Assembly (NCBI GenBank): GCA_013372975.1 | Contig: JABXIS010000004.1 | Location: 1 to 64,000, forward strand | Direction: 5' to 3' | DNA length: 64,000 bases | Origin: Alphaproteobacteria bacterium | GTDB taxonomy: Bacteria; Pseudomonadota; Alphaproteobacteria; Sphingomonadales; Kordiimonadaceae | Shown: positions 1 through 64,000 of the stretch, piece after piece | Layout of the letters: the number at the start of each line of letters is the position of its first letter | Position numbering within the stretch: the first letter of the stretch is position 1 | Notes under the pieces: generated by a model | The model's database searches: none | Told to the model about the DNA's origin: nothing | What the model saw: only the letters and a program-made list of their open reading frames with translations | Made by a program: the position numbers and the translations under genes

Positions 1-291
1 GCGCGGATCACCGGCACAGCAATCCTCAAGAAGGAACGAAAATAGCCCCCGTACTGTCTCAAAATTCACGCGGTAGATAATCTGCCGCGCCTGCCGTTCC
101 TTTGATACCAGGCCAGCTTGCTCCATCACCGTAAGGTGCCGAGACAATGTCGTGGCATTGGCATCAACACCTTCAGCAATTTTTCCCGCGGACAAGCCCG
201 TGTCACCCATCCGCACCAAAAGCCGAAACACCTCAAGCCGGGTTTCCTGCGCCAAGGCGGCCATACATGATATGCTCGTTTGTTTTTGCAT
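1..291 (-). CDS. ArsR-family helix-turn-helix regulator (3' end outside window)
   Basis: Ninety-seven codons run from an ATG at 291 to the window edge without a stop. The protein begins MQKQTSISCMAALAQETRLE and continues with a winged-helix of the ArsR/SmtB type: an LSAGKIAEGV segment, a recognition helix with TTLSRHL, then a wing with RQARQIIYRVN. This family represses metal or metalloid resistance genes and releases DNA on ligand binding. The visible tail ends with a Cys pair (EDCCAGD), which could bind arsenite or another soft ligand, but the rest of the protein is not visible. The start codon overlaps a perfect inverted repeat, which suggests autoregulation. A later Met (MAALAQ) is an alternative start. 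The target genes probably lie to the left of the window. Confidence 0.85.
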   Translation of the reverse strand, partial: MQKQTSISCMAALAQETRLEVFRLLVRMGDTGLSAGKIAEGVDANATTLSRHLTVMEQAGLVSKERQARQIIYRVNFETVRGLFSFLLEDCCAGDPR

Positions 292-312
292 ATTTGTACA
301 TATATACAAATA
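291..312 (-). promoter_or_regulatory. Perfect inverted repeat over the ArsR start, probable operator
   Basis: The arms TATTTGTA (291-298) and TACAAATA (305-312) are exact reverse complements separated by six bases. The repeat touches the start codon of the ArsR-type gene. Such AT-rich dyads are typical ArsR-family operators, so this is the likely autoregulatory site. That role is inferred from position and symmetry. Confidence 0.6.
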
Positions 313-359
313 TTTTGGATCGTCAAGAGCTCAGCTTGAATTTTTGTCCGCAACAGAGA

Positions 360-385
360 AAGGGCCCCTCAATAGAGGAGCCCTT
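360..385 (-). terminator. Stem-loop after the ABC permease gene
   Basis: AGGGC (361-365) pairs with GCCCT (380-384), and CCTC (367-370) pairs with GAGG (375-378) around a short loop. On the minus strand the stem is followed by TTTCTCTG, giving an imperfect intrinsic terminator about 40 bases after the permease stop. It also separates this operon from the ArsR-type gene. Confidence 0.6.
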
Positions 386-422
386 CATCACCGCAGACCT
401 TAGGGAAAGTTGCGGTTGCTTA

Positions 423-1367
423 TTAGATTGCGCGTTTGCGCTGTTCAATGGCACCGAATACAAACCCGCCTGCAATCACCAGGCCGATCCAGAACTGGCC
501 GCTGCTGACAGTGTAAGTGAATGCATCCCACTGGACGCCACCAAAAATCAGGTTCAACACATCTTTGGGCCCATCAATGTCCACATCCATGTGGCCGTAC
601 GCAAAAGCCTGCCAGCCGCCTGCATGAATACCGAACCACTCGAGGAACCTGGTTGTCTTGAACAGTATCCCCTCAATCGCCGCGATAACTGCTGGCGGCA
701 AAACCGCCCACATGAATGGCAAGCGGCCAGCATAGGAAGACACGAACAATACCCAAGCCAAGAGCGGCAGAACCCACAGGGTTGAAATGGCATAGTGTGT
801 CACAAAGAAGAACCAGGTGCCGAACATGGTCGCCAAAGGCCACATTTCAAGCATCGGGCCACCCTGGAAAAGCACCACAATGCTGAGGAAAAAGGCAATC
901 AGCAACTGCGCGGCGATCGCGACACCAAGGAAGACCAAAGGCGCAACCACAACCGGCGTAACCAGCTTGGCCAGTACTTCCTGCCAATCGGCAACGGGCA
1001 TGGATTTCCAAAACAGGATAGACCGATCCCGACGCTCTTCATAAAGCGCGCTCAAGAGCGAGAAGAACACAACAAAGGGCAATGCAACCCAGCTGATACC
1101 CCCCATTACCCAGTAACTGAGCGTAACAGCAGCAGGCAATTGCTCGGGGCCCTCTTTGCTGTTTCGTGCCATTTCCAGCGCTTCGCCGAAGCTGTTGACA
1201 TCATCGCCATGAACAAGGACATCATCAAATTCAATCGTTGCACCAAAGCCGATTGTGGAAACCACCACCAGGAATACCGAGAGTGCTGCCAGAATGGCAG
1301 GCACCCGGATATAACCGTTCATGCCGTCCAGTATTTCTCTTTTTATGAGGGCTGTGAACGTGTTCAT
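423..1367 (-). CDS. ABC-2 type transporter permease
   Basis: A 314-residue membrane protein with about six hydrophobic segments, the last ending just before a basic tail (EQRKRAI). The first follows a short cytoplasmic N-terminus (MNTFTALIKREILDGMNGY), the usual ABC-2 permease layout. A long extracytoplasmic loop lies between the first two segments. Its start overlaps the stop of the ATPase gene by one base, so the two are translationally coupled and form one exporter. With a YtrA-type repressor as first gene, such exporters usually respond to cell-envelope stress or antimicrobial peptides. The substrate cannot be told from sequence. Confidence 0.88.
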   Translation of the reverse strand: MNTFTALIKREILDGMNGYIRVPAILAALSVFLVVVSTIGFGATIEFDDVLVHGDDVNSFGEALEMARNSKEGPEQLPAAVTLSYWVMGGISWVALPFVVFFSLLSALYEERRDRSILFWKSMPVADWQEVLAKLVTPVVVAPLVFLGVAIAAQLLIAFFLSIVVLFQGGPMLEMWPLATMFGTWFFFVTHYAISTLWVLPLLAWVLFVSSYAGRLPFMWAVLPPAVIAAIEGILFKTTRFLEWFGIHAGGWQAFAYGHMDVDIDGPKDVLNLIFGGVQWDAFTYTVSSGQFWIGLVIAGGFVFGAIEQRKRAI

Positions 1368-2224
1368 TATGCCTCTCCTGTCATTGTCGCCACGAAGATA
1401 TCAGCAAGGCCCAGGCGGCGCGTTTCACCCAGTTTGGCCAGCGTTTCGCGGTCAATATCTTTATATACGCACGTAGACTTCCCGAAAGTGGAGCCCTTGG
1501 CAATCGGACCAAGCTTCATGGCCTCTTCTTCCTTGCCAGGCGTCACCATCACCTCAATGAATTTTTGGGTCAGTTCGTCCATGTCAGATTCAAGGACAAT
1601 GTCACCATCCTTGATAAACATCACGTCAGAGAGGATATGTTCAACTTCCTCCACCTGATGGGTAGTGATGATAACAGTACGTTCTTCATCAAAATATTCT
1701 TCAAGCAGGCTTTGGTAGAACTGTTTGCGGAAGATAATATCCAGGCCGAGCGTTGGCTCATCCAGTACCAGCAGTTTGGCGTCGATCGACATCACCACCG
1801 CTAGATGTACCTGCACTGTCATACCCTTGGAAAGAGCCCGAACCTTGCGCTCAAGCGGCACATTCGTGCGGCTCAGGAAATCCATCGCCTTGGCCCGGTT
1901 AAACTTCGGATGCACAGCCTCGACATAGTCGAGCACCTCTGAAACCTTCATCCATTTCGGCAAGGTCGCCACGTCGGCGATAAAGCAAACATCCTGCATC
2001 AGGGCGTCACGGTCCTTTGACGGGTCCAGGCCCATTACCTTGAGATTCCCTTCAAACGAAGAAAGCCCCAGAACCGCATTCAGCATGGTGGTTTTACCGG
2101 CGCCGTTAGCACCAATCACCCCCAGAATGCGCCCCAGCGGTACTTTGAAGTTTACGCCCTTAAGGGCATGGAAATTACCAAAGGATTTGGCAAGACCGGT
2201 AGCTTCAATCACATATTCAGTCAT
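1367..2224 (-). CDS. ABC transporter ATP-binding protein
   Basis: A 285-residue ATPase. Visible motifs are the Walker A GANGAGKTT near residue 40, an LSKGM signature variant, the Walker B LLVLDEPTLGLD and a switch His in TTHQVEE. It powers the permease encoded immediately downstream. A strong ribosome site (GGGGAGGG) precedes the ATG, 11 bases after the GntR gene. The non-canonical signature (LSKGM rather than LSGGQ) is common in the YtrB and bacitracin-type exporter ATPases. The C-terminal 80 residues form an accessory domain of unknown role. Substrate unknown. Confidence 0.93.
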   Translation of the reverse strand: MTEYVIEATGLAKSFGNFHALKGVNFKVPLGRILGVIGANGAGKTTMLNAVLGLSSFEGNLKVMGLDPSKDRDALMQDVCFIADVATLPKWMKVSEVLDYVEAVHPKFNRAKAMDFLSRTNVPLERKVRALSKGMTVQVHLAVVMSIDAKLLVLDEPTLGLDIIFRKQFYQSLLEEYFDEERTVIITTHQVEEVEHILSDVMFIKDGDIVLESDMDELTQKFIEVMVTPGKEEEAMKLGPIAKGSTFGKSTCVYKDIDRETLAKLGETRRLGLADIFVATMTGEA

Positions 2225-2235
2225 CTTGCCCTCCC

Positions 2236-2595
2236 CTAATGGCTGAGGCCGCTTTTCAGCAGCTCATCCGCGTTAAGACCCAAGCGGCGGATTGTCTCCA
2301 GCACACGTGGCCATTCTTCTTTCATAAATCGGTCGCGTTCAGCTTCCATGAGCTTGTCCCGCGCTCCTTCAACCACGAACATGCCCAGTCCGCGTTTTTT
2401 CTCGACCAAACCGTCCATAACCAGCTCCTGATAGGCTTTTGAGGCAGTGATAGGGTTAATTTGCATTTCTACGGCCACATTCCTTACCGATGGAAGGGCC
2501 TCACCCTCTGGTAGCGACCCTTCCATAATGGCCGCGACTACCTTGTCCTTCAGTTGCCGGTAGATCGGCTGATCGTCCGTCCAATCCGGCGTCAT
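2236..2595 (-). CDS. GntR-family regulator, YtrA type
   Basis: A 119-residue protein with an N-terminal winged helix-turn-helix (QPIYRQLKDKVVAAI through LVEKKRGLGMFV) and only about 45 residues after it. That short tail is the YtrA subfamily form, which lacks a large ligand domain and usually represses its own operon with an ABC exporter. A very strong ribosome site (AAGGGGGAGGAAG) sits just before the ATG, directly after a 42-residue small ORF. The likely operator is the 3084-3107 dyad, about 490 bases upstream at the probable promoter. Confidence 0.92.
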   Translation of the reverse strand: MTPDWTDDQPIYRQLKDKVVAAIMEGSLPEGEALPSVRNVAVEMQINPITASKAYQELVMDGLVEKKRGLGMFVVEGARDKLMEAERDRFMKEEWPRVLETIRRLGLNADELLKSGLSH

Positions 2596-2610
2596 ACTTC
2601 CTCCCCCTTC

Positions 2611-2739
2611 TTACGCTGCGAATGCAAAAAGGTGAATCTGCACAGGGGCCTGTGCACGCTTCACAAGATCAGCCTGGCGCGCAAGCCGGCGGCTGCGGCG
2701 CTGATCTCTTTTCACTTGTTGGTAAGTCCGTATCGACAT
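2611..2739 (-). CDS. Small Arg-rich ORF, 42 residues, first gene of the GntR operon
   Basis: This ORF starts MSIRTYQQVKRDQ, is rich in Arg, Lys and Gln, ends LFAFAA, and stops 15 bases before the GntR start. A good ribosome site (GAGGAG) lies seven bases before its ATG. I do not recognise it. The RNA over it can fold into two nested stems (2639-2707), so it may act as a leader peptide that couples its own translation to that of the repressor. A short regulatory peptide or a small DNA-binding protein are also possible. Support is the ribosome site, position and intact frame only. Confidence 0.5.
   Translation of the reverse strand: MSIRTYQQVKRDQRRSRRLARQADLVKRAQAPVQIHLFAFAA
2639..2707 (-). 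repeat. Two inverted repeats inside the small leader ORF
   Basis: TGCACAGG (2639-2646) pairs with CCTGTGCA (2649-2656) across only two bases. AGATCAGC (2666-2673) pairs with GCTGATCT (2700-2707) around a GC-rich interior. Both lie in the transcript just upstream of the GntR start, so ribosome passage through the small ORF would open them. An attenuation or coupling role is inferred. Confidence 0.5.
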
Positions 2740-3000
2740 TTGTTTTCTCCTCGCTTGCCGGTTTTCCCGGGCCTTGTTTTTATCGTCTTGTTATCGTTCG
2801 TTGCTGTCGGTCATTTTCTAAGTCTTGAGCACCCCTAATGGCCTTTGGCTCTTTGTGGGGCGGGGGCCGGGTCTTTATGTTTTTATCCGGCCCCCTGCTC
2901 GATTTCCTCGCTGTCGAGATTATCTCTCGCTTCTATTCTTTACTGTCGTCACTCGGGCCGGGTGTTATCACCTCTTGTCCCGCGCCGGCTATTCCTCGCT

Positions 3001-3020
3001 GAGCCTTTGGCTCTTTTTTT
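3001..3020 (+). terminator. Short terminator-like hairpin with T-tract
   Basis: GAGCC (3001-3005), loop TTT, GGCTC (3009-3013), then seven T. On the plus strand this has the form of a small intrinsic terminator, yet no plus-strand gene lies upstream. It may stop antisense transcription or shield the small gene at 3302. Confidence 0.4.
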
Positions 3021-3083
3021 GCCCTGCCTCTTGTGCCGTGCTTGGAAGCGGCGTGAGTGTCTGTTTGGGCGTTTTATCGTGCC

Positions 3084-3107
3084 GGTGTATTAGTTATGTA
3101 TAACACC
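3084..3107. promoter_or_regulatory. Probable YtrA-type operator for the GntR operon
   Basis: GGTGT (3084-3088) and ACACC (3103-3107) frame an AT-rich centre in a 24-base imperfect palindrome. The minus strand reads GGTGTTATACA over 3107-3097, the same 11-mer found on the plus strand at 3227-3237. GTGT..ACAC dyads suit YtrA-type repressors. The site overlaps a probable -10 element, consistent with repression. Confidence 0.55.
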
Positions 3108-3226
3108 ATATCAGATTTGACAAGTGGCAAATTTCAAAAAACGCCCAAAAAGCTTATAAGGCGTTGATATTATTAATTTTTATTTCTTGTAATTCTGAAA
3201 CACAGAAACACTGAAGGTGTGTTACA

Positions 3227-3238
3227 GGTGTTATACAC
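3227..3238. promoter_or_regulatory. Second copy of the GGTGTTATACA operator motif
   Basis: GTGT (3228-3231) and ACAC (3235-3238) flank TAT. The 11-mer matches the motif in the operator at 3084-3107 but on the other strand. It sits about 65 bases before the divergent small gene at 3302, so one repressor could control both directions. Confidence 0.5.
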
Positions 3239-3301
3239 AACGCAAAAAACCGCCGAATCCAACATCATCCGAGGCTCTGATGTCACGGGACACTGGAGGT
3301 A

Positions 3302-3523
3302 GTGTTGGCAAGAAAACTTGGTCGCCGACTAAAGACATTTGAAAATCGATGCCAGACAGACCGCAACCTTCTGGAGGCCATTATAATGGATGGGCACTGG
3401 GAAGGGCTTGGCGCCTCCCCATACCATTCCCAACTCGCCGACGTTTATTGGCAAGCGGCTGCACTGCTAGTTGAACAGTATGGCGTTGACCACGTGAACA
3501 AACTGACACAGCTTGAAGACTGA
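3302..3523 (+). CDS. Small protein of unknown function, 73 residues
   Basis: The ORF starts with GTG at 3302, or more likely TTG at 3305, because GGAGGT at 3295-3300 is better spaced from the latter. The protein is basic at its N-terminus (ARKLGRRLKTFENR) and aromatic later (YHSQLADVYWQAAALLVEQY), with no signal peptide or membrane segment. I recognise no family. It is divergent from the GntR operon and carries the same operator motif upstream, so it may belong to the same regulon. Confidence 0.5.
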   Translation: MLARKLGRRLKTFENRCQTDRNLLEAIIMDGHWEGLGASPYHSQLADVYWQAAALLVEQYGVDHVNKLTQLED

Positions 3524-3688
3524 CCTAAAACTCGCGATAGCAGACACTTCTCGGCTATGCTTCGCGAGACCGCCTTTGACCCATTGCAGTCATTTGGCGC
3601 TGCCCTACCGTATCACATTATCTGCCGTCAAATTGTCGAGGTAAATACCTGTGAGGATAATCACGGTATCACCGAAACTGATAGTGAA

Positions 3689-3718
3689 GCCGGGCCAAGA
3701 TATGTGTCCTAGCCCGGC
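3689..3718 (-). terminator. Stem-loop after nnrS
   Basis: GCCGGGC (3689-3695) pairs with GCCCGGC (3712-3718) seven bases beyond the nnrS stop. No T-run follows on either strand, so this is a weak or Rho-assisted terminator at best. Confidence 0.4.
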
Positions 3719-3724
3719 AAGGCC

Positions 3725-4894
3725 CTATGCGCCAACACGCGGTGCCAGCAACATCGCGCCATAACGCACTGTGAACATCAGGAAGCCCAGACACCACAAA
3801 AAGCCTGCGGCACTGAGGAACGACATATAGGCTTCGGGCATAAATACGGCCATCACCCTGAGAAAGGCACCAAGGAATATGGCGCTATACATTACACCGC
3901 CGAAGGTGCCCACGCGAAGGTCTCGTCCGGTATGACCAAGCGTCGCGCGTGACATCACCGCAAGCGGCATCAGGCCCATCAAGCCAGCGGTCAGGGCATG
4001 AATGCCCGCGCTCTGTGTCAGTGCACCTTGCATGATGGCGTCAAGGCCCAACAGGCCAAGCCCAACGGGAATCCACAGATAGGCCACATGCAACACAAGC
4101 ACGATCGCACTTGACGTTGTTGCCCAGCCGCGCCAGCGATACAGACGCAGCAAATGGCCACCCCCTATCGCCATCAAAACGGCCGCCACAACTTCGCTTT
4201 CGGGCCTAACTATCCAGGCCAGCAATGCCGCAGCTGTCGCCAGGAGCAAAAGCTTGTCAAATTCACCGAACGGTACCGGCCGCTCTGATCGGCTGTTCTT
4301 GATAAGCCAGTTTGTGGTGAAGCTTGGCACAATACGTCCGCCAATGAGGGCATTCAACATCACCACAAGGCCAATGCTTGCCCGCACAGCATAATCCCCG
4401 CCAAACACAGAAAGGCTTTCAAGGTGAAAGACAATATTGGCGGCCGCGAGCAAACCGACAATCAGGCACACCGGCAGATTGCGCCAGTTTTTGCCTGCCA
4501 TCACCTCGCGGGCGGCCAACCCGGCGACGGCGATCAGAAACACGCTGTCTACCACTGCGGCGGTTTCCGGCATGATGGGCGCCAGCATCGCCATTCTGCC
4601 TAATAACCATACCAGCGCCAACATCAACAGAGGGCGGCCGGAAATGGGCAATCGCCCGGTCCAGTTGGGTATGGCTGTGAGCAGAAACCCTGTGATCACC
4701 GCCGCCAGATACCCGAAAAGCATCTCGTGGATATGCCAGCGCAAGGGATCAATGCCGCCAGGTAATCCACCACCATGGGTGAATAGATAAAGCCACGCGG
4801 GCACGAGAAAAGCTGCCGATAAACCAGCAAACAGGAAGAAAGGCCGAAATCCGTAACTCAGGAATGCGGGCCCCTGATAATGGCGAGCAGACAT
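3725..4894 (-). CDS. nnrS: NnrS-family multi-helix membrane protein
   Basis: A 389-residue protein with about twelve hydrophobic helices and the family's N-terminal signature (FLSYGFRPFFLFAG). NnrS is a haem- and copper-containing inner-membrane protein of denitrifiers that helps relieve nitrosative stress and metabolic damage from NO. I chose the ATG at 4894 because AGGAG precedes it by a proper gap; a longer in-frame extension has no ribosome site and is hydrophilic. It is the last gene on the minus strand of the nitrate island. A terminator separates it from the porin gene, so it may have its own promoter or rely on read-through. Its presence suggests that NO is made or met by the cell. 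Confidence 0.93.
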   Translation of the reverse strand: MSARHYQGPAFLSYGFRPFFLFAGLSAAFLVPAWLYLFTHGGGLPGGIDPLRWHIHEMLFGYLAAVITGFLLTAIPNWTGRLPISGRPLLMLALVWLLGRMAMLAPIMPETAAVVDSVFLIAVAGLAAREVMAGKNWRNLPVCLIVGLLAAANIVFHLESLSVFGGDYAVRASIGLVVMLNALIGGRIVPSFTTNWLIKNSRSERPVPFGEFDKLLLLATAAALLAWIVRPESEVVAAVLMAIGGGHLLRLYRWRGWATTSSAIVLVLHVAYLWIPVGLGLLGLDAIMQGALTQSAGIHALTAGLMGLMPLAVMSRATLGHTGRDLRVGTFGGVMYSAIFLGAFLRVMAVFMPEAYMSFLSAAGFLWCLGFLMFTVRYGAMLLAPRVGA

Positions 4895-4939
4895 AACAAA
4901 CTCCTGCAATTCATTTGCAATAGCATACCCGATAGAAAC

Positions 4940-4972
4940 AAAAAAAGCCGGGCGCGTATTGTCGCACCCGGC
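4940..4972 (-). terminator. Intrinsic terminator after the porin gene
   Basis: GCCGGG (4947-4952) pairs with CCCGGC (4967-4972), extended by three inner pairs after one mismatch. On the minus strand the stem is followed by seven T (4946-4940). It is 25 bases past the porin stop. Confidence 0.85.
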
Positions 4973-4997
4973 CACTCATTCTCAGATGGGGTTGGCC

Positions 4998-6209
4998 CTA
5001 GAACTTGGCACCCACAGTGAACCAGATTTTATTGGTATCTGTTGCAAAACCATCGGCGTTATAGAAGGCCGCCTTCACACTGGCGGTGAAATATTTATTG
5101 ATCTTCTTCGAGACAAGCAGATCAATCTCGCTGCCGTAGGATGTGCCGCCAATATCGCTCGAAAAATCATGATAGACCGCTTTGAATAGCGTACCCCCAA
5201 GGCCCTCATTGCCCGGTACCTTATAGGCAACGGAGGCATACATATCCTCAAGGCCATTGCCTGGTGTATTCAGGAACTTGTCTGCCCAGCCATTGAATTT
5301 GTGAAGTGTGGCAAGCGGGGTTTTGAAGCTGACACCATCGTCCGAGCCCAGCACTTCATACCCAACCTGGCCTGTGAAACCGCCAGTGGAAGCGCTGGCG
5401 CTCAGGTGCCAATAATCGGCGGAATAGTCGGTAGCGTTATCCTTATAGTCAGACTGAGTGGCATATTCGAGCTCGTACCCGAGCTTTAAGCTCTCAGACA
5501 CTGCCTTCTTGCCGTCAAGGCGCACCCCGAAAGTTGCGCTGGAAAGGCCATACACAGGGGCGTCGTTCAGGTCAATCAAATAGCCATAGGCAGTGATATT
5601 GCCGAACCCGAAGCCCTTATACCCCAAATTGAAGATATGCGTGTTGGTGTCCAAGTCACCGAGCGGGTGATCTTCGCCGAAAATACGGTTCACATTCCAG
5701 ACATAGCCATAAACAGCTGTCAGATCCTTTGCGGGTGTCGCAATCATGGCAACGGCATCATAGGTCTGGTCGTTCTGACGGAACCCGACAGTGCCCACAA
5801 AACGCTGGTTACCCAAGTTAACACCCTGGCGGCCAGCACGCAGCGTAACCATATCATTCTTATACTGCAGATATCCCTGGTTAAACTCTGTTGTCTCCGG
5901 GTCCGCCACAACGGGCCGTGTTGTATTGCCGTTGACCGTGCTGTTGAACAGGTCCTTGCCAATCACCGCCGTGTGCGTGCCTTCAACATAGGCGCTGAAG
6001 CCATTCACTTCGCCCGTTTTATACCAAAGCTTGGTCAACAACGTCGAGGCCGTCGCATTCTTTGAAAATCCGTCCTGATCAACAAGTTCGAGGCGGTACC
6101 GAAACTCCAGCCCGGCATCCCCGTCCTGAATAAAATCTGTTGCCGTTGCGGCACCAGCCGACAAAAGCGCAACACTGCTAACTGCTACTAAAAATGGGGT
6201 TTTCCTCAT
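4998..6209 (-). CDS. Outer-membrane porin, alginate-export-like beta-barrel
   Basis: A 403-residue protein with a Sec signal peptide (hydrophobic stretch to about residue 23, ending ATATD). Mature strands alternate polar and aromatic residues, with GYLQYKNDMVTLRAGRQGVNLGNQRFVG typical of alginate-export and OprD-like porins in its middle part. The last residue is Phe (VGAKF), as outer-membrane barrels need. It probably admits small anions or carbon substrates during anaerobic growth. An FNR-type box lies 60-73 bases upstream of the ATG and it ends in a strong terminator, so it is its own unit. The substrate cannot be read from sequence. Confidence 0.8.
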   Translation of the reverse strand: MRKTPFLVAVSSVALLSAGAATATDFIQDGDAGLEFRYRLELVDQDGFSKNATASTLLTKLWYKTGEVNGFSAYVEGTHTAVIGKDLFNSTVNGNTTRPVVADPETTEFNQGYLQYKNDMVTLRAGRQGVNLGNQRFVGTVGFRQNDQTYDAVAMIATPAKDLTAVYGYVWNVNRIFGEDHPLGDLDTNTHIFNLGYKGFGFGNITAYGYLIDLNDAPVYGLSSATFGVRLDGKKAVSESLKLGYELEYATQSDYKDNATDYSADYWHLSASASTGGFTGQVGYEVLGSDDGVSFKTPLATLHKFNGWADKFLNTPGNGLEDMYASVAYKVPGNEGLGGTLFKAVYHDFSSDIGGTSYGSEIDLLVSKKINKYFTASVKAAFYNADGFATDTNKIWFTVGAKF

Positions 6210-6268
6210 GGCTCAACTCCTTAAAACCATTCAATGATATGGTTTTACCGCCTCGGTTGGAGCTGCAC

Positions 6269-6282
6269 CTGATCTAGATCAA
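6269..6282 (-). promoter_or_regulatory. FNR/Dnr-type box upstream of the porin gene
   Basis: The minus strand reads TTGATCTAGATCAG, one mismatch from TTGAT-N4-ATCAA. It lies 60-73 bases before the porin ATG and after the carbonic anhydrase gene. FNR, Dnr and NarR-type activators bind this sequence; which one acts here is not known. Confidence 0.7.
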
Positions 6283-6331
6283 ATATCGACACAAAATGAA
6301 GAAAAAATAGATGATAGTCACACCTGTTGCA

Positions 6332-6988
6332 CTATTGGCACAGGCGGCGAAAACGGCCTTCATCAGGGCGGTAGGACAACAGCTCACCGCTGTCGATATG
6401 GAAGTACCAGGCATGCAGGGTAAGGTGCCCGGATTGCACGGCTTCCCGCACCCACGGATACCCCGCCAGATTCTGGATCGAGACAAGAGCCCCTTCCATT
6501 TCCGCAAGGCGCAGGCAATCGTCGTGATTGTCCTCCGGGCTACAGTTTTCAAGAACCGCTTTTTTGGCAGGGTTCAGAATACCAACCCAATCAGCGATAT
6601 AATCGTCTTCGCCCGCATCAAAACGCTCATCGGGATCATCGGCCATCAAGGCTGCTATGCCACCACAGCCTGAATGGCCCATCACAATGATATGTTCCAC
6701 CTCGATGTGGTTCACCGCATATTGGATGGCGGCACCAAGGGATTTATGGTGACTTTCACCCTTTTCATACGGCGGCACGATATTGGCCACATTGTTGACC
6801 ACGAAAATTTCGCCCAGCCCTGCGTGGGTGAGGATAGCCGGATTCACCCGGCTATCACTGCAACCGATAATCAGGGATTTCGGGGTCTGGCCCTTTGAAG
6901 CCCAATCCCGATAGGCCTCGAACCTTTTATCCAGATATTCCGCGCGGAAGATTTTATAGCCTTCGATCAATTCTTCATACGCATCCAT
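6332..6988 (-). CDS. Beta-class carbonic anhydrase
   Basis: A 218-residue enzyme converting CO2 to bicarbonate. The zinc ligands are visible as Cys43 in CSDSR, with the Asp45-Arg47 dyad, and His105 and Cys108 in HSGCGG. Length is normal. It begins about 37 bases after the parvulin-like gene and reads in the same direction as narI, so it is likely the last gene of the nar operon. Carbonic anhydrase is not a standard nar gene. It may supply bicarbonate or buffer protons during nitrate respiration, which is inference from context. Confidence 0.95.
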   Translation of the reverse strand: MDAYEELIEGYKIFRAEYLDKRFEAYRDWASKGQTPKSLIIGCSDSRVNPAILTHAGLGEIFVVNNVANIVPPYEKGESHHKSLGAAIQYAVNHIEVEHIIVMGHSGCGGIAALMADDPDERFDAGEDDYIADWVGILNPAKKAVLENCSPEDNHDDCLRLAEMEGALVSIQNLAGYPWVREAVQSGHLTLHAWYFHIDSGELLSYRPDEGRFRRLCQ

Positions 6989-7025
6989 ATCGGCCCCCTA
7001 TCCCGCTACTGATGTACGATCAAAA

Positions 7026-7478
7026 CTAAAGCGCAGCCGCGAGATCAAATCCCGCAACCTTTGCCTTTCCTGCGAGATCCAGAATGTAAGACTGAATTCC
7101 ATGACGAATGCTCCGTGTATGCAGATAATCGCGGATACGGTTTTCCACTTCAGCAAACGGAAGGGGCAGTTTTGCCCCCGCGTCTGCGCGAAACCGCTCG
7201 ATATTCTGGTCATAATAATGACGGCATATCTCCTCGGTAGCTTCAGGTGCCGTCACCTCGGCCTGAATGAGGGCAGAGATACCCTCATCCAGCGCTTCTT
7301 CATCTGCCCCTTCCGCCAGAAAGCCGAGGGTTACGGCTTCCTGACGGAGGAGTTCACGGATCAGGAGGGCCTTGGCGGCCTCATCCCGTGCGGCTTCACG
7401 ATTTGCAGCAGGATGGAACTGCATTTCCTTGAAAACCTCATCATCCGTGATTTCGGTTTTATTCACATAGATTGGCAT
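7026..7478 (-). CDS. PpiC/NifM-like protein lacking its parvulin domain
   Basis: A 150-residue protein downstream of narI. The N-terminal chaperone-like half (MPIYVNKTEITDDEVFKEMQ to YYDQNIERFRA) and the final helix pair (LPFAEVENRIRDYLHTRS to the end) match peptidyl-prolyl isomerases often found after narI. Full-length relatives are about 250-300 residues and carry a rotamase domain between these parts. Here the two flanks meet at residues 102-108, so the catalytic domain is cleanly absent. The frame is intact. It probably acts as a chaperone for the nitrate reductase rather than as an isomerase. An NarI-NarGH assembly role is inferred from context. Confidence 0.75.
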   Translation of the reverse strand: MPIYVNKTEITDDEVFKEMQFHPAANREAARDEAAKALLIRELLRQEAVTLGFLAEGADEEALDEGISALIQAEVTAPEATEEICRHYYDQNIERFRADAGAKLPLPFAEVENRIRDYLHTRSIRHGIQSYILDLAGKAKVAGFDLAAAL

Positions 7479-7481
7479 GGC

Positions 7482-8165
7482 TCAGCCCCTCTTCCGAACG
7501 ATCTGATACCCACTGCGGAACAGATATTTCACGGGTGCCGATAGCACATGAACAAGACGGGTGAAGGGAAACAGAACAAAGATGGTCAGCCCCAGTACGA
7601 TATGCAGCTTGAACACCAGTGGCTCATGAAGAACAAAATCAGCGGCACCGCCCCGGAAGGTAACAATATGCTGTGCCCAGTTCGCGAGCGCGATCATGGA
7701 CGAGCCATCCGGATGCTGTGCTGATGCCGGAATGGTAGCCAGCCCAAGGATCAGCTGCGCATAGAGCACCAACAGGATCAGAATATCTGCAGGACGGCTG
7801 GTCGCGCGGATGCGCGCATCAGTCAGCCGCCGCACCAGAAGGATGGTCATACCGATAAAACAGATGGTGCCAAAGATACCACCGGCGATCATCGCCATCT
7901 TCTGTTTTGCCGCCGCTGTCATCACCAGGTGATAAACACTCTCTGGGGTCAACAACCCGACAAAATGGCCGAAGAACAAAAGGATAATGCCCACATGGAA
8001 CATATTGCTGCCAGCCCGCATGCCCTTTGACCTGAGGAGCTGGCTGGAACCAGCCTTCCAGCTATAGGGGTCCTGATCGTATCTGAGGATTGTTCCCATC
8101 ACCATGATCACAATCGCCAGATAGGGGTAGATGCCGAAGAAGAAATCGTTGAGATATGTGCTCAT
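7482..8165 (-). CDS. narI: Respiratory nitrate reductase gamma subunit (cytochrome b)
   Basis: A 227-residue inner-membrane protein with five hydrophobic helices. His residues in MFHVGIILLFFGHFVG and in the last two helices (FKLHIVLG, TRLVHVLSAP) are placed to bind the two haems b. NarI takes electrons from quinol on the periplasmic side and anchors NarGH on the cytoplasmic face. It starts nine bases after narJ and is followed after three bases by the parvulin-like gene. Confidence 0.98.
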   Translation of the reverse strand: MSTYLNDFFFGIYPYLAIVIMVMGTILRYDQDPYSWKAGSSQLLRSKGMRAGSNMFHVGIILLFFGHFVGLLTPESVYHLVMTAAAKQKMAMIAGGIFGTICFIGMTILLVRRLTDARIRATSRPADILILLVLYAQLILGLATIPASAQHPDGSSMIALANWAQHIVTFRGGAADFVLHEPLVFKLHIVLGLTIFVLFPFTRLVHVLSAPVKYLFRSGYQIVRKRG

Positions 8166-8174
8166 GCTGGCCTC

Positions 8175-8864
8175 CTATCCCTGAGTTGCTGCTGGTTGCA
8201 CGCCACCGGCATGGCGGCCCGCATCTGGACACACGCCACAAGCGGCTGCTCCGAGGCCATCAAAAGCAGGGGTTTCCTCCCACTCCTTGTCGAGGGCCTC
8301 AAGGCTGGTGTCCTCTTTTTCGGCGTCGCTAACGGCCTGCTCCACAAATTTCGGATCAGCCTTCACTTCAGTGAGTGCCTCCAGTGCCCGGAACACATGG
8401 TGATAACCGCTTTTCTTGGCCTTCAATTTGGCGCCTACGGCCGCAAGGATGTGGACGATCTCGCCCAAAAGTTCCTGTGCTGCCTCAAACGGCAGAACTG
8501 AAAGAAATTCAAGGAAAAGGGGCAGATAGTCAGGCAGCTCGCGCTGCGCCAACTTGAAACCATGCTCTTTATAAAGGTCCGTCAGGTCTACCATGGCCTG
8601 GCCGCGATCACGGCTTTCCCCGAGCACATGCTCGAACAGATAGAGCGAGTGCGCACGAGACCGGTCAAACAAGGCAACATAGTCTTCCTGAACGCGCAGA
8701 AGTTTCCTGCGCGCCAGATCGTCCATGAAGGCAAACAGTGGCTTGCGAATTTTGGCGGGAACAGCGCCCTCGCCTTCAATCGCATGCTTGAGTTCATCCA
8801 TATGGTGCTGCAGCTCTTCGCCAGGATAGGTCAAGAGCATGCCAAGAATTTTATAGCTTAACAT
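8175..8864 (-). CDS. narJ: Nitrate reductase assembly chaperone, delta subunit
   Basis: A 229-residue all-helical protein beginning MLSYKILGMLLTYPGEELQ, the family's typical opening. The DLTDLYKEHGFKLAQRELPDYLPLFLEFLS region is the conserved NarJ/TorD-type core. NarJ binds apo-NarG and governs molybdenum cofactor insertion; it is not part of the final enzyme. Its ATG shares one base with the narH stop (TGATG), giving tight coupling. The C-terminus carries an extra Cys pair (ACGVCPD). Confidence 0.97.
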   Translation of the reverse strand: MLSYKILGMLLTYPGEELQHHMDELKHAIEGEGAVPAKIRKPLFAFMDDLARRKLLRVQEDYVALFDRSRAHSLYLFEHVLGESRDRGQAMVDLTDLYKEHGFKLAQRELPDYLPLFLEFLSVLPFEAAQELLGEIVHILAAVGAKLKAKKSGYHHVFRALEALTEVKADPKFVEQAVSDAEKEDTSLEALDKEWEETPAFDGLGAAACGVCPDAGRHAGGVQPAATQG

Positions 8865-10414
8865 CAGCCCCTCCTTATGTTGCCGGACATGGTGTTTTTA
8901 TGGGTTGGACCACCGAACAGGCCACCAGACCGGGCACTACCGCCAGAGCAGCCATTGCCGAAGCTGAAGCCGCAAGCCGAGCGGCTTTCAAAGGCGATCT
9001 CGTTATCAAAGGGTGTTTTGCCCGCATATTCACGGTGGTTGGTCGGGATCACGAAGCGATCGTCATAGTCCGCCAAGGCCATAACCTTGTACATTTCCAT
9101 GACGGTGCGTTCATCAAGGCCAACACGGTCAATCGCATCTGTCTTGCCGCCGTTCAGAAGTTTTCCGCGCATGAAACTGCGCATGGCCATCATGCGCTCA
9201 AGCGCATGCACAACAGGCTCTTCCTTGCCGCCGGTCAACATATTGGCAAGATATTTCACCGGAATGCGCAAGCTCTTCACATCAGGCATGATATCGTCAC
9301 CTTCGATCTTGCCTTCTGCATACGCGCTCTGGATCGGAGAAAGCGGCGGGATATACCACACCATCGGCAGTGTGCGATATTCAGGGTGCAGCGGGAAGGC
9401 CACTTTCCATTCCATCGCCATCTTGTAGACGGGAGATTTTTTCGCCGCTTCAAGCCAGCTGTCAGGAATACCGTCCTTGCGCGCCTGCTCAATCACTGCA
9501 GGGTCGTTTGGATCAAGAAAGATATCGCACTGTGCTTCATAGAGGTCCTGTTCGCCCTCTGTGCTGGCCGCCGCCTCGATCCGGTCTGCATCATAGAGAA
9601 GCACACCAAGGTAGCGAATACGGCCCACACAGGTTTCGGAACAGACTGTTGGCTCACCGTTTTCAATGCGAGGGAAACAGAAAGTGCATTTCTCGGATTT
9701 ACCCGACTGCCAGTTGAAATAGATTTTCTTGTAAGGGCAGCCGGATACACACATGCGCCAGCCACGGCATTTGTCCTGGTCAATCAGAACAATGCCGTCT
9801 TCCTCGCGCTTGTAGATCGCGCCTGATGGGCAAGACGCTACACATGTCGGGTTCAGACAGTGTTCGCACAGCCGGGGAAGATACATCATGAAGGTGTTTT
9901 CGAACTGGCCGTAGATGTCTTTTTCAACATCCTTGAAGTTATAATCCTTCGACCGTTTTTCGAACTCACCACCCAGGATTTCTTCCCAGTTGGGCCCCCA
10001 TTCCGGTTTTTCCATCTTCTGCCCGGTGATCATTGAATGTGCCCGCGCCGTTGGCACGGTTTTACCCTCGGGCGCATTCTGCAGGTGGGCGTAATCGAAG
10101 GTGAAAGGCTCGTAATAGTCGTCAATCTCCGGCAGGTCCGGGTTGGCGAAGATATTCGCCAATACCCTGAATTTACCGCCAATCTTGGGCTGAATTTTGC
10201 CGCTGGTTTTACGTTCCCAGCCACCTTTCCATTTGTCCTGGTTTTCCCACTCGCGCGGGTAACCAACACCGGGTTTGGTTTCCACATTGTTGAACCAGGC
10301 GTATTCAACGCCCTCGCGGCTTGTCCACACGTTCTTGCAGGTAACCGAACAGGTGTGACAGCCAATACATTTGTCCAGATTAAGGACCATGCCGATTTGC
10401 GCACGAATTTTCAT
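8864..10414 (-). CDS. narH: Respiratory nitrate reductase beta subunit (iron-sulfur)
   Basis: A 516-residue cytoplasmic electron-transfer subunit. Four Cys clusters are visible: CIGCHTCSVTCKN near the start, CEHCLNPTCVASCP, CRGWRMCVSGCP (the Trp marks the [3Fe-4S] centre) and CTFCF with CSETCVGRIRYLG. It passes electrons from NarI haem to NarG. A Gly/Ser/Cys-rich C-terminal tail (near ACGFSFGNGCSGGS) is longer than in the enterobacterial protein. The start lies 11 bases after narG. Confidence 0.98.
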   Translation of the reverse strand: MKIRAQIGMVLNLDKCIGCHTCSVTCKNVWTSREGVEYAWFNNVETKPGVGYPREWENQDKWKGGWERKTSGKIQPKIGGKFRVLANIFANPDLPEIDDYYEPFTFDYAHLQNAPEGKTVPTARAHSMITGQKMEKPEWGPNWEEILGGEFEKRSKDYNFKDVEKDIYGQFENTFMMYLPRLCEHCLNPTCVASCPSGAIYKREEDGIVLIDQDKCRGWRMCVSGCPYKKIYFNWQSGKSEKCTFCFPRIENGEPTVCSETCVGRIRYLGVLLYDADRIEAAASTEGEQDLYEAQCDIFLDPNDPAVIEQARKDGIPDSWLEAAKKSPVYKMAMEWKVAFPLHPEYRTLPMVWYIPPLSPIQSAYAEGKIEGDDIMPDVKSLRIPVKYLANMLTGGKEEPVVHALERMMAMRSFMRGKLLNGGKTDAIDRVGLDERTVMEMYKVMALADYDDRFVIPTNHREYAGKTPFDNEIAFESRSACGFSFGNGCSGGSARSGGLFGGPTHKNTMSGNIRRG

Positions 10415-10425
10415 GACGTTTTCTC

Positions 10426-13400
10426 CTACTCGGCTGCCTGGGTGGAAGCGGCATCATCGCCCCACTCGATTTTGTCTACACGGCGGGCCACGACAAACTC
10501 GTCGCGGTTTGAACCAACGGTTCCGTAATAGTTGAAGCCGTATGAAAGCTGTGCGTAGCCACCAATCATGTGAGTTGGCTTGACCACAGCCCGGGTAACC
10601 GAGTTGTGGATACCACCCCGGCCGCCCGTGGTGTTGGAGAGAGGGGTATTAATCATCTTCTCCTGGGCGTGATACATCATGGTCATGCCCTCAGGCACCC
10701 GCTGGGACACCACCGCACGGGCCATGATGGCACCGTTGGTGTTATAAAGCTCGATCCAGTCGTTATCTTCCACATCGATCTTCTTGGCATCGATTTCGGA
10801 AATCCAGACAACCGGGCCACCACGGTTCAGCGTCAGCATCAGCAGGTTATCGCTGTAGGTGGAGTGGATGCCCCATTTCTGGTGCGGGGTGATCCAGTTA
10901 AGGGCCACCTGTTTGTGCCCACGGCTGTATTTATCCTCAACCGGTTTTACGGTTTTGGTATTTACAGGTGGTTTGTAGACACAGAAGCCTTCACCGAAAT
11001 CACGCATCCATTCGTGATCCTGATAGAATTGCTGGCGGCCAGTCAGCGTACGCCAAGGGATCAGCTCATGCACGTTGGTGTAGCCCGCGTTATAGCTGAC
11101 ATGCTCGTCCTCAAGGCCTGACCATGTGGGCGACGAGATAATCTTGCGCGGCTGTTGCTTAATGTCGTGGAAGCGGATTTTCTCGTCTTCCTTCGGCTTA
11201 GCCAGATGGGTGTGCTCCCGCCCTGTGATATCACCGAGCGCCGCCCAGGATTTCACAGCAACATGACCGTTGGTCTCTGGCGCAAGCGACAGCACAACCT
11301 CTGTTGCATCCACATCAGAGACAATCTTCGGCATGCCTTCGTTTGCGCCCGGCTCGTCATGCACACCATTGAGGCGGCCAAGAAGTTCAACCTCTTCTTC
11401 GGTTTTCCATGCGATGCCCTTGCCGCCATTGCCAACGCTGGACATCAGCGGCCCAAGGGCTGTGAAGCGCTTGTAGGTGTTGGGGTAATCCCTAGTTACT
11501 TCCACGAGGGCTGGCATGGTTTTGCCCGGAACGGGATCACACTCACCTTTTTTCCAGTCTGTCACGCCAAGGGGCTGCGCCAGCTCGCCCGGTGTGTCAT
11601 GCAGGATCGGCAGGCTGACAACGTCTTTTTCAACGCCCAGATGCCCCACGCACACCTCTGAGAATTTCTCGGCAAGACCGCGATAGATATCCCAGTCAGA
11701 CCGGCTTTCCCATGCGGGGTCAACCGCGCGGGTCAGCGGGTGGATGAAGGGGTGCATGTCAGACGTGTTCAGGTCGTTCTTCTCGTACCATGTGGCAGAG
11801 GGCAGAACGATGTCTGAATAAACACAGGTGGTAGACATACGGAAATCAAGGGTGACCACAAGGTCCAGCTTTCCTTCTGGCGCCTCGTCGTGCCACACAA
11901 CCTCATTGGGTCGTTTGCCGCCAAGCTCGCCCAGATCCTTGCCCAACAGGCCATGCTGGGTGCCGAGCAAGTGCTTCAGCATATATTCGTGGCCCTTGCC
12001 AGATGACCCAAGGATGTTCGAGCGCCAAATGAACATGTTGCGCGGGAAGTTTTTCGGGTTATCCGGATCTTCGCACGCAAACCCAAGATCACCGGATTTC
12101 ATCTTGTCGACGATATAGTCGGCGGATGACATGCCAGCTTCCTCAGCCGCCTTCGCAACCCGGAGCGGGTTGTCATTCAGCTGTGGTGCAGATGGCAGCC
12201 AACCCATGCGTTCGGACCGGACATTACAGTCAATCAGGCTATAGTCTTTCCATTTCTCCGGATCCGCAAGCGGTGACAGGATTTCATCCACGCCCAGCTT
12301 TTCATACCGCCACTGGTTCGAATGGTTATAGAAGAAGCTGGTGGAATTCATGTGCCGTGGGGGGCGTGCCCAATCAAGGCCGAAGGCCAGTGGCTGCCAG
12401 CCTGTTTGTGGGCGCAGTTTCTCCTGCCCTACATAGTGGGCCCAACCACCACCAGATTTACCCACACAGCCGCACATAATCAGGAGGTTCATGATGCCCC
12501 GGTAAATCATGTCCATATGATACCAGTGGTTCACGGCAGCGCCCAAAATCACCATGGACCGGCCACGCGTCTGGTCTGCGTTTTGTGCAAACTCCCGCGC
12601 CACCTGGATTACACGGTCCCGCGGTACACCAGTGATCTTTTCCTGCCAGGCCGGAGTGTATGGCACATCTTCGTCATAGGAAGAGGCCACATTGCCACCG
12701 CCAAAACCACGATCCACGCCATAGTTTGCCACCATCAGGTCATAGACAGTGGCAACCTTCACGGGGCCCTCTTTGGTCTCTACGGTCTTCAGCGGCACAT
12801 TCCGTTCAAGAATGCTTTCATGGTCAGTATGCTGGAAGATCGGCTGATCGTTCTCAAGGTTACCAAAGTATGGGAAGGCAACGGCGGAGATTTCATCTTC
12901 ACGGCCTTCAAGCGTTACCTTCGGCCAAACATCGCTGCCATCGGCCACATTTTTCAGCTCAAGGTTCCATTTCTTGGATTTGTCCCAGCGCGACCCGATG
13001 GTACCGTTTGGCACAACAACATTGCCTGAATTGCCGTCCATGATGGCGGCTTTCCATTCGGCATTCTCGGTTTCACCCAGATTATCCGCAAAGTCGGAAG
13101 CGCGGAGGAGACGGGACGGTACGAGGCGGCCATCCCGCTCCTCCATACGCACGAGGAATGGCATATCGGTGTACATGCGGCAGTAATCCGAGAAATATTC
13201 AGACTTGCCGGCCACATGGAATTCCTTGAGGACAACATGGCCCATCGCCATAGCCATGGCGCTGTCTGTGCCCTGGCGCGGGTTCAGCCAGATATCTGTC
13301 AATTTCGCAACCTCGGAATAGTCCGGTGTTACAGAGACAGTCTTGGTGCCTTTGTAGCGCACTTCGGTGAAGAAGTGGGCGTCTGGCGTCCGGGTTTGCG

Positions 13401-14172
13401 GCACGTTCGAGCCCCAGGCGATGATATAGCCTGAGTTATACCAGTCTGCGCTTTCCGGCACGTCCGTTTGCTCGCCCCAGGTTTGTGGGGAGCTTGGCGG
13501 CAGGTCACAGTACCAATCATAGAAGGACATGCAGACACCGCCGATCAGGGACAGGTAGCGGCTGCCGGCAGCATAAGACACCATGGACATGGCCGGAATG
13601 GGCGAGAAGCCGATGATCCGGTCAGGGCCATATTCCTTGGCCGTAAATACGTTCGAGGCCGCGATCAGCTCATTTGCTTCATCCCAGGTTGCCCGCACAA
13701 AACCACCAAGGCCGCGGACACGCTTGTATTCACGTGTTTTTACAGGGTCGGAGACAATCGATTGCCATGCGTCAACAGGATCACCATGCTCGGCCTTCGC
13801 TTTGCGCCACAGATCAAGCAGACGCCCACGCACCATCGGATATTTCAACCGCGCGGCGCTATAGAGATACCAGCTATAGCTTGCACCGCGGGCGCAACCG
13901 CGAGGCTCATGGTTCGGAAGATCTGGCCGAGTTTTCGGATAGTCCGTTTGCTGGGTTTCCCAGGTAACGAGACCATTTTTCACATAAATCTTCCAGCTAC
14001 AGGAGCCTGTGCAGTTCACACCGTGGGTGGAACGCACGACCTTGTCGTGCGCCCAGCGGCCGCGGTAGGCCTTTTCCCAGGACCGGCTTTCGTCGGTGGT
14101 GATACCGTGCCCGTCCGAAAAGGTTTCGGGCGATTTGGTGAAGTAAGAGAGCCTGTCGATAAAGTTGCTCAT
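10426..14172 (-). CDS. narG: Respiratory nitrate reductase alpha subunit (molybdenum)
   Basis: A 1248-residue catalytic subunit that reduces nitrate to nitrite in the cytoplasm. His50 and Cys54, Cys58 and Cys93 form the FS0 [4Fe-4S] site (HGVNCTGSCSW, RGCARG). The molybdenum-ligand Asp is Asp219 in SFYDWYCDLP, matching Asp222 of E. coli. No Tat signal is present; the N-terminus (MSNFIDRLSYFT) is the usual vestigial one. Full length. It follows narK2 by 25 bases, which makes a transporter-narGHJI transcript likely. Confidence 0.99.
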   Translation of the reverse strand: MSNFIDRLSYFTKSPETFSDGHGITTDESRSWEKAYRGRWAHDKVVRSTHGVNCTGSCSWKIYVKNGLVTWETQQTDYPKTRPDLPNHEPRGCARGASYSWYLYSAARLKYPMVRGRLLDLWRKAKAEHGDPVDAWQSIVSDPVKTREYKRVRGLGGFVRATWDEANELIAASNVFTAKEYGPDRIIGFSPIPAMSMVSYAAGSRYLSLIGGVCMSFYDWYCDLPPSSPQTWGEQTDVPESADWYNSGYIIAWGSNVPQTRTPDAHFFTEVRYKGTKTVSVTPDYSEVAKLTDIWLNPRQGTDSAMAMAMGHVVLKEFHVAGKSEYFSDYCRMYTDMPFLVRMEERDGRLVPSRLLRASDFADNLGETENAEWKAAIMDGNSGNVVVPNGTIGSRWDKSKKWNLELKNVADGSDVWPKVTLEGREDEISAVAFPYFGNLENDQPIFQHTDHESILERNVPLKTVETKEGPVKVATVYDLMVANYGVDRGFGGGNVASSYDEDVPYTPAWQEKITGVPRDRVIQVAREFAQNADQTRGRSMVILGAAVNHWYHMDMIYRGIMNLLIMCGCVGKSGGGWAHYVGQEKLRPQTGWQPLAFGLDWARPPRHMNSTSFFYNHSNQWRYEKLGVDEILSPLADPEKWKDYSLIDCNVRSERMGWLPSAPQLNDNPLRVAKAAEEAGMSSADYIVDKMKSGDLGFACEDPDNPKNFPRNMFIWRSNILGSSGKGHEYMLKHLLGTQHGLLGKDLGELGGKRPNEVVWHDEAPEGKLDLVVTLDFRMSTTCVYSDIVLPSATWYEKNDLNTSDMHPFIHPLTRAVDPAWESRSDWDIYRGLAEKFSEVCVGHLGVEKDVVSLPILHDTPGELAQPLGVTDWKKGECDPVPGKTMPALVEVTRDYPNTYKRFTALGPLMSSVGNGGKGIAWKTEEEVELLGRLNGVHDEPGANEGMPKIVSDVDATEVVLSLAPETNGHVAVKSWAALGDITGREHTHLAKPKEDEKIRFHDIKQQPRKIISSPTWSGLEDEHVSYNAGYTNVHELIPWRTLTGRQQFYQDHEWMRDFGEGFCVYKPPVNTKTVKPVEDKYSRGHKQVALNWITPHQKWGIHSTYSDNLLMLTLNRGGPVVWISEIDAKKIDVEDNDWIELYNTNGAIMARAVVSQRVPEGMTMMYHAQEKMINTPLSNTTGGRGGIHNSVTRAVVKPTHMIGGYAQLSYGFNYYGTVGSNRDEFVVARRVDKIEWGDDAASTQAAE

Positions 14173-14197
14173 GGATTGTCTCCGGATGCCCTAATGT

Positions 14198-15835
14198 TTA
14201 TGGGTTTTTCACGTACGCATTCTTGCGCAGGTAGAACCACCAGTTGATGAGGATGCAGACGCCATAGAAAACAGCGAAGCCATAGAGCGCATACTCAGGT
14301 GTTGTTGCCTTGATTTGCTCGCCGAACACTTTCGGGATGATGAAGGCGCCGTATGCAGCCACTGCCGATGTCCAGCCGAGAACCGGGCCAGCCTGTTCCT
14401 TGTTGAACACCATGGCGATGGTGCGGAAAGTGGAGCCGTTACCGATACCGGTGGCGGCAAACAGGATGATGAAGAGGATGAGGAAGGGGTAGAAAAACTC
14501 TTCCGGGGTTGCAGACGCATAGGCGGCTTTCATGAAGTAAGCCACACCAAGCGCAGACGCCACCATCACCACACTGATGATCTGTGTAACCTTGGCGCCG
14601 CCAAGCTTGTCAGCCCACGCGCCACCGATTGGGCGGATAAGTGCGCCAATGAAGGGGCCCATCCAGGCGAACATCAACGCTGAAGGCCCATTCGGGTTCA
14701 CTGTTGTGTGGGTGAGAACACCGTCCACCATAATGTGTTGGAAGCCAAAGATCACCTTGATCGCCAGCGCCAGTGCGGCAGAGAAGCCAATGAAGCTGCC
14801 AAAGGTCATGGTGTAGATGATGGTCATGGCCCAGGTGTGTTTATTGTCAAAAATCTGGAATTGACGCTTCAGGTTTGTCTGGATTTTGCCGGGGATCAGC
14901 TTTAGCGCGAACACAGTGAGCGCAATCACGATCGGCAGCACGATCCATTTGTTAAGCTCAAGGCCTGAGCCGCCAATGGAAGCTGGCAACATCAACCACA
15001 GGCCGAAAGTGGCGGTCAGGAGGCCAATACCCAGCATGCCGAGGATTTTGCCGAAGGCTGGCAGGGCTGAGCCCGCGTCAGGGGATACATGCTCGTCACG
15101 AATTGTATTGAGGCCGAACCAGCCAGCGAACGCCAGCGGCACAAGGAACAGAAGCCACACCCAGCCCGCATTGAAGATGAAAGTTTCAGTGCCCGCAGGA
15201 ATTTTACCGATCAGCGTGCCGGAGGTGTTTTTCAGTACCATGCCTTCGCCACCAAACAGGGCGAACGTCATCACCAGCGGCACCAGGATTTGCATGGTGG
15301 TGACACCGAAATTCCCAAGCCCTGCATTCATGCCAAGGGCGTAACCCTGAATTTTCTTGGGGTAGAAGAAGCTGATGTTGGACATGGAAGACGCAAAGTT
15401 ACCGCCACCGAAGCCAGACAGAAGGGCCATCAACTGGAACTGCCACAGCGGTGTGTTTGGATCCTGCAGCAGGAAGCCTGTGCCTGCGGCAGGGATCATA
15501 AGAAGGGCTGTTGTCAGGAACAGGGTGTACCGCCCGCCCGCAATACGGATAAAGAAAGAACTGGGGATACGCAGGGTAGCGCCTGACAGGCCCGCAATAG
15601 CTGCCAGCGTGAAGAGCTGTGGTTGGCTGAAAGGGAAACCCAAATTCAGCATCTGCACAGTGATAATGCCCCAATAAAGCCAAACAGCGAAACCGCATAA
15701 AAGGCTGGGGATCGAAATCCAGAGGTTGCGGGTGGCGATCTTCTTGCCCGCCGCGTCCCACTGGGCATCATCATCAGGGTTCCAACCATACAGGTCGCGC
15801 CCTTTCTCTTCAAATTTGGTTGCTTGTTCAGTCAT
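14198..15835 (-). CDS. narK: NarK2-type nitrate/nitrite transporter (major facilitator)
   Basis: A 545-residue protein with twelve or more helices. The nitrate signature GFGGGNFASSMSNISFF and a second, GIGNGSTFRTIAMVF, are visible. The long N-terminal tail (MTEQATKFEEKGRDLYGW) and extended loop between helices 5 and 6 are NarK2-like. This type exchanges nitrate for nitrite across the inner membrane. It sits between narK1 and narG; in some denitrifiers the two NarK types are fused in one polypeptide, but here they are separate genes 82 bases apart. Confidence 0.96.
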   Translation of the reverse strand: MTEQATKFEEKGRDLYGWNPDDDAQWDAAGKKIATRNLWISIPSLLCGFAVWLYWGIITVQMLNLGFPFSQPQLFTLAAIAGLSGATLRIPSSFFIRIAGGRYTLFLTTALLMIPAAGTGFLLQDPNTPLWQFQLMALLSGFGGGNFASSMSNISFFYPKKIQGYALGMNAGLGNFGVTTMQILVPLVMTFALFGGEGMVLKNTSGTLIGKIPAGTETFIFNAGWVWLLFLVPLAFAGWFGLNTIRDEHVSPDAGSALPAFGKILGMLGIGLLTATFGLWLMLPASIGGSGLELNKWIVLPIVIALTVFALKLIPGKIQTNLKRQFQIFDNKHTWAMTIIYTMTFGSFIGFSAALALAIKVIFGFQHIMVDGVLTHTTVNPNGPSALMFAWMGPFIGALIRPIGGAWADKLGGAKVTQIISVVMVASALGVAYFMKAAYASATPEEFFYPFLILFIILFAATGIGNGSTFRTIAMVFNKEQAGPVLGWTSAVAAYGAFIIPKVFGEQIKATTPEYALYGFAVFYGVCILINWWFYLRKNAYVKNP

Positions 15836-15917
15836 CTGACTTTCTCCTAAGCGAGGCCTCTGGCCCCTGAACTAAGTTGGGAGAGAGGCCCCGTGAGGCC
15901 CCTCAAATCCTTGGACA

Positions 15918-17228
15918 CTAGCCCTTGAGGCCTTCCAGCTCTGGCAAGTTGCGTGGGCCACGCAGCTCTGGAATGCGCTGTTTATCAAGCCGCCGAACAG
16001 CGAAGTGCATCCAGGTCAGTGCAATCGAAATGAGGACGGTCAGAAGCATGAAGCAGCTTGTCCATACGCCGATCACATCGTTCATGATGCCGAACACGAT
16101 GGGCAGGATAAAACCACCCAGGCCACCGATCAGGCCAACCATGCCGCCCACGGAACCCACATGGTCGGGGTAGTAGACAGGGATATGTTTGTAGACAGCG
16201 GCCTTGCCGAGCGACATGAAGAAGCCAAGCACGATGGTAAGCGCCACAAACAGCCACAATGGGATGGTGATGTTGAAGGTGATTGGCCCATTGATGCCGG
16301 CTACGGTATAGTCTGTTGCCGGATAGGACATAACGAAGGTGCAGATTACGCAGGCGATGAAGGTCCAGTACATCACGGTGCGGGCACCATATTTGTCAGA
16401 TAACCAGCCACCGAGTGCGCGGAAGATTGAACCAGGCAGGGCATAGCTTGCCGCCAGAATGCCCGCTGTACCAAGCTCCAGGCCGTATGCGCCGACATAG
16501 TAGCGCGGCAGCCACAGGGCCAAGGCCACATAGGCACCGAACACAAAGAAATAATAGAGAGAGAAGCGCCACACCTGCAGATTTTTGAGAGGTTCAAGCT
16601 GCTCGAAGAAGCTGGGATGTTTGTGGCCCTTCTGCTTGTGTTCCGCATGCACAGGGTCATCTTTGGTGAGGATGAAAAACAGAACGGCGGTGATTGCCAA
16701 GATGATAGAGTAAATCTGTGCAACACCCTGCCAGGCGCCACCAACAGCAACCAGAAGCATGGGCGCACCGAAGTTGGTGATGGCCGCCCCTACATTACCC
16801 ATACCAAAGATACCCAGGGCTGTGCCTTGCTGCTCCTTTGGATACCAACGGGATACATAGGCAACACCCACCGCAAAACTGCCGCCCGCAAGGCCGACAC
16901 CAAGGGCCGCCACCAGGAACATTTCATAGGTGTTCACCAGTGTCAGCAGGTATGCCGCAACCGCTGTTGCCAACATCTGAATGGTGTAAATAATGCGGCC
17001 GCCATATTGGTCTGTCCAGATACCAAGGAACAGACGGCTCAGGGAACCGGTCAGAACCGGTGTCGCCACAAGAATACCGAACTGAGTATCTGTAAGCCCA
17101 AGTTGCGCTTTGATTTTAATACCAATGATCGAAAAGATCGTCCAAACGGCAAAGCAGACAGTGAAGGCCAATGTGCTGGCCGTCAGTGCGTGCCTCCTTT
17201 GTCCTTGCGTTACCGGGTTGCTGGTCAC
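15918..17228 (-). CDS. narK: NarK1-type nitrate transporter (major facilitator)
   Basis: A 436-residue protein. The nitrate signature is GLAGGSFAVGVAYVSRWYP, and the second motif lies in GFFMSLGKAAVYKHIP. The NarK1 type is generally a proton-coupled nitrate importer that starts respiration before nitrite accumulates. I chose the GTG at 17228 because AGGAGG lies five bases before it; an upstream TTG at 17246 is possible. It is the first gene of the nar operon, with an FNR box about 70 bases upstream. Confidence 0.95.
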   Translation of the reverse strand: MTSNPVTQGQRRHALTASTLAFTVCFAVWTIFSIIGIKIKAQLGLTDTQFGILVATPVLTGSLSRLFLGIWTDQYGGRIIYTIQMLATAVAAYLLTLVNTYEMFLVAALGVGLAGGSFAVGVAYVSRWYPKEQQGTALGIFGMGNVGAAITNFGAPMLLVAVGGAWQGVAQIYSIILAITAVLFFILTKDDPVHAEHKQKGHKHPSFFEQLEPLKNLQVWRFSLYYFFVFGAYVALALWLPRYYVGAYGLELGTAGILAASYALPGSIFRALGGWLSDKYGARTVMYWTFIACVICTFVMSYPATDYTVAGINGPITFNITIPLWLFVALTIVLGFFMSLGKAAVYKHIPVYYPDHVGSVGGMVGLIGGLGGFILPIVFGIMNDVIGVWTSCFMLLTVLISIALTWMHFAVRRLDKQRIPELRGPRNLPELEGLKG

Positions 17229-17297
17229 GATGTCCTCCTGACACAATTGTTGCCCTTTTCACTGTGGCCAATATGTGCGGGGGATCGGCAAGCGTGT

Positions 17298-17311
17298 TTG
17301 ATCCAGATCAA
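17298..17311. promoter_or_regulatory. FNR/Dnr-type box between narK1 and the NIT-CRP gene
   Basis: TTGATCCAGATCAA is a perfect TTGAT-N4-ATCAA dyad. It lies 70-83 bases upstream of the narK1 start and 165 bases before the divergent regulator gene, so it can serve both. It is the likely anaerobic or nitrate-responsive switch of the nar operon. Confidence 0.8.
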
Positions 17312-17476
17312 GAGGTAGAAAATTCTGGATTTTAGAACCTCGTAAACCACTTTGTGCTATGGTCAGAGGGTGGTACAAGATATTGAAAAATGCGGCTTTT
17401 TAGCCATGCCCCCTTGCGCTCAACAAGACAGATGCGATATTCGGTCACATGTTTCTGAAAGGGGCCGGACGAACGA

Positions 17477-19078
17477 ATGAACACATCGTGTCAAAATACC
17501 AAACTTGTGCAAAGCCTGCTGAACAAGCTGGGCGAAGTTGTACACCAACTGCAGCGCGAGCGTGGTTCTGCTGGCCTTTTCCTCGATAGCCTTGGCAAGA
17601 TTTTCACCAAGCGGTTCGAAAATCAAAACAAAGCAGTGGATGAAACTATCGCTGACCTCAAGGCCTTCTGCAGCCAACAAGCTGTAAAAGAGGCGCTACC
17701 CCAAAGTTTTGAGGCGCGCCTGACCTATCTTCTCCGAAAGTATGAAGAAATTGCAGCCGTACGGTCCCAGATCAGGCTGATGAAAGTGCGCTATACGCAA
17801 GCGCTCAATAATTATACCTTCAAATTCACCGTGCCCACCATCGATGCCATGATCGAATTGGCCCAGCGCGAACCCAAGCATAATTCGGCGCTGGTTTCGG
17901 CCTACGCCAACTTCCTGCAATGGAAGGAACGCGTGGGAATGGAACGGGCTTTGGGGGCGCGCGGCTTTTATACCTTCTCTTTCCGCAACCAGGAGTTCTG
18001 TGACCGCTTCGTCGCCCTGATCGCCGAGCAGAAAACCTATCTGGATACCTTCAAGGCGCTGGCGTCGCCGGCCCAGATCGCCATCATCGATGACGCTGTT
18101 GTTGACGCAGACCTGAAGGCTCTCGACCAGATCAATGACCTGTTGGAAGAAGGTGCTGCGCCAAGCGAGATTGAACAATATTCTGGCGAGACATGGTTTG
18201 ACCTGCTTACCCGTATGATTGATGGCCTAAGAGGGGCCGAGATAAAGCTGGTTGAAGGCCTGCAGGGGGCTCCTCAGGTTGCGGAAGCTGACCATCCCAC
18301 CCGCGGCGCCACAGGGAAACTGGCTGAATTCCGTCCCTTCCTGAAATCGCTACCCATGCTGGCGGCCCTGTCGGACGGTGATTTGGACGAGCTTTTGTCC
18401 CTGTCACAGGTGCGCGAATATGAAAAGGACAAGCTTCTGTTCCTGCGCGACGAGCCTGCCACCCGCATGTATATAATCCTTGAAGGATGGGTGAAGGCCT
18501 ATAACGGCCTGGAAACCGGCGAGGAAGCTATCCTGCAGATGCTGGGTGCCGGGGAAACCCTGCTCGAATCGTCTGTGCTATTGAATACCGCTACGCCCGT
18601 GAATGCGCAGGTGGTGGAGCATGCCATATTGCTTTCGATTCCGGCGCCTGTAATCCGGCAACGCATTCATGCGAACCCGCAGCTGGCCGTGAGTATGCTC
18701 AACACCGTATCGCTCAGGTCCCAGCGGCTGGTACAACAGTTAGAACTCTCCCGCCTTAAAAGCGCGCATGAGCGCGTTGGTTGGTTCCTGTTGCGTTTGG
18801 CCATCAACCAGAAATCCGACGATGGCACCATATTGCTGCCCTACGAAAAATCCATCATTGCGTCCTATCTGGACATGCGCCCGGAAACCTTCTCACGCAC
18901 GCTGAAGAAGTTTCGTGAAGATGGCTTCAAGGTGGCAACCGACCATGTGGTAATCCCCTACCCCGGGGCGCTGTGTGATTTTTGTGATGTGGAGCTGGCA
19001 GGCCAATGTCACCGCGTGGAATCAGACGATTGCCCGCGCCCAGACCTCGGCGAACTTATCTATCAGCCCGAGGCTTGA
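17477..19078 (+). CDS. NIT-domain / CRP-FNR fusion regulator with C-terminal Cys cluster
   Basis: A 533-residue soluble protein. Residues 10-260 form an all-helical NIT nitrate/nitrite-sensing domain, marked by VHQLQRERGSAGLFLDS with QRERGSAG at 26-33. Residues about 290-400 are a cyclic-nucleotide-type beta-roll (MLAALSDGDLDELLSL onward). Residues about 430-490 are a CRP helix-turn-helix (IIASYLDMRPETFSRTLKKF). The tail carries Cys500, Cys503, Cys511 and Cys519, a C-x2-C-x7-C-x7-C set able to bind a metal or iron-sulfur centre. It is divergent from the nar operon and followed by moaA. It is the likely nitrate-responsive activator of the TTGAT-N4-ATCAA sites. NIT domains are better known in NasR and in membrane kinases; the fusion to a CRP body plus a C-terminal Cys set is unusual. 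Ligand and cluster are inferred. Confidence 0.85.
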   Translation: MNTSCQNTKLVQSLLNKLGEVVHQLQRERGSAGLFLDSLGKIFTKRFENQNKAVDETIADLKAFCSQQAVKEALPQSFEARLTYLLRKYEEIAAVRSQIRLMKVRYTQALNNYTFKFTVPTIDAMIELAQREPKHNSALVSAYANFLQWKERVGMERALGARGFYTFSFRNQEFCDRFVALIAEQKTYLDTFKALASPAQIAIIDDAVVDADLKALDQINDLLEEGAAPSEIEQYSGETWFDLLTRMIDGLRGAEIKLVEGLQGAPQVAEADHPTRGATGKLAEFRPFLKSLPMLAALSDGDLDELLSLSQVREYEKDKLLFLRDEPATRMYIILEGWVKAYNGLETGEEAILQMLGAGETLLESSVLLNTATPVNAQVVEHAILLSIPAPVIRQRIHANPQLAVSMLNTVSLRSQRLVQQLELSRLKSAHERVGWFLLRLAINQKSDDGTILLPYEKSIIASYLDMRPETFSRTLKKFREDGFKVATDHVVIPYPGALCDFCDVELAGQCHRVESDDCPRPDLGELIYQPEA

Positions 19079-19088
19079 TCTGGATCAA
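19075..19088 (+). promoter_or_regulatory. FNR/Dnr-type box over the regulator stop, upstream of moaA
   Basis: TTGATCTGGATCAA is a perfect dyad. Its TGA (19076-19078) is the stop codon of the NIT-CRP gene. With activation at about -41.5, transcription of moaA-mobA-moeA would start near 19123 and give a leader of about 130 bases. Confidence 0.78.
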
Positions 19089-19129
19089 ACTCCCTTCTTC
19101 TTTATCGCGATAATCCTTTCTCTACCGAG

Positions 19130-19240
19130 TGCTCAACTCCGAAGCCCCTGATTCTACGTTCCTGAAAGAATAGGAATTTCGGGCCGCAGCGATGATGCTG
19201 CCGGGTCTGACCGGGAAACCGACGGGCCTCTCGTGTTTGG
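19130..19240 (+). ncRNA. Probable molybdenum cofactor (Moco) riboswitch in the moaA leader
   Basis: The leader holds CTCCGA at 19137-19142, a stem TTCCT/AGGAA (19159-19163, 19172-19176) and a stem GCAGC/GCTGC (19186-19190, 19197-19201). CGG-GAAA-CCG at 19212-19221 is a GNRA tetraloop hairpin, followed by GGGCCTC. The ribosome site of moaA starts at 19241. A GNRA hairpin with a nearby CUCC/CCUC pairing element, just before moaA, resembles the Moco RNA class. I compared it from memory, so the class assignment is tentative. Confidence 0.5.
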
Positions 19241-19254
19241 AAAGGAGATGGATT

Positions 19255-20232
19255 GTGCGCTTAAGTGATGGATTCGGCCGCACCTTCAAATATTTGCGGC
19301 TGTCGGTAACAGAGGCCTGCAATTTCAAATGCAGTTATTGCCTGCCGGATGGCTATAATAAATGCGCGGGCCCGAGCCCACTTTCCCTAGACGAGCTCAG
19401 GCGTGCTGCCACAGCCTTTTCGGAGCTGGGGCTTTCAAAAATACGCCTCACGGGCGGTGAACCCACCATCCGCAAGGATTTTGACGAAATCGCACACACG
19501 ATTGCCGCGCTTCCAGGTGTGGACAAACTCGCGCTTACCACCAATGGCTACCGCCTTCGGGACCGAGCGCAGGGCTGGCGGGACGCCGGTATCAGCGCCA
19601 TCAATGTCAGCCTCGACAGCCTTAACCCCAACACTTTCCACCAGGTCACCGGTCATGACCGGTGCCGGGAGGTATTGGAAGGGATTGATGCCGCCTTTGA
19701 CGCGGGTTTCGAAAGTGTGAAAGTCAACGCAGTATACCTGAAGGGCATCAATGATCAGGAAATTGACGCCTACCTCACGCTCGCAAAGAATCGCCCCCTC
19801 TCTGTGCGTTTTATCGAACTGATGGAAACCGGCGACCATCCTGACTATTTCCGCCGTCATCATATCGCCGCCAGCACGATCTCGGACAAACTTGAGCACG
19901 AAGGCTGGACACAAAAGCTGAAAGCCGCGGATGCAGGCCCAGCCAATGAATATGTCCACCCGGATTATCAAGGTTCAATCGGCTTGATAGCACCCTACTC
20001 CAAAGACTTCTGCAAAAGCTGCAACCGGTTACGTTTTTCCAGCATGGGAAACCTGCATTTGTGCCTGTTTGGCAACTTCGGTGTTCCCATGCGCCAGTAT
20101 CTTCAATCTGACGACCAAATCAAAGAGCTAAAAGAGGCCCTTTGGAGGGCTGTGGCACGCAAAACGGCGGGGCACCAACTCGGCCTCGGTCTGACTGGCC
20201 AAACATCAAACCTATCCAGTATCGGAGGGTAA
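19255..20232 (+). CDS. moaA: GTP 3',8-cyclase, first step of molybdenum cofactor synthesis
   Basis: A 325-residue radical SAM enzyme that converts GTP to 3',8-cyclo-7,8-dihydro-GTP. The N-terminal SAM cluster is CNFKCSYC; the C-terminal substrate cluster is CKSCNRLRFSSMGNLHLC. The chain ends in the Gly-Gly needed for activity (SSIGG). I chose the GTG at 19255, seven bases after AAAGGAGA; upstream in-frame starts fall within the leader RNA. It is the first of three moco genes, which supply cofactor to NarG. Confidence 0.96.
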   Translation: MRLSDGFGRTFKYLRLSVTEACNFKCSYCLPDGYNKCAGPSPLSLDELRRAATAFSELGLSKIRLTGGEPTIRKDFDEIAHTIAALPGVDKLALTTNGYRLRDRAQGWRDAGISAINVSLDSLNPNTFHQVTGHDRCREVLEGIDAAFDAGFESVKVNAVYLKGINDQEIDAYLTLAKNRPLSVRFIELMETGDHPDYFRRHHIAASTISDKLEHEGWTQKLKAADAGPANEYVHPDYQGSIGLIAPYSKDFCKSCNRLRFSSMGNLHLCLFGNFGVPMRQYLQSDDQIKELKEALWRAVARKTAGHQLGLGLTGQTSNLSSIGG

Positions 20233-20236
20233 GGCA

Positions 20237-20782
20237 GTGCAGGCATTCACTGGTGTCATTCTGGCGGGCGGCGCCTCTCGGCGGATGGGGCGGGACAAGG
20301 CGATGATTGCCCACAATGGCAAACCACTGATACAGCATATGGCTAAAATTCTGACAGAAGCCGGAGCCGAAGAAATGGTCATATTGGGTCGGCCCGATCT
20401 GCCGGGAGGGATACCGGACCATACGCCGGGCGCAGGCCCTGTTACTGCGCTTGTCGACTATCTGGCATCCCGTCCCTCAGGCAGCAGACACATCATCATA
20501 CCCGTTGACATGCCTGCCCTGAAACCGGAAGCAATCATACGGTTGGCGCGAATGAAGGGCTGGGCCCACTTTGAGCGCCATATGTTGCCAATGCTGGCAA
20601 CTGCGGGACACCGCTTCGCCCCACAGCCACGGCGGCTTCGGGATCTTCTCGCGCAGCATGGTGCGGCTGTCCTGCCGCTCTCCAAAAGCGACACCATTCA
20701 ATTCACCAACCTCAATACCCCGAATGACCTGAAACACTGGCGCGGGATGAATGCTCAAGCGGAAGGAACAAGCCATGTTTGA
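20237..20782 (+). CDS. mobA: Molybdenum cofactor guanylyltransferase
   Basis: A 181-residue nucleotidyltransferase that adds GMP to Mo-molybdopterin to give the bis-MGD cofactor of NarG. The GTP-binding motif LAGGASRRMGRDKA is clear, and IIIPVDMPAL corresponds to the metal-binding strand. It begins with GTG four bases after moaA and overlaps moeA by eight bases. It is slightly shorter than the E. coli protein. Confidence 0.93.
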   Translation: MQAFTGVILAGGASRRMGRDKAMIAHNGKPLIQHMAKILTEAGAEEMVILGRPDLPGGIPDHTPGAGPVTALVDYLASRPSGSRHIIIPVDMPALKPEAIIRLARMKGWAHFERHMLPMLATAGHRFAPQPRRLRDLLAQHGAAVLPLSKSDTIQFTNLNTPNDLKHWRGMNAQAEGTSHV

Positions 20783-22043
20783 TCCAGCTCACGACTGTTG
20801 CACAGGCAAAGGCCTCAGGCACTATATGGACTGTATTGAGGATATCCACCGGGAAGCGCACGCCCTCACACCGGTCGAACTTCCCTTATCCTCTTGCATT
20901 GGCCAGTCCCTCGCGACAGATGTAAGGGCCCCAATATCCCTGCCCTCGTTTGATAACAGCGCCATGGACGGCTTCGCCTTCAAAGCGGATACCGTTGCAG
21001 CAGCCGACACTGATCATCCCGTATACCTCCCGGTGATTGGGGCCAGCATTGCAGGGGATACCGCCGAACAGCCCGCTGTGCCTTCAGGCTATGCAGTCAA
21101 GATCATGACCGGTGCACCCATGCCCGAGGGCACAGATACCGTACTGCCAGTCGAGGCGGCCAGTTGGGAAAGCGAACAGCTCAAGTTTCATGCACCCTAC
21201 CCCAAAGGCCGACACGTCCGGCTGATTGGGCAGGATGTAGCAGAAGGAAATCTTGTTCTGAAATCCGGGATACCCGTTTCGTGCCAGCACCTGCCGCTTC
21301 TGTCTGCCCTCGGGCTTAGCCGATTGTTGGTGCGACCCAAACCCACAGTAGCCTGGATATCCACAGGCCAGGAAATATGCGACGACTTCGACAAACCATT
21401 GCCTTCTGGGCACATCTATAACGCCACCCGGTTGTTTGGTGAGGCGATGGCGCAAGATATGGGATTTGACCTTCAAAGCGCGATCACTGTGCGTGACACA
21501 GCAGAAGATTTTGCCGCGGCGCTGAAAGAGGCACAGAGCGCCAGCCCTCAGATAATTCTGTCCACCGGCGGTGTGTCCGCAGGTCAATATGATTTTGTCA
21601 AACCCGTCATTGAGGATATGAGCGCAACCATCATCTTCCACAAAGCACGGATCAAACCCGCGAAACCTGCCCTGTTCGCCCGCCTCCCGAACGGCAGCTA
21701 CTTCTTTGGCCTGCCCGGCAACCCCATCTCCACGGCGCTTGCCCTGCGGGCTTTTGTCTATCCCTTCGTCCGCGCCCTATCCGGGCAAAAGCCAGAGCCC
21801 ATGCGTGTGGCGCGGCTGACAGCAGATGTGCGAGCAGATAGCGGTAAGACAGTATTTCTGATGGGAAAAGTACGCTCCAGCGATAGTGGCCTCCTTCTTG
21901 CCACCCCAAACACGCGCCAACAATCATTCCAGACAGCCCCATTCGCCGAAAGCAACAGTTGGCTTCTGGTCCCTGAAGGCATATCGGAACTGAGCGCCGG
22001 CGACCAGATTCACTGCTTACCGTTTAGTCCAACAGGTCTTTGA
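20775..22043 (+). CDS. moeA: Molybdopterin molybdenumtransferase
   Basis: A 422-residue enzyme that inserts molybdate into adenylylated molybdopterin. Family motifs seen are SFDNSAMDGFAF, MTGAPMPEGTDTVLP, STGGVSAGQYDFV and FFGLPGNPIS. The ATG at 20775 overlaps the end of mobA, with GGAAGGAAC as ribosome site. No MogA/MoaB-like gene is seen in the window, so the adenylylation step must be encoded elsewhere. Confidence 0.96.
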   Translation: MFDPAHDCCTGKGLRHYMDCIEDIHREAHALTPVELPLSSCIGQSLATDVRAPISLPSFDNSAMDGFAFKADTVAAADTDHPVYLPVIGASIAGDTAEQPAVPSGYAVKIMTGAPMPEGTDTVLPVEAASWESEQLKFHAPYPKGRHVRLIGQDVAEGNLVLKSGIPVSCQHLPLLSALGLSRLLVRPKPTVAWISTGQEICDDFDKPLPSGHIYNATRLFGEAMAQDMGFDLQSAITVRDTAEDFAAALKEAQSASPQIILSTGGVSAGQYDFVKPVIEDMSATIIFHKARIKPAKPALFARLPNGSYFFGLPGNPISTALALRAFVYPFVRALSGQKPEPMRVARLTADVRADSGKTVFLMGKVRSSDSGLLLATPNTRQQSFQTAPFAESNSWLLVPEGISELSAGDQIHCLPFSPTGL

Positions 22044-22282
22044 AAAACGCTGTTGCTCAGCTCGGTCGTCCGCTCCTGGCGAGAAGGAGACCTCCGATCT
22101 CGAAACCTGGCTGTCTGCTATCTGATGAGTAACACCCCTCCTGCATCACAACGCTTATGGTTGCCTTACCCAAGGAAATGAAAGGGAATTAGATCTCGCG
22201 CTACATGCCAAAAGTCCATATGCTTGCAGCAATATAGGGTCATGCTTCAGGCACTAAATCCTGACCTGTAAAATAAGAGGGC

Positions 22283-22534
22283 ATGATGAGCAAATATGAA
22301 CAAGCACGCATTGATGCGAGACGGATGCTGCAAAATCAGTTGTTGGAAATCGATGTCATCACAGATGAGGAAATTGATGATGACAAAGATGACCATACAG
22401 GTATTAGCCTGACACTATTGAGATTGAGCAGAATGACAAAAGCAGAGCGTGCCTTCAATGCAAGCTCAGAAGGCCAAGCCGATGCGGCGAACACTGACAA
22501 ATTCCTTTATGGTAAAGACGGATTGCCTAGCTAA
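22283..22534 (+). CDS. Small acidic protein of unknown function
   Basis: An 83-residue hydrophilic protein (MMSKYEQARIDARRML) with an acidic middle (DEEIDDDKDDH) and no signal or membrane segment. An AGAGG ribosome site is near the first ATG; the second ATG at 22286 is an equal choice. I recognise no family. It stands alone 240 bases after moeA and is followed by a long inverted repeat. Confidence 0.5.
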   Translation: MMSKYEQARIDARRMLQNQLLEIDVITDEEIDDDKDDHTGISLTLLRLSRMTKAERAFNASSEGQADAANTDKFLYGKDGLPS

Positions 22535-22883
22535 GGTCCCGTGCCTTCAATCCAGCATGATTCTTTCTTCCGGTGCTGCTTCCATGTTCGCTCCCCCTGC
22601 CCCAATATCCACCAAAAACCTATAAAGCCGGAAACGACACTAATTTTGTCCAGAAATTTTCGGACACTTTTAGTGTCGCTTTTCACATTTGCACTTTAGG
22701 ACGGACAGGACCGATTATGTATCAACACTGTCGCAGCTACTCCATCTAGTATGTTCATTGGACAAATTTAATGGCGCGGGACAGCCACAGTTTAGTCAAA
22801 TTACCCAGGAAAAAAGCGGACAAATTGTTGGCAAAATGCCAACTTCAGCTTCTGAACCTTTTCGGACCAAAGGGTCTGACGCG
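22535..22883. other. Gap of 349 bases, no supported gene
   Basis: The stretch lies between the small acidic gene and the end of the chaperone-like gene. It holds one long imperfect inverted repeat (22635-22678) and nothing else I can support. Short open frames here lack ribosome sites. Confidence 0.5.
22635..22678 (+). terminator. Long imperfect inverted repeat, possible terminator
   Basis: CGACACTAA (22635-22643) pairs with TTAGTGTCG (22670-22678). Inside it TGTCC (22647-22651) pairs with GGACA (22662-22666), then GAAA with TTTC. The plus strand continues CTTTTCACATTT. It may terminate the small acidic gene, or be an operator-like or mobile-element remnant. Confidence 0.45.
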
Positions 22884-23372
22884 TTACCTTTGGCCCGCCC
22901 CGCCGGCATCAGCATATGTCACCATGCCGCGAGGTCGGAACGCAAAGGACATGGAGATTGCTGACAGATCCATCTCCGGGCTCGGCCTGCGGGAGCCCGG
23001 GGCGCTATAGAGGATCGGCAATTGCTCAAGCTGGACCAGATATTCCCCCGTAGATACCGTGCCAACAGTATCCGAAAGTTCGATCGAATACTCCTTCCAG
23101 GGAGCGATCATCAAAGTGACTGGCTTGATCTGGCTTGACGGGCCCGAACGGGACACTGCCATGAAAAGCCCTATTCTCTCGATACTGACCTTCACCACAA
23201 CGGTCCTGCCACTGCTGTTTCGCAATAGAAATCGCGGATGCCCGTGCCCGTCCTCAGCCTGTATAGTCAGAAATTCGGAGCCAATTTGGTCTTGAGCTGC
23301 AAGTGGGCTGGAAAGGGCCAGAACTACCATAGTGAGAGATGCTATGAGGCCACATGAGAACAGCTTTGCCAT
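22884..23372 (-). CDS. Secreted single-domain protein, PapD-chaperone-like
   Basis: A 162-residue protein with a Sec signal peptide (about residues 1-26, cleavage after SPLAA). The mature part is beta-rich: FLLRNSSGRTVVVKVSIERI, then MIAPWKEYSIEL and GEYLVQLEQLPI. This resembles the N-terminal domain of periplasmic pilus chaperones, but the second domain is absent. AAGGAG precedes the ATG. It lies after the terminator of the polysaccharide operon and seems a separate gene. Assignment to the chaperone fold is tentative. Confidence 0.6.
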   Translation of the reverse strand: MAKLFSCGLIASLTMVVLALSSPLAAQDQIGSEFLTIQAEDGHGHPRFLLRNSSGRTVVVKVSIERIGLFMAVSRSGPSSQIKPVTLMIAPWKEYSIELSDTVGTVSTGEYLVQLEQLPILYSAPGSRRPSPEMDLSAISMSFAFRPRGMVTYADAGGAGQR

Positions 23373-23504
23373 CGTATTTTCTCCTTATCCTAAAGGAGGA
23401 AGGAGCAAGCCGTGGGCCACCACGATAGATACTTAAGGCATTGTTTTAAAAAGATTTTAAATTTTCACCTTCGAAAAAGATGCGCACTATGAAAAAATTC
23501 CATT

Positions 23505-23534
23505 GCATATCGCAAATATCAGCTTGCGATATGC
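23505..23534 (-). terminator. Terminator of the minus-strand polysaccharide operon
   Basis: GCATATCGCAA (23505-23515) pairs perfectly with TTGCGATATGC (23524-23534) over an eight-base loop. On the minus strand it follows the REC-Hpt stop at once and is trailed by AATGGAATTTTTTC. Confidence 0.75.
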
Positions 23535-24229
23535 TAGTCGTTTGATACCCCACCCTTGGAAATCAGTGCCCGCCGCAAAGCATCCCGGACGGATGTTGAC
23601 GCCGCGGCACCATGGTCAGCCAACCGCTGGTCAAGCGCCCTCGCCTGTTGCGCCAAGCCTGTCAGCCCATAGAGGGAAGCGCTTCCCTTGATCTGATGGA
23701 CCAGCGATTTGAGCTTCTGGAACGGCAGTTTGTTTTCAAGCTGGCCGGCCAGTGTTTCCAGATACTGGAGGTAATTCTGCTTGAGCTGCCGATACTGGGG
23801 GTTCAGGTCACCTCCCTTGTGGATCTTCAGTCGATGCTTGGCGACGCACCACTTCTCAATGACTTGCTTGACCTTCCTGATGTCGAAAGGTTTTTCAAGA
23901 TAGGCTGCCGCACCTGCGGCGAGAACCCGCTTACGGGTTTCCTTGCCTGTGTCGGCACTAAGTACAATCCGCGGCGGGCACTGTTCCATAGCCCCTAACT
24001 TGCTGAGCAGGTCCACACCCTCCATATCCGGCAGGTTGAGGTCCGTGACGATCAGGTCAAACCGGGTCGGCCCGGTCGACTGGCTCACTTTCTCAATCGC
24101 CGTTTTGCCGCATTCCGCCAGGTCGACAATATAGCCCTCCAGCTCGAGGGCGATCTTGAGATAAAGCGCCATGCTTGGCATGTCTTCTATCACCAGGATA
24201 TGTTGGCCTGTCCTGCACATGGCGTTCAC
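23534..24229 (-). CDS. Response regulator with C-terminal Hpt domain
   Basis: A 231-residue protein. Residues about 10-130 form a receiver domain (LVIEDMPSMALYL, phosphoacceptor Asp in IVTDLNLPDMEG, conserved Lys in LEKPFD). Residues about 150-225 form an Hpt domain with the phospho-His in LVHQIKGSASLYGL. This can pass a phosphate within a relay. It overlaps the previous gene by ATGA and is the last gene of the polysaccharide operon, so it may link the hybrid kinase at 43528 to polysaccharide assembly. That partner is inferred. Confidence 0.85.
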   Translation of the reverse strand: MNAMCRTGQHILVIEDMPSMALYLKIALELEGYIVDLAECGKTAIEKVSQSTGPTRFDLIVTDLNLPDMEGVDLLSKLGAMEQCPPRIVLSADTGKETRKRVLAAGAAAYLEKPFDIRKVKQVIEKWCVAKHRLKIHKGGDLNPQYRQLKQNYLQYLETLAGQLENKLPFQKLKSLVHQIKGSASLYGLTGLAQQARALDQRLADHGAAASTSVRDALRRALISKGGVSND

Positions 24230-24699
24230 CGGCGTTCAAACGCAAGGCGCTCATTCCATTCGGACAGGAGCGCGCTGATGCTGGTTACCGTGCTGCGGAG
24301 TGACGCATGATCTGCCTTTTGTTTTTCTGGCGTGTTTTGGCGCAGGAAATAGTCGATCATGGTCATCATGCGCTCGAGGTCACTGGCCTCGCTTTTATCG
24401 AACACGCCGGCTGCATGGCAATTGACCAGGCGCTTCACAAGGTCAAGTTCAAGCGTCCCTGACAGCACGATCACCAGCGCGTTCGGCTGCTGGCCTCGCA
24501 CTTCTTCAGCCAGCGCGGCGCCGCATTTTTCACCGGCAAAATCATTGTCGAGCACATAAATGTCATACCCGCTGCTGATGTCCGTTCTTTCACAAGAGCT
24601 GATCATCAGCTCTGGGAAACGTTGGCGCAGCTTAAGCGCCAGCATGCCTGAATAGTGTGGGTCATCATCAAGGATCAGAAGTTTACGCAGCGATCTCAT
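24226..24699 (-). CDS. Single-domain response regulator
   Basis: A 157-residue receiver-like protein. LLILDDDPHYSG carries the acidic pair, VLDNDFAGEKCG the phosphoacceptor region and LSGT..VFDKSE the Thr/Lys positions. No DNA-binding output domain is present; a helical tail of about 40 residues follows. Its start overlaps the end of the Wzc-like gene by 17 bases. It could tune the neighbouring co-polymerase or act in a relay with the adjacent REC-Hpt protein. Confidence 0.75.
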   Translation of the reverse strand: MRSLRKLLILDDDPHYSGMLALKLRQRFPELMISSCERTDISSGYDIYVLDNDFAGEKCGAALAEEVRGQQPNALVIVLSGTLELDLVKRLVNCHAAGVFDKSEASDLERMMTMIDYFLRQNTPEKQKADHASLRSTVTSISALLSEWNERLAFERR

Positions 24700-26749
24700 G
24701 GTTCTTTCCTTTCAGTTGGGATTGCATTGACGTGGTAGATTGAAGTCCAGGGTCTTCGGCCCGTGCGCCTGTCATCACCGGCACAATGTTTCGCAAGCGG
24801 GAGGCCGTGCGCCGAACAGCGCGCACGCTGTCACCCGGCGATACGATGGCCAGCGTGGCATCCGACAGGTTTGGCAACACACGGGCGGAGAAATGATGCT
24901 CTGGATGGCCGGCATAAATGAGGATCAGGTCATAGTCCGCAGACCGCTTGATCAGCCAGTCTTTGGCACGGTCCAGCGAGTAGCCCCCGACCATTGATCT
25001 TGAGCCAAGCGTGACAATGTCGAAGTGGCCCTTGCTTGACGCCGTAAAGGCTTGGCCTTTCATCAGCTGGTCGGAAAAGCCCTTGTCGCTTGTACCCGCG
25101 TCTTCCGCGGCCATCACGAGAAGCGTGCGGTAACCCTGCTCACCCGCGAGTTCCGCCAACCGGGTCGCCGGGAAGCGGGCTTTGTCGGAGAAACGGATGA
25201 GGCTCAGGATCACAGTGCCCGCGTTCGGCCAAACGGGACCCATCTGCATATCACCGAGGAAAGCCGCGAGGTCTGCATCCTGGGTCTTGCTTGGGAACAC
25301 CGCCGAAGCCGGGCTGTGTGTCATGATCGCATCGAGGTCGTCGCTGTAGCGGATCACGCCCGAAAGCTGGCGCTTCAGGAACACGATAGCGATCATCAGG
25401 AAACCGCCGGCAACAAGGGCGGCGGCCGCGATCTGCTTGCGCTTGTCGCTTGCGGGCGCGTCCGGCAAGCTGCCGCGCGATAGAATTTCGATGCTGCCAG
25501 GCATATTGTTTCGGCTTTCCAGCACCACCTGGTCGAGGATACGGCGGGTTTCCCCCAGCATGCCGGCAACTTCAGCCTGCTCGGCGTTGATCCGGCGTAA
25601 CTTGATCAACTTGCCGTTCAAGTGCTTGGCCTCATCCGACAGGTCCTGACGCCGATTGCTCAGCTTGGTTCTGAGCGCCTGCAATTCAGCCAGTGACTGG
25701 GATTTTTCGGCGCCATCTGCACCCGTAATCGCGCCTGTCTTGCCAAGGGTGGCAATCAACCGCCGACGGGTCTCAATAGCCTCGTCGATCACCTTCAGAC
25801 TGGCGGCCAGCGTGGCAACTTTGGGGTGCGTATCCTGATAGCGCATCTGCAGTTTTTCAAGTTCGGCGGCGCGTTTGGCGCGTTCGAACACCATGTCGGC
25901 CATCGCCCGGTCAAGAAGCGTTGCGCGCTTGATTTCCATGTCGCCGGTATCGGCGTCCAGAGCCCCGCCACTGGCTTCCATCTCGATCAACGTGTTAGTC
26001 AGCTCGGAAACTCGCAGATCCAGCTCCTCAAGCTGGGTCACCTTGGTTAGGTGTGCCTTGGCAAGCGATGTTGCGTCATATTCTTCGCCAATCTCCAGAA
26101 GTTCGCCGCTCAGGCGGCGCTGCTTGGCTTCAAGTTCCAGCACCCGAACCTCAAGTTCCCGAGCGCGGATGCTCTGACGTGACCCAGACTGTTCGGCATG
26201 AAGCGCCACATAGGCCTCGAGAAGGCTGCGAACTGCGCGCTGCGCCATTGCCGGATCCTTGCTTGCAGCAGAGACCGCGATCAGGCCTTTCTCCTTCTTC
26301 ACCGTCAACATGTCGGCAAAGTCTTTTTGCTTCATGTCTTTCGGCGCGCCGTCCCGGCTCTTATCCAGGAGAATTTCGAAGCCACGTTCGATCACCGGGC
26401 GGCTCTGGATATAAGTGGCTTCGGCCGAGACAAAGGCATCATATAGGCGCAGCCTGCTGTCATCCCGGTCGGCATACAGAATCTTCGGTTCCTTTGCCAC
26501 GAGCCGAATGAGCCCATTGCTGACATAACTTGGCGAGACAAGGTTATAGGCAAGGATGGCAAGTATTATCCCAAGGATCGCACCCGATACCAGCGTTGGC
26601 ACCCAAAGGCCACGGAAGCGGCGCATGACCAACAATAACGGATTGTTCGATGGGGCCTGTTCCTCCTGTACAAAGGCAGTGACCGCCTGCAGGCTTTCCG
26701 GGCCCAGGTCGGCGGGGATTTCGCCTCTATCTCGGGTGTTTCCAGCCAT
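24683..26749 (-). CDS. Wzc/GumC-like polysaccharide co-polymerase with degenerate kinase domain
   Basis: A 688-residue inner-membrane protein. A Wzz domain has its first helix near residues 50-72 (VPTLVSGAILGIILAILAY), a long periplasmic coiled-coil part and a second helix near 435-455. The C-terminal domain aligns with BY-kinase folds, but the Walker A site is gone: the strand VILSLIRFSDKARFPATRLAE has no GKS/GKT. No Tyr cluster is seen at the end. It should set chain length and link synthesis to export through the Wza-like protein, without self-phosphorylation. It is separated from the upstream glycosyltransferase by three bases. Confidence 0.85.
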   Translation of the reverse strand: MAGNTRDRGEIPADLGPESLQAVTAFVQEEQAPSNNPLLLVMRRFRGLWVPTLVSGAILGIILAILAYNLVSPSYVSNGLIRLVAKEPKILYADRDDSRLRLYDAFVSAEATYIQSRPVIERGFEILLDKSRDGAPKDMKQKDFADMLTVKKEKGLIAVSAASKDPAMAQRAVRSLLEAYVALHAEQSGSRQSIRARELEVRVLELEAKQRRLSGELLEIGEEYDATSLAKAHLTKVTQLEELDLRVSELTNTLIEMEASGGALDADTGDMEIKRATLLDRAMADMVFERAKRAAELEKLQMRYQDTHPKVATLAASLKVIDEAIETRRRLIATLGKTGAITGADGAEKSQSLAELQALRTKLSNRRQDLSDEAKHLNGKLIKLRRINAEQAEVAGMLGETRRILDQVVLESRNNMPGSIEILSRGSLPDAPASDKRKQIAAAALVAGGFLMIAIVFLKRQLSGVIRYSDDLDAIMTHSPASAVFPSKTQDADLAAFLGDMQMGPVWPNAGTVILSLIRFSDKARFPATRLAELAGEQGYRTLLVMAAEDAGTSDKGFSDQLMKGQAFTASSKGHFDIVTLGSRSMVGGYSLDRAKDWLIKRSADYDLILIYAGHPEHHFSARVLPNLSDATLAIVSPGDSVRAVRRTASRLRNIVPVMTGARAEDPGLQSTTSMQSQLKGKNHEIAA

Positions 26750-26752
26750 GCC

Positions 26753-27622
26753 TTATCCCCGTGCCGTCCCGGCCTGACGGTTGCTTTTGTCCTGCTCCCA
26801 CCTTACCTGGCCGCGCAGCAGCGCATTTCTGATGTGCGCAAGAATTGCTACCAGGAAAAAGATGGCCGCACCGGGCCACAAGAGCGGCGAGCGCAAAAGT
26901 CGTCCAAGGAACTGGCCAGCCCGGTCCCGCCTGCTCCCGCCAGGCGAGAGGACCTGATCCTTTTTCAGGTCCTGATTACCGCGATAAACTCGGCTACGCA
27001 CCTTGATGAGACTTGCAAGCGACCGTGGCGCCGCGATTTTGTAGGGCGCAGCATCAACCCAGACACTGTTGCACAAAAGGCGACGGCGGACATATTCATC
27101 GTCATTGACTACAGGTGGAAGGCAGCCAAGCCGATCCAGCCCACGTCTGCTGACGGTAAAAAAGCCACCCATCTTTTGCTTGTCGAAATACGGATTCTGC
27201 TGCCAGGCCCGGTAGAATGCGGCCACCGCCCAACTGCACTGGCTGGTCTCAAAGCGGGCAGCCCCGTAGGCCATGTCGGCGCCCGACCAGTTCAGCCGGT
27301 GCACCAGCTGTCTGACAGCCGCTGCATCCGTTATGATATCGGCGTCCAGAAACACCACTGGGCTGGTCCGAGCGGCCGCGATTCCGGCATTGAGAGCAGC
27401 GGTTTTTGACGCCTGCTCAAGAACCAGAACGCGGGCGCTTGGTGCTGCGGCACGGGCGACGGCGGCTGTGTCGTCCATGCATCCGTTGCAAACCACGATC
27501 AAGTCGAACTCATCCGCCTGTGCTTCAGCCAGTAGGGCCTTGAGCGTGTGCCCTATGGTCGCTGCTTCATTGTAGGCTGGCACGATGATGGTGCAAACAA
27601 AGGGGTTCAGGGCATCAGGCAT
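26753..27622 (-). CDS. Family 2 glycosyltransferase
   Basis: A 289-residue GT-A enzyme. The nucleotide-binding strand is CTIIVPAYNEAATIGHTL; the metal-binding DxD site is FLDADI; VVNDDEYVRRRLL is an acceptor/catalytic acidic motif. A hydrophobic helix near the C-terminus (WPGAAIFFLVAILAHI) anchors it to the membrane. I chose the ATG at 27622, which overlaps the preceding gene by eight bases; an upstream in-frame extension lies wholly inside that gene. Sugar unknown. Confidence 0.88.
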   Translation of the reverse strand: MPDALNPFVCTIIVPAYNEAATIGHTLKALLAEAQADEFDLIVVCNGCMDDTAAVARAAAPSARVLVLEQASKTAALNAGIAAARTSPVVFLDADIITDAAAVRQLVHRLNWSGADMAYGAARFETSQCSWAVAAFYRAWQQNPYFDKQKMGGFFTVSRRGLDRLGCLPPVVNDDEYVRRRLLCNSVWVDAAPYKIAAPRSLASLIKVRSRVYRGNQDLKKDQVLSPGGSRRDRAGQFLGRLLRSPLLWPGAAIFFLVAILAHIRNALLRGQVRWEQDKSNRQAGTARG

Positions 27623-28115
27623 GACGGACCTCCCGTGGTTTGGTTTCAATGAAATCTGTGATGGCGCACAAAAGCTCGGGCGAGGCGACATTCTGAAGCC
27701 CCTCCCCGCCTTCAAGCGCATGCAAGCTGTCCAGCTTTTGAAAAAGCGACGCTTCATCCATCGCCACATAAATGCCGCGCCGATTGCGCAGGTTGGCGAC
27801 AGTTGCCAATTGGTGGTCGTTACGGTGTTCACCGTATCGGGCCAGCCGCGGCATCAGAATGATGGGCTTGCCGGCGCCAAGGGCCGTCAGAATGGTGCCC
27901 ATCCCAGCATGCGACACAACAATTTTGCATTTTGCAATGTTCTTTGCGAATTGCTGCGGCGTCAAAGTGGCCATCCATTCGATGTGGGATGGCACTTTCC
28001 CCTTCGGGCCAACCTGGGCAAACACTTGGCTAGATCTTTGAAAAGACTGCCATTTATCCAGAGATTCGATCAATCTGTCGAACGGTAGCTGGGTTCCTAC
28101 GGTGGCGAAGATCAT
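27615..28115 (-). CDS. ALG13-like glycosyltransferase subunit (sugar-nucleotide half)
   Basis: A 166-residue protein beginning MIFATVGTQLPFDRLIESL. It is the C-terminal GT-B half of a split UDP-sugar transferase; SHAGMGTILTALGAGKPIILMPRL is the donor-binding motif shared with MurG. It should pair with the ALG14-like membrane partner encoded just upstream. The ATG at 28115 is preceded by AAGGAG, but that site lies inside the 3' arm of a terminator-like hairpin, which predicts conditional expression. Confidence 0.9.
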   Translation of the reverse strand: MIFATVGTQLPFDRLIESLDKWQSFQRSSQVFAQVGPKGKVPSHIEWMATLTPQQFAKNIAKCKIVVSHAGMGTILTALGAGKPIILMPRLARYGEHRNDHQLATVANLRNRRGIYVAMDEASLFQKLDSLHALEGGEGLQNVASPELLCAITDFIETKPREVRHA

Positions 28116-28158
28116 AAAAAAACTCCTTCTTTGACAGTGTGTCTTGCCAAAGAAGGAG
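28116..28158 (-). promoter_or_regulatory. Terminator-like hairpin that hides the ribosome site of the ALG13-like gene
   Basis: On the minus strand CTCCTTCTTTG (28158-28148) pairs perfectly with CAAAGAAGGAG (28133-28123) around 14 bases, and is followed by seven T (28122-28116) and then the ATG. This has the full form of an intrinsic terminator. Its 3' arm contains the AAGGAG of the next gene, so it can act at both transcription and translation. Confidence 0.7.
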
Positions 28159-28189
28159 CAATGGGCGTGCCAGTATAGACAGGGGGCGA

Positions 28190-28654
28190 CTAGAGGACGC
28201 TCCCATGGTATTCTGCGCCAAATTTCTTGGATACATCCTGCCACTGGGTAAACACCTTGTCGGCGTGGCTCATGGCCAGCTTTGCGGACAAGGACATCTC
28301 CTCGGCGTTCGCGACACTGTCAACAAACAGGCTGCGGGCGCCAATCATTCGGCCGAACCGGCAGGCAAAATAGCCAGGTGCTGCGCCTGTGGACACAACC
28401 ACATGGGGCCTGACCCAAAGTGTGATCAGCAGCATCTTCAGCGCCATCAGAATGATCGCAAACTTGGTATCCCGGTTACCATCAGGCACAGTGAAAAAGC
28501 GTTGACCGGGCACGTCCCCACGGGAATCCGGGTTCACGGTGACATATGAAATTTCGCATTCTGCAAAGGCTGGACGCAACCTGAGAAGCTGGATCCAGTG
28601 CCCGCCGCCAGAGGCAACGGCTAGCACGCGTTGACGTTGTGTGTGGTTGGACAT
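28190..28654 (-). CDS. ALG14-like glycosyltransferase subunit (membrane partner)
   Basis: A 154-residue protein with the GT-B N-terminal motif LAVASGGGHWIQLLRLRP and a hydrophobic segment (FAIILMALKMLLITLWV). ALG14-type proteins bind the lipid-linked acceptor and recruit the ALG13-type subunit. The ATG at 28654 overlaps the end of the upstream glycosyltransferase by 34 bases. It is followed by the attenuator-like hairpin, so the two partner subunits may not be made in equal amounts. Confidence 0.88.
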   Translation of the reverse strand: MSNHTQRQRVLAVASGGGHWIQLLRLRPAFAECEISYVTVNPDSRGDVPGQRFFTVPDGNRDTKFAIILMALKMLLITLWVRPHVVVSTGAAPGYFACRFGRMIGARSLFVDSVANAEEMSLSAKLAMSHADKVFTQWQDVSKKFGAEYHGSVL

Positions 28655-29895
28655 GGCTCTGTTGTCTCCTTTCCATGAACGCGAGAAACGCAGATTTCTG
28701 CGTAGTAAGTAATCAGTCGGTCGATCTTCTGTGGCCAAAGGGCGATGGACTGCATGCGCTCCAGCGCACCCTCCCCCAGCCGGGCCCTCAGGGCAGGCAT
28801 TGCATGAAGTGTGCGAATTGCGGATGCGATATCAGCCGCAAACGCATCTGGGGAAGTAATGGGAACCTTGAAGCCGCAACTGTCGTCCACAACGTGGCCA
28901 GGGCCACCCCGGTCGGCGGCGATTACTGGCAAGCCAAAGCTCAGGGCTTCATATACTACGCTGCCGGACGGCTCGCGGAAGCTAGGGAAGCAGAAGACGT
29001 CTGCCTGACGGTACAGCGCATCCACCGCCGACCGGCTGATCTGGCCGTGGAAGGTGACTTTCCCAGTCAAGCCGAGCGCGTTCGCCATCTCACGGCAGTG
29101 CTGCATTTCCTCGCCCTTCCCGGCGACATCAAGGTGCACGCTGATATCTTTCAGATACGCCATGGCCCGGATTACATCCCTGAGGCCCTTTGTGCGCACA
29201 CCGCGCCCAACATGAAGTAACCGCAATGTGGGCCTTGGCTGCTGGAACGGAGAGTTGGGTGGCATCAGACGCTCGACGCCCAACTCGCTTTCGACCGCAA
29301 AACGGGGAAGATCAAGCGACGGAATCAGGTCTTTCACATAAGGCGCAACACCAAGAAGCATCGACGCCCGTCTGTAAGTATGGCGCAGCAGTGGATCAAA
29401 CCGAAGGCGCCAGTTATCAATATTGCGCAACCCCATATACCAGCGACCGCTTGCGCATTCCGCCTGGAACGCGGCGGGCGTATCCAGGCTACCGCCCTGG
29501 GGCCCAAGGACAAACGGGATATCAAAGGCTGCGAGCGGTGACGGGAAACGAAGCGCGATCGGCGCGAACTGATGCCCGATGTCAAATTCCTGGCCCGCGG
29601 CCAGAAGCGCTCGGATCTCCTTCTTCGCCCAGCGGTAGAATGCAGGGTAGGAGAGTTTGGCCATGGCGTTCAGGCGTTCATGGCGGCGGCACCAGGCAGG
29701 CTCGGCCATTGTCATCACCTTGACGCCCGGCAACTGGCCCTGAAGGGTTTTCCGACCCGGGCGCTCCATCGCCAAAAGGGTAACGTCAGCACGCAACGCT
29801 AGCTCCTCCACCCATTTCGCGGCGCACCAGGCTTCGCCCACGTCCGTCAGGTCGCAGTAGGGCGCAAGCGCCAGAACTTTTGGCCGCCAGGTCAT
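28621..29895 (-). CDS. Family 4 glycosyltransferase
   Basis: A 424-residue GT-B enzyme. The C-terminal donor domain shows LRLLHVGRGVRTKGLRDVIRA and the E-x7-E type motif FCFPSFREPSGSVVYEALSFG. The N-terminal acceptor domain begins VLALAPYCDLTDVGEAW. I chose the ATG at 29895, which overlaps the upstream gene as ATGA; the longer frame lies inside that gene. Sugar and linkage unknown. Confidence 0.9.
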   Translation of the reverse strand: MTWRPKVLALAPYCDLTDVGEAWCAAKWVEELALRADVTLLAMERPGRKTLQGQLPGVKVMTMAEPAWCRRHERLNAMAKLSYPAFYRWAKKEIRALLAAGQEFDIGHQFAPIALRFPSPLAAFDIPFVLGPQGGSLDTPAAFQAECASGRWYMGLRNIDNWRLRFDPLLRHTYRRASMLLGVAPYVKDLIPSLDLPRFAVESELGVERLMPPNSPFQQPRPTLRLLHVGRGVRTKGLRDVIRAMAYLKDISVHLDVAGKGEEMQHCREMANALGLTGKVTFHGQISRSAVDALYRQADVFCFPSFREPSGSVVYEALSFGLPVIAADRGGPGHVVDDSCGFKVPITSPDAFAADIASAIRTLHAMPALRARLGEGALERMQSIALWPQKIDRLITYYAEICVSRVHGKETTEPCPTTHNVNAC

Positions 29896-30836
29896 AGCAT
29901 CGCTCCTTTCCCCGCAGGCCAGGCCCTCAGGAAATTCCTTGTTACGCCTACGAAATGAATACCGCGCCGCCAAGCCGTTCGCTTGATGGCAATCAGGCCA
30001 AACAGGCACCACAGGGCCGCCCGGCTGGCGTTAAATGCCAGCAAAAGGACGTAGACACACAGTGCCCGCACAATCCCATAATGCTTCCGGTGCAGCCGCA
30101 CCGTTGCCTGGCTCAGCATCAGGTCGCGGCGATGATTAAGCGATGCGGAACTGCCGCCACCGAAATGGGTAATCGTACCGACCGGCGCGAAGTGCACCTG
30201 CCAGCCACGTCGCCGCATGCGTTTGCACCAGTCTGTTTCCTCACCGAAGAAGAAGAAACTGTCATCCAGCAGGCCAACACCGTTGGCACACGCGCGGCGC
30301 ACCATCATGAAACAACCGGACACCGTTTCCACGCTGCAGGCCTGATCGCGGGTGCAGTCCAGCATCCGGTACTGGCGGAAGCGGGGCACGCCCTGCAGCC
30401 TGTCCAGCGCTAGGGTCTGATAGAAAAGGTTGGCAAAGCTTGGGAACAGGCTGGTGCTGTGTTGCAGGCTGCCGTCGCGGTTCAGCACCCGGCACCCCAT
30501 GGCACCAACCGCCGTGTTGTCCCGGATATAATCGAAAGACTTCTGCAGCACGTCGCCGTGCACCAGCGTGTCAGAATTCAGCAGCAGGAAGAAACTACCG
30601 TTCGTTTGCTCGATCGCCACATTATTCGCCGCGGCGAAGCCCATGTTCCGGGCATTTTCGATCAACCTGACGGATTTGAATTCTGCGCGAACCATTTCCT
30701 GGCTGCCGTCTGTTGACGCATTATCCACGACGACAATCTCGTGTCGGCAATCGGGCGCGTTTTCCAGCACTGAATTTAAGCAGTCGCGCAGCATATCGCG
30801 GGTGTTCCAGTTGATGATGATGATACTCAGGTCCAT
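29892..30836 (-). CDS. Family 2 glycosyltransferase, rhamnosyltransferase-like
   Basis: A 314-residue enzyme. Motifs seen: SIIIINWNTRDMLRDCLNS, VVVDNASTDGS, LLLNSDTLV (DxD-type) and FFFFGEETDWCKRMRRRGW. This pattern is typical of the WbbL-like family that often transfers rhamnose. A membrane-associated segment lies near residues 255-285. It overlaps neighbours on both sides, inside the operon. Confidence 0.9.
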   Translation of the reverse strand: MDLSIIIINWNTRDMLRDCLNSVLENAPDCRHEIVVVDNASTDGSQEMVRAEFKSVRLIENARNMGFAAANNVAIEQTNGSFFLLLNSDTLVHGDVLQKSFDYIRDNTAVGAMGCRVLNRDGSLQHSTSLFPSFANLFYQTLALDRLQGVPRFRQYRMLDCTRDQACSVETVSGCFMMVRRACANGVGLLDDSFFFFGEETDWCKRMRRRGWQVHFAPVGTITHFGGGSSASLNHRRDLMLSQATVRLHRKHYGIVRALCVYVLLLAFNASRAALWCLFGLIAIKRTAWRRGIHFVGVTRNFLRAWPAGKGAML

Positions 30837-32134
30837 GCGGGTCGCCTCACATAGTTTGGGGTTGCTGCCTTTGGCTTCGCCCGTGCGCCACCTGTTGCAA
30901 GGTGCGGGCGCACAAGCGCCATACCGCAGCCAATGAAGAAGAAGAATTGCACCATCAGCGCATTCCAGAAATGCACGGTAAGCCCGGCCAGTGCGTAGCC
31001 GACAAAGGCCACAAGCCAGGATTTGATGGCGTTTTTACAGAAGCGGCTGGAGCCCGTATTGGCGCGCAGCTTCATCAGAATGAGGATGATGGCGCTGATA
31101 AGGAACAGGAACGCCGGCACGCCGTAGCGCACGGTTGTCAGCAGCCAGTAATTATCCATGCTGTCGCTCATCCAGGGCGCGCGGATCCAGTCATTCAGGC
31201 CGATGCCAAAGATCGGATGACGCCCTACCTCGGCAGTGCCATAATCCCAAATATGCACCCGGTTGTAGGCGCTGTTGGCGCTGAATGTCAGATAGGAAAT
31301 GAAAATCAGCACAGGCGACCGGTTCGACAGCAAGGAAAGTGCCACCCAGATCATGAAGAACAGGCCGATGAGCATATACCAGCGCCCTTCAATGCCCCAG
31401 GTAAGCCGGTCCCAGGCAATCAACCCGATCTGGAGCGCAAGCGCAGTGAAGGGCCCACCCGAGAGGGAAAAGAAAGTGGCACCCGCCACAACCCCAAGCA
31501 TCTTGATGGACTTTTTGTCCACCCTGCCACCGCCGAGGACGAAATAGGTGCCACCAAAGCCTGCGGCCGCGAATACACCATACAGGATCGGGTGCTCGAA
31601 CGACGTGAATGCGCGCGTCAGGCCAAGGCGGGGTTCAATATAGTGCGGGCCGGGCCCGCCCAGCAGGGCCTTGAAGGTGTTCCGCAAGAGATGGACACCT
31701 GTGAAAGACTCCATCACTGCAAACAGCAGAAGCGAGGCCGTAATCGCGAATACCAGCTTCAGCACCTTGGCGTAATCTTCCGGTGTGCGCACATAGGCCC
31801 GCGCCATCAGGTAAGCGCCGAATGTCTCGAACACATAAATGCCCGCGGTCTCAACGCCTTCGGCGATGCCCATGGTGACAAAAAGCGCAAGGGCTGCCCA
31901 AAGCGAATGGGCAAACATGAGATAGTCCGGCAGGCAAAGCGGATTGTCCCTCATGGACAGAAGCTTCATCAGGGCCGGGAAAAACATGCCAATCAGCACA
32001 AGGCGGTAGGGCGACATGCGGATCGACCCAAGCGAAACGGACGTTTCCGGCGGCAAGGTAAAGCAGATCAGCAGCGCGGCAACCGAAGCCACCGGCCAGA
32101 CGCTGTCCCGCGCATTTGTTGCCGCCTTTGCCAT
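30827..32134 (-). CDS. O-antigen ligase/polymerase family membrane protein (Wzy-like)
   Basis: A 435-residue protein with about eleven hydrophobic helices. A periplasmic loop with NRVHIWDYGTAEVGRHPIFGIGLNDW carries the family's Arg and the HPIFGIG motif of the Wzy_C domain. It likely polymerises lipid-linked repeat units flipped by the Wzx-like protein. The ATG shares one base with the upstream stop (TGATG). The Lys/Arg-rich tail is cytoplasmic. Confidence 0.88.
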   Translation of the reverse strand: MAKAATNARDSVWPVASVAALLICFTLPPETSVSLGSIRMSPYRLVLIGMFFPALMKLLSMRDNPLCLPDYLMFAHSLWAALALFVTMGIAEGVETAGIYVFETFGAYLMARAYVRTPEDYAKVLKLVFAITASLLLFAVMESFTGVHLLRNTFKALLGGPGPHYIEPRLGLTRAFTSFEHPILYGVFAAAGFGGTYFVLGGGRVDKKSIKMLGVVAGATFFSLSGGPFTALALQIGLIAWDRLTWGIEGRWYMLIGLFFMIWVALSLLSNRSPVLIFISYLTFSANSAYNRVHIWDYGTAEVGRHPIFGIGLNDWIRAPWMSDSMDNYWLLTTVRYGVPAFLFLISAIILILMKLRANTGSSRFCKNAIKSWLVAFVGYALAGLTVHFWNALMVQFFFFIGCGMALVRPHLATGGARAKPKAATPNYVRRPAWT

Positions 32135-33390
32135 CAGCCACGCTGCTCCTCTGCCCACAAGATTTCTTTGGGCTCATGCAGCTTCCGGCTTCTGACCCGC
32201 TTGAAGGTGCCCGCTACCGATTGGACCTTTGCCTTTACCGGCAGCTTCTTCCAACAGGCGAAACTGTCGTCGGCGGTCGCAGGTGCATTCAGCCCAGCGA
32301 CCTTGAGCGCCACACTGCGGCCCCAGACAGCACCTTTTGTGGTGAACAGATTTGGCTGTGCATCAAACAGGATTGCAGGATCTTTCTTTTCCAGGAACAG
32401 ATAGCCGCTATCGGCAATGGCCTTCAGGAAGGCTCGCCCCCGTTCGGTGCGCACAACAATCAGCGACTTGCCGACGGCGTCCTTTTCGGGCGGGGTCTGC
32501 CACGGGTCCCCAACCGATATATCCGCGTGCTCGCCGGTGTGATCAGCACAAACCTGACAACGCCACTGCCGGTGCTTCTGCAGGACATTGCCCCAGCCAT
32601 CATTGTAGCTGATTGCAACCCGTTGCGGCCCATCAAGCGTGCGCCAGGTGGCACGCATGTCGCCCGGCCAGCCCTCACCGCGATAGTCGAGGGACGCCAG
32701 CACACCCGGTTGGTCCGGCGCCAGATGTTCCAGAAGCTCTTCAGTGCCTTTATGGCTTGGTACCCCTGCGCAAAAAATTGAAATGGTCAGGCCCATCCGT
32801 GCCGCAAGCTCAGGCACATGCCCTGCCACCATGTTGGCGCCAGCAATATCGCACGGCTTGCCAATCACCACGGAAGGTTTGTCCGCATCGGCCACAAGAC
32901 GAAGCTTGTCCCCAATGCTGGCAGGTGCGTATCGAGAGCCCGCACCTTCCATCAGCTCAGCCCGGCATTTGCTGATGGCTGCCTCATTCAGGGTCGGGTT
33001 ATCTTTGCGGGCCTTCACATGAAGCGCGCCGTGGAAGCCCATCTTTTCAATAGCAAAGAGCGCAAGCGCGGTAACTGCACCACCGCTTGATCCCTTGTGC
33101 CGGATGTCATAGGCGCCAGCATAGCCTTCCCACACATCAAGAACCGGCCCCCAACTGCTTTCGTGAAGATCTTTCGCCTCCCCCGCTGAGGCTGGAAAAG
33201 CCCCTGTACAGGCCTTGGCGATGCTTTCTTCCACATCAGCGTCTAGCGCACCGATTTTCCGAGGTCGCCAGTTTTCGTCCGCCGTTTCCGCCATCTCGAT
33301 AGCGGCAGGTGCGAAGGCCGCACAGGCACCGCAGCCGGTACAAAGCCTGTTCTTGAGAATATCATCGATAGACTTGATCTTGCGGGTCAT
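32134..33390 (-). CDS. FrhB-like iron-sulfur flavoprotein of polysaccharide clusters
   Basis: A 418-residue protein of the coenzyme F420 hydrogenase beta-subunit family. The N-terminal cluster motif is CTGCGACAAFAP, where the usual fourth Cys is replaced by Ala. A second motif is RCQVCADHTGEHADISVGD. Such proteins often accompany polysaccharide pyruvyl transferases, and this operon has one. The ATG at 33390 follows AGGAG and overlaps the Wzx-like gene (ATGA). Exact reaction unknown; a redox sugar modification is inferred. Confidence 0.85.
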   Translation of the reverse strand: MTRKIKSIDDILKNRLCTGCGACAAFAPAAIEMAETADENWRPRKIGALDADVEESIAKACTGAFPASAGEAKDLHESSWGPVLDVWEGYAGAYDIRHKGSSGGAVTALALFAIEKMGFHGALHVKARKDNPTLNEAAISKCRAELMEGAGSRYAPASIGDKLRLVADADKPSVVIGKPCDIAGANMVAGHVPELAARMGLTISIFCAGVPSHKGTEELLEHLAPDQPGVLASLDYRGEGWPGDMRATWRTLDGPQRVAISYNDGWGNVLQKHRQWRCQVCADHTGEHADISVGDPWQTPPEKDAVGKSLIVVRTERGRAFLKAIADSGYLFLEKKDPAILFDAQPNLFTTKGAVWGRSVALKVAGLNAPATADDSFACWKKLPVKAKVQSVAGTFKRVRSRKLHEPKEILWAEEQRG

Positions 33391-34637
33391 GAAAGTTGCT
33401 CCTGTGTTTTCAGTTTGTGGCAAACGGGCGCCCTGCGGGTGCGGAGGGAATAGAGCATCGCTTGTGTTATCCAGGCGGCAGCTTCACCAGCGCAGGCTAC
33501 GAAAAGAAGAAGTTGAAGTGAGCCGCCGAAAGGCAACAGTGCCACCGCAACAAGCACAGCACTAACCCGCACGAGGTTGGCCTTAAAGGGAATATCTGTG
33601 TGACCGAGCGCCTGGGCGGCTACGGATTGAGGAGTCCGGCACAAACGGATAGCTTGAGCCAGCGCAACCAGCATCACAAGACCGGTTTCAGCCTCAAACG
33701 GTGCACCGAACAAGGTAACCAATGTTGGATTCGCCATCAGCACGAAGCCAATACAGAAAAGTGCAGAAACGCCATGAGTGGCAACACTGAGCTTTTCCAA
33801 TCGTTCCTCAAACGCCTCGGCAGAGTTTTTGCTGTTGGCAAGCAAAGGCAATCCGGTGGTCAGAGCAATCCGCGCCACCACCAACACTGGCACCAATGCC
33901 AGTTGGAACAACATGGAAAAATGTGCAAAATCCTCTGCATCCAAAATTGCAGACAGTATGACCCGTTCGCCCTGCATACTCCAGAACATGGTCACGCCAC
34001 TCAGCATCAATGGCCATCCAAAACCCAGCATCTTGCCTAGCTGCTGCTTGTTGAAATTTGCCTCGTATGGCGCATCTGACAGTATGTGCGACAAGGCAGT
34101 GTGCATGCCAGATTGTAGCAACAACACCGAACACACCACTTCCAGCACTGGCGCCATTGTTGCTGCCACATACAAAGCGATCGTGGCCAGCACAGTGGTA
34201 CTGGCTTCAACATATAAAGCGGGACGGAAATTCAGTGTCCGCTGCTTCAGGCGATACCCCTGGTGGGTAAAACCTCTTAAAAGGGCGCTGCCGGCAAGAA
34301 GCAGGTAACAAGAAAACGATATTCCGTTGGCCTCAAATGCGCCGAGTCCGATCAAGCAAGCAGCGAGAAAAACTCCACGCCCACAAACAACGAGGTGCGC
34401 ACTTGCAAGTGCCGTACGGACCTCATGCCTTTTTACCCAAAGTATGTAGCGCTCAGTGGCTAGGTCTGTGGACATGGCCAAGAGCCGAATGGACAAAATG
34501 AGAAATATGAATTCGCCAAGCGATTCCGCGCCCATGAGACGTGCGATGATTACGTTACGAAGGAATACGCATATCTCCCGCATCACTTGATTTGTTGCCA
34601 CAGAACCAAGCTGGCTTATGCGTTCACTGCTAGGCAT
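33387..34637 (-). CDS. Lipid-linked oligosaccharide flippase (Wzx-like)
   Basis: A 416-residue membrane protein with about twelve helices and no soluble domains. The opening (ISQLGSVATNQVMREICVFLRNVIIARLMGAESLGEF) fits the MOP/Wzx superfamily. It should flip undecaprenyl-linked repeat units to the periplasm for the Wzy-like polymerase. Its start overlaps the end of the pyruvyl transferase gene by eight bases. Confidence 0.87.
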   Translation of the reverse strand: MPSSERISQLGSVATNQVMREICVFLRNVIIARLMGAESLGEFIFLILSIRLLAMSTDLATERYILWVKRHEVRTALASAHLVVCGRGVFLAACLIGLGAFEANGISFSCYLLLAGSALLRGFTHQGYRLKQRTLNFRPALYVEASTTVLATIALYVAATMAPVLEVVCSVLLLQSGMHTALSHILSDAPYEANFNKQQLGKMLGFGWPLMLSGVTMFWSMQGERVILSAILDAEDFAHFSMLFQLALVPVLVVARIALTTGLPLLANSKNSAEAFEERLEKLSVATHGVSALFCIGFVLMANPTLVTLFGAPFEAETGLVMLVALAQAIRLCRTPQSVAAQALGHTDIPFKANLVRVSAVLVAVALLPFGGSLQLLLFVACAGEAAAWITQAMLYSLRTRRAPVCHKLKTQEQLS

Positions 34638-35889
34638 ATTCCCTGCTCCCAGAAAGCATCGAAGCTTTCACAAAGCCCGATATAGCATCCATCTGGAACC
34701 CCCAGCGACGAAGAACAAAAGGCACCTGGCTGGAGAGCAATCGCCCTTGGTTGCCCCGTGTCCAGAAGGCGTCGAACAATTCATCCACCATCTCTTGGGT
34801 ACCAAGGCGACGCATGTCGAAGACTTCACTTGCTGCACCACATGCCTCAAACACACCTAATGCCTTGTCGCTATAGGCCATGTTGGCTACGGGCGTGCAG
34901 GTCGAAAGTGCCGCGATAGTCGCATGCATGCGAGCACCAGCGAACCAGCAACATGACGAAATTACGCGTTTGAGCGTGGCCGGCGTATCTGCGCCCTTGG
35001 TGATGCGAACCCTTGAACGCACAGGCTCAGGTAACGCCTGCCTCAGCTCTTCACACGCGACCAAGTCGCTTTCACCACCCTTCGGTGTGACATGGGGCAC
35101 CAACTGAACTGTTTTGGCTGTTCGATCCAGCACCTGCGTCACGAAATCGATCAGCGCAGCCCTATAATCAAGCGAAAGGCCGAAGCGATCTCTTGCGCTT
35201 CGTTCATTCCAAAGCAGGCCACTTACGTTCAGACCAACCGGACGGTCCAGCGGCCGCACGGTTGTCTCTTCACTGGGTAGACCGAAGGCAAGATCGACGC
35301 CGAGGCGATGCCGCTGCGGGTCAAACATGTCTCCAAGCAGCTGCTTCATGTTATGAAAGCTCAGAGCGTCACGTGCAAAAGCGAGCCCGGCGCGTGACAT
35401 GACCATTCGGGCAAGTCGTTCACTACGTTCGTGGATAAAAGGCCCATAGGTTTGTGGCAGCAGGATCAGCGGTGTGCCACAATCAAGCGCCATCAGCTTC
35501 GGCAGCAGGATCTGCTCAAACCGCGCGGCGCCATACAGGTCAGTAAAACTGTCACCACCGCTCACATCAATTACAGCCGCCGCGTTCCGCATGGCAGATA
35601 CAGCTGACGCCGGTATGCCAAGCACCTGCCGTAGTCTGGCATTGTGCATATTGCATGCCTGATAGACACGCCGCCCGGGCCTGAACCCCACGCGTGAGAT
35701 AGTAGCGCCCTGCGGCCATTCGGATGAAGTGTCGGGACGCTCGTCCTGCCCATTGTCAAAAATCGAAAAACGGTCAATTCCCCGTTCTGTCAAACCCAGA
35801 ACAGTGGATTGTGCGAGAGCCGTAACACCGTGGTTTGCGGTGTCTGGGGCAGCGCCAGCAAGGACGACATATGTGTGTTTCTGTTCCAT
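34630..35889 (-). CDS. Polysaccharide pyruvyl transferase family protein
   Basis: A 419-residue protein. VVLAGAAPDTANHGVTALAQS is the family's opening, followed by VIDVSGGDSFTDLYG, LLPQTYGPF and a C-terminal AGARMHATIAALS motif. The family adds pyruvate ketals to sugars, giving acidic polysaccharide. The ATG at 35889 has only a weak ribosome site, and the predicted sigma-54 start of transcription falls almost on it. It is the first gene of the 12-gene operon. Confidence 0.9.
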   Translation of the reverse strand: MEQKHTYVVLAGAAPDTANHGVTALAQSTVLGLTERGIDRFSIFDNGQDERPDTSSEWPQGATISRVGFRPGRRVYQACNMHNARLRQVLGIPASAVSAMRNAAAVIDVSGGDSFTDLYGAARFEQILLPKLMALDCGTPLILLPQTYGPFIHERSERLARMVMSRAGLAFARDALSFHNMKQLLGDMFDPQRHRLGVDLAFGLPSEETTVRPLDRPVGLNVSGLLWNERSARDRFGLSLDYRAALIDFVTQVLDRTAKTVQLVPHVTPKGGESDLVACEELRQALPEPVRSRVRITKGADTPATLKRVISSCCWFAGARMHATIAALSTCTPVANMAYSDKALGVFEACGAASEVFDMRRLGTQEMVDELFDAFWTRGNQGRLLSSQVPFVLRRWGFQMDAISGFVKASMLSGSREYA

Positions 35890-35900
35890 GCCCCATAAGC

Positions 35901-35916
35901 AGCAACAGCCATGCCA
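35901..35916 (-). promoter_or_regulatory. Sigma-54 promoter for the 12-gene polysaccharide operon
   Basis: The minus strand reads TGGCATGGCTGTTGCT, with GG and GC separated by ten bases, as RpoN requires. Predicted transcription start is about 35890, one base before the pyruvyl transferase ATG. The UAS cluster is 53-122 bases upstream. Confidence 0.6.
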
Positions 35917-35968
35917 CACAGACTTTAATTATAAGGCACTGAAATATTTAAGTTATTTTCAGTTCGCT

Positions 35969-36038
35969 CATTTTGCATTTGCGTTTTGCAAATTGCATTT
36001 TGGCGAATTCACAAACAAGGCCTTGCATTTTGCAAAAT
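35969..36038. promoter_or_regulatory. TTTTGCA repeat cluster, probable activator site shared by two operons
   Basis: ATTTTGCAT (35970-35978), GTTTTGCAAAT (35983-35992), AATTGCATTTT (near 35991-36001) and the perfect 12-base palindrome ATTTTGCAAAAT (36027-36038) occur in 70 bases between two divergent sigma-54 promoters. The same element recurs upstream of the H-NOX operon. The likely binder is the PrsR-type activator encoded at 42116; this is inferred. Confidence 0.65.
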
Positions 36039-36102
36039 ATCGAATTCCGCTATTCGCACACAAAATCGTTGAGATTCAGAGGGTTAGGGAATCAGCACCC
36101 GT

Positions 36103-36118
36103 TGGCATGACGATTGCG
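36103..36118 (+). promoter_or_regulatory. Sigma-54 promoter for the Wza-fusion/exosortase operon
   Basis: TGGCATGACGATTGCG carries GG (36104-36105) and GC (36116-36117) with ten bases between. Transcription would start near 36129, 39 bases before the ATG. The TTTTGCA cluster is 65-134 bases upstream, a normal distance for an RpoN-dependent activator. Confidence 0.8.
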
Positions 36119-36167
36119 CTGCTCTTCATGTGCGCCTACAGGCTGCCATACTCTTAGGAGCGAACAG

Positions 36168-37892
36168 ATGCCCAATGAAACAGTCACCTATAATGTTAGT
36201 GAAGCAGACTGGTCTCCCAGCGTGTGGGACGCATCCATTAGGGACGCTCCTGCCTGGGAAGGCGCACAAAGGCTTATTGCGGCAACCGCCCTCGTGTTCC
36301 TGACGCCGCTTTTCCTGCTCCTTTATATGGCCGTGAAGCTGACGTCCAAGGGCCCTTTCCTGTTTCGGCAGGAACGCCCAGGCAAGGACGGTCGACCGTT
36401 CACCGCACTCAAGGTTCGGACCATGCGCATCGGCGCCGACAGGGACAAGTCACGGGCACGCAAGGTAGACTTGGCGGATCCCATGATTACCCCGATCGGA
36501 CGCATCCTGCGGGATTTGAAACTGGACGAACTGCCCCAACTGGTAAATGTCCTGCGCGGCGAAATGGCTATTGTCGGGCCCCGCCCAATCGCCACTTCCC
36601 TCCAGCGCGAGCTTGAAGGCAAAATTCCCGGCTTCGCCCGCAGGCTCAGCGTCAAACCCGGGCTCACGAGCCTTGGGCAGGTCTGCCTGATGGATAACGC
36701 AGATGACGTTGTGGCCGACTGGTCTATGCGGTTCGACGCGGAACTTGACTATCTCTATCGCAGGAACTGGAAATACGACCTGGTGATCATTGCCATGACC
36801 GTCCTGTTCCTTGGCCGCAAGATGGCAGCGAAACTGCTGTCGGGCAAAAAGCTGATCATGATTGCCTTCCTTCTCGGCTGCGTGGCAACCACCGGCTGCA
36901 GCGAGCGCCTGTCCACCGCCCCTTTCACCAAAGCAGACGGCGCCTATGAGAAGGCTATCCCGGCTTTCGGCGACCGCGCCGCACCAAGCGTCCCCACGAT
37001 TGAACCCATATCGATTCCCGTGGAAGAGGACACCTTCCAGGACCCGGAATACCGTGTTGGCACAGGGGATCTGATTGCGGTCAATGTGTTTGGCGAAGAA
37101 GGCCTCAGTGACCTGAAGGTCAGCGTGGACGGCGCGGGCTATGTCCAGCTGCCATACCTTGAGCGGGTGAAGGTTGCCGGAAAGACCACCGCAGACATTC
37201 AGGCAGAACTAAAGAGCGGCTTCAATGTCCAGTTCCGCAATCCCTGGGTGGTGGTGGAAGTGATAGAGTATCGCAGCAGGCCCATCTACCTTCTGGGCGA
37301 GTTCAACAAGCCCGGCGTTGTTTATCTGGATGGCCCAACCAACCTGATGCAGGCCATCACCATGGGAAGCGGGCTATCGGGGGCGGCACACCTGCGCGGT
37401 GCCCGCCTCTGGCGCAATGATGCCATCGCCGCAGTTGATCTCCACGCCTTGCTGATGGAAGGTCGCGCTGCCCACAACGTGGGCCTTCAACCCGGCGATA
37501 CGATTTTCGTGCCAAGCCAGGCTGACAAGAAAGCCTATGTGCTGGGCGCTGTTGCCCGGGCTGGTACGGTGCAATTCTCCAACGAACCCATGACCCTCCT
37601 GAAAGCCCTCAGTCAGGTTGGCGGGCCGATCAAGGAAGCCGCCCTTCTGTCCCAGGTTCGGGTTATTCGCACCCTGTCGCCCGTCGATGGCCAACTGATT
37701 CTCGTGAATGCCAACGATATCCTCAAGGGCAAGGCCGCAGACCTGACGCTGATACCAGATGACATCGTCTATGTGCCCAACAACATGATTGAGAACTGGA
37801 ACCAGGTGGTTCGCGCCATCACCCCAAGCCTGCAGCTTGCGGGTGGCGTGCTACAGCCGGTTGTTCAGGTCAAGTTCCTGAAAGGAAATTAA
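36168..37892 (+). CDS. Sugar-phosphate transferase fused to a Wza-like export protein
   Basis: A 574-residue protein in one frame. Residues 35-215 are a bacterial sugar transferase of the WcaJ type: one membrane helix (37-58), FRQERPGKDGRPF, LRDLKLDELPQL, MAIVGPRP and VKPGLTSLGQV. It should load the first sugar phosphate on undecaprenyl phosphate. Residues 219-244 have the form of a lipoprotein signal (basic SGKK, hydrophobic LIMIAFLLG, then C238 and C244 in ATTGC). Residues about 285-574 are a polysaccharide export domain with SLBB repeats (YRVGTGDLIAVNVFG, YLLGEFNKPG, YVLGAVARAG). These two functions are normally separate proteins in different membranes. Met219 (36822) could be an internal start, but has no ribosome site. 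The ATG at 36168 follows TAGGAG. Confidence 0.85.
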   Translation: MPNETVTYNVSEADWSPSVWDASIRDAPAWEGAQRLIAATALVFLTPLFLLLYMAVKLTSKGPFLFRQERPGKDGRPFTALKVRTMRIGADRDKSRARKVDLADPMITPIGRILRDLKLDELPQLVNVLRGEMAIVGPRPIATSLQRELEGKIPGFARRLSVKPGLTSLGQVCLMDNADDVVADWSMRFDAELDYLYRRNWKYDLVIIAMTVLFLGRKMAAKLLSGKKLIMIAFLLGCVATTGCSERLSTAPFTKADGAYEKAIPAFGDRAAPSVPTIEPISIPVEEDTFQDPEYRVGTGDLIAVNVFGEEGLSDLKVSVDGAGYVQLPYLERVKVAGKTTADIQAELKSGFNVQFRNPWVVVEVIEYRSRPIYLLGEFNKPGVVYLDGPTNLMQAITMGSGLSGAAHLRGARLWRNDAIAAVDLHALLMEGRAAHNVGLQPGDTIFVPSQADKKAYVLGAVARAGTVQFSNEPMTLLKALSQVGGPIKEAALLSQVRVIRTLSPVDGQLILVNANDILKGKAADLTLIPDDIVYVPNNMIENWNQVVRAITPSLQLAGGVLQPVVQVKFLKGN

Positions 37893-37894
37893 GG

Positions 37895-38755
37895 ATGCGT
37901 ATTCACCACTATGTGCTGACTGCTACGATGTTGGCCTGTGCAGCAACCGGGTTTGAGGCCCGCGCAGGTACCGTGTCACCCATCCAGTCTGATGCAACGC
38001 CCCTTGGCCTGTCACCTCTCGCCGATGTGCAGCTTGCCGGGTCGGATGGCGAAGCGATGGATTTCTACAAAAATGACCTGCCGGATTTGCAGACAACGGT
38101 AAACACCACACTCAACGAAACACAGGCCGTTGAAAACCTGTCCTCCCTAGCGCTTGACCCCAACGACCTGTATTTGACAGAGGCGTCCGATGTGCGCGTC
38201 TATTTCATTGGTGAAGGCGCAGGATACAGGAACACCTTGGGCATCTACACTGGCGACAGCAGCGAAGCCCTTACGGGCGATGCCGGCCTGATTTTTCCAG
38301 ATGCCAGCACTTCGAATTCCTATCTAAGCCCAGCGACAGATGACACCCGAACTGAAAGCGCCCCATTGGCGTCAGGTGACTTTGTCGACCTTGGCACCTT
38401 CGAGGCGGGGACGCAGCTCAATCTGTTCCTGATAGCCAATGGTGCCAACGGCGGCAGCAACACTTACTATACAGACAGCGCCCTGAACGCCGATGGGATT
38501 GAACATTTCGTCGTGCTGGCCACTGCCGACAGCCCATATCTGTTGATCGGCGTGGAGGACCTCTATGGCGGGGGCGACCAGGACTATAACGACGTTGTAA
38601 TTGCCCTAGACATTGGCAAAACAAATGTGAAGCAACTGATATCCAAGGTCGTGCCTATACCGGGCTATCTGGCTCTGCTACTGGGGCCGATAGGCTTATG
38701 GTTCGCACGCCGCCGAAACAATACCCCCAACAGCCGGGAGTGCCAGTCATGTTAG
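37895..38755 (+). CDS. Secreted DUF4114-type protein with exosortase sorting tail
   Basis: A 286-residue protein with a Sec signal peptide (to about Ala24) and a beta-rich body. DQDYNDVVIALDIG near 228-241 is the acidic, possibly calcium-binding motif of DUF4114 proteins. The end has a tripartite sorting signal: VPIPGY (253-258), a hydrophobic helix (259-271) and RRR (272-274). A 12-residue tail with two Cys follows. This departs from the standard PEP motif by Ile in place of Glu. It is the likely substrate of the exosortase encoded next, whose start it overlaps by seven bases. Confidence 0.82.
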   Translation: MRIHHYVLTATMLACAATGFEARAGTVSPIQSDATPLGLSPLADVQLAGSDGEAMDFYKNDLPDLQTTVNTTLNETQAVENLSSLALDPNDLYLTEASDVRVYFIGEGAGYRNTLGIYTGDSSEALTGDAGLIFPDASTSNSYLSPATDDTRTESAPLASGDFVDLGTFEAGTQLNLFLIANGANGGSNTYYTDSALNADGIEHFVVLATADSPYLLIGVEDLYGGGDQDYNDVVIALDIGKTNVKQLISKVVPIPGYLALLLGPIGLWFARRRNNTPNSRECQSC

Positions 38756-40116
38756 CGGCGCTTCCGCGGCAGGACATCATGCGCCAAGCGGCCCTGGTGG
38801 CGGCGCCGCTCGGGCTGATGATCATGCTCCAGTCCTATCTTGGTGGATCGGACGAGGAAGCCATCGCACTTGCGATCGTTGCCCTCATCAGCGCTTTCCT
38901 TGTCTTGCCTCGATCCCATCCGAGAACCCGGGCGTCCACCCTTCTCCCCGTGTTCGCGCTTGCGTCAGCTGCGGCGTTTGGCATTGGATTATCCGTTGGT
39001 CCGGCCAAGCTTGTTCCCCTGTCGGGCATGCTTTTGTTCGGCGGTGCCACGATGCAGCTGCTGCACCTGCCACTTCGCCACGCGCTGCCCTTCCTGACGT
39101 GCCTGCTGTTCGCAGTGCCCTTGCCTGCTGCCTTTGAAGGGCAGTTGGGCCTTGCTCTGGCCGATGTGGAAGCCACGGCATTCGTTGGCGTTGCGCAAAC
39201 CCTGGGCATTGCTGTCTATCAATTCGGAACACAGATAGTGCTGGGGGAAACCGCCGCCACGATCAATAGCGATTGCAGTGGCACCCTGCTGCTTTGGCCT
39301 GCCATTTTGGGGGCCATGGTGGCCCGCAGTGCTACAAGCGCCTCTCTGTGGCGATCATTCACCATCATTGTCAGCTCGGTGTTCCTCGCGCTTACCCTGA
39401 ATCTCGTCCGTCTGGCCATCCTGTTGCCGCTCAACTTCTATGCCGCCGACAGCCTGGCCGGCGGCATGCATGACTTCCTTGGCTGGATTATCATGCCACT
39501 GGCCTGGTTGCTGCCGGTGCTCATATGGGGAGCGTCAGCGAAACTCGCTCTAAAAGTACCATCCATCACGGTGTTCGAAGCCACCCTGGCTGCAATAATC
39601 CTGATCACCGCTGGATTTCTATCCTTATGGCTGCCGAAGGACACGCCTTCCATTCGCCCTCCAGACCTGCCCTTCTATGTCGCGGGCTGGACTGGCGAAC
39701 CGGGCAGCATCCCCCTTGAGGAGGCGCAAATACTTGGCGCCCACCATGCGGAACGTCGGCTGTATCGGTCGCCTACAGGCAGGCGGGAACTGGTCATAAC
39801 CTTCATGCAGCATGAAAGTGCGAAGAAGGCCAACGAACATACAAGCAAGGCCTGCTATGAGGCCATCGGCTGGCAGGTTCGGGAGCTTCAGACCCTTGCG
39901 TCCGGCAGCGGCGCGGAAATCCGGCACCTGCTGGTCCGCAGTTTCGACCAACGCCAGGCCATCACGGAAATCGTCCTGCCGCCCCTGACGCCAGACCATC
40001 AAGGAGCCACGCGGCTGCAGATTGTAGAAGACCCGACGGTCCCGGTGACCGAGCGTCACGCCACGGCCATGGCCTTTGCTGGCGCCTTTGGCCTGGAACT
40101 GGGAGGCAGTGAATGA
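38749..40116 (+). CDS. Exosortase fused to an EpsI-type domain
   Basis: A 455-residue inner-membrane protein. Residues 1-295 form about eight or nine helices with the exosortase triad: Cys176 (INSDCSGTL), Arg221 (LNLVRLAIL) and His241 (GGMHDFLGW). Residues 300-455 are an EpsI (DUF3485) domain outside the membrane (PFYVAGWTG, VITFMQHE, KACYEAIGWQV). Exosortases cut the sorting tail of substrates and pass them to the envelope or polysaccharide. I chose the ATG at 38749, preceded by GGGAG. The next gene overlaps by ATGA. Confidence 0.9.
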   Translation: MLAALPRQDIMRQAALVAAPLGLMIMLQSYLGGSDEEAIALAIVALISAFLVLPRSHPRTRASTLLPVFALASAAAFGIGLSVGPAKLVPLSGMLLFGGATMQLLHLPLRHALPFLTCLLFAVPLPAAFEGQLGLALADVEATAFVGVAQTLGIAVYQFGTQIVLGETAATINSDCSGTLLLWPAILGAMVARSATSASLWRSFTIIVSSVFLALTLNLVRLAILLPLNFYAADSLAGGMHDFLGWIIMPLAWLLPVLIWGASAKLALKVPSITVFEATLAAIILITAGFLSLWLPKDTPSIRPPDLPFYVAGWTGEPGSIPLEEAQILGAHHAERRLYRSPTGRRELVITFMQHESAKKANEHTSKACYEAIGWQVRELQTLASGSGAEIRHLLVRSFDQRQAITEIVLPPLTPDHQGATRLQIVEDPTVPVTERHATAMAFAGAFGLELGGSE

Positions 40117-42104
40117 AACGCCTGTTCGTTGTAGCGCTAGCATTTGGCGTTCTGGCAGTCGGCACGGGTGGCCTGATGCTGCACAAGCACCGCAGCGCCG
40201 CGCGCTGCGCTCACTGGCTTGATGGCGCACAAGCCCAGATTGCCGGTGGCTTTTTTGCATCCGGCATTGAAGGCCTGACCCTCTATTTCTCGACCACTTC
40301 TTGCCGCGGCGTGGCCGACAACCGTGCCCTTGAACTGCTGGCCCGGGCACGCCCCCATGTTCCGCTTCCGGAAAAAGCACATCTGGGGCAGACACTGATG
40401 CTTGCCAAGCTGGGGCTGAGACTGGAGAGCGACGGACGTGACCACCAAACGCTGGGAGCAGCCGCCTTGGCGGCGGGTAACTGGCGGGAGGCAGCTCATC
40501 ATGCGCGGCGCGATGCCAGCCCCCGGGGTGCCCTGATCGGGCTCGCGGCGGCTGTGGCGCTCAATGATGAAGACCTGATCGAAGAGAGCGCCGCACGGAT
40601 ATCGAAGATGCCATTTACGGCCTTTCAAATCGCCTTGTCCCGCGACCTCCTGTCTGCGCGCGGACTGGCTGTACCGTCAGCGCTGATGAAGCAAAAAGTC
40701 CCGGCCGATATTGCCCGCTTTGCAGCCTTCGTTCTGCGCCCATCCGAAGAACCAGTTTCAACCGGCACGCTGGCTGACCTGGGCGTGACCTTGGCGGATG
40801 ATGATCTGGCTGTAGCAACCATGCTTCTGGGGGCCAAAGGCTACCGTGGCGCTGTCGTCACCCTTCTCGATCAGCCGTCTCGCGCCTTACCGGCAGGGCT
40901 TTTGATACGGCTGGCCCGTGCCTACTGGCTGGACGCGCCGGACCTGCTCGGCAATGGAAAGTTCCTGACCCGAAAGGCATCAGGCGCCATGCCGCCCGAG
41001 GTTTTCCTAATGACATGCCTGCAGGAATGGCAGACGGTCGCCACGTGTGCTTACCGCTTTGATGAGCTGGAGTATAAAAAGCGCCACGGCATCCACGCCG
41101 CAAGTCGCTGGATGACCCTTCTGAAGGCGCTGGCACGGGGAGTGGGAGGCGCCGCTGATGCGATTGATGCCATGAATGCCATGCCCGATATGCTGGAAGC
41201 CAGCCCCTTTACTTTCGCTCTCAAGGCAGCCCTCCTTGACGCGATAGCAGAGGAAACACTTGCCAACCGCTACAGGGCCACAGCCCGGAAAGCTGGCTTC
41301 CCAACGGATATTCCTAACTCTGGCCAGACCCTTCTTGTGCCCCCTGCATGCGGGCGCGAGGAACAGGCATGCCTGCAAACCTTCGTCGACGCCGACCCGG
41401 CTGACATTCGTCGCTGGCAAGTGGCCATTGGCCTTGGCCTGACAATCTCGAAAGCACAGGCAACGCGCCTTATGGACGTCAGCCCAGACGAGGCAACCCT
41501 TTGGCGACGGTCGCTGGGGTGGGCTCTCGTACGGGAATCAGACGATGCCACCCGTGCCCAGGCCTTATCCGTGGCACGCGAGGGCAGCCGACTTGCCCCA
41601 TCGGACAGCCATCTGCATCTGATCGCAGCAATCAGTTATGAACATTTCGGTGACACAGGCGCTGCAGTCGTCGCGCTTTCCAAAGCTGTCCAGGCCGATC
41701 CCGATCTGACCCCGGTGACGCTACGCCTTGCACTTGGTGCCTACAAGCGGGGCACAAACAACACGCCGAGCGCGCTCGTCCACCAGTGGGTTTCGCTGAC
41801 CCACCTGGAACTCAGGACACGGCGCGCAGAGAAACAGGCCGACAAGCTGTTGATGGAGCGCCTGTCACTTCTGGCCGCTTTTGCCGAGGAAACTAAAGAT
41901 ACGGCGCTTGCCCGCGCCTCATACGAAGCCATGCTGGCGATCAGAGAAGACCATCACATCGCCCTCAACAACCTGGCCTATCTGTTGATGGCGGACCCCA
42001 GCGAACTGGTACGTGCGTATGCAATGGCAGAAAAGGCTGTGGCGCTTGCGCCTGGCATCGCCGAATACAAGGCTACGCTCAATGACATCAAAGCAGCGCT
42101 ATAG
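40113..42104 (+). CDS. TPR-repeat protein of the exosortase locus
   Basis: A 663-residue protein with an N-terminal signal anchor (FVVALAFGVLAVGTGGLML) and a long helical periplasmic part. TPR-like repeats are clear toward the end (LHLIAAISYEHFGDTGAAVVALSKAVQADP and IALNNLAYLLMADP). Cys residues are scattered in pairs. TPR proteins are regular partners of exosortases and may scaffold export. It is the last gene of the plus-strand operon, 11 bases from the convergent PrsR gene. Confidence 0.8.
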   Translation: MKRLFVVALAFGVLAVGTGGLMLHKHRSAARCAHWLDGAQAQIAGGFFASGIEGLTLYFSTTSCRGVADNRALELLARARPHVPLPEKAHLGQTLMLAKLGLRLESDGRDHQTLGAAALAAGNWREAAHHARRDASPRGALIGLAAAVALNDEDLIEESAARISKMPFTAFQIALSRDLLSARGLAVPSALMKQKVPADIARFAAFVLRPSEEPVSTGTLADLGVTLADDDLAVATMLLGAKGYRGAVVTLLDQPSRALPAGLLIRLARAYWLDAPDLLGNGKFLTRKASGAMPPEVFLMTCLQEWQTVATCAYRFDELEYKKRHGIHAASRWMTLLKALARGVGGAADAIDAMNAMPDMLEASPFTFALKAALLDAIAEETLANRYRATARKAGFPTDIPNSGQTLLVPPACGREEQACLQTFVDADPADIRRWQVAIGLGLTISKAQATRLMDVSPDEATLWRRSLGWALVRESDDATRAQALSVAREGSRLAPSDSHLHLIAAISYEHFGDTGAAVVALSKAVQADPDLTPVTLRLALGAYKRGTNNTPSALVHQWVSLTHLELRTRRAEKQADKLLMERLSLLAAFAEETKDTALARASYEAMLAIREDHHIALNNLAYLLMADPSELVRAYAMAEKAVALAPGIAEYKATLNDIKAAL

Positions 42105-42115
42105 GAACGCGCCCA

Positions 42116-43531
42116 TCAGGCGACCGGTTCTTTTTCCCAGGTTTCTTTCTTGCGGTAGATGGTGGAGGGGCTGACGCCAAGCGAGGCCGCTGCTTTCGGG
42201 ATGCTGCCATCAAAAGCCGCGATCCGGTCCTCGATGGTCTGTCGTTCGATATCAGCCAGCGTACACATAGAAGGAATTGCAGTGTGGGCAGCGACGGGTG
42301 TGCGAACCATCTCACCGCCCCCGGAATGCGTAGCCGCACCCCCGCTTTTCGGCAGAATACTACCCTGCAGGGGCGGAAACATGTCTTCTGTTACTGTCTC
42401 GCCGTCCTGGAGGACGGCGATGTTGCGGATGGTGTTTTGCAGTTCACGCACATTGCCCGGCCAGTTGTGCGACAGCATCAATGCCTGTGCGCCGGCATCG
42501 AATTCGGTGAAGGCCTTGCCTTCCTCGCGAGCGAATTTCTTGAGGAAATATCTTGCCACTTCAAGTACATCGCGTTCGCGGCGGGCAAGGGGCGGTAACG
42601 CGATCGGTACCACATTGAGGCGGAAATAAAGATCTTCCCTGAACCGGCCTGCGCGCACTTCTTCCAGCGGATCACGATTGGTTGCGCAGATCACGCGCAC
42701 ATCAACTTTTTCGGGCTTTGCCGCGCCTACCGGATGCACTGTGCTGGTCTGCAGGAACCGCAGTAGTTTCTTCTGCAATGCAAGATCCAGCTCGCACATT
42801 TCATCGAGGAACAGGGTGCCGCCTTCCGCTTCGCGCGCAGCGCCCTTTCGGTCCGCGATCGCACCGGTGAAGGAGCCTTTCAGGTGGCCAAACAGTTCAG
42901 ATTCCAGCAAGTCATGCGGGATCGCAGCACAGTTGACGGGCACGAATGGCATGTTGGCCCGCGGCCCCGCCTTGTGGATCGCCTCAGCACATAATTCCTT
43001 TCCGGTGCCGGATTGCCCTGTCACGAATACGGTTGCCTTGGATGACGCCACGTTTTCGATCATGCGGTAGACACGCTGCATCGCGACAGAGCTGCCGACA
43101 AAATCATGGAAGCCGCCTTGTTTCTCGTGCCTCAGCGTATCCACCTGCGCCCGCAGGGTAACCCGCTCCAGCGTGTTATTGACTGTCGTCACCAGCCGAC
43201 TTTCGGGGAACGGCTTTACCAGATAGTCCAGCGCCCCCAGCTTCATCGCACGCACAGCGTTATTGAGAGACGCGTCAGCCGTGATAACGATGGCCGGCGT
43301 TTCCATCCCGGTGCCCTGAATTTCTTCCAGGAAACCAAGGCCGTCTCCATCCGGCAGATTGAGGTCCAGAAGCAGGAGATCGACCCCCTCAGCGGAAAGG
43401 TGCGCCCGCGCAGCGGTCAGGTCCTCACAGGTGGTGACACGGAAGCCCGCGACCTGAAGTTGCTTTTCGTACAGCATGGCCATCGTCAGCGTGTCTTCGA
43501 TGATCAGTATGTGTTTTTCGCGAGCGCTCAT
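42116..43531 (-). CDS. prsR: PrsR-type sigma-54 response regulator
   Basis: A 471-residue activator. Residues 1-120 are a receiver with phosphoacceptor Asp56 (LLLLDLNLPDGDG) and Lys in VKPFP. The AAA+ domain has Walker A GQSGTGKE, a GSFTGA loop that contacts RpoN (Ser for Ala) and GGTLFLDEM. A Fis-type helix-turn-helix ends the chain (AAASLGVSPSTIYRKK). PrsR regulates exosortase/PEP-CTERM genes with RpoN in other bacteria. It overlaps the kinase gene as ATGA. Likely targets are the three sigma-54 promoters in this window. Confidence 0.9.
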   Translation of the reverse strand: MSAREKHILIIEDTLTMAMLYEKQLQVAGFRVTTCEDLTAARAHLSAEGVDLLLLDLNLPDGDGLGFLEEIQGTGMETPAIVITADASLNNAVRAMKLGALDYLVKPFPESRLVTTVNNTLERVTLRAQVDTLRHEKQGGFHDFVGSSVAMQRVYRMIENVASSKATVFVTGQSGTGKELCAEAIHKAGPRANMPFVPVNCAAIPHDLLESELFGHLKGSFTGAIADRKGAAREAEGGTLFLDEMCELDLALQKKLLRFLQTSTVHPVGAAKPEKVDVRVICATNRDPLEEVRAGRFREDLYFRLNVVPIALPPLARRERDVLEVARYFLKKFAREEGKAFTEFDAGAQALMLSHNWPGNVRELQNTIRNIAVLQDGETVTEDMFPPLQGSILPKSGGAATHSGGGEMVRTPVAAHTAIPSMCTLADIERQTIEDRIAAFDGSIPKAAASLGVSPSTIYRKKETWEKEPVA

Positions 43532-45789
43532 GTGCGGTCTCCGTGCTTCAGTGCATAGTCTTGTAGAATATCGATTCCTTCAGGCAGCTCTGCTGCAATC
43601 AGGCGGCAGTATTGACCGCAGCTATCCGCGTCGCCTTCCTGCCAGCTGTTGTTTGCCTCATTGGCCATATGTTGGACACGGGTCAGGCCGAAGGTGCCGC
43701 TGACACTCTTGATCCGGTGTGCGGCTTCCGCCGCCTGCTGAACAGCGCCTGTTTCAAGACTGGCCGTTAGCGTATCCAGATTGGACCTGAGATCTGCCAT
43801 GCACTGCCCCAACAACATGGCGCAGCTGTCCCGATCAAGGGATGCCATCAGCTCATCCAGAACGGCAGCATCGAAGGCAACAATTTCACCAAATTCCGCG
43901 TTTTCTGACATCTCTTCTTTTTCCCCCACCTGCGGTTCATGAGCGGTCACCGCGCGTTCCACGACAGTATAAAGGTCTTCCCGGTTGAACGGCTTTGTTA
44001 CGATGCCACACATGCCAGCAGCTGCAAACTCCTCCCTGTCTTCGTCCATGCCGTGGGCCGTAAGAGCGTAGATAGGCGGCGCATTTTCAGGCCCAAGCAC
44101 TTGAAGAATGCGGGCCGTCGCAGCCGTGCCGTCCATTTCCGGCATGGCGATGTCCATGAAGATAAGGTCGTAGGAATGGTTGGTCGCGGCTTCGACTGCC
44201 TCGACCCCATTATTGACGATTGTGACCCGGCAGCCGAAAGCTTCAAGGGACATACGGATCAGCATCTGGTTGGTTGGCACATCCTCAGCGACCAGAATGC
44301 GCGGCATGCGGCCAAAACGGTCCTTGAAGTTACGGCGATCTTTTTTGGGTTCTTTAGCTGACACGTCACACACATGAACTTCATCAAACGGAGCTTCAAA
44401 CCAGAAGGCCGCCCCAATTCCGGGCGCAGAGGTTACCCCCACACGGCCTTCCATCAGCGTCGCCAGCTGTTTGCAAATTGCCAGACCGAGGCCAGCGCCC
44501 TCACCAATCTTGCGCTTGTTGGCGCCAACACGGGTGAACTGGGTAAACAGTTGCTCGCTGTCGCTTTGCTTAAGGCCCGGGCCAAAATCACAGACTGACC
44601 AGCGCAGGGCACCTTCATTGCGCGCCTGCACCTTGATGACATACCGGTTGGACGGCGCGTATTTGATCGCATTTGAGATATAGTTGTTCATGATCTGGCG
44701 TATACGAGCTGGATCCCCCCAATAGTGCGCCCCAACCCCTTCCTGAATGTCCACATCCAGGCTACTGCCTCGGGCTGCAACGTGAGGCTGCCAGAAGCTC
44801 CTGATCGACGTAATGAGATCAGAAATCGAAAACACCGTGGGCTCCAGGTGCAAGGTGCCGGCTTCTGTCCTTGCGAAATCAATGACATCGTTCAGAAGCG
44901 TTTGCAGTGTCTGTCCGCTGGTCCACGCCATGGAAACAAGCTTCCTGGCTTCCTCAGGCAAGGCTTCATCCTGCAGCAGGTCAAGGCTGCCCAGTATACC
45001 ACTCAGCGGTGTTCGGATTTCATGGCTGATGGTGGCCACGAAACGGCTTTTCAGAGCACTTGTTTCCTCAGCTTTCTCTTTCGCCGCAACCAGTTCTTCT
45101 TTCAACTCGGTCAACTCCTTAACGCGTTTCTCCAGGTCCTTTGTCCGTTGCTCGGCCTCTTGCCTCGCCTGTATCTGGGCGATCTTCGCAGCCGCGTAGG
45201 CCGCAACTGTCTTGAGGATATCAAGGTCAGATGAGGTGAATTTGTTGAGTTCCGGTGATTCACTATCAATCACGCCGATCAATCGATCATTGTGGATCAT
45301 CGGCACACAGATTTCCGATGCGTTAGTGCCAACATCCGCGATATAGCGCGGGTCCTTCGACACATCGGCCACAATTTCAGCTTTCTTCGACGCTGCCACC
45401 GACCCTGTAATGCCTTTTCCTAGTGGAATCTCCAGAGCGTTGATGATCTCATCGTCATTTGTATTTTTCTCTGCAATGGCGGCCCGCTGGACGATGCAGC
45501 CCTTTGCTTCGTCATACAGATAGATCACACAATCAACAAACCCAAGCCTCCCCACCACTTCGCGCGCCGTGTACCACACAAGGTCATGCTCCGACGTGAT
45601 GCTGGTGATGGCCGAGGCAAACCCGCTCAGCACCGAGAGGAACTTCATATTTTCCCGGTAGGCTGCATCAAGCTGGCCACGCGACCGGTACAGCTCCCGG
45701 CTTTTCGCTTCCAGAAGATGTTCGGCTTCTTCCCGTGCCTGCCGCTCGCGTCCATACTTGCGGCGGAAGATGTCCTCAGCTTCAACCAT
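43528..45789 (-). CDS. Soluble hybrid histidine kinase: GAF-HisKA-HATPase-REC-Hpt
   Basis: A 753-residue protein with no membrane segment. Residues 1-45 are coiled coil; about 50-207 a GAF domain; 208-245 coiled coil; the phospho-His is His256 (ATISHEIRTPLSG). The ATPase domain follows, then a receiver (ILVAEDVPTNQ, Asp in LIFMDIAMPEMDG) and an Hpt domain near the end (AAHRIKSVSGTFGL). The ATG at 45789 overlaps the H-NOX gene by eight bases. Kinases coupled to H-NOX are inhibited or activated by NO-bound H-NOX. It likely feeds the PrsR protein downstream. Confidence 0.92.
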   Translation of the reverse strand: MVEAEDIFRRKYGRERQAREEAEHLLEAKSRELYRSRGQLDAAYRENMKFLSVLSGFASAITSITSEHDLVWYTAREVVGRLGFVDCVIYLYDEAKGCIVQRAAIAEKNTNDDEIINALEIPLGKGITGSVAASKKAEIVADVSKDPRYIADVGTNASEICVPMIHNDRLIGVIDSESPELNKFTSSDLDILKTVAAYAAAKIAQIQARQEAEQRTKDLEKRVKELTELKEELVAAKEKAEETSALKSRFVATISHEIRTPLSGILGSLDLLQDEALPEEARKLVSMAWTSGQTLQTLLNDVIDFARTEAGTLHLEPTVFSISDLITSIRSFWQPHVAARGSSLDVDIQEGVGAHYWGDPARIRQIMNNYISNAIKYAPSNRYVIKVQARNEGALRWSVCDFGPGLKQSDSEQLFTQFTRVGANKRKIGEGAGLGLAICKQLATLMEGRVGVTSAPGIGAAFWFEAPFDEVHVCDVSAKEPKKDRRNFKDRFGRMPRILVAEDVPTNQMLIRMSLEAFGCRVTIVNNGVEAVEAATNHSYDLIFMDIAMPEMDGTAATARILQVLGPENAPPIYALTAHGMDEDREEFAAAGMCGIVTKPFNREDLYTVVERAVTAHEPQVGEKEEMSENAEFGEIVAFDAAVLDELMASLDRDSCAMLLGQCMADLRSNLDTLTASLETGAVQQAAEAAHRIKSVSGTFGLTRVQHMANEANNSWQEGDADSCGQYCRLIAAELPEGIDILQDYALKHGDRT

Positions 45790-46324
45790 CACGCTGCTTC
45801 TTGAGGATGAAATGCATGCCGCCCGGCACAGCCTTCTCTTCCATGATCCGGTGGGCATCCCCGAAATGATCTAGGCAGGCGTCCGTCAGCCCGCGCGCAA
45901 CGGCAGCCAGCGGCCTGTGGGAGATATATTCAAGCACCAGGTCACCACCGTCCCCGGCGATCAACAACACCTGAGGCGGCTTGGCATCCGGATACAGCTT
46001 CTTGACCTCTTCGTGGATATGCCGGCCCAGCTTTTCCAACAATGCGACACCGCTATCGATGCCCGCGAAATATTCAGGGAACATTGTCTCAAACCGGCCG
46101 AACAGGTGATAGCCATAGTCGCGTGCCAGAACCGCGGCGTCGGCTTTCATTTCTTTGCAGATAGCGCCGTGCAGCAGCGCAAATTCATCAAAGGAGTAGT
46201 TGCCCACGCTGGTATAGGCGGCTGTGATCCGCCCATCCAGGCCCTGGATGACGTCCTCAAGCGCGTGACTGCCCAGACGTTCTTCAACAAAATCCAGATA
46301 CTCTGTAAACAGCAAACCCCGCAT
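45782..46324 (-). CDS. H-NOX haem nitric-oxide/oxygen-binding sensor
   Basis: A 180-residue stand-alone H-NOX domain starting MRGLLFTEYLDFVEERLG. The haem propionate motif Y-x-S-x-R is Tyr133-Ser135-Arg137 (YISHR). The proximal ligand is probably His104 in HIHEEVKKLYP. Length and motifs are standard. No distal Tyr is obvious, so it may prefer NO, but I cannot settle this. I chose the ATG at 46324, with GGAGAAG eight bases upstream; a longer in-frame start would lie before the predicted transcription start. It is the first gene of an H-NOX/kinase/PrsR operon. Confidence 0.93.
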   Translation of the reverse strand: MRGLLFTEYLDFVEERLGSHALEDVIQGLDGRITAAYTSVGNYSFDEFALLHGAICKEMKADAAVLARDYGYHLFGRFETMFPEYFAGIDSGVALLEKLGRHIHEEVKKLYPDAKPPQVLLIAGDGGDLVLEYISHRPLAAVARGLTDACLDHFGDAHRIMEEKAVPGGMHFILKKQRDG

Positions 46325-46337
46325 CGGCGCTTCTCCA

Positions 46338-46500
46338 ATTTTGCAAATGGCTTGTTGCCATTCTGCAAAAGCTACGCAACCTGCGTGCCAACGTGAGTTC
46401 GTGGTTTTCCCTGCCAAAATGGCATGACCTCACGCCTGAGATCGTTAAGTCTTCGCATTTTGCAATTGCAATCCGCATCAATATTCGCGTTTTGCAAAAC
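46338..46500 (-). promoter_or_regulatory. TTTTGCA elements upstream of the H-NOX operon
   Basis: ATTTTGCAATTGCAAT (46457-46472) and the perfect palindrome GTTTTGCAAAAC (46489-46500) lie 67-110 bases upstream of the sigma-54 promoter. AATTTTGCAAAT (near 46338-46348) lies in the leader. They match the cluster at 35969-36038. This suggests autoregulation by PrsR. Confidence 0.62.
46375..46390 (-). promoter_or_regulatory. Sigma-54 promoter for the H-NOX/kinase/PrsR operon
   Basis: The minus strand reads TGGCACGCAGGTTGCG, matching TGGCACG-N4-TTGC with GG-N10-GC spacing. Transcription would start near 46364, 40 bases before the H-NOX ATG. It is the best consensus match of the three in the window. 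Confidence 0.85.
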
Positions 46501-46504
46501 ATTC

Positions 46505-46786
46505 TAAACAAGCACCAGCATGAATACTGGATCGCACCCGGAAGGCCGCTTCTGGCGAGGTGGAGGCCTTTATTACCTTCCACCTAAAGGTCTGCTTTTG
46601 GAAATTGCTCTTATCACAGAACGCGTCACAAAATTTTCTGACACTTTTTCTGTCCGCACCATGCGACCTGCGCAGTCAATGCGTGTCCAAGGGGTTCGCT
46701 AAGTTATTGAAATCTTACTTCAGGAAGAGACATTTTTTGTGTCCGTCGACACCAGCCTATAATCGCCTCGTATCAAGGAGACATTT
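46505..46786. other. Intergenic stretch, no supported gene
   Basis: About 280 AT-rich bases separate the TTTTGCA elements from the truncated gene at 46787. I see no gene, promoter or clear repeat here, apart from a ribosome site (AAGGAG) close to 46787. Confidence 0.4.
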
Positions 46787-47020
46787 ATGGGTATATCTCC
46801 CGTTCTGAACGGATTGATCAAGAAACATGTGGAGCTGCAAACCAGCCTGCGCGACCTGGAGGGTGCTGCCGAAAAGGCGGTCAAAGACATCCGCCGCGCC
46901 AACCGGCGCAAGTTCAACGCTGAAGAGAAGATTCGCATTGTGATCGAAGCCCTGCTCGGCGAGAGCAGCATCGCGGATGCTGTGCCGTCGGGAAGGCATC
47001 GCCCAAAGCCTCTAATATAA
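46787..47020 (+). pseudogene. Truncated small gene joined to a transposase fragment
   Basis: AAGGAG precedes the ATG. Codons 1-35 (MGISPVLNGLIKKHVELQTS onward) read as a helical small protein I cannot name. From codon 36 the frame continues as an IS3-type OrfA start (RRKFNAEEKIRIVIEALLGE), then shifts into nonsense (VPSGRHRPKPLI). The join looks like an insertion or deletion scar. Confidence 0.6.
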
Positions 47021-47204
47021 TTAGTCGAAAGAGTTCCTGGAGGCTGGCAAGAAGCGCCATGCAGGCGACACTGAACGTGCGGCTACGACCGACGAGGTCA
47101 AAACCCTGAAGCGCGAGACACCGACCTCAAGGAAGCGCTCGCGGAGCAGATGCTGGAGAACCGTCCGCTCAAAAAAAGCATGATCGAGGATGGGGAACTA
47201 GAGG
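46892..47204 (+). mobile_element. Decayed IS3-family orfA remnant
   Basis: Three frames together give an OrfA-like protein: RRKFNAEEKIRIVIEALLGE, then CRREGIAQSL (one-base shift, followed by stops), SKEFLEAGKKRHAGDTERAA and, after another shift, LAEQMLENRPLKKSMIEDGE. No orfB, terminal repeats or target duplication were found. It is a non-functional relic. Confidence 0.75.
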
Positions 47205-47419
47205 AAAGGAAATTTTTAACTCTGCCAACATGTGTAAAGACTGCGCTCTATCAGAAGTTCACAGAAAAGTGTTGATGGCAGCTTCAGGTCATCGCCTTAC
47301 ATCTTCTGTTGGTCGCACTTTCATGGACAGAAGTCTTGGGCTTGGTGACAACACCGAACCTTTGATGCTGGGTACTCTACTCAGCTGCGGGGATTCATTT
47401 TTAGATCAATAGGCCCTTT
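47205..47419. other. Gap upstream of the TonB receptor
   Basis: A 60-codon open frame (47230-47412) starts MCKDCALSEVHRK but has only a weak, badly spaced ribosome site and no recognisable motif, so I do not call it. No cobalamin riboswitch box or Fur-like dyad is evident. Confidence 0.4.
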
Positions 47420-49462
47420 ATGGCACTTTATAAAAACGCCAAAACACCTGTGTTATCCGCCAGGCCCCGCGACTTCCTGTCTTACCTGGGTGCCTGTCTG
47501 CTGGCCGCAGTCCCGCCGGCCCCAGCTCAGGCATCAGAGGCCACTTGGGAGAAGCTGGATGAAATCAATGTAACGGTAGCCCGAGGCAAGGATCGTGCCC
47601 TGCAACCCACTGAAGTACTTTCTGAAGAAGCGATTGAGCGCCGACAACCTACAGATTTTACTGAAGTATTCCGCGCTGTGATGGGTGTTGGCATCCGAAC
47701 CAACTCCCGCGGCGAGGCAGTTTTGCGACTACGCGGCTCAGAGGAACGACAGTCACAGATATTCATCGACGGAGCGCCAATCAGTGTGCCATGGGATGGC
47801 CGTGCTGACTTGTCACTTTTTCCAGCAAGTTTTATCAGGCAGGTCAGTATAGTAAAAAGCGCGGCGCCTATAGAATTTGGCGCCAACGCTGTTCTTGGTG
47901 TTGTGGATATTTCAACCGTTGAAAAAGCAGATAACTTCAGGCTGAACACCCGGTCGGAGGTAGGTTCACACGGCGCGCGGCTTGTGGAAGGAGAAGTGTA
48001 TGTGCCTCTAAATGGCGCAAGCCTGCAGTTGGGCGGAAATCATTTCACGCGGGATGCCCTTAGCGTTGCGAGCCGTGAACCTATTCCGTTTGACCCTCTT
48101 GCGGAAGACGGGCGCACAAACACCGATCTGGCAAGCACCAGCTTTTTCGGGGCCGCCGCACTGGAGCGAGACTGGGGCAGCATTCGTGTAAGCGTCTTTG
48201 ATATTGACGCCGAAAAGGGCATTGCCGCCGCCGCCCACATCGATCCAGATGAGGGAAAGCCCCGCTTCTGGCGCTACCCCGATTGGCAAATGACCCAAGT
48301 CAGCCTTGCCGGTGACTTCACCATGGGCGAATCCTCAAACCTTCGCATCAACAGTTGGCACCAGCGGTTTGGACAGCAGATTGTATCGTATAGCGATGCA
48401 ACATACAGCAACGCGGAAGACCAACAGGATGACCTCGACCTAACGTATGGTGGACGAGCAACCCTTTCCCAAGACTGGCGGCATATGACGGGTAGGTTTG
48501 TTGTGTCTGCACAGGAAAGCACCCACACACAAACGGAAACCGATCTACTCTCGAATACAAGCGGAAACGAAGAGCGGTTCCGTCAACGGCTGCTCAGCAT
48601 TGGCGGCGAAATGGATATACCCATTGGCGACAAAGTCAAAAGTTCCTTTTCGCTGGCACACGACCGAGCATCGACGCCGTTGACGGGCGGCCGACCTTTG
48701 CAACCCGCCATCACAAACTGGGCAGCCGCGGGAACCATAGAATGGCAAGCCTCCCCTGACCTGACGATTACAACTACATTGGGCCAGCGTACGCGCTTTC
48801 CCACCATGCGGGAGCTGTATGGCAACGCCCTCGGCCGTTTCCTCCTGAACCCGAACCTTAAGCCAGAGAGTGCACTCGTTGGTGACGTGACCTTCGCCTG
48901 GGCCCCTGTCGACCTGCCTATTGAGCTAACTTTTACGCCTTGGTTCACACACATTGACGATACAATATCGCAGCGGACCGTGCAGCTGGACGGTATATCA
49001 CGCAAACAGCGCTATAACCTGAGTGGTTCCAAGGGCTTCGGCATTGAAGCCGGGCTAGTTTGGCAGGCGACAACCGCACTTACTTTTGAAGCAAACGCCT
49101 TTTGGCAAGAACTGGAGGCAAACCGGGATACCCGCGGAAGCCGCGCTACGCTGTACCAAAGGCCCAATAGCCAGCTGCTGCTTGCGGCAAATTATCAGAC
49201 GCCAGGAGGCTACAGCTTACGCGCAGAGATGAACCACCTTGGCGGGGCGTTTGATGAAAATGAAGACGGGACGACGGCCAGGCTCAACCCATCTACAGAG
49301 TTTAACGTCAAATTCTATGTACCCGTAAAGCAAACAGAATACGGCGTTTGGCAAATTTATGGCGCGGTGAACAACATGACCAATGCCATCATATTACCAC
49401 AGCTCGGCCTGCCGGATGCCGGGCGAACTTTCAAGCTGGGTATTCGTTTGAAGGGAGACTGA
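47420..49462 (+). CDS. TonB-dependent outer-membrane receptor
   Basis: A 680-residue receptor with a signal peptide ending near APAQASEA. The plug domain shows INVTVARGKDRALQPTEVLS, LRLRGSEERQSQIFIDG and IRQVSIVKSAAPIEFG. A 22-strand-type barrel follows, with FPTMRELYGNALGRFLLNPN and LKPESALVGDV in the C-terminal third. The TonB box is not obvious. The chain ends with Asp (IRLKGD) rather than Phe, which is less usual. Substrate unknown; the downstream secreted BNR protein suggests a peptide or polymer-derived ligand. Confidence 0.9.
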   Translation: MALYKNAKTPVLSARPRDFLSYLGACLLAAVPPAPAQASEATWEKLDEINVTVARGKDRALQPTEVLSEEAIERRQPTDFTEVFRAVMGVGIRTNSRGEAVLRLRGSEERQSQIFIDGAPISVPWDGRADLSLFPASFIRQVSIVKSAAPIEFGANAVLGVVDISTVEKADNFRLNTRSEVGSHGARLVEGEVYVPLNGASLQLGGNHFTRDALSVASREPIPFDPLAEDGRTNTDLASTSFFGAAALERDWGSIRVSVFDIDAEKGIAAAAHIDPDEGKPRFWRYPDWQMTQVSLAGDFTMGESSNLRINSWHQRFGQQIVSYSDATYSNAEDQQDDLDLTYGGRATLSQDWRHMTGRFVVSAQESTHTQTETDLLSNTSGNEERFRQRLLSIGGEMDIPIGDKVKSSFSLAHDRASTPLTGGRPLQPAITNWAAAGTIEWQASPDLTITTTLGQRTRFPTMRELYGNALGRFLLNPNLKPESALVGDVTFAWAPVDLPIELTFTPWFTHIDDTISQRTVQLDGISRKQRYNLSGSKGFGIEAGLVWQATTALTFEANAFWQELEANRDTRGSRATLYQRPNSQLLLAANYQTPGGYSLRAEMNHLGGAFDENEDGTTARLNPSTEFNVKFYVPVKQTEYGVWQIYGAVNNMTNAIILPQLGLPDAGRTFKLGIRLKGD

Positions 49463-49586
49463 AGGCCTTCAGCATGTCGGCGTGTAACAGAGTACAGAGT
49501 TACGATTGGGACAAATTATCATCTAGACAAGCTGGAACGCCATTGTTCCAGCCTGACACAGAAACTGAGGAAAAGGAGGGACACCT

Positions 49587-52500
49587 ATGAAGCTCGGTAT
49601 AAATCTAGCAATCGCGATGATGCTGGCAACGACGCCGGCATTGAGCGCAGACGACGATCAATTGATGTCAGCCAAAACCTTCGACGGCCTTAAGGTCAGG
49701 AATATTGGTCCTGCCTATATGTCCGGGCGTGTCGCGGACATTGCAGTTGATCAAACTGATCCGGCCACATGGTATGTGGGCATAGGCTCGGGCGGGGTTT
49801 GGAAGACCGAGAACGCAGGCTCCACCTGGTCTCCAATTTTCGACGATCAATCGGTTTATTCAATCGGCGACGTAACCATTGACCCAAGCAATCCAAATAT
49901 CGTCTGGGTTGGTACAGGTGAAAACAATAGTGGGCGGCATATTGCTTTTGGTGATGGCGTCTACAAATCCATGGATGGTGGCAAAACCTGGAAGAATATG
50001 GGCTTGGGCAACTCAGAGCATATCGGTGACATCATTATCCACCCGACAGATTCCAACACTGTATGGGTATCTTCGCAGGGCCCACTATGGTCGAAGGGTG
50101 GAGAACGCGGCCTGTATAAGACTACTGATGGCGGTAAGACATGGCGCAATGTGCTGGAAGGCGATGAGTGGACGGGCGTTGGCTCGGTCGCAATCGACCC
50201 ACGGAACCCGAATAAATTGTATGCCGCAAAATGGCAGCGCCAGCGTACGATCGCTAGCTTGGTCAACACAGGACCGGGATCGGGCCTCTATACGTCAGAT
50301 GACGGCGGCGAAACATGGCGTCAGATGACAGAAGGGCTGCCAAAGGAAGATATGGGCAAATCCAGCATTGCTGTGTCTCCCATCAACCCAGACGTGGTTT
50401 ATGCCTCGATTGAGCTTAATCAGCGCAAAGGTGGTTTCTGGCGTTCGTCGGACCGTGGCGCAAGCTGGGTGAAAATGTCCGATGTGGCAGCTGGCGGTAC
50501 CGGCAACCACTATTATCAGGAAATTTTCGCAGATCCGCACACGTTTGACATGGTCTATTTTTCTAACAATGCGAGTAAGGTTACAAAAGATGGCGGCAAG
50601 ACGTGGGAGACCATGAATTTGAAAAACCGCCATGTAGATGATCATGCATTCGCCTTTCACCCCACTGATCCGGATTTCATTCTGGTGGGCTCAGACGGCG
50701 GCCTGTATGAGAGCCGCGATGACATGAAGACATGGCGCTTCAACCAAAGCATCCCGGTAACGCAATTCTACAAGATCGCCGCTGATGACGATTTCCCATT
50801 CTATAACGTTTATGGCGGCACTCAGGATAACTCCACTCAGGGTGGTCCCAGCCGCACCATGCGGGCGGACGGGATCAAGAACTCAGATTGGTATATCATT
50901 CTGGGCGCAGACGGCCATCAGCCAGCCACAGAACCCGGCAATCCGGATATTGTCTATGCTCAGTGGCAGCAAGGCAACCTGAACCGGTATGATCGCAAAC
51001 TCCGCGAAACGACATATATCCAACCTCAGGCCAAACCGGGAGAACCTGCAGAAAGGTTCAACTGGGACGCGCCTATCAACGTGTCACACCATGATCCAAA
51101 ACGCCTCTATCATGCGTCGCAGCGACTTTGGCGTTCTGATGATCGGGGTGACACCTGGACAGCCATCTCAGGCGACCTGACCCGAAACGGCAATCGTCTG
51201 CATATGCCGATGATGGACCGGACCTGGGGCCCGGAAGCCGGCTGGGACCTTTATGCCATGTCCAACTTCCACACGATCGCAAACGTGGCAGAGAGCCCCG
51301 TTGACGAGAATATTCTCTATGCCGGCACAGACGATGGCCTAATTCAGGTTACGTCCGATGGTGGCAACACATGGACACGCTACGAGATCGGCAAGATCAA
51401 AGGCGTACCAGCGGGTGCATACGTAAACGATATCCGCGCAGACCGCTTTGACGCAGACACGGTTTATGCTGCGCTCGATAACCACAAGGAAGGCGACTAT
51501 AAGCCTTACCTGATCAAAAGCACCAACAGGGGCAAAAGCTGGAAGATGATCACCGGCGGCCTTCCTGAAAAGACATTGGTATGGCGGATAACACAGGACC
51601 ATGTGAACAAAGACCTGATGTTCCTTGGCACCGAGTTCGGGCTTTACTTCACTGTTGATGGCGGAAACAAGTGGATTGAACTGACGGGCGGCGTGCCTAC
51701 CATTTCTTTCCGTGACGTGCGCATCCAGCGCCGCGAAAATGATCTTGTGGCCGGAAGCTTCGGTCGTGGCATTTTCATTCTGGATGACTATTCCGCCCTT
51801 CGCAGCCTGAACTCTGAAACCCTGAAAGAAGACGCACTTTTGTTCGCCAAGGCCAAGAACCTGATGTATCTAGAGGACGAGCTACATAGCGATAGCCAAG
51901 GTGACGACCAATGGGTTGCCGACAACCCAAAATATGGCGCCACCTTTACCTACTATCTGAAAGACAACTTCAAGACAGCCAAAGACACTCGTGTCGAGGC
52001 AGACAAGAAGCTGGCCAAGGACGGCAAGGATGTTGGCTATCCAGGGTGGGATGTGCTCGAGGCTGAGCTCCGCGAAGAAGGCCCTGCAGTGTTTGTTACC
52101 ATCAGAAACGCAGAGGGGACAGTGGTTCGCCATGTGCCTGCCGCCAACAAGAAAGGCATCCAGCGTGTCACTTGGGACTTCCACCATACATTGAAGGAAG
52201 CCATCACCAATGAGCCACGCCCATCCTGGATGGGGGAAGCCAAGGGCGTACGGGCTTTGCCTGGAATGTATACAGCCACGCTGAATGTCCGTGAAGGTAG
52301 TGATATCCGACAGCTGACTGCACCAGTCTCCTTCGAAGTTGTCAACTATATTGAGCCTACGCTGACAAGGTCCACGACAGCTGAAACCCAGGCCTTCCAA
52401 AAGAAAATGGTCAAGGTTGAAAATGCCGTTATCGCAGCAAGCCTTACGATCGCGGACTTGCAGGAGCAACTTTCCGGCTACCGCACAGCGCTTGACCGCA

Positions 52501-52841
52501 CCGCGGACCGAGCCGCTCTTGAACAGCAATTTGCCGCGATACGCGCAGAACTTTTCAGCCTCGATGAAGCGCTAAACGGCAAGCAGTCGGACGACCAGAA
52601 AGGCGCGGAACCTGCGACAATCAGCAGCCGCGTTTCTTTCGCTAAAGGAAGTGCCAGCAGCTACTATGGCCCAACACCACAAAGTCATGAGCAGCTTGGT
52701 TACGCAGCAGATGCATTCGCCGATGTACGTCAGCGCCTAATAACGCTGACTGAAACCACACTTCCTGCGTTTGAGAAAGCTCTTCTTGATGCCGGGGCCC
52801 CATGGGTCCGAGGTACGGACGCGCTTCCCGCGATGGACTAG
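49587..52841 (+). CDS. Secreted BNR/sortilin-like repeat protein
   Basis: A 1084-residue protein with a signal peptide (to about Ala21). The body has many Asp-box repeats: NAGSTWSP, MDGGKTWKN, TDGGKTWRN, SDDGGETWRQ, SDRGASWVK, KDGGKTWET, SDDRGDTWTA, TSDGGNTWTR and TNRGKSWKM, giving beta-propellers. Residues about 760-1084 are a helical and beta tail without a known motif. The family (VPS10/sortilin-type propellers) is often found near TonB receptors and peptidases in marine bacteria. Function unknown; glycan or peptide binding is possible. A strong ribosome site (AAAGGAGG) precedes the ATG. Confidence 0.85.
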   Translation: MKLGINLAIAMMLATTPALSADDDQLMSAKTFDGLKVRNIGPAYMSGRVADIAVDQTDPATWYVGIGSGGVWKTENAGSTWSPIFDDQSVYSIGDVTIDPSNPNIVWVGTGENNSGRHIAFGDGVYKSMDGGKTWKNMGLGNSEHIGDIIIHPTDSNTVWVSSQGPLWSKGGERGLYKTTDGGKTWRNVLEGDEWTGVGSVAIDPRNPNKLYAAKWQRQRTIASLVNTGPGSGLYTSDDGGETWRQMTEGLPKEDMGKSSIAVSPINPDVVYASIELNQRKGGFWRSSDRGASWVKMSDVAAGGTGNHYYQEIFADPHTFDMVYFSNNASKVTKDGGKTWETMNLKNRHVDDHAFAFHPTDPDFILVGSDGGLYESRDDMKTWRFNQSIPVTQFYKIAADDDFPFYNVYGGTQDNSTQGGPSRTMRADGIKNSDWYIILGADGHQPATEPGNPDIVYAQWQQGNLNRYDRKLRETTYIQPQAKPGEPAERFNWDAPINVSHHDPKRLYHASQRLWRSDDRGDTWTAISGDLTRNGNRLHMPMMDRTWGPEAGWDLYAMSNFHTIANVAESPVDENILYAGTDDGLIQVTSDGGNTWTRYEIGKIKGVPAGAYVNDIRADRFDADTVYAALDNHKEGDYKPYLIKSTNRGKSWKMITGGLPEKTLVWRITQDHVNKDLMFLGTEFGLYFTVDGGNKWIELTGGVPTISFRDVRIQRRENDLVAGSFGRGIFILDDYSALRSLNSETLKEDALLFAKAKNLMYLEDELHSDSQGDDQWVADNPKYGATFTYYLKDNFKTAKDTRVEADKKLAKDGKDVGYPGWDVLEAELREEGPAVFVTIRNAEGTVVRHVPAANKKGIQRVTWDFHHTLKEAITNEPRPSWMGEAKGVRALPGMYTATLNVREGSDIRQLTAPVSFEVVNYIEPTLTRSTTAETQAFQKKMVKVENAVIAASLTIADLQEQLSGYRTALDRTADRAALEQQFAAIRAELFSLDEALNGKQSDDQKGAEPATISSRVSFAKGSASSYYGPTPQSHEQLGYAADAFADVRQRLITLTETTLPAFEKALLDAGAPWVRGTDALPAMD

Positions 52842-52880
52842 AAGCGCCGTCGCGAGCACAAAGTAGTTCACTAAAACAGC

Positions 52881-52904
52881 AACCACCGGGTACGCCCGGT
52901 GGTT
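52881..52904 (+). terminator. Stem-loop after the BNR gene
   Basis: AACCACCGGG (52881-52890) pairs with CCCGGTGGTT (52895-52904) over a TACG loop. No T-run follows, but the ten-pair stem 40 bases after the stop fits a terminator. Confidence 0.7.
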
Positions 52905-53280
52905 CACTATTGAGAAGCCTCAAATAGCTTTAGATCCAGGAAACAATCTCAGGCTTGAGATAACTAACTTCCTGCTAGCCCCGGTCTCTCCGTCACGGCT
53001 CGAATACCCAGTGACCTGGCCACGCAAGACACTCCGCCTAGCATCCATTCAGGCCCGGCGATAGCCAGCCTCTTAGTGTAAAAATTAAACTAATTGAAGC
53101 TGTAGGCCTTGAAACATGGATCAGTCTTGGTATTAACTTCAGGTTGAACGTTGGGGGAACAAATATTCTTGAAGCAGATCGTCCGAGATCTGTGAAGACA
53201 TATACTGCCCCCCACCAAACTGGTCAGCCAACGCCCGACCTGAAACAAGTACCTGAACACCGGCTCATTATGGGGGACAT
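52905..53280. other. Gap before the S9-TPR gene, no supported gene
   Basis: About 375 bases with no credible gene. It is more AT-rich near 53080-53100 (TAAAAATTAAACTAATT), a possible promoter area, and ends with GGGGGAC just before the next ATG. Confidence 0.45.
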
Positions 53281-56200
53281 ATGATGAGGTTATTCAAAAG
53301 CTTGCTAAAAGCCTGTCACCTTGCCTGTTGTGGCGCAATGTTTTCTGTCGTTGGCTTGGCTTCTGACGACATGCCCGAATTAGGTGCTGGCGCGGATGCA
53401 AAGTACCCATCATATCGTTATCCGAAATGGATTCCACCTCAGGCATTTGCCCGACAGGACGGTATTTTTAATGCAAAAATATCGCCTGATGGGTCCCATA
53501 TGATTGCGGCATACCCGGAACAGGGTAGTGTGTTCCTGCGTGTGGAAGCAACAGAGCCAGAAGAGAAGGAAAAACACCTCTGGTTTCGCACTGATTCTGA
53601 AGGCCTACAGAATGTGCATTGGCTGGATAACGAAAGGGTAATAGTTGAATCCAAACGTTGGCGTTTCGACCGCCGGTCAGGCTTCTATCCAAGTATTGTA
53701 ATTCAGGTATTTCTGAGAAATCAGCAGTCCGCCCAAATGGTGAAACAATTTCATATGCGCGGCCGCGACGCCCTGATTGACGATGTCATCCTGCATACTC
53801 TCCCCGATGACCCTAACCATATTCTCATCACGGCAAGCCCTGATGAGAAAAATTCACCGGCAGTATACAAACTGAATGTAAACAGCGGTGCCATGACCCT
53901 CATCGAAAACCGGCAAAAGGGCATCTCAGTCTGGCTAAGCGATCATGCCGGAAACGTCCGGTTTGGATATGGTGCTGATGGTGACAAGCTGAACATCGTA
54001 GCAAGGACAGCACCCGGCGGATCATGGAAAAACATAAGCAATAATGCGCTTTTCAAATTTGGGCAGTTTTTCCCTGTCATGTTCGATTTTGACAATCGAC
54101 ATATGGTCGTCAGGTCCGCCGTGGCCAATGGGCGCTTTGCATATTATTTGCTGGATTTGGCCGAGGGACGAATAGCCAACAAGGTCTATGAACATCCTAA
54201 TGTTGATGTCCTGGATATCGAGGCTTCCTATTCACAAAACAAACTGCTGGCCGTGACCTATGTTGATGATCGGTTGAAAAGGCATTTCCTCGATGACGAA
54301 TATAAACGCCTTTTCGCAATGATTGAGAAGGCGTTACCAGAGCGGAGCAACTACGTCCTGAGCCAGAGTGACGACGGCCGCTATATTCTGATCAAATCAC
54401 TAAGTGATCGATATCCCGGTGTAATTTACCGTCTGGACACCAGAACAAATGAAATGGAGATTGTTAAGGAGATCAATCGCGCACTGAATCCACGTCTTCT
54501 TTCCCCAATGAAAAGGATTAATTATTTTGCGCGAGACGGCTTGGAAGTTCCTGCTTACCTGACCCGACCGCTCTCCCCTAGTGGTCAGCTTTTGCCTGCT
54601 ATTGTATTACCTCACGGTGGTCCGCTTAGTCGAGACACGGCTGAATATGACCGAATGGTACAGTTTCTCGCAAGCCGTGGTTATATCGTGTTTCAACCAA
54701 ATTATCGGGGGTCAACAGGTTATTCTTTCGAATATCAATCTCTCGGATACGGTCAGTGGGGCGGAAAAATTCAGGAAGATATAGAAGATGCTGCAAAATA
54801 CCTGATCGCTGAAGGCATTGCAGATCCCGATCGGATTTGCCTGATTGGCCAAACCACTTTCGATTCCTATAGTGCCCTTTTCGGCCTCCTCAAAACACCA
54901 GAACTTTTTAAGTGCGGTGTAAGCGTTGCACCGATACCAGATCTGAAAAACTATCTCAAATCGGTTCGCTTCTGGGGTGGAGCCGAGGCGGAATCCGCAA
55001 TTCTTGGCAACAGAAAAAGCAAAGAGTTGAAGAAACTTTCGCCGCTGAACCTAGCTGAGAAGCTGTCGCGCCCGCTGATGATCGTCTACGGTGGCAATGA
55101 TTGGCTCATCCCGACAAAAGATATTATCAAGATTGACGAGAAGCTCAAAAAGAGCTCCGCAAAAGTGGATTTCCTTCTCTACAAACATGAAGGCCATGGG
55201 ATAACCAGCACAAATGTAAGAGTTGATTTTTACACAAGATTGGAAAAGTTTCTCGCTGAACATATTGGATCACCTGATCAGAGTGCCTTTCAGCTGAAAA
55301 AGATCAGGCAAGACACGGAGGTTACCAAGCAAGCGATAGCCAAGCGTGCGCAGGTGTTGGCAGACGACGAGCTTTTGGACCGCTGCCTCCCAAAACATTA
55401 CGAACCCTTTTTCCTGGTAGTCGAAAGTGAACTGAAGCAGAGGCTGGAATTTTGCAAATCATACTTGCAGGATGCCGACACTGCCATTTCAGCTGAAATA
55501 AAACTCAACATTCTGATAACACAAGCCAAATTGAGCTACCTTGATGGTGATCTGGACTCTTCTATGCTCTTTGTTTCAGAAGCAGACACCATCCTGAAAA
55601 AATATGGCAATACTTTCCTGTCAACCGCGGAAAACCTGTCTGTCCGTGTACTTCAAAGCTTGCACAACTACGACAAGGGCCAAAGCCAGCTCGCATTGGA
55701 GGAAGCCTTTGCGCTTGCAACCGAGTTTCCAGACTTCACCAATGCGCAGGACCTGTTAATCCGCATCTCACAGAAAGAAAGAGTGTGGCCCAAGTTGATG
55801 ACTGCCCTGAGGAATAAGAGCGCTGTCGTTCCCGACGGACATTTATATGAAGTCTATATCCAAAACCTGATGCAGTTGAAACAATACGAGGATGTAAAAA
55901 AAGCTGTAGAAGGATACCTGGCAGTGACACCAGATCCTTTGATCATCGGCTTCCTGCTGGAGGCATATATTGAGGCCGAGCTGATGCTGGAAAACCTGGA
56001 TACCGCAAAGCTCCTCCTGGACGCACTGGATGCGCCAGAAAAAAATACCACTATTTTGGAAAAAACCTTTCCCAATACAGACAAACTGACACTAAAAAGT
56101 TTTGGAAGTCACCTTCGGAGCCGCGACGACGAGAACGTACGCCTGCTGAAAACACTTTATTATTATAAGGTTGACCAGCCAGAAAAGGCATTGGAGCTCA

Positions 56201-56748
56201 CACCTGCCGAGATTGTAACGTGTGCATCCATGCCATGTTGGCAGGTCGATCTACATTTCCTGAAACACGCAGAAGATGAAGGTGAAGTGGAACGGCTGTC
56301 GAGCTATATTGAACGCCTGAAACCACGCCTAGACAGGCCGCGCGCCTGGCAGTCAGATAAGTGGCACAAGCATCTGGTATTGACGCTTCCAGCTAAACCC
56401 TTGGATGCGTTACTAAAACGCAAAGGCAAACCAAAATTCCTGTATAGCCAGGAAGGGACCGGCAATCGCATCATGCTTTCCTTTGAGCCACAGGCTGCGA
56501 CAGACAGTTATGATTTCTGGCAAACGCTGTATGAGAAAGCTCTAGAAATTGCTCGGGAAAAGGGAGCCAAATCCTTTGGCATAATTGGTCGTGATATCGG
56601 AGTGGATATGTTTCAGCTTCATATTAATGGCGGCAAATACAGCAGGGCCTTGTCAGATCAAGCAAAAATAGAAATTCGGCTGATTTTTGACGATACCATG
56701 GACTATAAACAAGCGGGCCAAAACTGGCTGTTGCATCCCGTCAATTGA
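53281..56748 (+). CDS. S9 prolyl-oligopeptidase-like protein with TPR-like tail, probably inactive
   Basis: A 1155-residue secreted protein (signal peptide to about residue 27). Residues about 40-410 form a propeller; 425-665 an S9 hydrolase fold; 680-1155 a helical repeat region. The nucleophile elbow expected as GxSxGG reads G523-QTTFDSY instead, with one extra residue, so the catalytic Ser is missing. The Asp (Asp607 in GGNDWLIP) and His (His639 in EGHGITS) remain. The reading frame is intact, so this is not a sequencing frameshift. It likely binds peptides or partners instead of cutting them; a Thr nucleophile is a weaker alternative. The gene looks more AT-rich than its neighbours. Confidence 0.85.
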   Translation: MMRLFKSLLKACHLACCGAMFSVVGLASDDMPELGAGADAKYPSYRYPKWIPPQAFARQDGIFNAKISPDGSHMIAAYPEQGSVFLRVEATEPEEKEKHLWFRTDSEGLQNVHWLDNERVIVESKRWRFDRRSGFYPSIVIQVFLRNQQSAQMVKQFHMRGRDALIDDVILHTLPDDPNHILITASPDEKNSPAVYKLNVNSGAMTLIENRQKGISVWLSDHAGNVRFGYGADGDKLNIVARTAPGGSWKNISNNALFKFGQFFPVMFDFDNRHMVVRSAVANGRFAYYLLDLAEGRIANKVYEHPNVDVLDIEASYSQNKLLAVTYVDDRLKRHFLDDEYKRLFAMIEKALPERSNYVLSQSDDGRYILIKSLSDRYPGVIYRLDTRTNEMEIVKEINRALNPRLLSPMKRINYFARDGLEVPAYLTRPLSPSGQLLPAIVLPHGGPLSRDTAEYDRMVQFLASRGYIVFQPNYRGSTGYSFEYQSLGYGQWGGKIQEDIEDAAKYLIAEGIADPDRICLIGQTTFDSYSALFGLLKTPELFKCGVSVAPIPDLKNYLKSVRFWGGAEAESAILGNRKSKELKKLSPLNLAEKLSRPLMIVYGGNDWLIPTKDIIKIDEKLKKSSAKVDFLLYKHEGHGITSTNVRVDFYTRLEKFLAEHIGSPDQSAFQLKKIRQDTEVTKQAIAKRAQVLADDELLDRCLPKHYEPFFLVVESELKQRLEFCKSYLQDADTAISAEIKLNILITQAKLSYLDGDLDSSMLFVSEADTILKKYGNTFLSTAENLSVRVLQSLHNYDKGQSQLALEEAFALATEFPDFTNAQDLLIRISQKERVWPKLMTALRNKSAVVPDGHLYEVYIQNLMQLKQYEDVKKAVEGYLAVTPDPLIIGFLLEAYIEAELMLENLDTAKLLLDALDAPEKNTTILEKTFPNTDKLTLKSFGSHLRSRDDENVRLLKTLYYYKVDQPEKALELTPAEIVTCASMPCWQVDLHFLKHAEDEGEVERLSSYIERLKPRLDRPRAWQSDKWHKHLVLTLPAKPLDALLKRKGKPKFLYSQEGTGNRIMLSFEPQAATDSYDFWQTLYEKALEIAREKGAKSFGIIGRDIGVDMFQLHINGGKYSRALSDQAKIEIRLIFDDTMDYKQAGQNWLLHPVN

Positions 56749-56756
56749 CGGGATGC
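56733..56756. terminator. Perfect palindrome terminating two convergent S9 genes
   Basis: GCATCCCGTC (56733-56742) and GACGGGATGC (56747-56756) flank AATT and form a perfect 24-base palindrome. It includes the stop codon of the plus-strand S9 gene and lies seven bases from the stop of the minus-strand one, so it serves both. Confidence 0.8.
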
Positions 56757-56762
56757 AGTCCG

Positions 56763-58802
56763 TTAGTGGGAGGCCACGGGTAAATGCTGCTCCAAAAACT
56801 GTGTAATGTTCTCCAGGAGAATTCTCCGGTGAGCCTCCTGTAGAATAAAGTGAGACCCTTGCTCCAGCCACAAGACATCGTACGACTTTTTGCTCTTTCT
56901 CAACCCTTTTTCCATCAGCATGGAATGATAGGGAGAAACCCTGATATCTGCAGTACCATGCACCAACAAAACTGGCAGCTGCACCTTCTTGGCCAAACTG
57001 GCAGGAGATACCGTTGATGCTTTCCGCAGGCTGTCGTCACCAAAAGTTCGAAATGACATAGCCTTAAGTTCAGCTTTAGAGCTGGATATTGTGCGGAGCC
57101 AATGGGCAATATCCGACACGGGGGCAATCGAGATCGCACATTGAAATTTTCCATCATTCCTTGTCGCTGCCATCAGCGCGGCGTAGCCGCCATATGACGC
57201 CCCCAAGATGCACAATGTATCAGGCCGGGTATACCCTTCCCGGACAAGCCAACTTGCAGCATCTGACACGTCATCTTGCATCATCCTACCCCACTGCCCG
57301 TACCCCCGAGACTCAAACATGTCTCCAAATCCGCTTGATCCCCTGAAGTTTGGTTGCAGTACGCCATAGCCAAGGCTTGCAAGATATTGCGCCCAGGCAT
57401 CAAAAACCATCATGTCACGCACCCACGGGCCACCATGAGGCATTACGATCATTGGTACTGTCTGGCCTTGGCTGAAGGTCGACGGTAGCGTCAGATAACC
57501 GGGAATCTCAAGACCATCCCGACTGAAATATTCGATTGCCCTAACGGGATTCACAGGAACGGGCGGCGCGCCCACCAAGCGACTCTCCAGTTCCCTTACA
57601 CTATGACTGGCTGGCTCATACAGGTATAATTTGGAAGGCTCGTTAGCTGCGAAGGTGCTGACCGCCCATACTCCACCTGACTGGCTGATGCCCTCGATTA
57701 AAAAGGCGTCTGTGCCGAGAAGCACTTTCAATTGCTCATTGTGCGACCGAAATCCCTCATCAAATATCTCTAGCCGAGGCATGTCATCTGCATATATTGC
57801 GGCAAGGACATCATTATTGGGCCCGCCCAATATTAACCTGCCAGCGTCATATTCTGGGTGCTCGAATATCTTTTCCCGGACCATGCCATGGACCAGGCTA
57901 TAGCGATATATTGCCTGACGGCCTTTCCCCAAGGATGAAATAAGAAACAGGTCCTCGCCATTCTCGGAAAAGCCCTGCACCGCAAACCGTGCGCTCTCGA
58001 ACATGGGCTGATCCGAAATATCCGCCCAATCTTGGCTTGGATCAGGCCTCACCTTTATCTGAAAACGGTTTTCACCCCAGCCAGTTGCCAGCCTGGGATT
58101 ACCACGCCTGTCAACAGCCCACCTCACATAAGGCTCTTCAGGTTGCGCAACAACGTTGATTTGCCCCGTGGTTACATTGACCTTGTAGACACCCGGAAAA
58201 TCACTTCCATCAGGCGAGAAGGAAGCAAGAAAATGATCGGGATCTTCCGGTAGCCGATGCAGGAAATCATCCGCCTCATTCGCAAGCCGGATATTCAGCG
58301 GGAACGCTAATATCTGGTTCACTAGCCCTGACCGTGTATCCGCGATGTAGAATTCCCGGGATAGTCCGCTGGGATTACTGCCCCGCTTGGATTTCTTCGT
58401 GATCTTACCCAGCAGCACGTCCGCATCAGGGGCAATCTTGGTCACGCTAATAATCAGTCGATCTTCATCCAGCCAATATTGCCAGTTGAACAGTGAAGTT
58501 GGCAGGTCGAATACAACAGTCTGATTTTGCACCTGATTGCTGGTCGATTTCACCACCGCCTGTGGCTGGCTGCCATGCATTCTCCAAAGTGAATACTTTG
58601 TGCCCTCAGGTGAAAGTGAAGCCTGAATGAATTTATCGCCCTGACCGTAATAGTCAATGAGCGCACCAACCTTCCCGCCAGATGCATAAGCGCGAGTTGT
58701 CTGACTGACAAATAGCACCGGCACCAGCGACAAAAAAACAAAGAAAAGAGATGCACATCCCTTGACGAACCGAAAATTCGGCCATCCAAAAACAGAATTC
58801 AT
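56763..58802 (-). CDS. S9 family peptidase (prolyl oligopeptidase type)
   Basis: A 679-residue secreted enzyme (signal region to about residue 42, ending TRAYASGG). A propeller precedes the hydrolase domain. The catalytic Ser is in ILGASYGGYAALM, the Asp in HGTADIRVSP and the His in QGSHFILQ. It likely cleaves peptides, often after Pro or with dipeptidyl specificity. I chose the ATG at 58802, preceded by GGGGGCAGT. It is convergent with the longer inactive-looking paralogue and shares its architecture up to the hydrolase domain. Confidence 0.93.
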   Translation of the reverse strand: MNSVFGWPNFRFVKGCASLFFVFLSLVPVLFVSQTTRAYASGGKVGALIDYYGQGDKFIQASLSPEGTKYSLWRMHGSQPQAVVKSTSNQVQNQTVVFDLPTSLFNWQYWLDEDRLIISVTKIAPDADVLLGKITKKSKRGSNPSGLSREFYIADTRSGLVNQILAFPLNIRLANEADDFLHRLPEDPDHFLASFSPDGSDFPGVYKVNVTTGQINVVAQPEEPYVRWAVDRRGNPRLATGWGENRFQIKVRPDPSQDWADISDQPMFESARFAVQGFSENGEDLFLISSLGKGRQAIYRYSLVHGMVREKIFEHPEYDAGRLILGGPNNDVLAAIYADDMPRLEIFDEGFRSHNEQLKVLLGTDAFLIEGISQSGGVWAVSTFAANEPSKLYLYEPASHSVRELESRLVGAPPVPVNPVRAIEYFSRDGLEIPGYLTLPSTFSQGQTVPMIVMPHGGPWVRDMMVFDAWAQYLASLGYGVLQPNFRGSSGFGDMFESRGYGQWGRMMQDDVSDAASWLVREGYTRPDTLCILGASYGGYAALMAATRNDGKFQCAISIAPVSDIAHWLRTISSSKAELKAMSFRTFGDDSLRKASTVSPASLAKKVQLPVLLVHGTADIRVSPYHSMLMEKGLRKSKKSYDVLWLEQGSHFILQEAHRRILLENITQFLEQHLPVASH

Positions 58803-58880
58803 ACTGCCCCCACCTGTACCGTAAAAAAACACGTCACATAAAGTAACTTTCGCCACTCTCCCACAATGGCTTATTGGGCT

Positions 58881-59846
58881 CTAGAACCACCCACCGCGAC
58901 GAAAATAAAGTATCTGCCCCAAAACGATGGCGGCGCACCCACCTGCAACCCACCAGAAAGCCGTACCATCCTCCGCGCCAGGCATGCCGCCTACGTTGAT
59001 CCCCAAGAGGCCCGTGAGGAAACCGAGCGGCAAGAAGATCGCCGCCACAATCGACAAGCTGTACATATTGCGGTTCAGTTTATCTGATGATGCAGCCACC
59101 ATCTCCTCGTGCTGGAATTGAAGCTGTTCGCGTGCGGCATCCAGATCCTCGATATGTCGGGCAAGATTATCACCCGCCTGCCGCAGCCGCCGGGTTGCTT
59201 TTTCGCCAAGCCAGTCCTGCGCCAAAGACTGCAATTGCGCCACGGCTTGCTTCATGGGCACCAGATATCGCCTTATGTAGAGTACACGTTCACGCAAATC
59301 GTTGAGGCGCAACCGCAAAGCCTTTGGATCCCCTTCAATAGTAGCGATCTCAAGCTCATCAATCTCTTCCAAAAGGCTACCAAGCGGCCCTCCCATGTTT
59401 TCAATGAGCTGAGTAGCCAGGCCAATGATAATCTCTGAGGCCGTAACGGGCTTCTCAGAGGCCCCTAACCGCTCGATCAGCTTGCGCACCGCCATAACGG
59501 GTCGGCGTTCAGCGCTGATAATATGTTTGCCATCGCTCCAAATTCGCAACGACACCATATCTTCAGGATCGGCCTGCGGATTCAGATTCATACCGCGAAG
59601 AATAACCAGATATTCCTTACCGAAATCCTCAACATGCGGCCGTGTATCCCCTGCACACAGAGCATCGATCATGGCGGCATCCATGTAGGGAGCGGCCTTG
59701 GCCAAACGTTCCCGCGCATCGGGTTCCGCAACATTCACATGCAGCCAGATGCCTTCGTCAATATCACCAGAAACCTGTTCCGGCGCTGATTTCACGCCAG
59801 CTTCCGGATCAAGATATTGAGCGTTTAGGAGGAATTTCTCAGTCAT
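58881..59846 (-). CDS. zntB: ZntB-like CorA-family metal transporter
   Basis: A 321-residue protein with a large cytoplasmic N-terminal domain and two C-terminal helices. The signature after the first helix is GINVGGMPG, as in ZntB zinc transporters (CorA proper has GMN). Its start overlaps the upstream MscS-like gene by ATGA, so both are co-translated. It likely moves Zn2+ with a proton gradient. Confidence 0.9.
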   Translation of the reverse strand: MTEKFLLNAQYLDPEAGVKSAPEQVSGDIDEGIWLHVNVAEPDARERLAKAAPYMDAAMIDALCAGDTRPHVEDFGKEYLVILRGMNLNPQADPEDMVSLRIWSDGKHIISAERRPVMAVRKLIERLGASEKPVTASEIIIGLATQLIENMGGPLGSLLEEIDELEIATIEGDPKALRLRLNDLRERVLYIRRYLVPMKQAVAQLQSLAQDWLGEKATRRLRQAGDNLARHIEDLDAAREQLQFQHEEMVAASSDKLNRNMYSLSIVAAIFLPLGFLTGLLGINVGGMPGAEDGTAFWWVAGGCAAIVLGQILYFRRGGWF

Positions 59847-60817
59847 GACGCACGCTCTCCTGCCTCAGGCATTCCGCTTCTGATATGCAGGTCCCGCTGC
59901 GGGAACGGAATTTCCACACCGTGCGCCACAAATTTGCGCCAGATACTCATCTGTACATCGCTTTTGGGTTCGCGCCGGCCTTCTGTTACGTCCTCAACCC
60001 AGAAATATAGGCTGAAATCGATCGAGCTGTCGCCAAAGCCCTCAAGGAAACATTGAGGGCCGGGCTCAGCCGAACAGCGCGGATGCTCCTTCGCGGCTTC
60101 AAGTAGTAATGATTTCACGAGATCAAGGTCAGAACCATAGGCCACCCCCACCATGATCTCCACCCGCCCTTTATTGTTGGTCAGCGTCCAGTTTATCACC
60201 CGGTTGGTGATAAAATCCTCATTCGGCACCATCACTTCCTTGCCATCAAATGTTTCGATCAGCGTGTAGCGGGCGCCGGAATGGCGCACAAAACCCTGTG
60301 TGCCATCGGACAATTCCACAAGATCATCGATCTCAACCGACTTTTCCGCCAAAAGGATAATCCCACTGATGAAATTGGACGTGATCTTCTGCAGGCCAAA
60401 GCCAATACCGATGCCGATGGCACCGCCAATTACGGTAAAAGCAGTAAGGTCAATGCCAAGAATATCCAGTGCTATCACTGCAAACAGGAAATAGCTTGCA
60501 AGCGCCCCTGCTTTCGCCAGAAGCTCCCGGTTGCTCACGCGCATTCGCTTCAGCCCATGCACCCATTTTTCGATCTGGTCCGCGCAGAAAGAAGCCAGCC
60601 AGATGAACGTAAAGACAACAACAAGGGCCTTCAAAAGCTTGTATGGCGATACCTCTACGTCCAGGAAGCGGAAGGTCAGTTTTTCATCATCGAGCAATTG
60701 CTCAACCGGTGCGAGGTACCCCCAATAGGAGGCAACCATCAAACCAAAAAGCAACAACAGCACCAACCCTTTGGCTGGGATGGAACGAGGCCTGAATATA
60801 CTTTTAAAAAAGGACAT
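59843..60817 (-). CDS. MscS-family mechanosensitive channel
   Basis: A 324-residue membrane protein with an N-terminal helix near residues 15-35, a second near 65-85, and the pore-lining helix in the Gly/Ala-rich stretch FTVIGGAIGIGIGFGLQKITSNFISG. The cytoplasmic beta-domain follows (VELSDGTQGFVRHSGARYTLIETFDG). It relieves turgor on hypo-osmotic shock. The gene is paired with zntB. Confidence 0.92.
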   Translation of the reverse strand: MSFFKSIFRPRSIPAKGLVLLLLFGLMVASYWGYLAPVEQLLDDEKLTFRFLDVEVSPYKLLKALVVVFTFIWLASFCADQIEKWVHGLKRMRVSNRELLAKAGALASYFLFAVIALDILGIDLTAFTVIGGAIGIGIGFGLQKITSNFISGIILLAEKSVEIDDLVELSDGTQGFVRHSGARYTLIETFDGKEVMVPNEDFITNRVINWTLTNNKGRVEIMVGVAYGSDLDLVKSLLLEAAKEHPRCSAEPGPQCFLEGFGDSSIDFSLYFWVEDVTEGRREPKSDVQMSIWRKFVAHGVEIPFPQRDLHIRSGMPEAGERAS

Positions 60818-60842
60818 GAGTGTGATGCTTTCCTGAATATCG

Positions 60843-61625
60843 CTAATCTTTGGGTACGCTGTCGCCTACAATCATCCGGTAGGGATCAACATATTTCTTG
60901 GTCGCTTCCGCAATAGAGCCACTTGCCCGCGCTTCGTGAAGACATCGATTAAAAGTATCCCGATCAGCTTCGCGCCGGAAATGCATCTTGTCCCCAATTT
61001 CAGGAAATAGCCCGACAAATTTCATTGCAGGCCAATTCTCATCGCCATAGTGCGCGCCATTCAAATTTACCTGATCAATATAGTCGATGGCGAAGATCAG
61101 ACCATCGGTGATAAATACATCGACATCATTATTCACCAAGGCCAAACGGGAGGCGAAACCTGGTGGAGCTTCCCAGTATCTGCCAAGAGTTGGCAAAACT
61201 TCTGCAAGATCCGGAAAAAGCTCTGTAGCACCACCGAACCCTAAAACACGCAAGCCCTTGAGGTCGGCGACCGTTTTGATCTGAAGCTTCTTGGAGGCCA
61301 GAAAAGCAACCCCGTTGCGCTGGCGTATAAAGTCATCAGACGCAAACCCGCTAACCTCGGCGCTGTCCCAAACAATGGCAACAGCATCAAAGCTGGCGTC
61401 ATCTTCAAACGCCTGCCAATGCTGCCCCCATCGGTGTGTTACAAAATTGGGGCGAAGATTGCACCGCGCATAAATGGCTTCAAGCGCGCCTGCACTCCTG
61501 CCATAAGCGTTTTGATCAAAATGCCCGGATAAAACTGGCACAGCAATCTTCACTTGTGCCATAGCGGAATCAGACGCGAAAAGAATGATGGAAACAGCCA
61601 AAGAAAATGCCTTTACCAATTCCAT
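60843..61625 (-). CDS. Periplasmic solute-binding protein, amino-acid type
   Basis: A 260-residue protein with a signal peptide (MELVKAFSLAVSIILFASDS, cleavage after AMA). Two lobes are seen: VKIAVPVLSGHFDQN, FDAVAIVWDSAEV, LKGLRVLGFGGATELFPDL, VDVFITDGLIFAIDYI. No permease or ATPase gene is nearby, so it may serve as a sensor partner for the divergent hybrid kinase at 61812 rather than for import. I chose the ATG at 61625 after GGGGAGC. Confidence 0.78.
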   Translation of the reverse strand: MELVKAFSLAVSIILFASDSAMAQVKIAVPVLSGHFDQNAYGRSAGALEAIYARCNLRPNFVTHRWGQHWQAFEDDASFDAVAIVWDSAEVSGFASDDFIRQRNGVAFLASKKLQIKTVADLKGLRVLGFGGATELFPDLAEVLPTLGRYWEAPPGFASRLALVNNDVDVFITDGLIFAIDYIDQVNLNGAHYGDENWPAMKFVGLFPEIGDKMHFRREADRDTFNRCLHEARASGSIAEATKKYVDPYRMIVGDSVPKD

Positions 61626-61811
61626 AGTGCTCCCCGAAATTGCCTGATCAATCATGATGATACTAGGGTGTCTTGGTCTGTAAGAATAGCATATTATTTG
61701 CCTTCAACACCTAATTAACCATATTCGGTATAGTGTCTCTTGGAATATAAAGCTCAGGTACAAAACAACCTCGCCAAGAGGTAAGCTTCAGAAAGAGGAC
61801 GGGGCAACGCT

Positions 61812-63740
61812 GTGCGGCCACTGAAGTCAGTGATTGAAAACATCCCAATGCGCTATCTCACTCCCGGCGGATTTCTGACCGCTGGGTTGATTGCGCTTCT
61901 GGTCCTGCAGTTTGTTGTGATGCCACGCACGGAAGAGAAAGCCTTCCAGATCACAGAAGAGAATTTCAGCACCTCAATGGCGGATCTGCACGGCCGGCTT
62001 TCGACCATGTTTGGGCAAGGCAACCCCACGGCTGCAAACCTCGAATTATTCTCGGCGGCTAGCAAGCCTGATCATGTGGCCCTGTTAATAATCGGGCCCG
62101 ACAACACAGTGCTTTTTGCCGACAATGCGACATTTAAGGGTCAACCCGCCACCAGTCTACCCTTCGGCCTTGAGGCCAGCACGCTGAAACGTGCTAGCCT
62201 AACCGGCCAGCTTGTCACCACCCGCAACGAAAAGGAACAATGGCTCACTGGCCACATTGGGCTGACCTATTTTGACGGCGGCAAGATGCAGCGCAATATT
62301 TTGGTGATGATCCGCAGCACCAAAGCGCTGCACAACAGGATCAGCAGCCTAATTGTTTTGCCTCTCTCCATTCTTGGCGTTTCGCTTGTGGCAATCGCGG
62401 TCATCATCTGGGCAATCACCTGGGCCAAGGTTGACAGGCGACTGGGCGCTTTACTGACAGCGTCCCGTCAGCTTGCCACCAAAGATCATGCTGCGCTCGA
62501 ATTGCCTGTTTCAGGGCGAGACGAATTTGGACAGATCGCCAAACAACTACTTGCTACATACGACGTGCTGGAGAAACAAAGGATCGAGTTGGAACAGGCG
62601 GCCGAACAAGCCGAAGCTGCCAATCTGGCCAAGTCAGAATTTCTGTCCAACATGAGCCACGAAATTCGTACGCCTATGAATGGGGTGATTGGCAGCCTTC
62701 AACTGATGTTATCTTCCAAAAGTGACAATGAAAAACGCGAGCTTGCCGAAGCCGCGCACAGCAGCGCTGTCGCCCTTTTGCATATCATCAATGATATTCT
62801 TGATTTCTCCAAACTCGAGGCAGGCAAGATTGACATTCGCCCTGCCCCGTTCCTGCCATCACGTATGCTGCGGGATATCGAACTGCTGATGCGGCCAGTG
62901 GCAAGCGAACGACAAAACACCTTGTTGTGCAAGCAAGATGAAAACCTCGATGCCTGGATTTCTGCCGATGAAATTCGCCTCAGGCAGGTGATCAACAATT
63001 TGCTGGGCAATGCCCTCAAGTTCACTGAAAATGGAACTGTTGCAGTGGACATGCACCTTGAAAAGCAACAAGGCAATTCTGGCTCTTTGCATGTGCGGGT
63101 GCAGGATACCGGCGTCGGCATCAGCGAGGAAGACCTCAACAAGCTTTTCGAACGGTTCAGCCAACTTGAAAACGCCCGAAAAGTAGGCGGCACCGGTTTG
63201 GGCCTCGCCATCAGCGAACAACTGGTAAAATTGATGGGCGGGGAAATAGGCGTTGAAAGCACCCCTGGCGAAGGGAGCTGCTTCTTCTTCCATGTGCCTG
63301 TTGAGATCAATGCAAGCATGGCATCAAACGAAGATGGCCAAACACATGCCGAAAAGGCATACAATATATTGGTAGCCGAGGACGTTGCCCTCAATCAGAT
63401 TCTGATCCAGAAAATGCTTTCCCGCCTTGGCCACTCAGCCACAATGGCAGCAAACGGCCTTGAAGCAATTGAATGTCTGGAAGCATCGTCTCCAGGCACC
63501 TATGATATGATCTTGATGGATAATCAGATGCCAGTGATGGACGGCATTGAAGCCGCAACGCGCATCCGTGCACGCGTTGATGATCACTCACATATTCCCA
63601 TTATTGCCCTTACTGCGGACGCCATGGCAGAGCAGCGGCAAGCTTTCACCAAGGCCGGCATGAATGGCTTCGTCAGCAAGCCGATCGAGATTGACAGGCT
63701 GCGCTTCGAAATCTCTCGCATCATGTCCGAGCAAGCCTGA
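61812..63740 (+). CDS. Membrane hybrid histidine kinase
   Basis: A 642-residue sensor. It starts with GTG at 61812. Helices near residues 17-36 and 180-205 flank a periplasmic domain of about 140 residues. A HAMP-like linker follows, then HisKA ([16 protein letters not shown]), HATPase ([12 protein letters not shown]) and a receiver (VAEDVALNQ, Asp in [12 protein letters not shown]). Divergent from the solute-binding protein gene. A DNA-binding partner is not seen in the window. Stimulus unknown. Confidence 0.92.
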
Positions 63741-63758
63741 CTCTCGCTCTCGTAGCTA

Positions 63759-64000
63759 CTAGATTTCTCCCCGCGCCCTGTATATCTGCAGGGTTTTGAG
63801 TGCGCGGCGATAATGATAGGCCATCTGCTCGTCAGCATAACGATGCTCCTGCCCAACGGGGCAAGCCTGACGGGCATGGCAGGTATGGGTGCAACTGGAT
63901 CCTTCAGAAAGCCGATGATCAAAGCATGCTGGCGCCGCCAAACCGTCCACCCTTATCGCACCACCCGGACAGGCTGTTATACAGGGTTTGTCTTCACAGA
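63759..64000 (-). CDS. 4Fe-4S ferredoxin-like protein (5' end outside window)
   Basis: Eighty residues are visible before the window edge, ending ARGEI. The part CEDKPCITACPGGAIRV is the second half of a ferredoxin cluster motif. A further Cys set follows (CTHTCHARQACPVG) with QMAYHYRRALKTL after it. This pattern occurs in a family of small Cys-rich ferredoxin-like proteins of unknown role. The gene is convergent with the sensor kinase. Confidence 0.75.
   Translation of the reverse strand, partial: CEDKPCITACPGGAIRVDGLAAPACFDHRLSEGSSCTHTCHARQACPVGQEHRYADEQMAYHYRRALKTLQIYRARGEI

Follow-up and report, generated by a model that had tools for sequence, protein, structure and literature searches.

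The window, that is, the whole 64,000-nucleotide stretch of DNA analyzed here, carries a polysaccharide locus in which a single open frame on the forward strand (36168 to 37892) encodes a chain of 574 residues and closes with a TAA stop. A Shine-Dalgarno-like AGGAG (36156 to 36160) stands 7 bases 5′ of its ATG at 36168; this and all features of the gene given below are on the + strand. The initial annotation had claimed that one in-frame chain, uninterrupted by a stop, joins an initiating transferase to a Wza-like protein, and this was borne out by the reading of the frame, by Pfam and by the related genomes. The Pfam families Bac_transf, Poly_export, and SLBB_2 all matched the chain above their curated cut-offs.

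The monotopic PGT domain spans residues 36 to 213 (36273 to 36806) and was matched by PF02397 with an E value of 1.4e-47 and 162 bits against a cut-off of 27, with positions 7 to 175 of the 179 in the profile covered. Its Asp120-Glu121 pair was invariant in the alignment of all 12 full-length fusions; an Asp-Glu dyad is described as catalytic in monotopic PGTs in the accessible part of PMC10942596. Residues 1 to 231 also matched WbaP chains (E 7.7e-22) and PglC-type chains (4e-17) by sequence. The N-terminal half is a relative of the monotopic PGTs and a predicted sugar-phosphate transferase. PF02397 had three matches in the window's genome, and in a more distant genome with the fusion (G764, see below) the fusion was its sole match.

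From Cys244 onward, the chain matched the solved Wza structure 2j58 in phmmer (E 1.2e-31), and residues 244 to 574 (36897 to 37889) would constitute a mature Wza-like export lipoprotein. This part contains a Poly_export domain at residues 292 to 365 (37041 to 37262; PF02563, E 5.8e-18), followed by two stretches matched by SLBB_2, the best of which covers residues 454 to 536 (37527 to 37775; PF22461, E 1.3e-25). OPX proteins are defined, in the accessible part of PMC9603273, by Poly_export and SLBB domains, and the fusion has the required order of Poly_export followed by at least one SLBB (PF02563 and two SLBB_2 stretches). The match to 2j58 ended at position 344 of the 359 in that chain, and Wza_C (PF18412) had no match in the fusion at E 0.001, where it should be noted that the C-terminus is poorly modeled. 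An AlphaFold2 model built from alignment A1 had a mean pLDDT of 55.8 and a pTM of 0.37, again with a poor C-terminus, and this was too low for fold searches.

The fusion is closely followed by a DUF4114 protein with a VPIPG...RRR tail, which by eye is PEP-CTERM-like, and then by an exosortase-EpsI protein (together 37895 to 40116). The latter passed only the general TIGR04178 signature and was assigned no named exosortase type, so that it is possibly of an unnamed type. Also adjoining the locus, at 42116 to 46417, are a LuxO-like sigma-54 regulator, a hybrid GAF kinase with Hpt and a haem-NO-binding (HNOB) protein, neighbors that suggest nitric-oxide control of the polysaccharide locus. On the other side of the fusion, a protein of the F420-hydrogenase beta-subunit family (FrhB) is encoded within the polysaccharide cluster at 32134 to 33423, as it is in several relatives, and at 27618 to 28738 an Alg14-like frame overlaps a GT28 C-terminal frame, the pair looking like a two-part Alg13/Alg14-type glycosyltransferase. 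Two further proteins in the window were observed, namely a 688-residue protein adjoining glycosyltransferases (24686 to 26749), for which there was no Pfam match at E 0.001, and a 1155-residue protein (53281 to 56748) in which an S9 peptidase match spans 456 to 663 only, with no Pfam match shown elsewhere.

Distribution of the fusion

We compared 59 genomes, made up of the window's own and 58 from a search of the same genus or family. The fusion was intact in 10 of them: its own, 6 of 18 from the same genus, and 3 of 10 from the same family, the relatives' copies being 57 to 68% identical to that of the window. The initial annotation had named as refuting outcomes a stop or frameshift between the domains and relatives that always have two genes. 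Neither was found, as the joint was free of stops and frameshifts in all 13 copies available and intact fusions recurred in 9 of the 58 relatives and in two more distant loci. One of these is in G764, an alphaproteobacterium from outside the order (48% identity). The other, L036, was drawn from at least 80 loci and belongs to G975, a metagenome-assembled genome labeled Xanthomonadales (45% identity). Among the matches listed for the family, the remainder were at most 47% identical and contained a PGT or an OPX alone, except for one stretch in G014, and a two-gene version of the fusion was therefore not seen in the family. The G014 match (183 to 407, with two stops) was considered as a split ancestor and rejected, since the stretch (L128) holds only an unfused OPX of 37% identity.

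In one genome of the same genus, G008, the fusion is split by a frameshift within the PGT domain, away from the joint, with the two pieces overlapping in different frames at approximately residues 163 to 171. This genome is 76% complete and in 360 contigs, and its pyruvyl transferase gene, on the contig that carries the fusion, is likewise broken in two; the split is therefore probably an assembly error. We kept the G008 pieces separate in the analyses and did not mend them.

Wider surveys were made with profile A1 at an E value of 1e-60 or better, in genome samples that overlap and, for the phylum and class, with at most three candidates scored per genome. The profile matched 11 of 196 genomes in the order sample (10 fused and 1 split), 2 of 385 in the class sample (the window's own and G764), and 3 of 398 in the phylum sample (the window's own, G012, and G502, the last of these unfused). 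Around G502, 3 of 101 genomes were matched, all with an unfused OPX, and the samples around G764 (142 genomes) and G975 (200 genomes) yielded only G764 and G975 themselves. Since the samples overlap and the candidates per genome were limited, the fusion can be called rare for the sampled genomes only.

The neighborhood was compared in eight stretches from the same genus or family (L129 to L136). Genes for the DUF4114 protein, the exosortase-EpsI protein and a TPR protein were found 3′ of the fusion in all eight, and a divergent pyruvyl transferase gene was found upstream in seven; in the eighth, the contig ends. The L036 locus has genes for pyruvyl transferase, flippase, FrhB-like, Wzy-like, GT2, GT4, HNOB, kinase, and LuxO-like proteins; in the 21.6 kb of this locus, none of the DUF4114, exosortase, and TPR proteins was matched. 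The G764 locus has DUF4114, exosortase, Wzy-like, GT2, and GT4 genes, and its 19.9 kb gave no match for pyruvyl transferase, flippase, FrhB-like, or TPR proteins.

Unfused relatives of the two halves

In G502, G950, and G970, the OPX relative is encoded by a separate gene and has an N-terminal lipoprotein signal, the Cys of which aligned to Cys244 of the fusion. The same polysaccharide genes adjoin the unfused OPX gene in G502 and G950, and a PGT of a different branch is encoded about 13 kb away; the 15 kb read for G970 contained no match to any further gene of the locus. Conversely, two unfused PGTs, in L037 and L038, fell in a clade with the fused PGTs (support 100/99). Both end soon after the position where the joint starts and, by eye, are without a hydrophobic segment. 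Judging from these boundaries on either side, a complete PGT and a complete lipoprotein precursor are joined in the fusion. In L038 (1594 to 2693 and 5193 to 6806), the unfused PGT follows a frame resembling a response-regulator receiver, and the contig also carries a DUF4114-like frame, both by eye.

Separate PGT and OPX genes, adjacent and in this order, occur on plasmids of Rhizobium, Ensifer, Burkholderia, and Cupriavidus. On the Cupriavidus plasmid (L161, 1755 to 3681), the frames of the PGT and of a lipoprotein-type OPX overlap by 20 bases in different frames, which is one slip short of a fusion. Neighboring PGT-then-OPX genes of this kind are a plausible starting point for the fusion. 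Apparent fusions on Rhizobium and Ensifer plasmids, among the best 25 of 122 tblastn records, turned out to be separate neighboring genes (L157, L158, L159, L162, and L163). The same was true of the records with more than 80% query coverage, which are gene pairs by frames (H1) or by annotation (H2). The frame-by-frame plasmid reading left out H7, a record from the strain that also gave H6.

Trees were then used to compare the fused and unfused rows, with matches of fewer than 155 aligned residues and the G008 fragment excluded from the PGT tree. The fused rows needed two changes in the OPX tree, in which long branches meet, and three in the PGT tree. In both trees, a single fused clade stayed within what the AU test allows (p-AU 0.23 and 0.218). 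One or several origins of the fusion are both compatible with these trees.

The joint and Cys244

The joint starts with a basic stretch at residues 217 to 228 (36816 to 36851), which is basic in the relatives too and is predicted to be cytoplasmic. A hydrophobic stretch at residues 229 to 243 (36852 to 36896; best 15-residue hydropathy 2.21 in the window copy) comes next and is predicted to be the N-in membrane segment of a lipoprotein signal. It is followed by Cys244 (36897 to 36899), which on the grounds of its conservation we propose as the lipidation site, with the LspA cut placed immediately before it. According to the accessible part of PMC8689077, a lipoprotein signal consists of a positively charged segment, a hydrophobic helix, and a lipobox whose Cys is invariant, after which there is usually a disordered tether. 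The positive stretch, the hydrophobic helix, and the subsequent Cys are all present in the joint, with the difference that the signal (residues 217 to 244) lies behind the PGT domain and not at the N-terminus of the chain, as it does in usual lipoproteins. The initial annotation had viewed the joint as an intact lipoprotein signal with two candidate cysteines. The basic residues, the hydrophobic core, and Cys244 held up in the comparison, but Cys238 was not conserved and falls in a short insertion peculiar to the window copy.

Conservation was assessed in the 12 full-length fusions, with the G008 fragment added where 13 copies are given. The OPX parts had mean pairwise identities of 0.58 and 0.67 and the PGT domain one of 0.63, against 0.45 for the linker (residues 245 to 290) and 0.28 for the joint (residues 219 to 243), where not a single column was invariant. 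Cys244, in contrast, was invariant in all 12 and was also present in the G008 fragment. All 13 copies had Ala or Gly at position −1, and 11 had Leu at −3, the exceptions being the window copy with Thr and L036 with Met. A PROSITE-like lipoprotein pattern picked this Cys in 12 of the 13 copies, missing G019 (Pro at −4), as well as in all three unfused OPX relatives. The strict lipobox [LV][ASTVI][GAS]C, in the form given in PMC8689077, was present in 8 of the 13 fused copies, while the window copy (TTG-C) and four others missed it. Three polytopic proteins encoded in the locus, compared with 9 to 10 orthologues each, served as a control: across their 24 hydrophobic segments, no column within a segment or directly behind it was an invariant Cys. 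At position +2, Asp is the signal for inner-membrane retention in E. coli; in the 13 copies, this position was Ser (10, the window copy included), Gly (2), or Leu (1), and never Asp. Both LspA and Lgt are encoded in the window's genome.

Discussion

The observations are best explained if the fusion is a natural precursor of two proteins, which we consider likely. The PGT would fold on the cytoplasmic face and the basic stretch (217 to 228) would remain cytoplasmic, while residues 229 to 243 would span the inner membrane with the N-terminal side inside and the OPX part would be translocated. Lgt would then add diacylglycerol to Cys244, and LspA would cut before it. The released OPX, with Ser at +2, would proceed to the outer membrane and act there in export as a Wza-like lipoprotein, and the PGT would be retained in the inner membrane, with the former signal peptide as its new C-terminal anchor. 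One chain would in this way probably give rise to two proteins in two compartments and, being made from one message, the parts that begin and end the pathway would be produced 1:1. We place the cut before Cys244 because the features kept are those read by Lgt and LspA, and because both enzymes are encoded in the genome. The interpretation given in the initial annotation is thus partly supported; against it, the strict lipobox is missed by 5 of the 13 copies, that of the window among them.

The initial annotation had also raised the alternative of an uncut chain. In this case, the joint would serve as a lasting transmembrane helix, whether or not Cys244 carries a lipid, and would link the PGT to the OPX ring as a single object across the envelope. 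The uninterrupted frame in 12 of 12 full-length copies is in line with this, and the approximately 47 residues between Cys244 and the Poly_export match, modeled at very low confidence, mean that length alone would be no bar to such an arrangement. However, a mere tether needs no invariant Cys preceded by Ala or Gly where nothing else is kept, and the same Cys is the lipobox Cys of the separate OPX relatives. We therefore regard the uncut chain as unlikely. With Cys244 and the small residue at −1 retained in an otherwise drifting joint, the comparison speaks more for a cut by signal peptidase II than for a lasting tether across the membrane.

The weak lipobox of the window copy and the five copies without the strict form could also be accommodated if the chain were cut by signal peptidase I or another protease, or if the hydrophobic stretch alone served as the signal and Cys244 had another role. 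This is very unlikely, given that the conserved Cys and the Leu at −3 in 11 of 13 copies are what Lgt and LspA read, according to the accessible part of PMC8689077. It is also highly improbable that the export protein is made, additionally or mainly, from an internal start codon, so that the two proteins would be synthesized separately. In the window, in-frame ATGs at 36822 and 36858 would indeed give a normal-looking lipoprotein signal, but start codons in the joint are scattered between the copies with none conserved, and the near-identical G012 and G016 are without ATG, GTG, or TTG in the joint. Furthermore, none of five Shine-Dalgarno-like 4-mers was found upstream of an in-frame ATG, GTG, or TTG in the joint of the 13 copies. 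Finally, although the window's genome is a 96-contig draft, the chance that an assembly or sequencing error joined two genes is close to nil, an artifact or frame error being ruled out by the same open fusion in independent genomes, that is, in nine other relatives, of which G012 and G025 are single-contig genomes, and in G764 and L036.

Returning to the two-protein precursor, a more far-reaching and, in our view, rather doubtful proposal is that lipoprotein maturation is the splitting step of a natural bacterial polyprotein. Through cleavage by Lgt and LspA, the component that opens a polysaccharide pathway and the one that closes it would be obtained in equal amounts, and the spent signal peptide would become a permanent membrane anchor for the PGT. 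The uncut precursor would, in addition, briefly hold both ends, so that a PGT may sit beside each export ring as it is made.

Fusions of PGTs are already a known class. In the accessible part of PMC10942596, PGTs with an added functional domain make up the Bi-PGT class of the monoPGT superfamily, and small PGTs are described as carrying sugar-modifying and regulatory domains in that of PMC12802240. The fusion resembles the Bi-PGTs in having a functional domain fused to one end of a monotopic PGT catalytic domain, but differs from them, as they are described in the accessible part of PMC10942596, in that the partner is a periplasmic or outer-membrane export protein, placed across the membrane from the PGT and behind a lipoprotein signal. 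The classification of OPX proteins by domain content makes no mention of a PGT partner in the accessible part of PMC9603273. Among the matches listed from the open-access literature, no description of a PGT-OPX fusion, or of LspA acting on an internal signal, was recognized by title or start of abstract, nor was LspA acting on a signal behind a 200-residue cytoplasmic domain recognized by title. The OPX partner of the PGT is accordingly without a description found in the open-access literature searched.

Like Wza-type OPX lipoproteins, with which it is homologous, the OPX half has Poly_export followed by SLBB and a lipoprotein-type signal; unlike them, it has this signal internally, behind a 216-residue enzyme, and lacks a Wza_C match at E 0.001. 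The plasmid-borne neighbor genes match the fusion in their two functions and in having PGT ahead of OPX, but are two genes and not one chain. There is also a likeness to XrtA/PEP-CTERM systems, in that an exosortase and a PrsT-like TPR protein adjoin the fusion and that its halves matched both EpsB_2 and pepcterm_export, albeit below cut-off (133.1 of 393.35 bits for EpsB_2, and 96.6 bits against 180 for the XrtA export family TIGR03027); the fusion differs from these systems in being one protein. A processing parallel is provided by Bradyrhizobium FbcH, a cytochrome b/c1 precursor that is cut by signal peptidase I at an internal signal into two envelope proteins. As in FbcH, a single bacterial precursor with an internal signal would give two envelope proteins, the cut being proposed in our case, whereas the proteins are unrelated and the peptidase we propose is LspA and not signal peptidase I.

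Signal peptides are usually N-terminal and end up discarded. In the fusion, a complete lipoprotein signal has instead been kept inside the chain, with a cytoplasmic enzyme ahead of it and an envelope export protein behind it, despite great sequence divergence. If the chain is cut as proposed, it would be a natural case of LspA acting as a polyprotein protease, and the fusion would offer a simple means of fixing the ratio of the first to the last part of a polysaccharide pathway. It would also be a genetic link indicating that PGT and OPX work on one and the same polymer.
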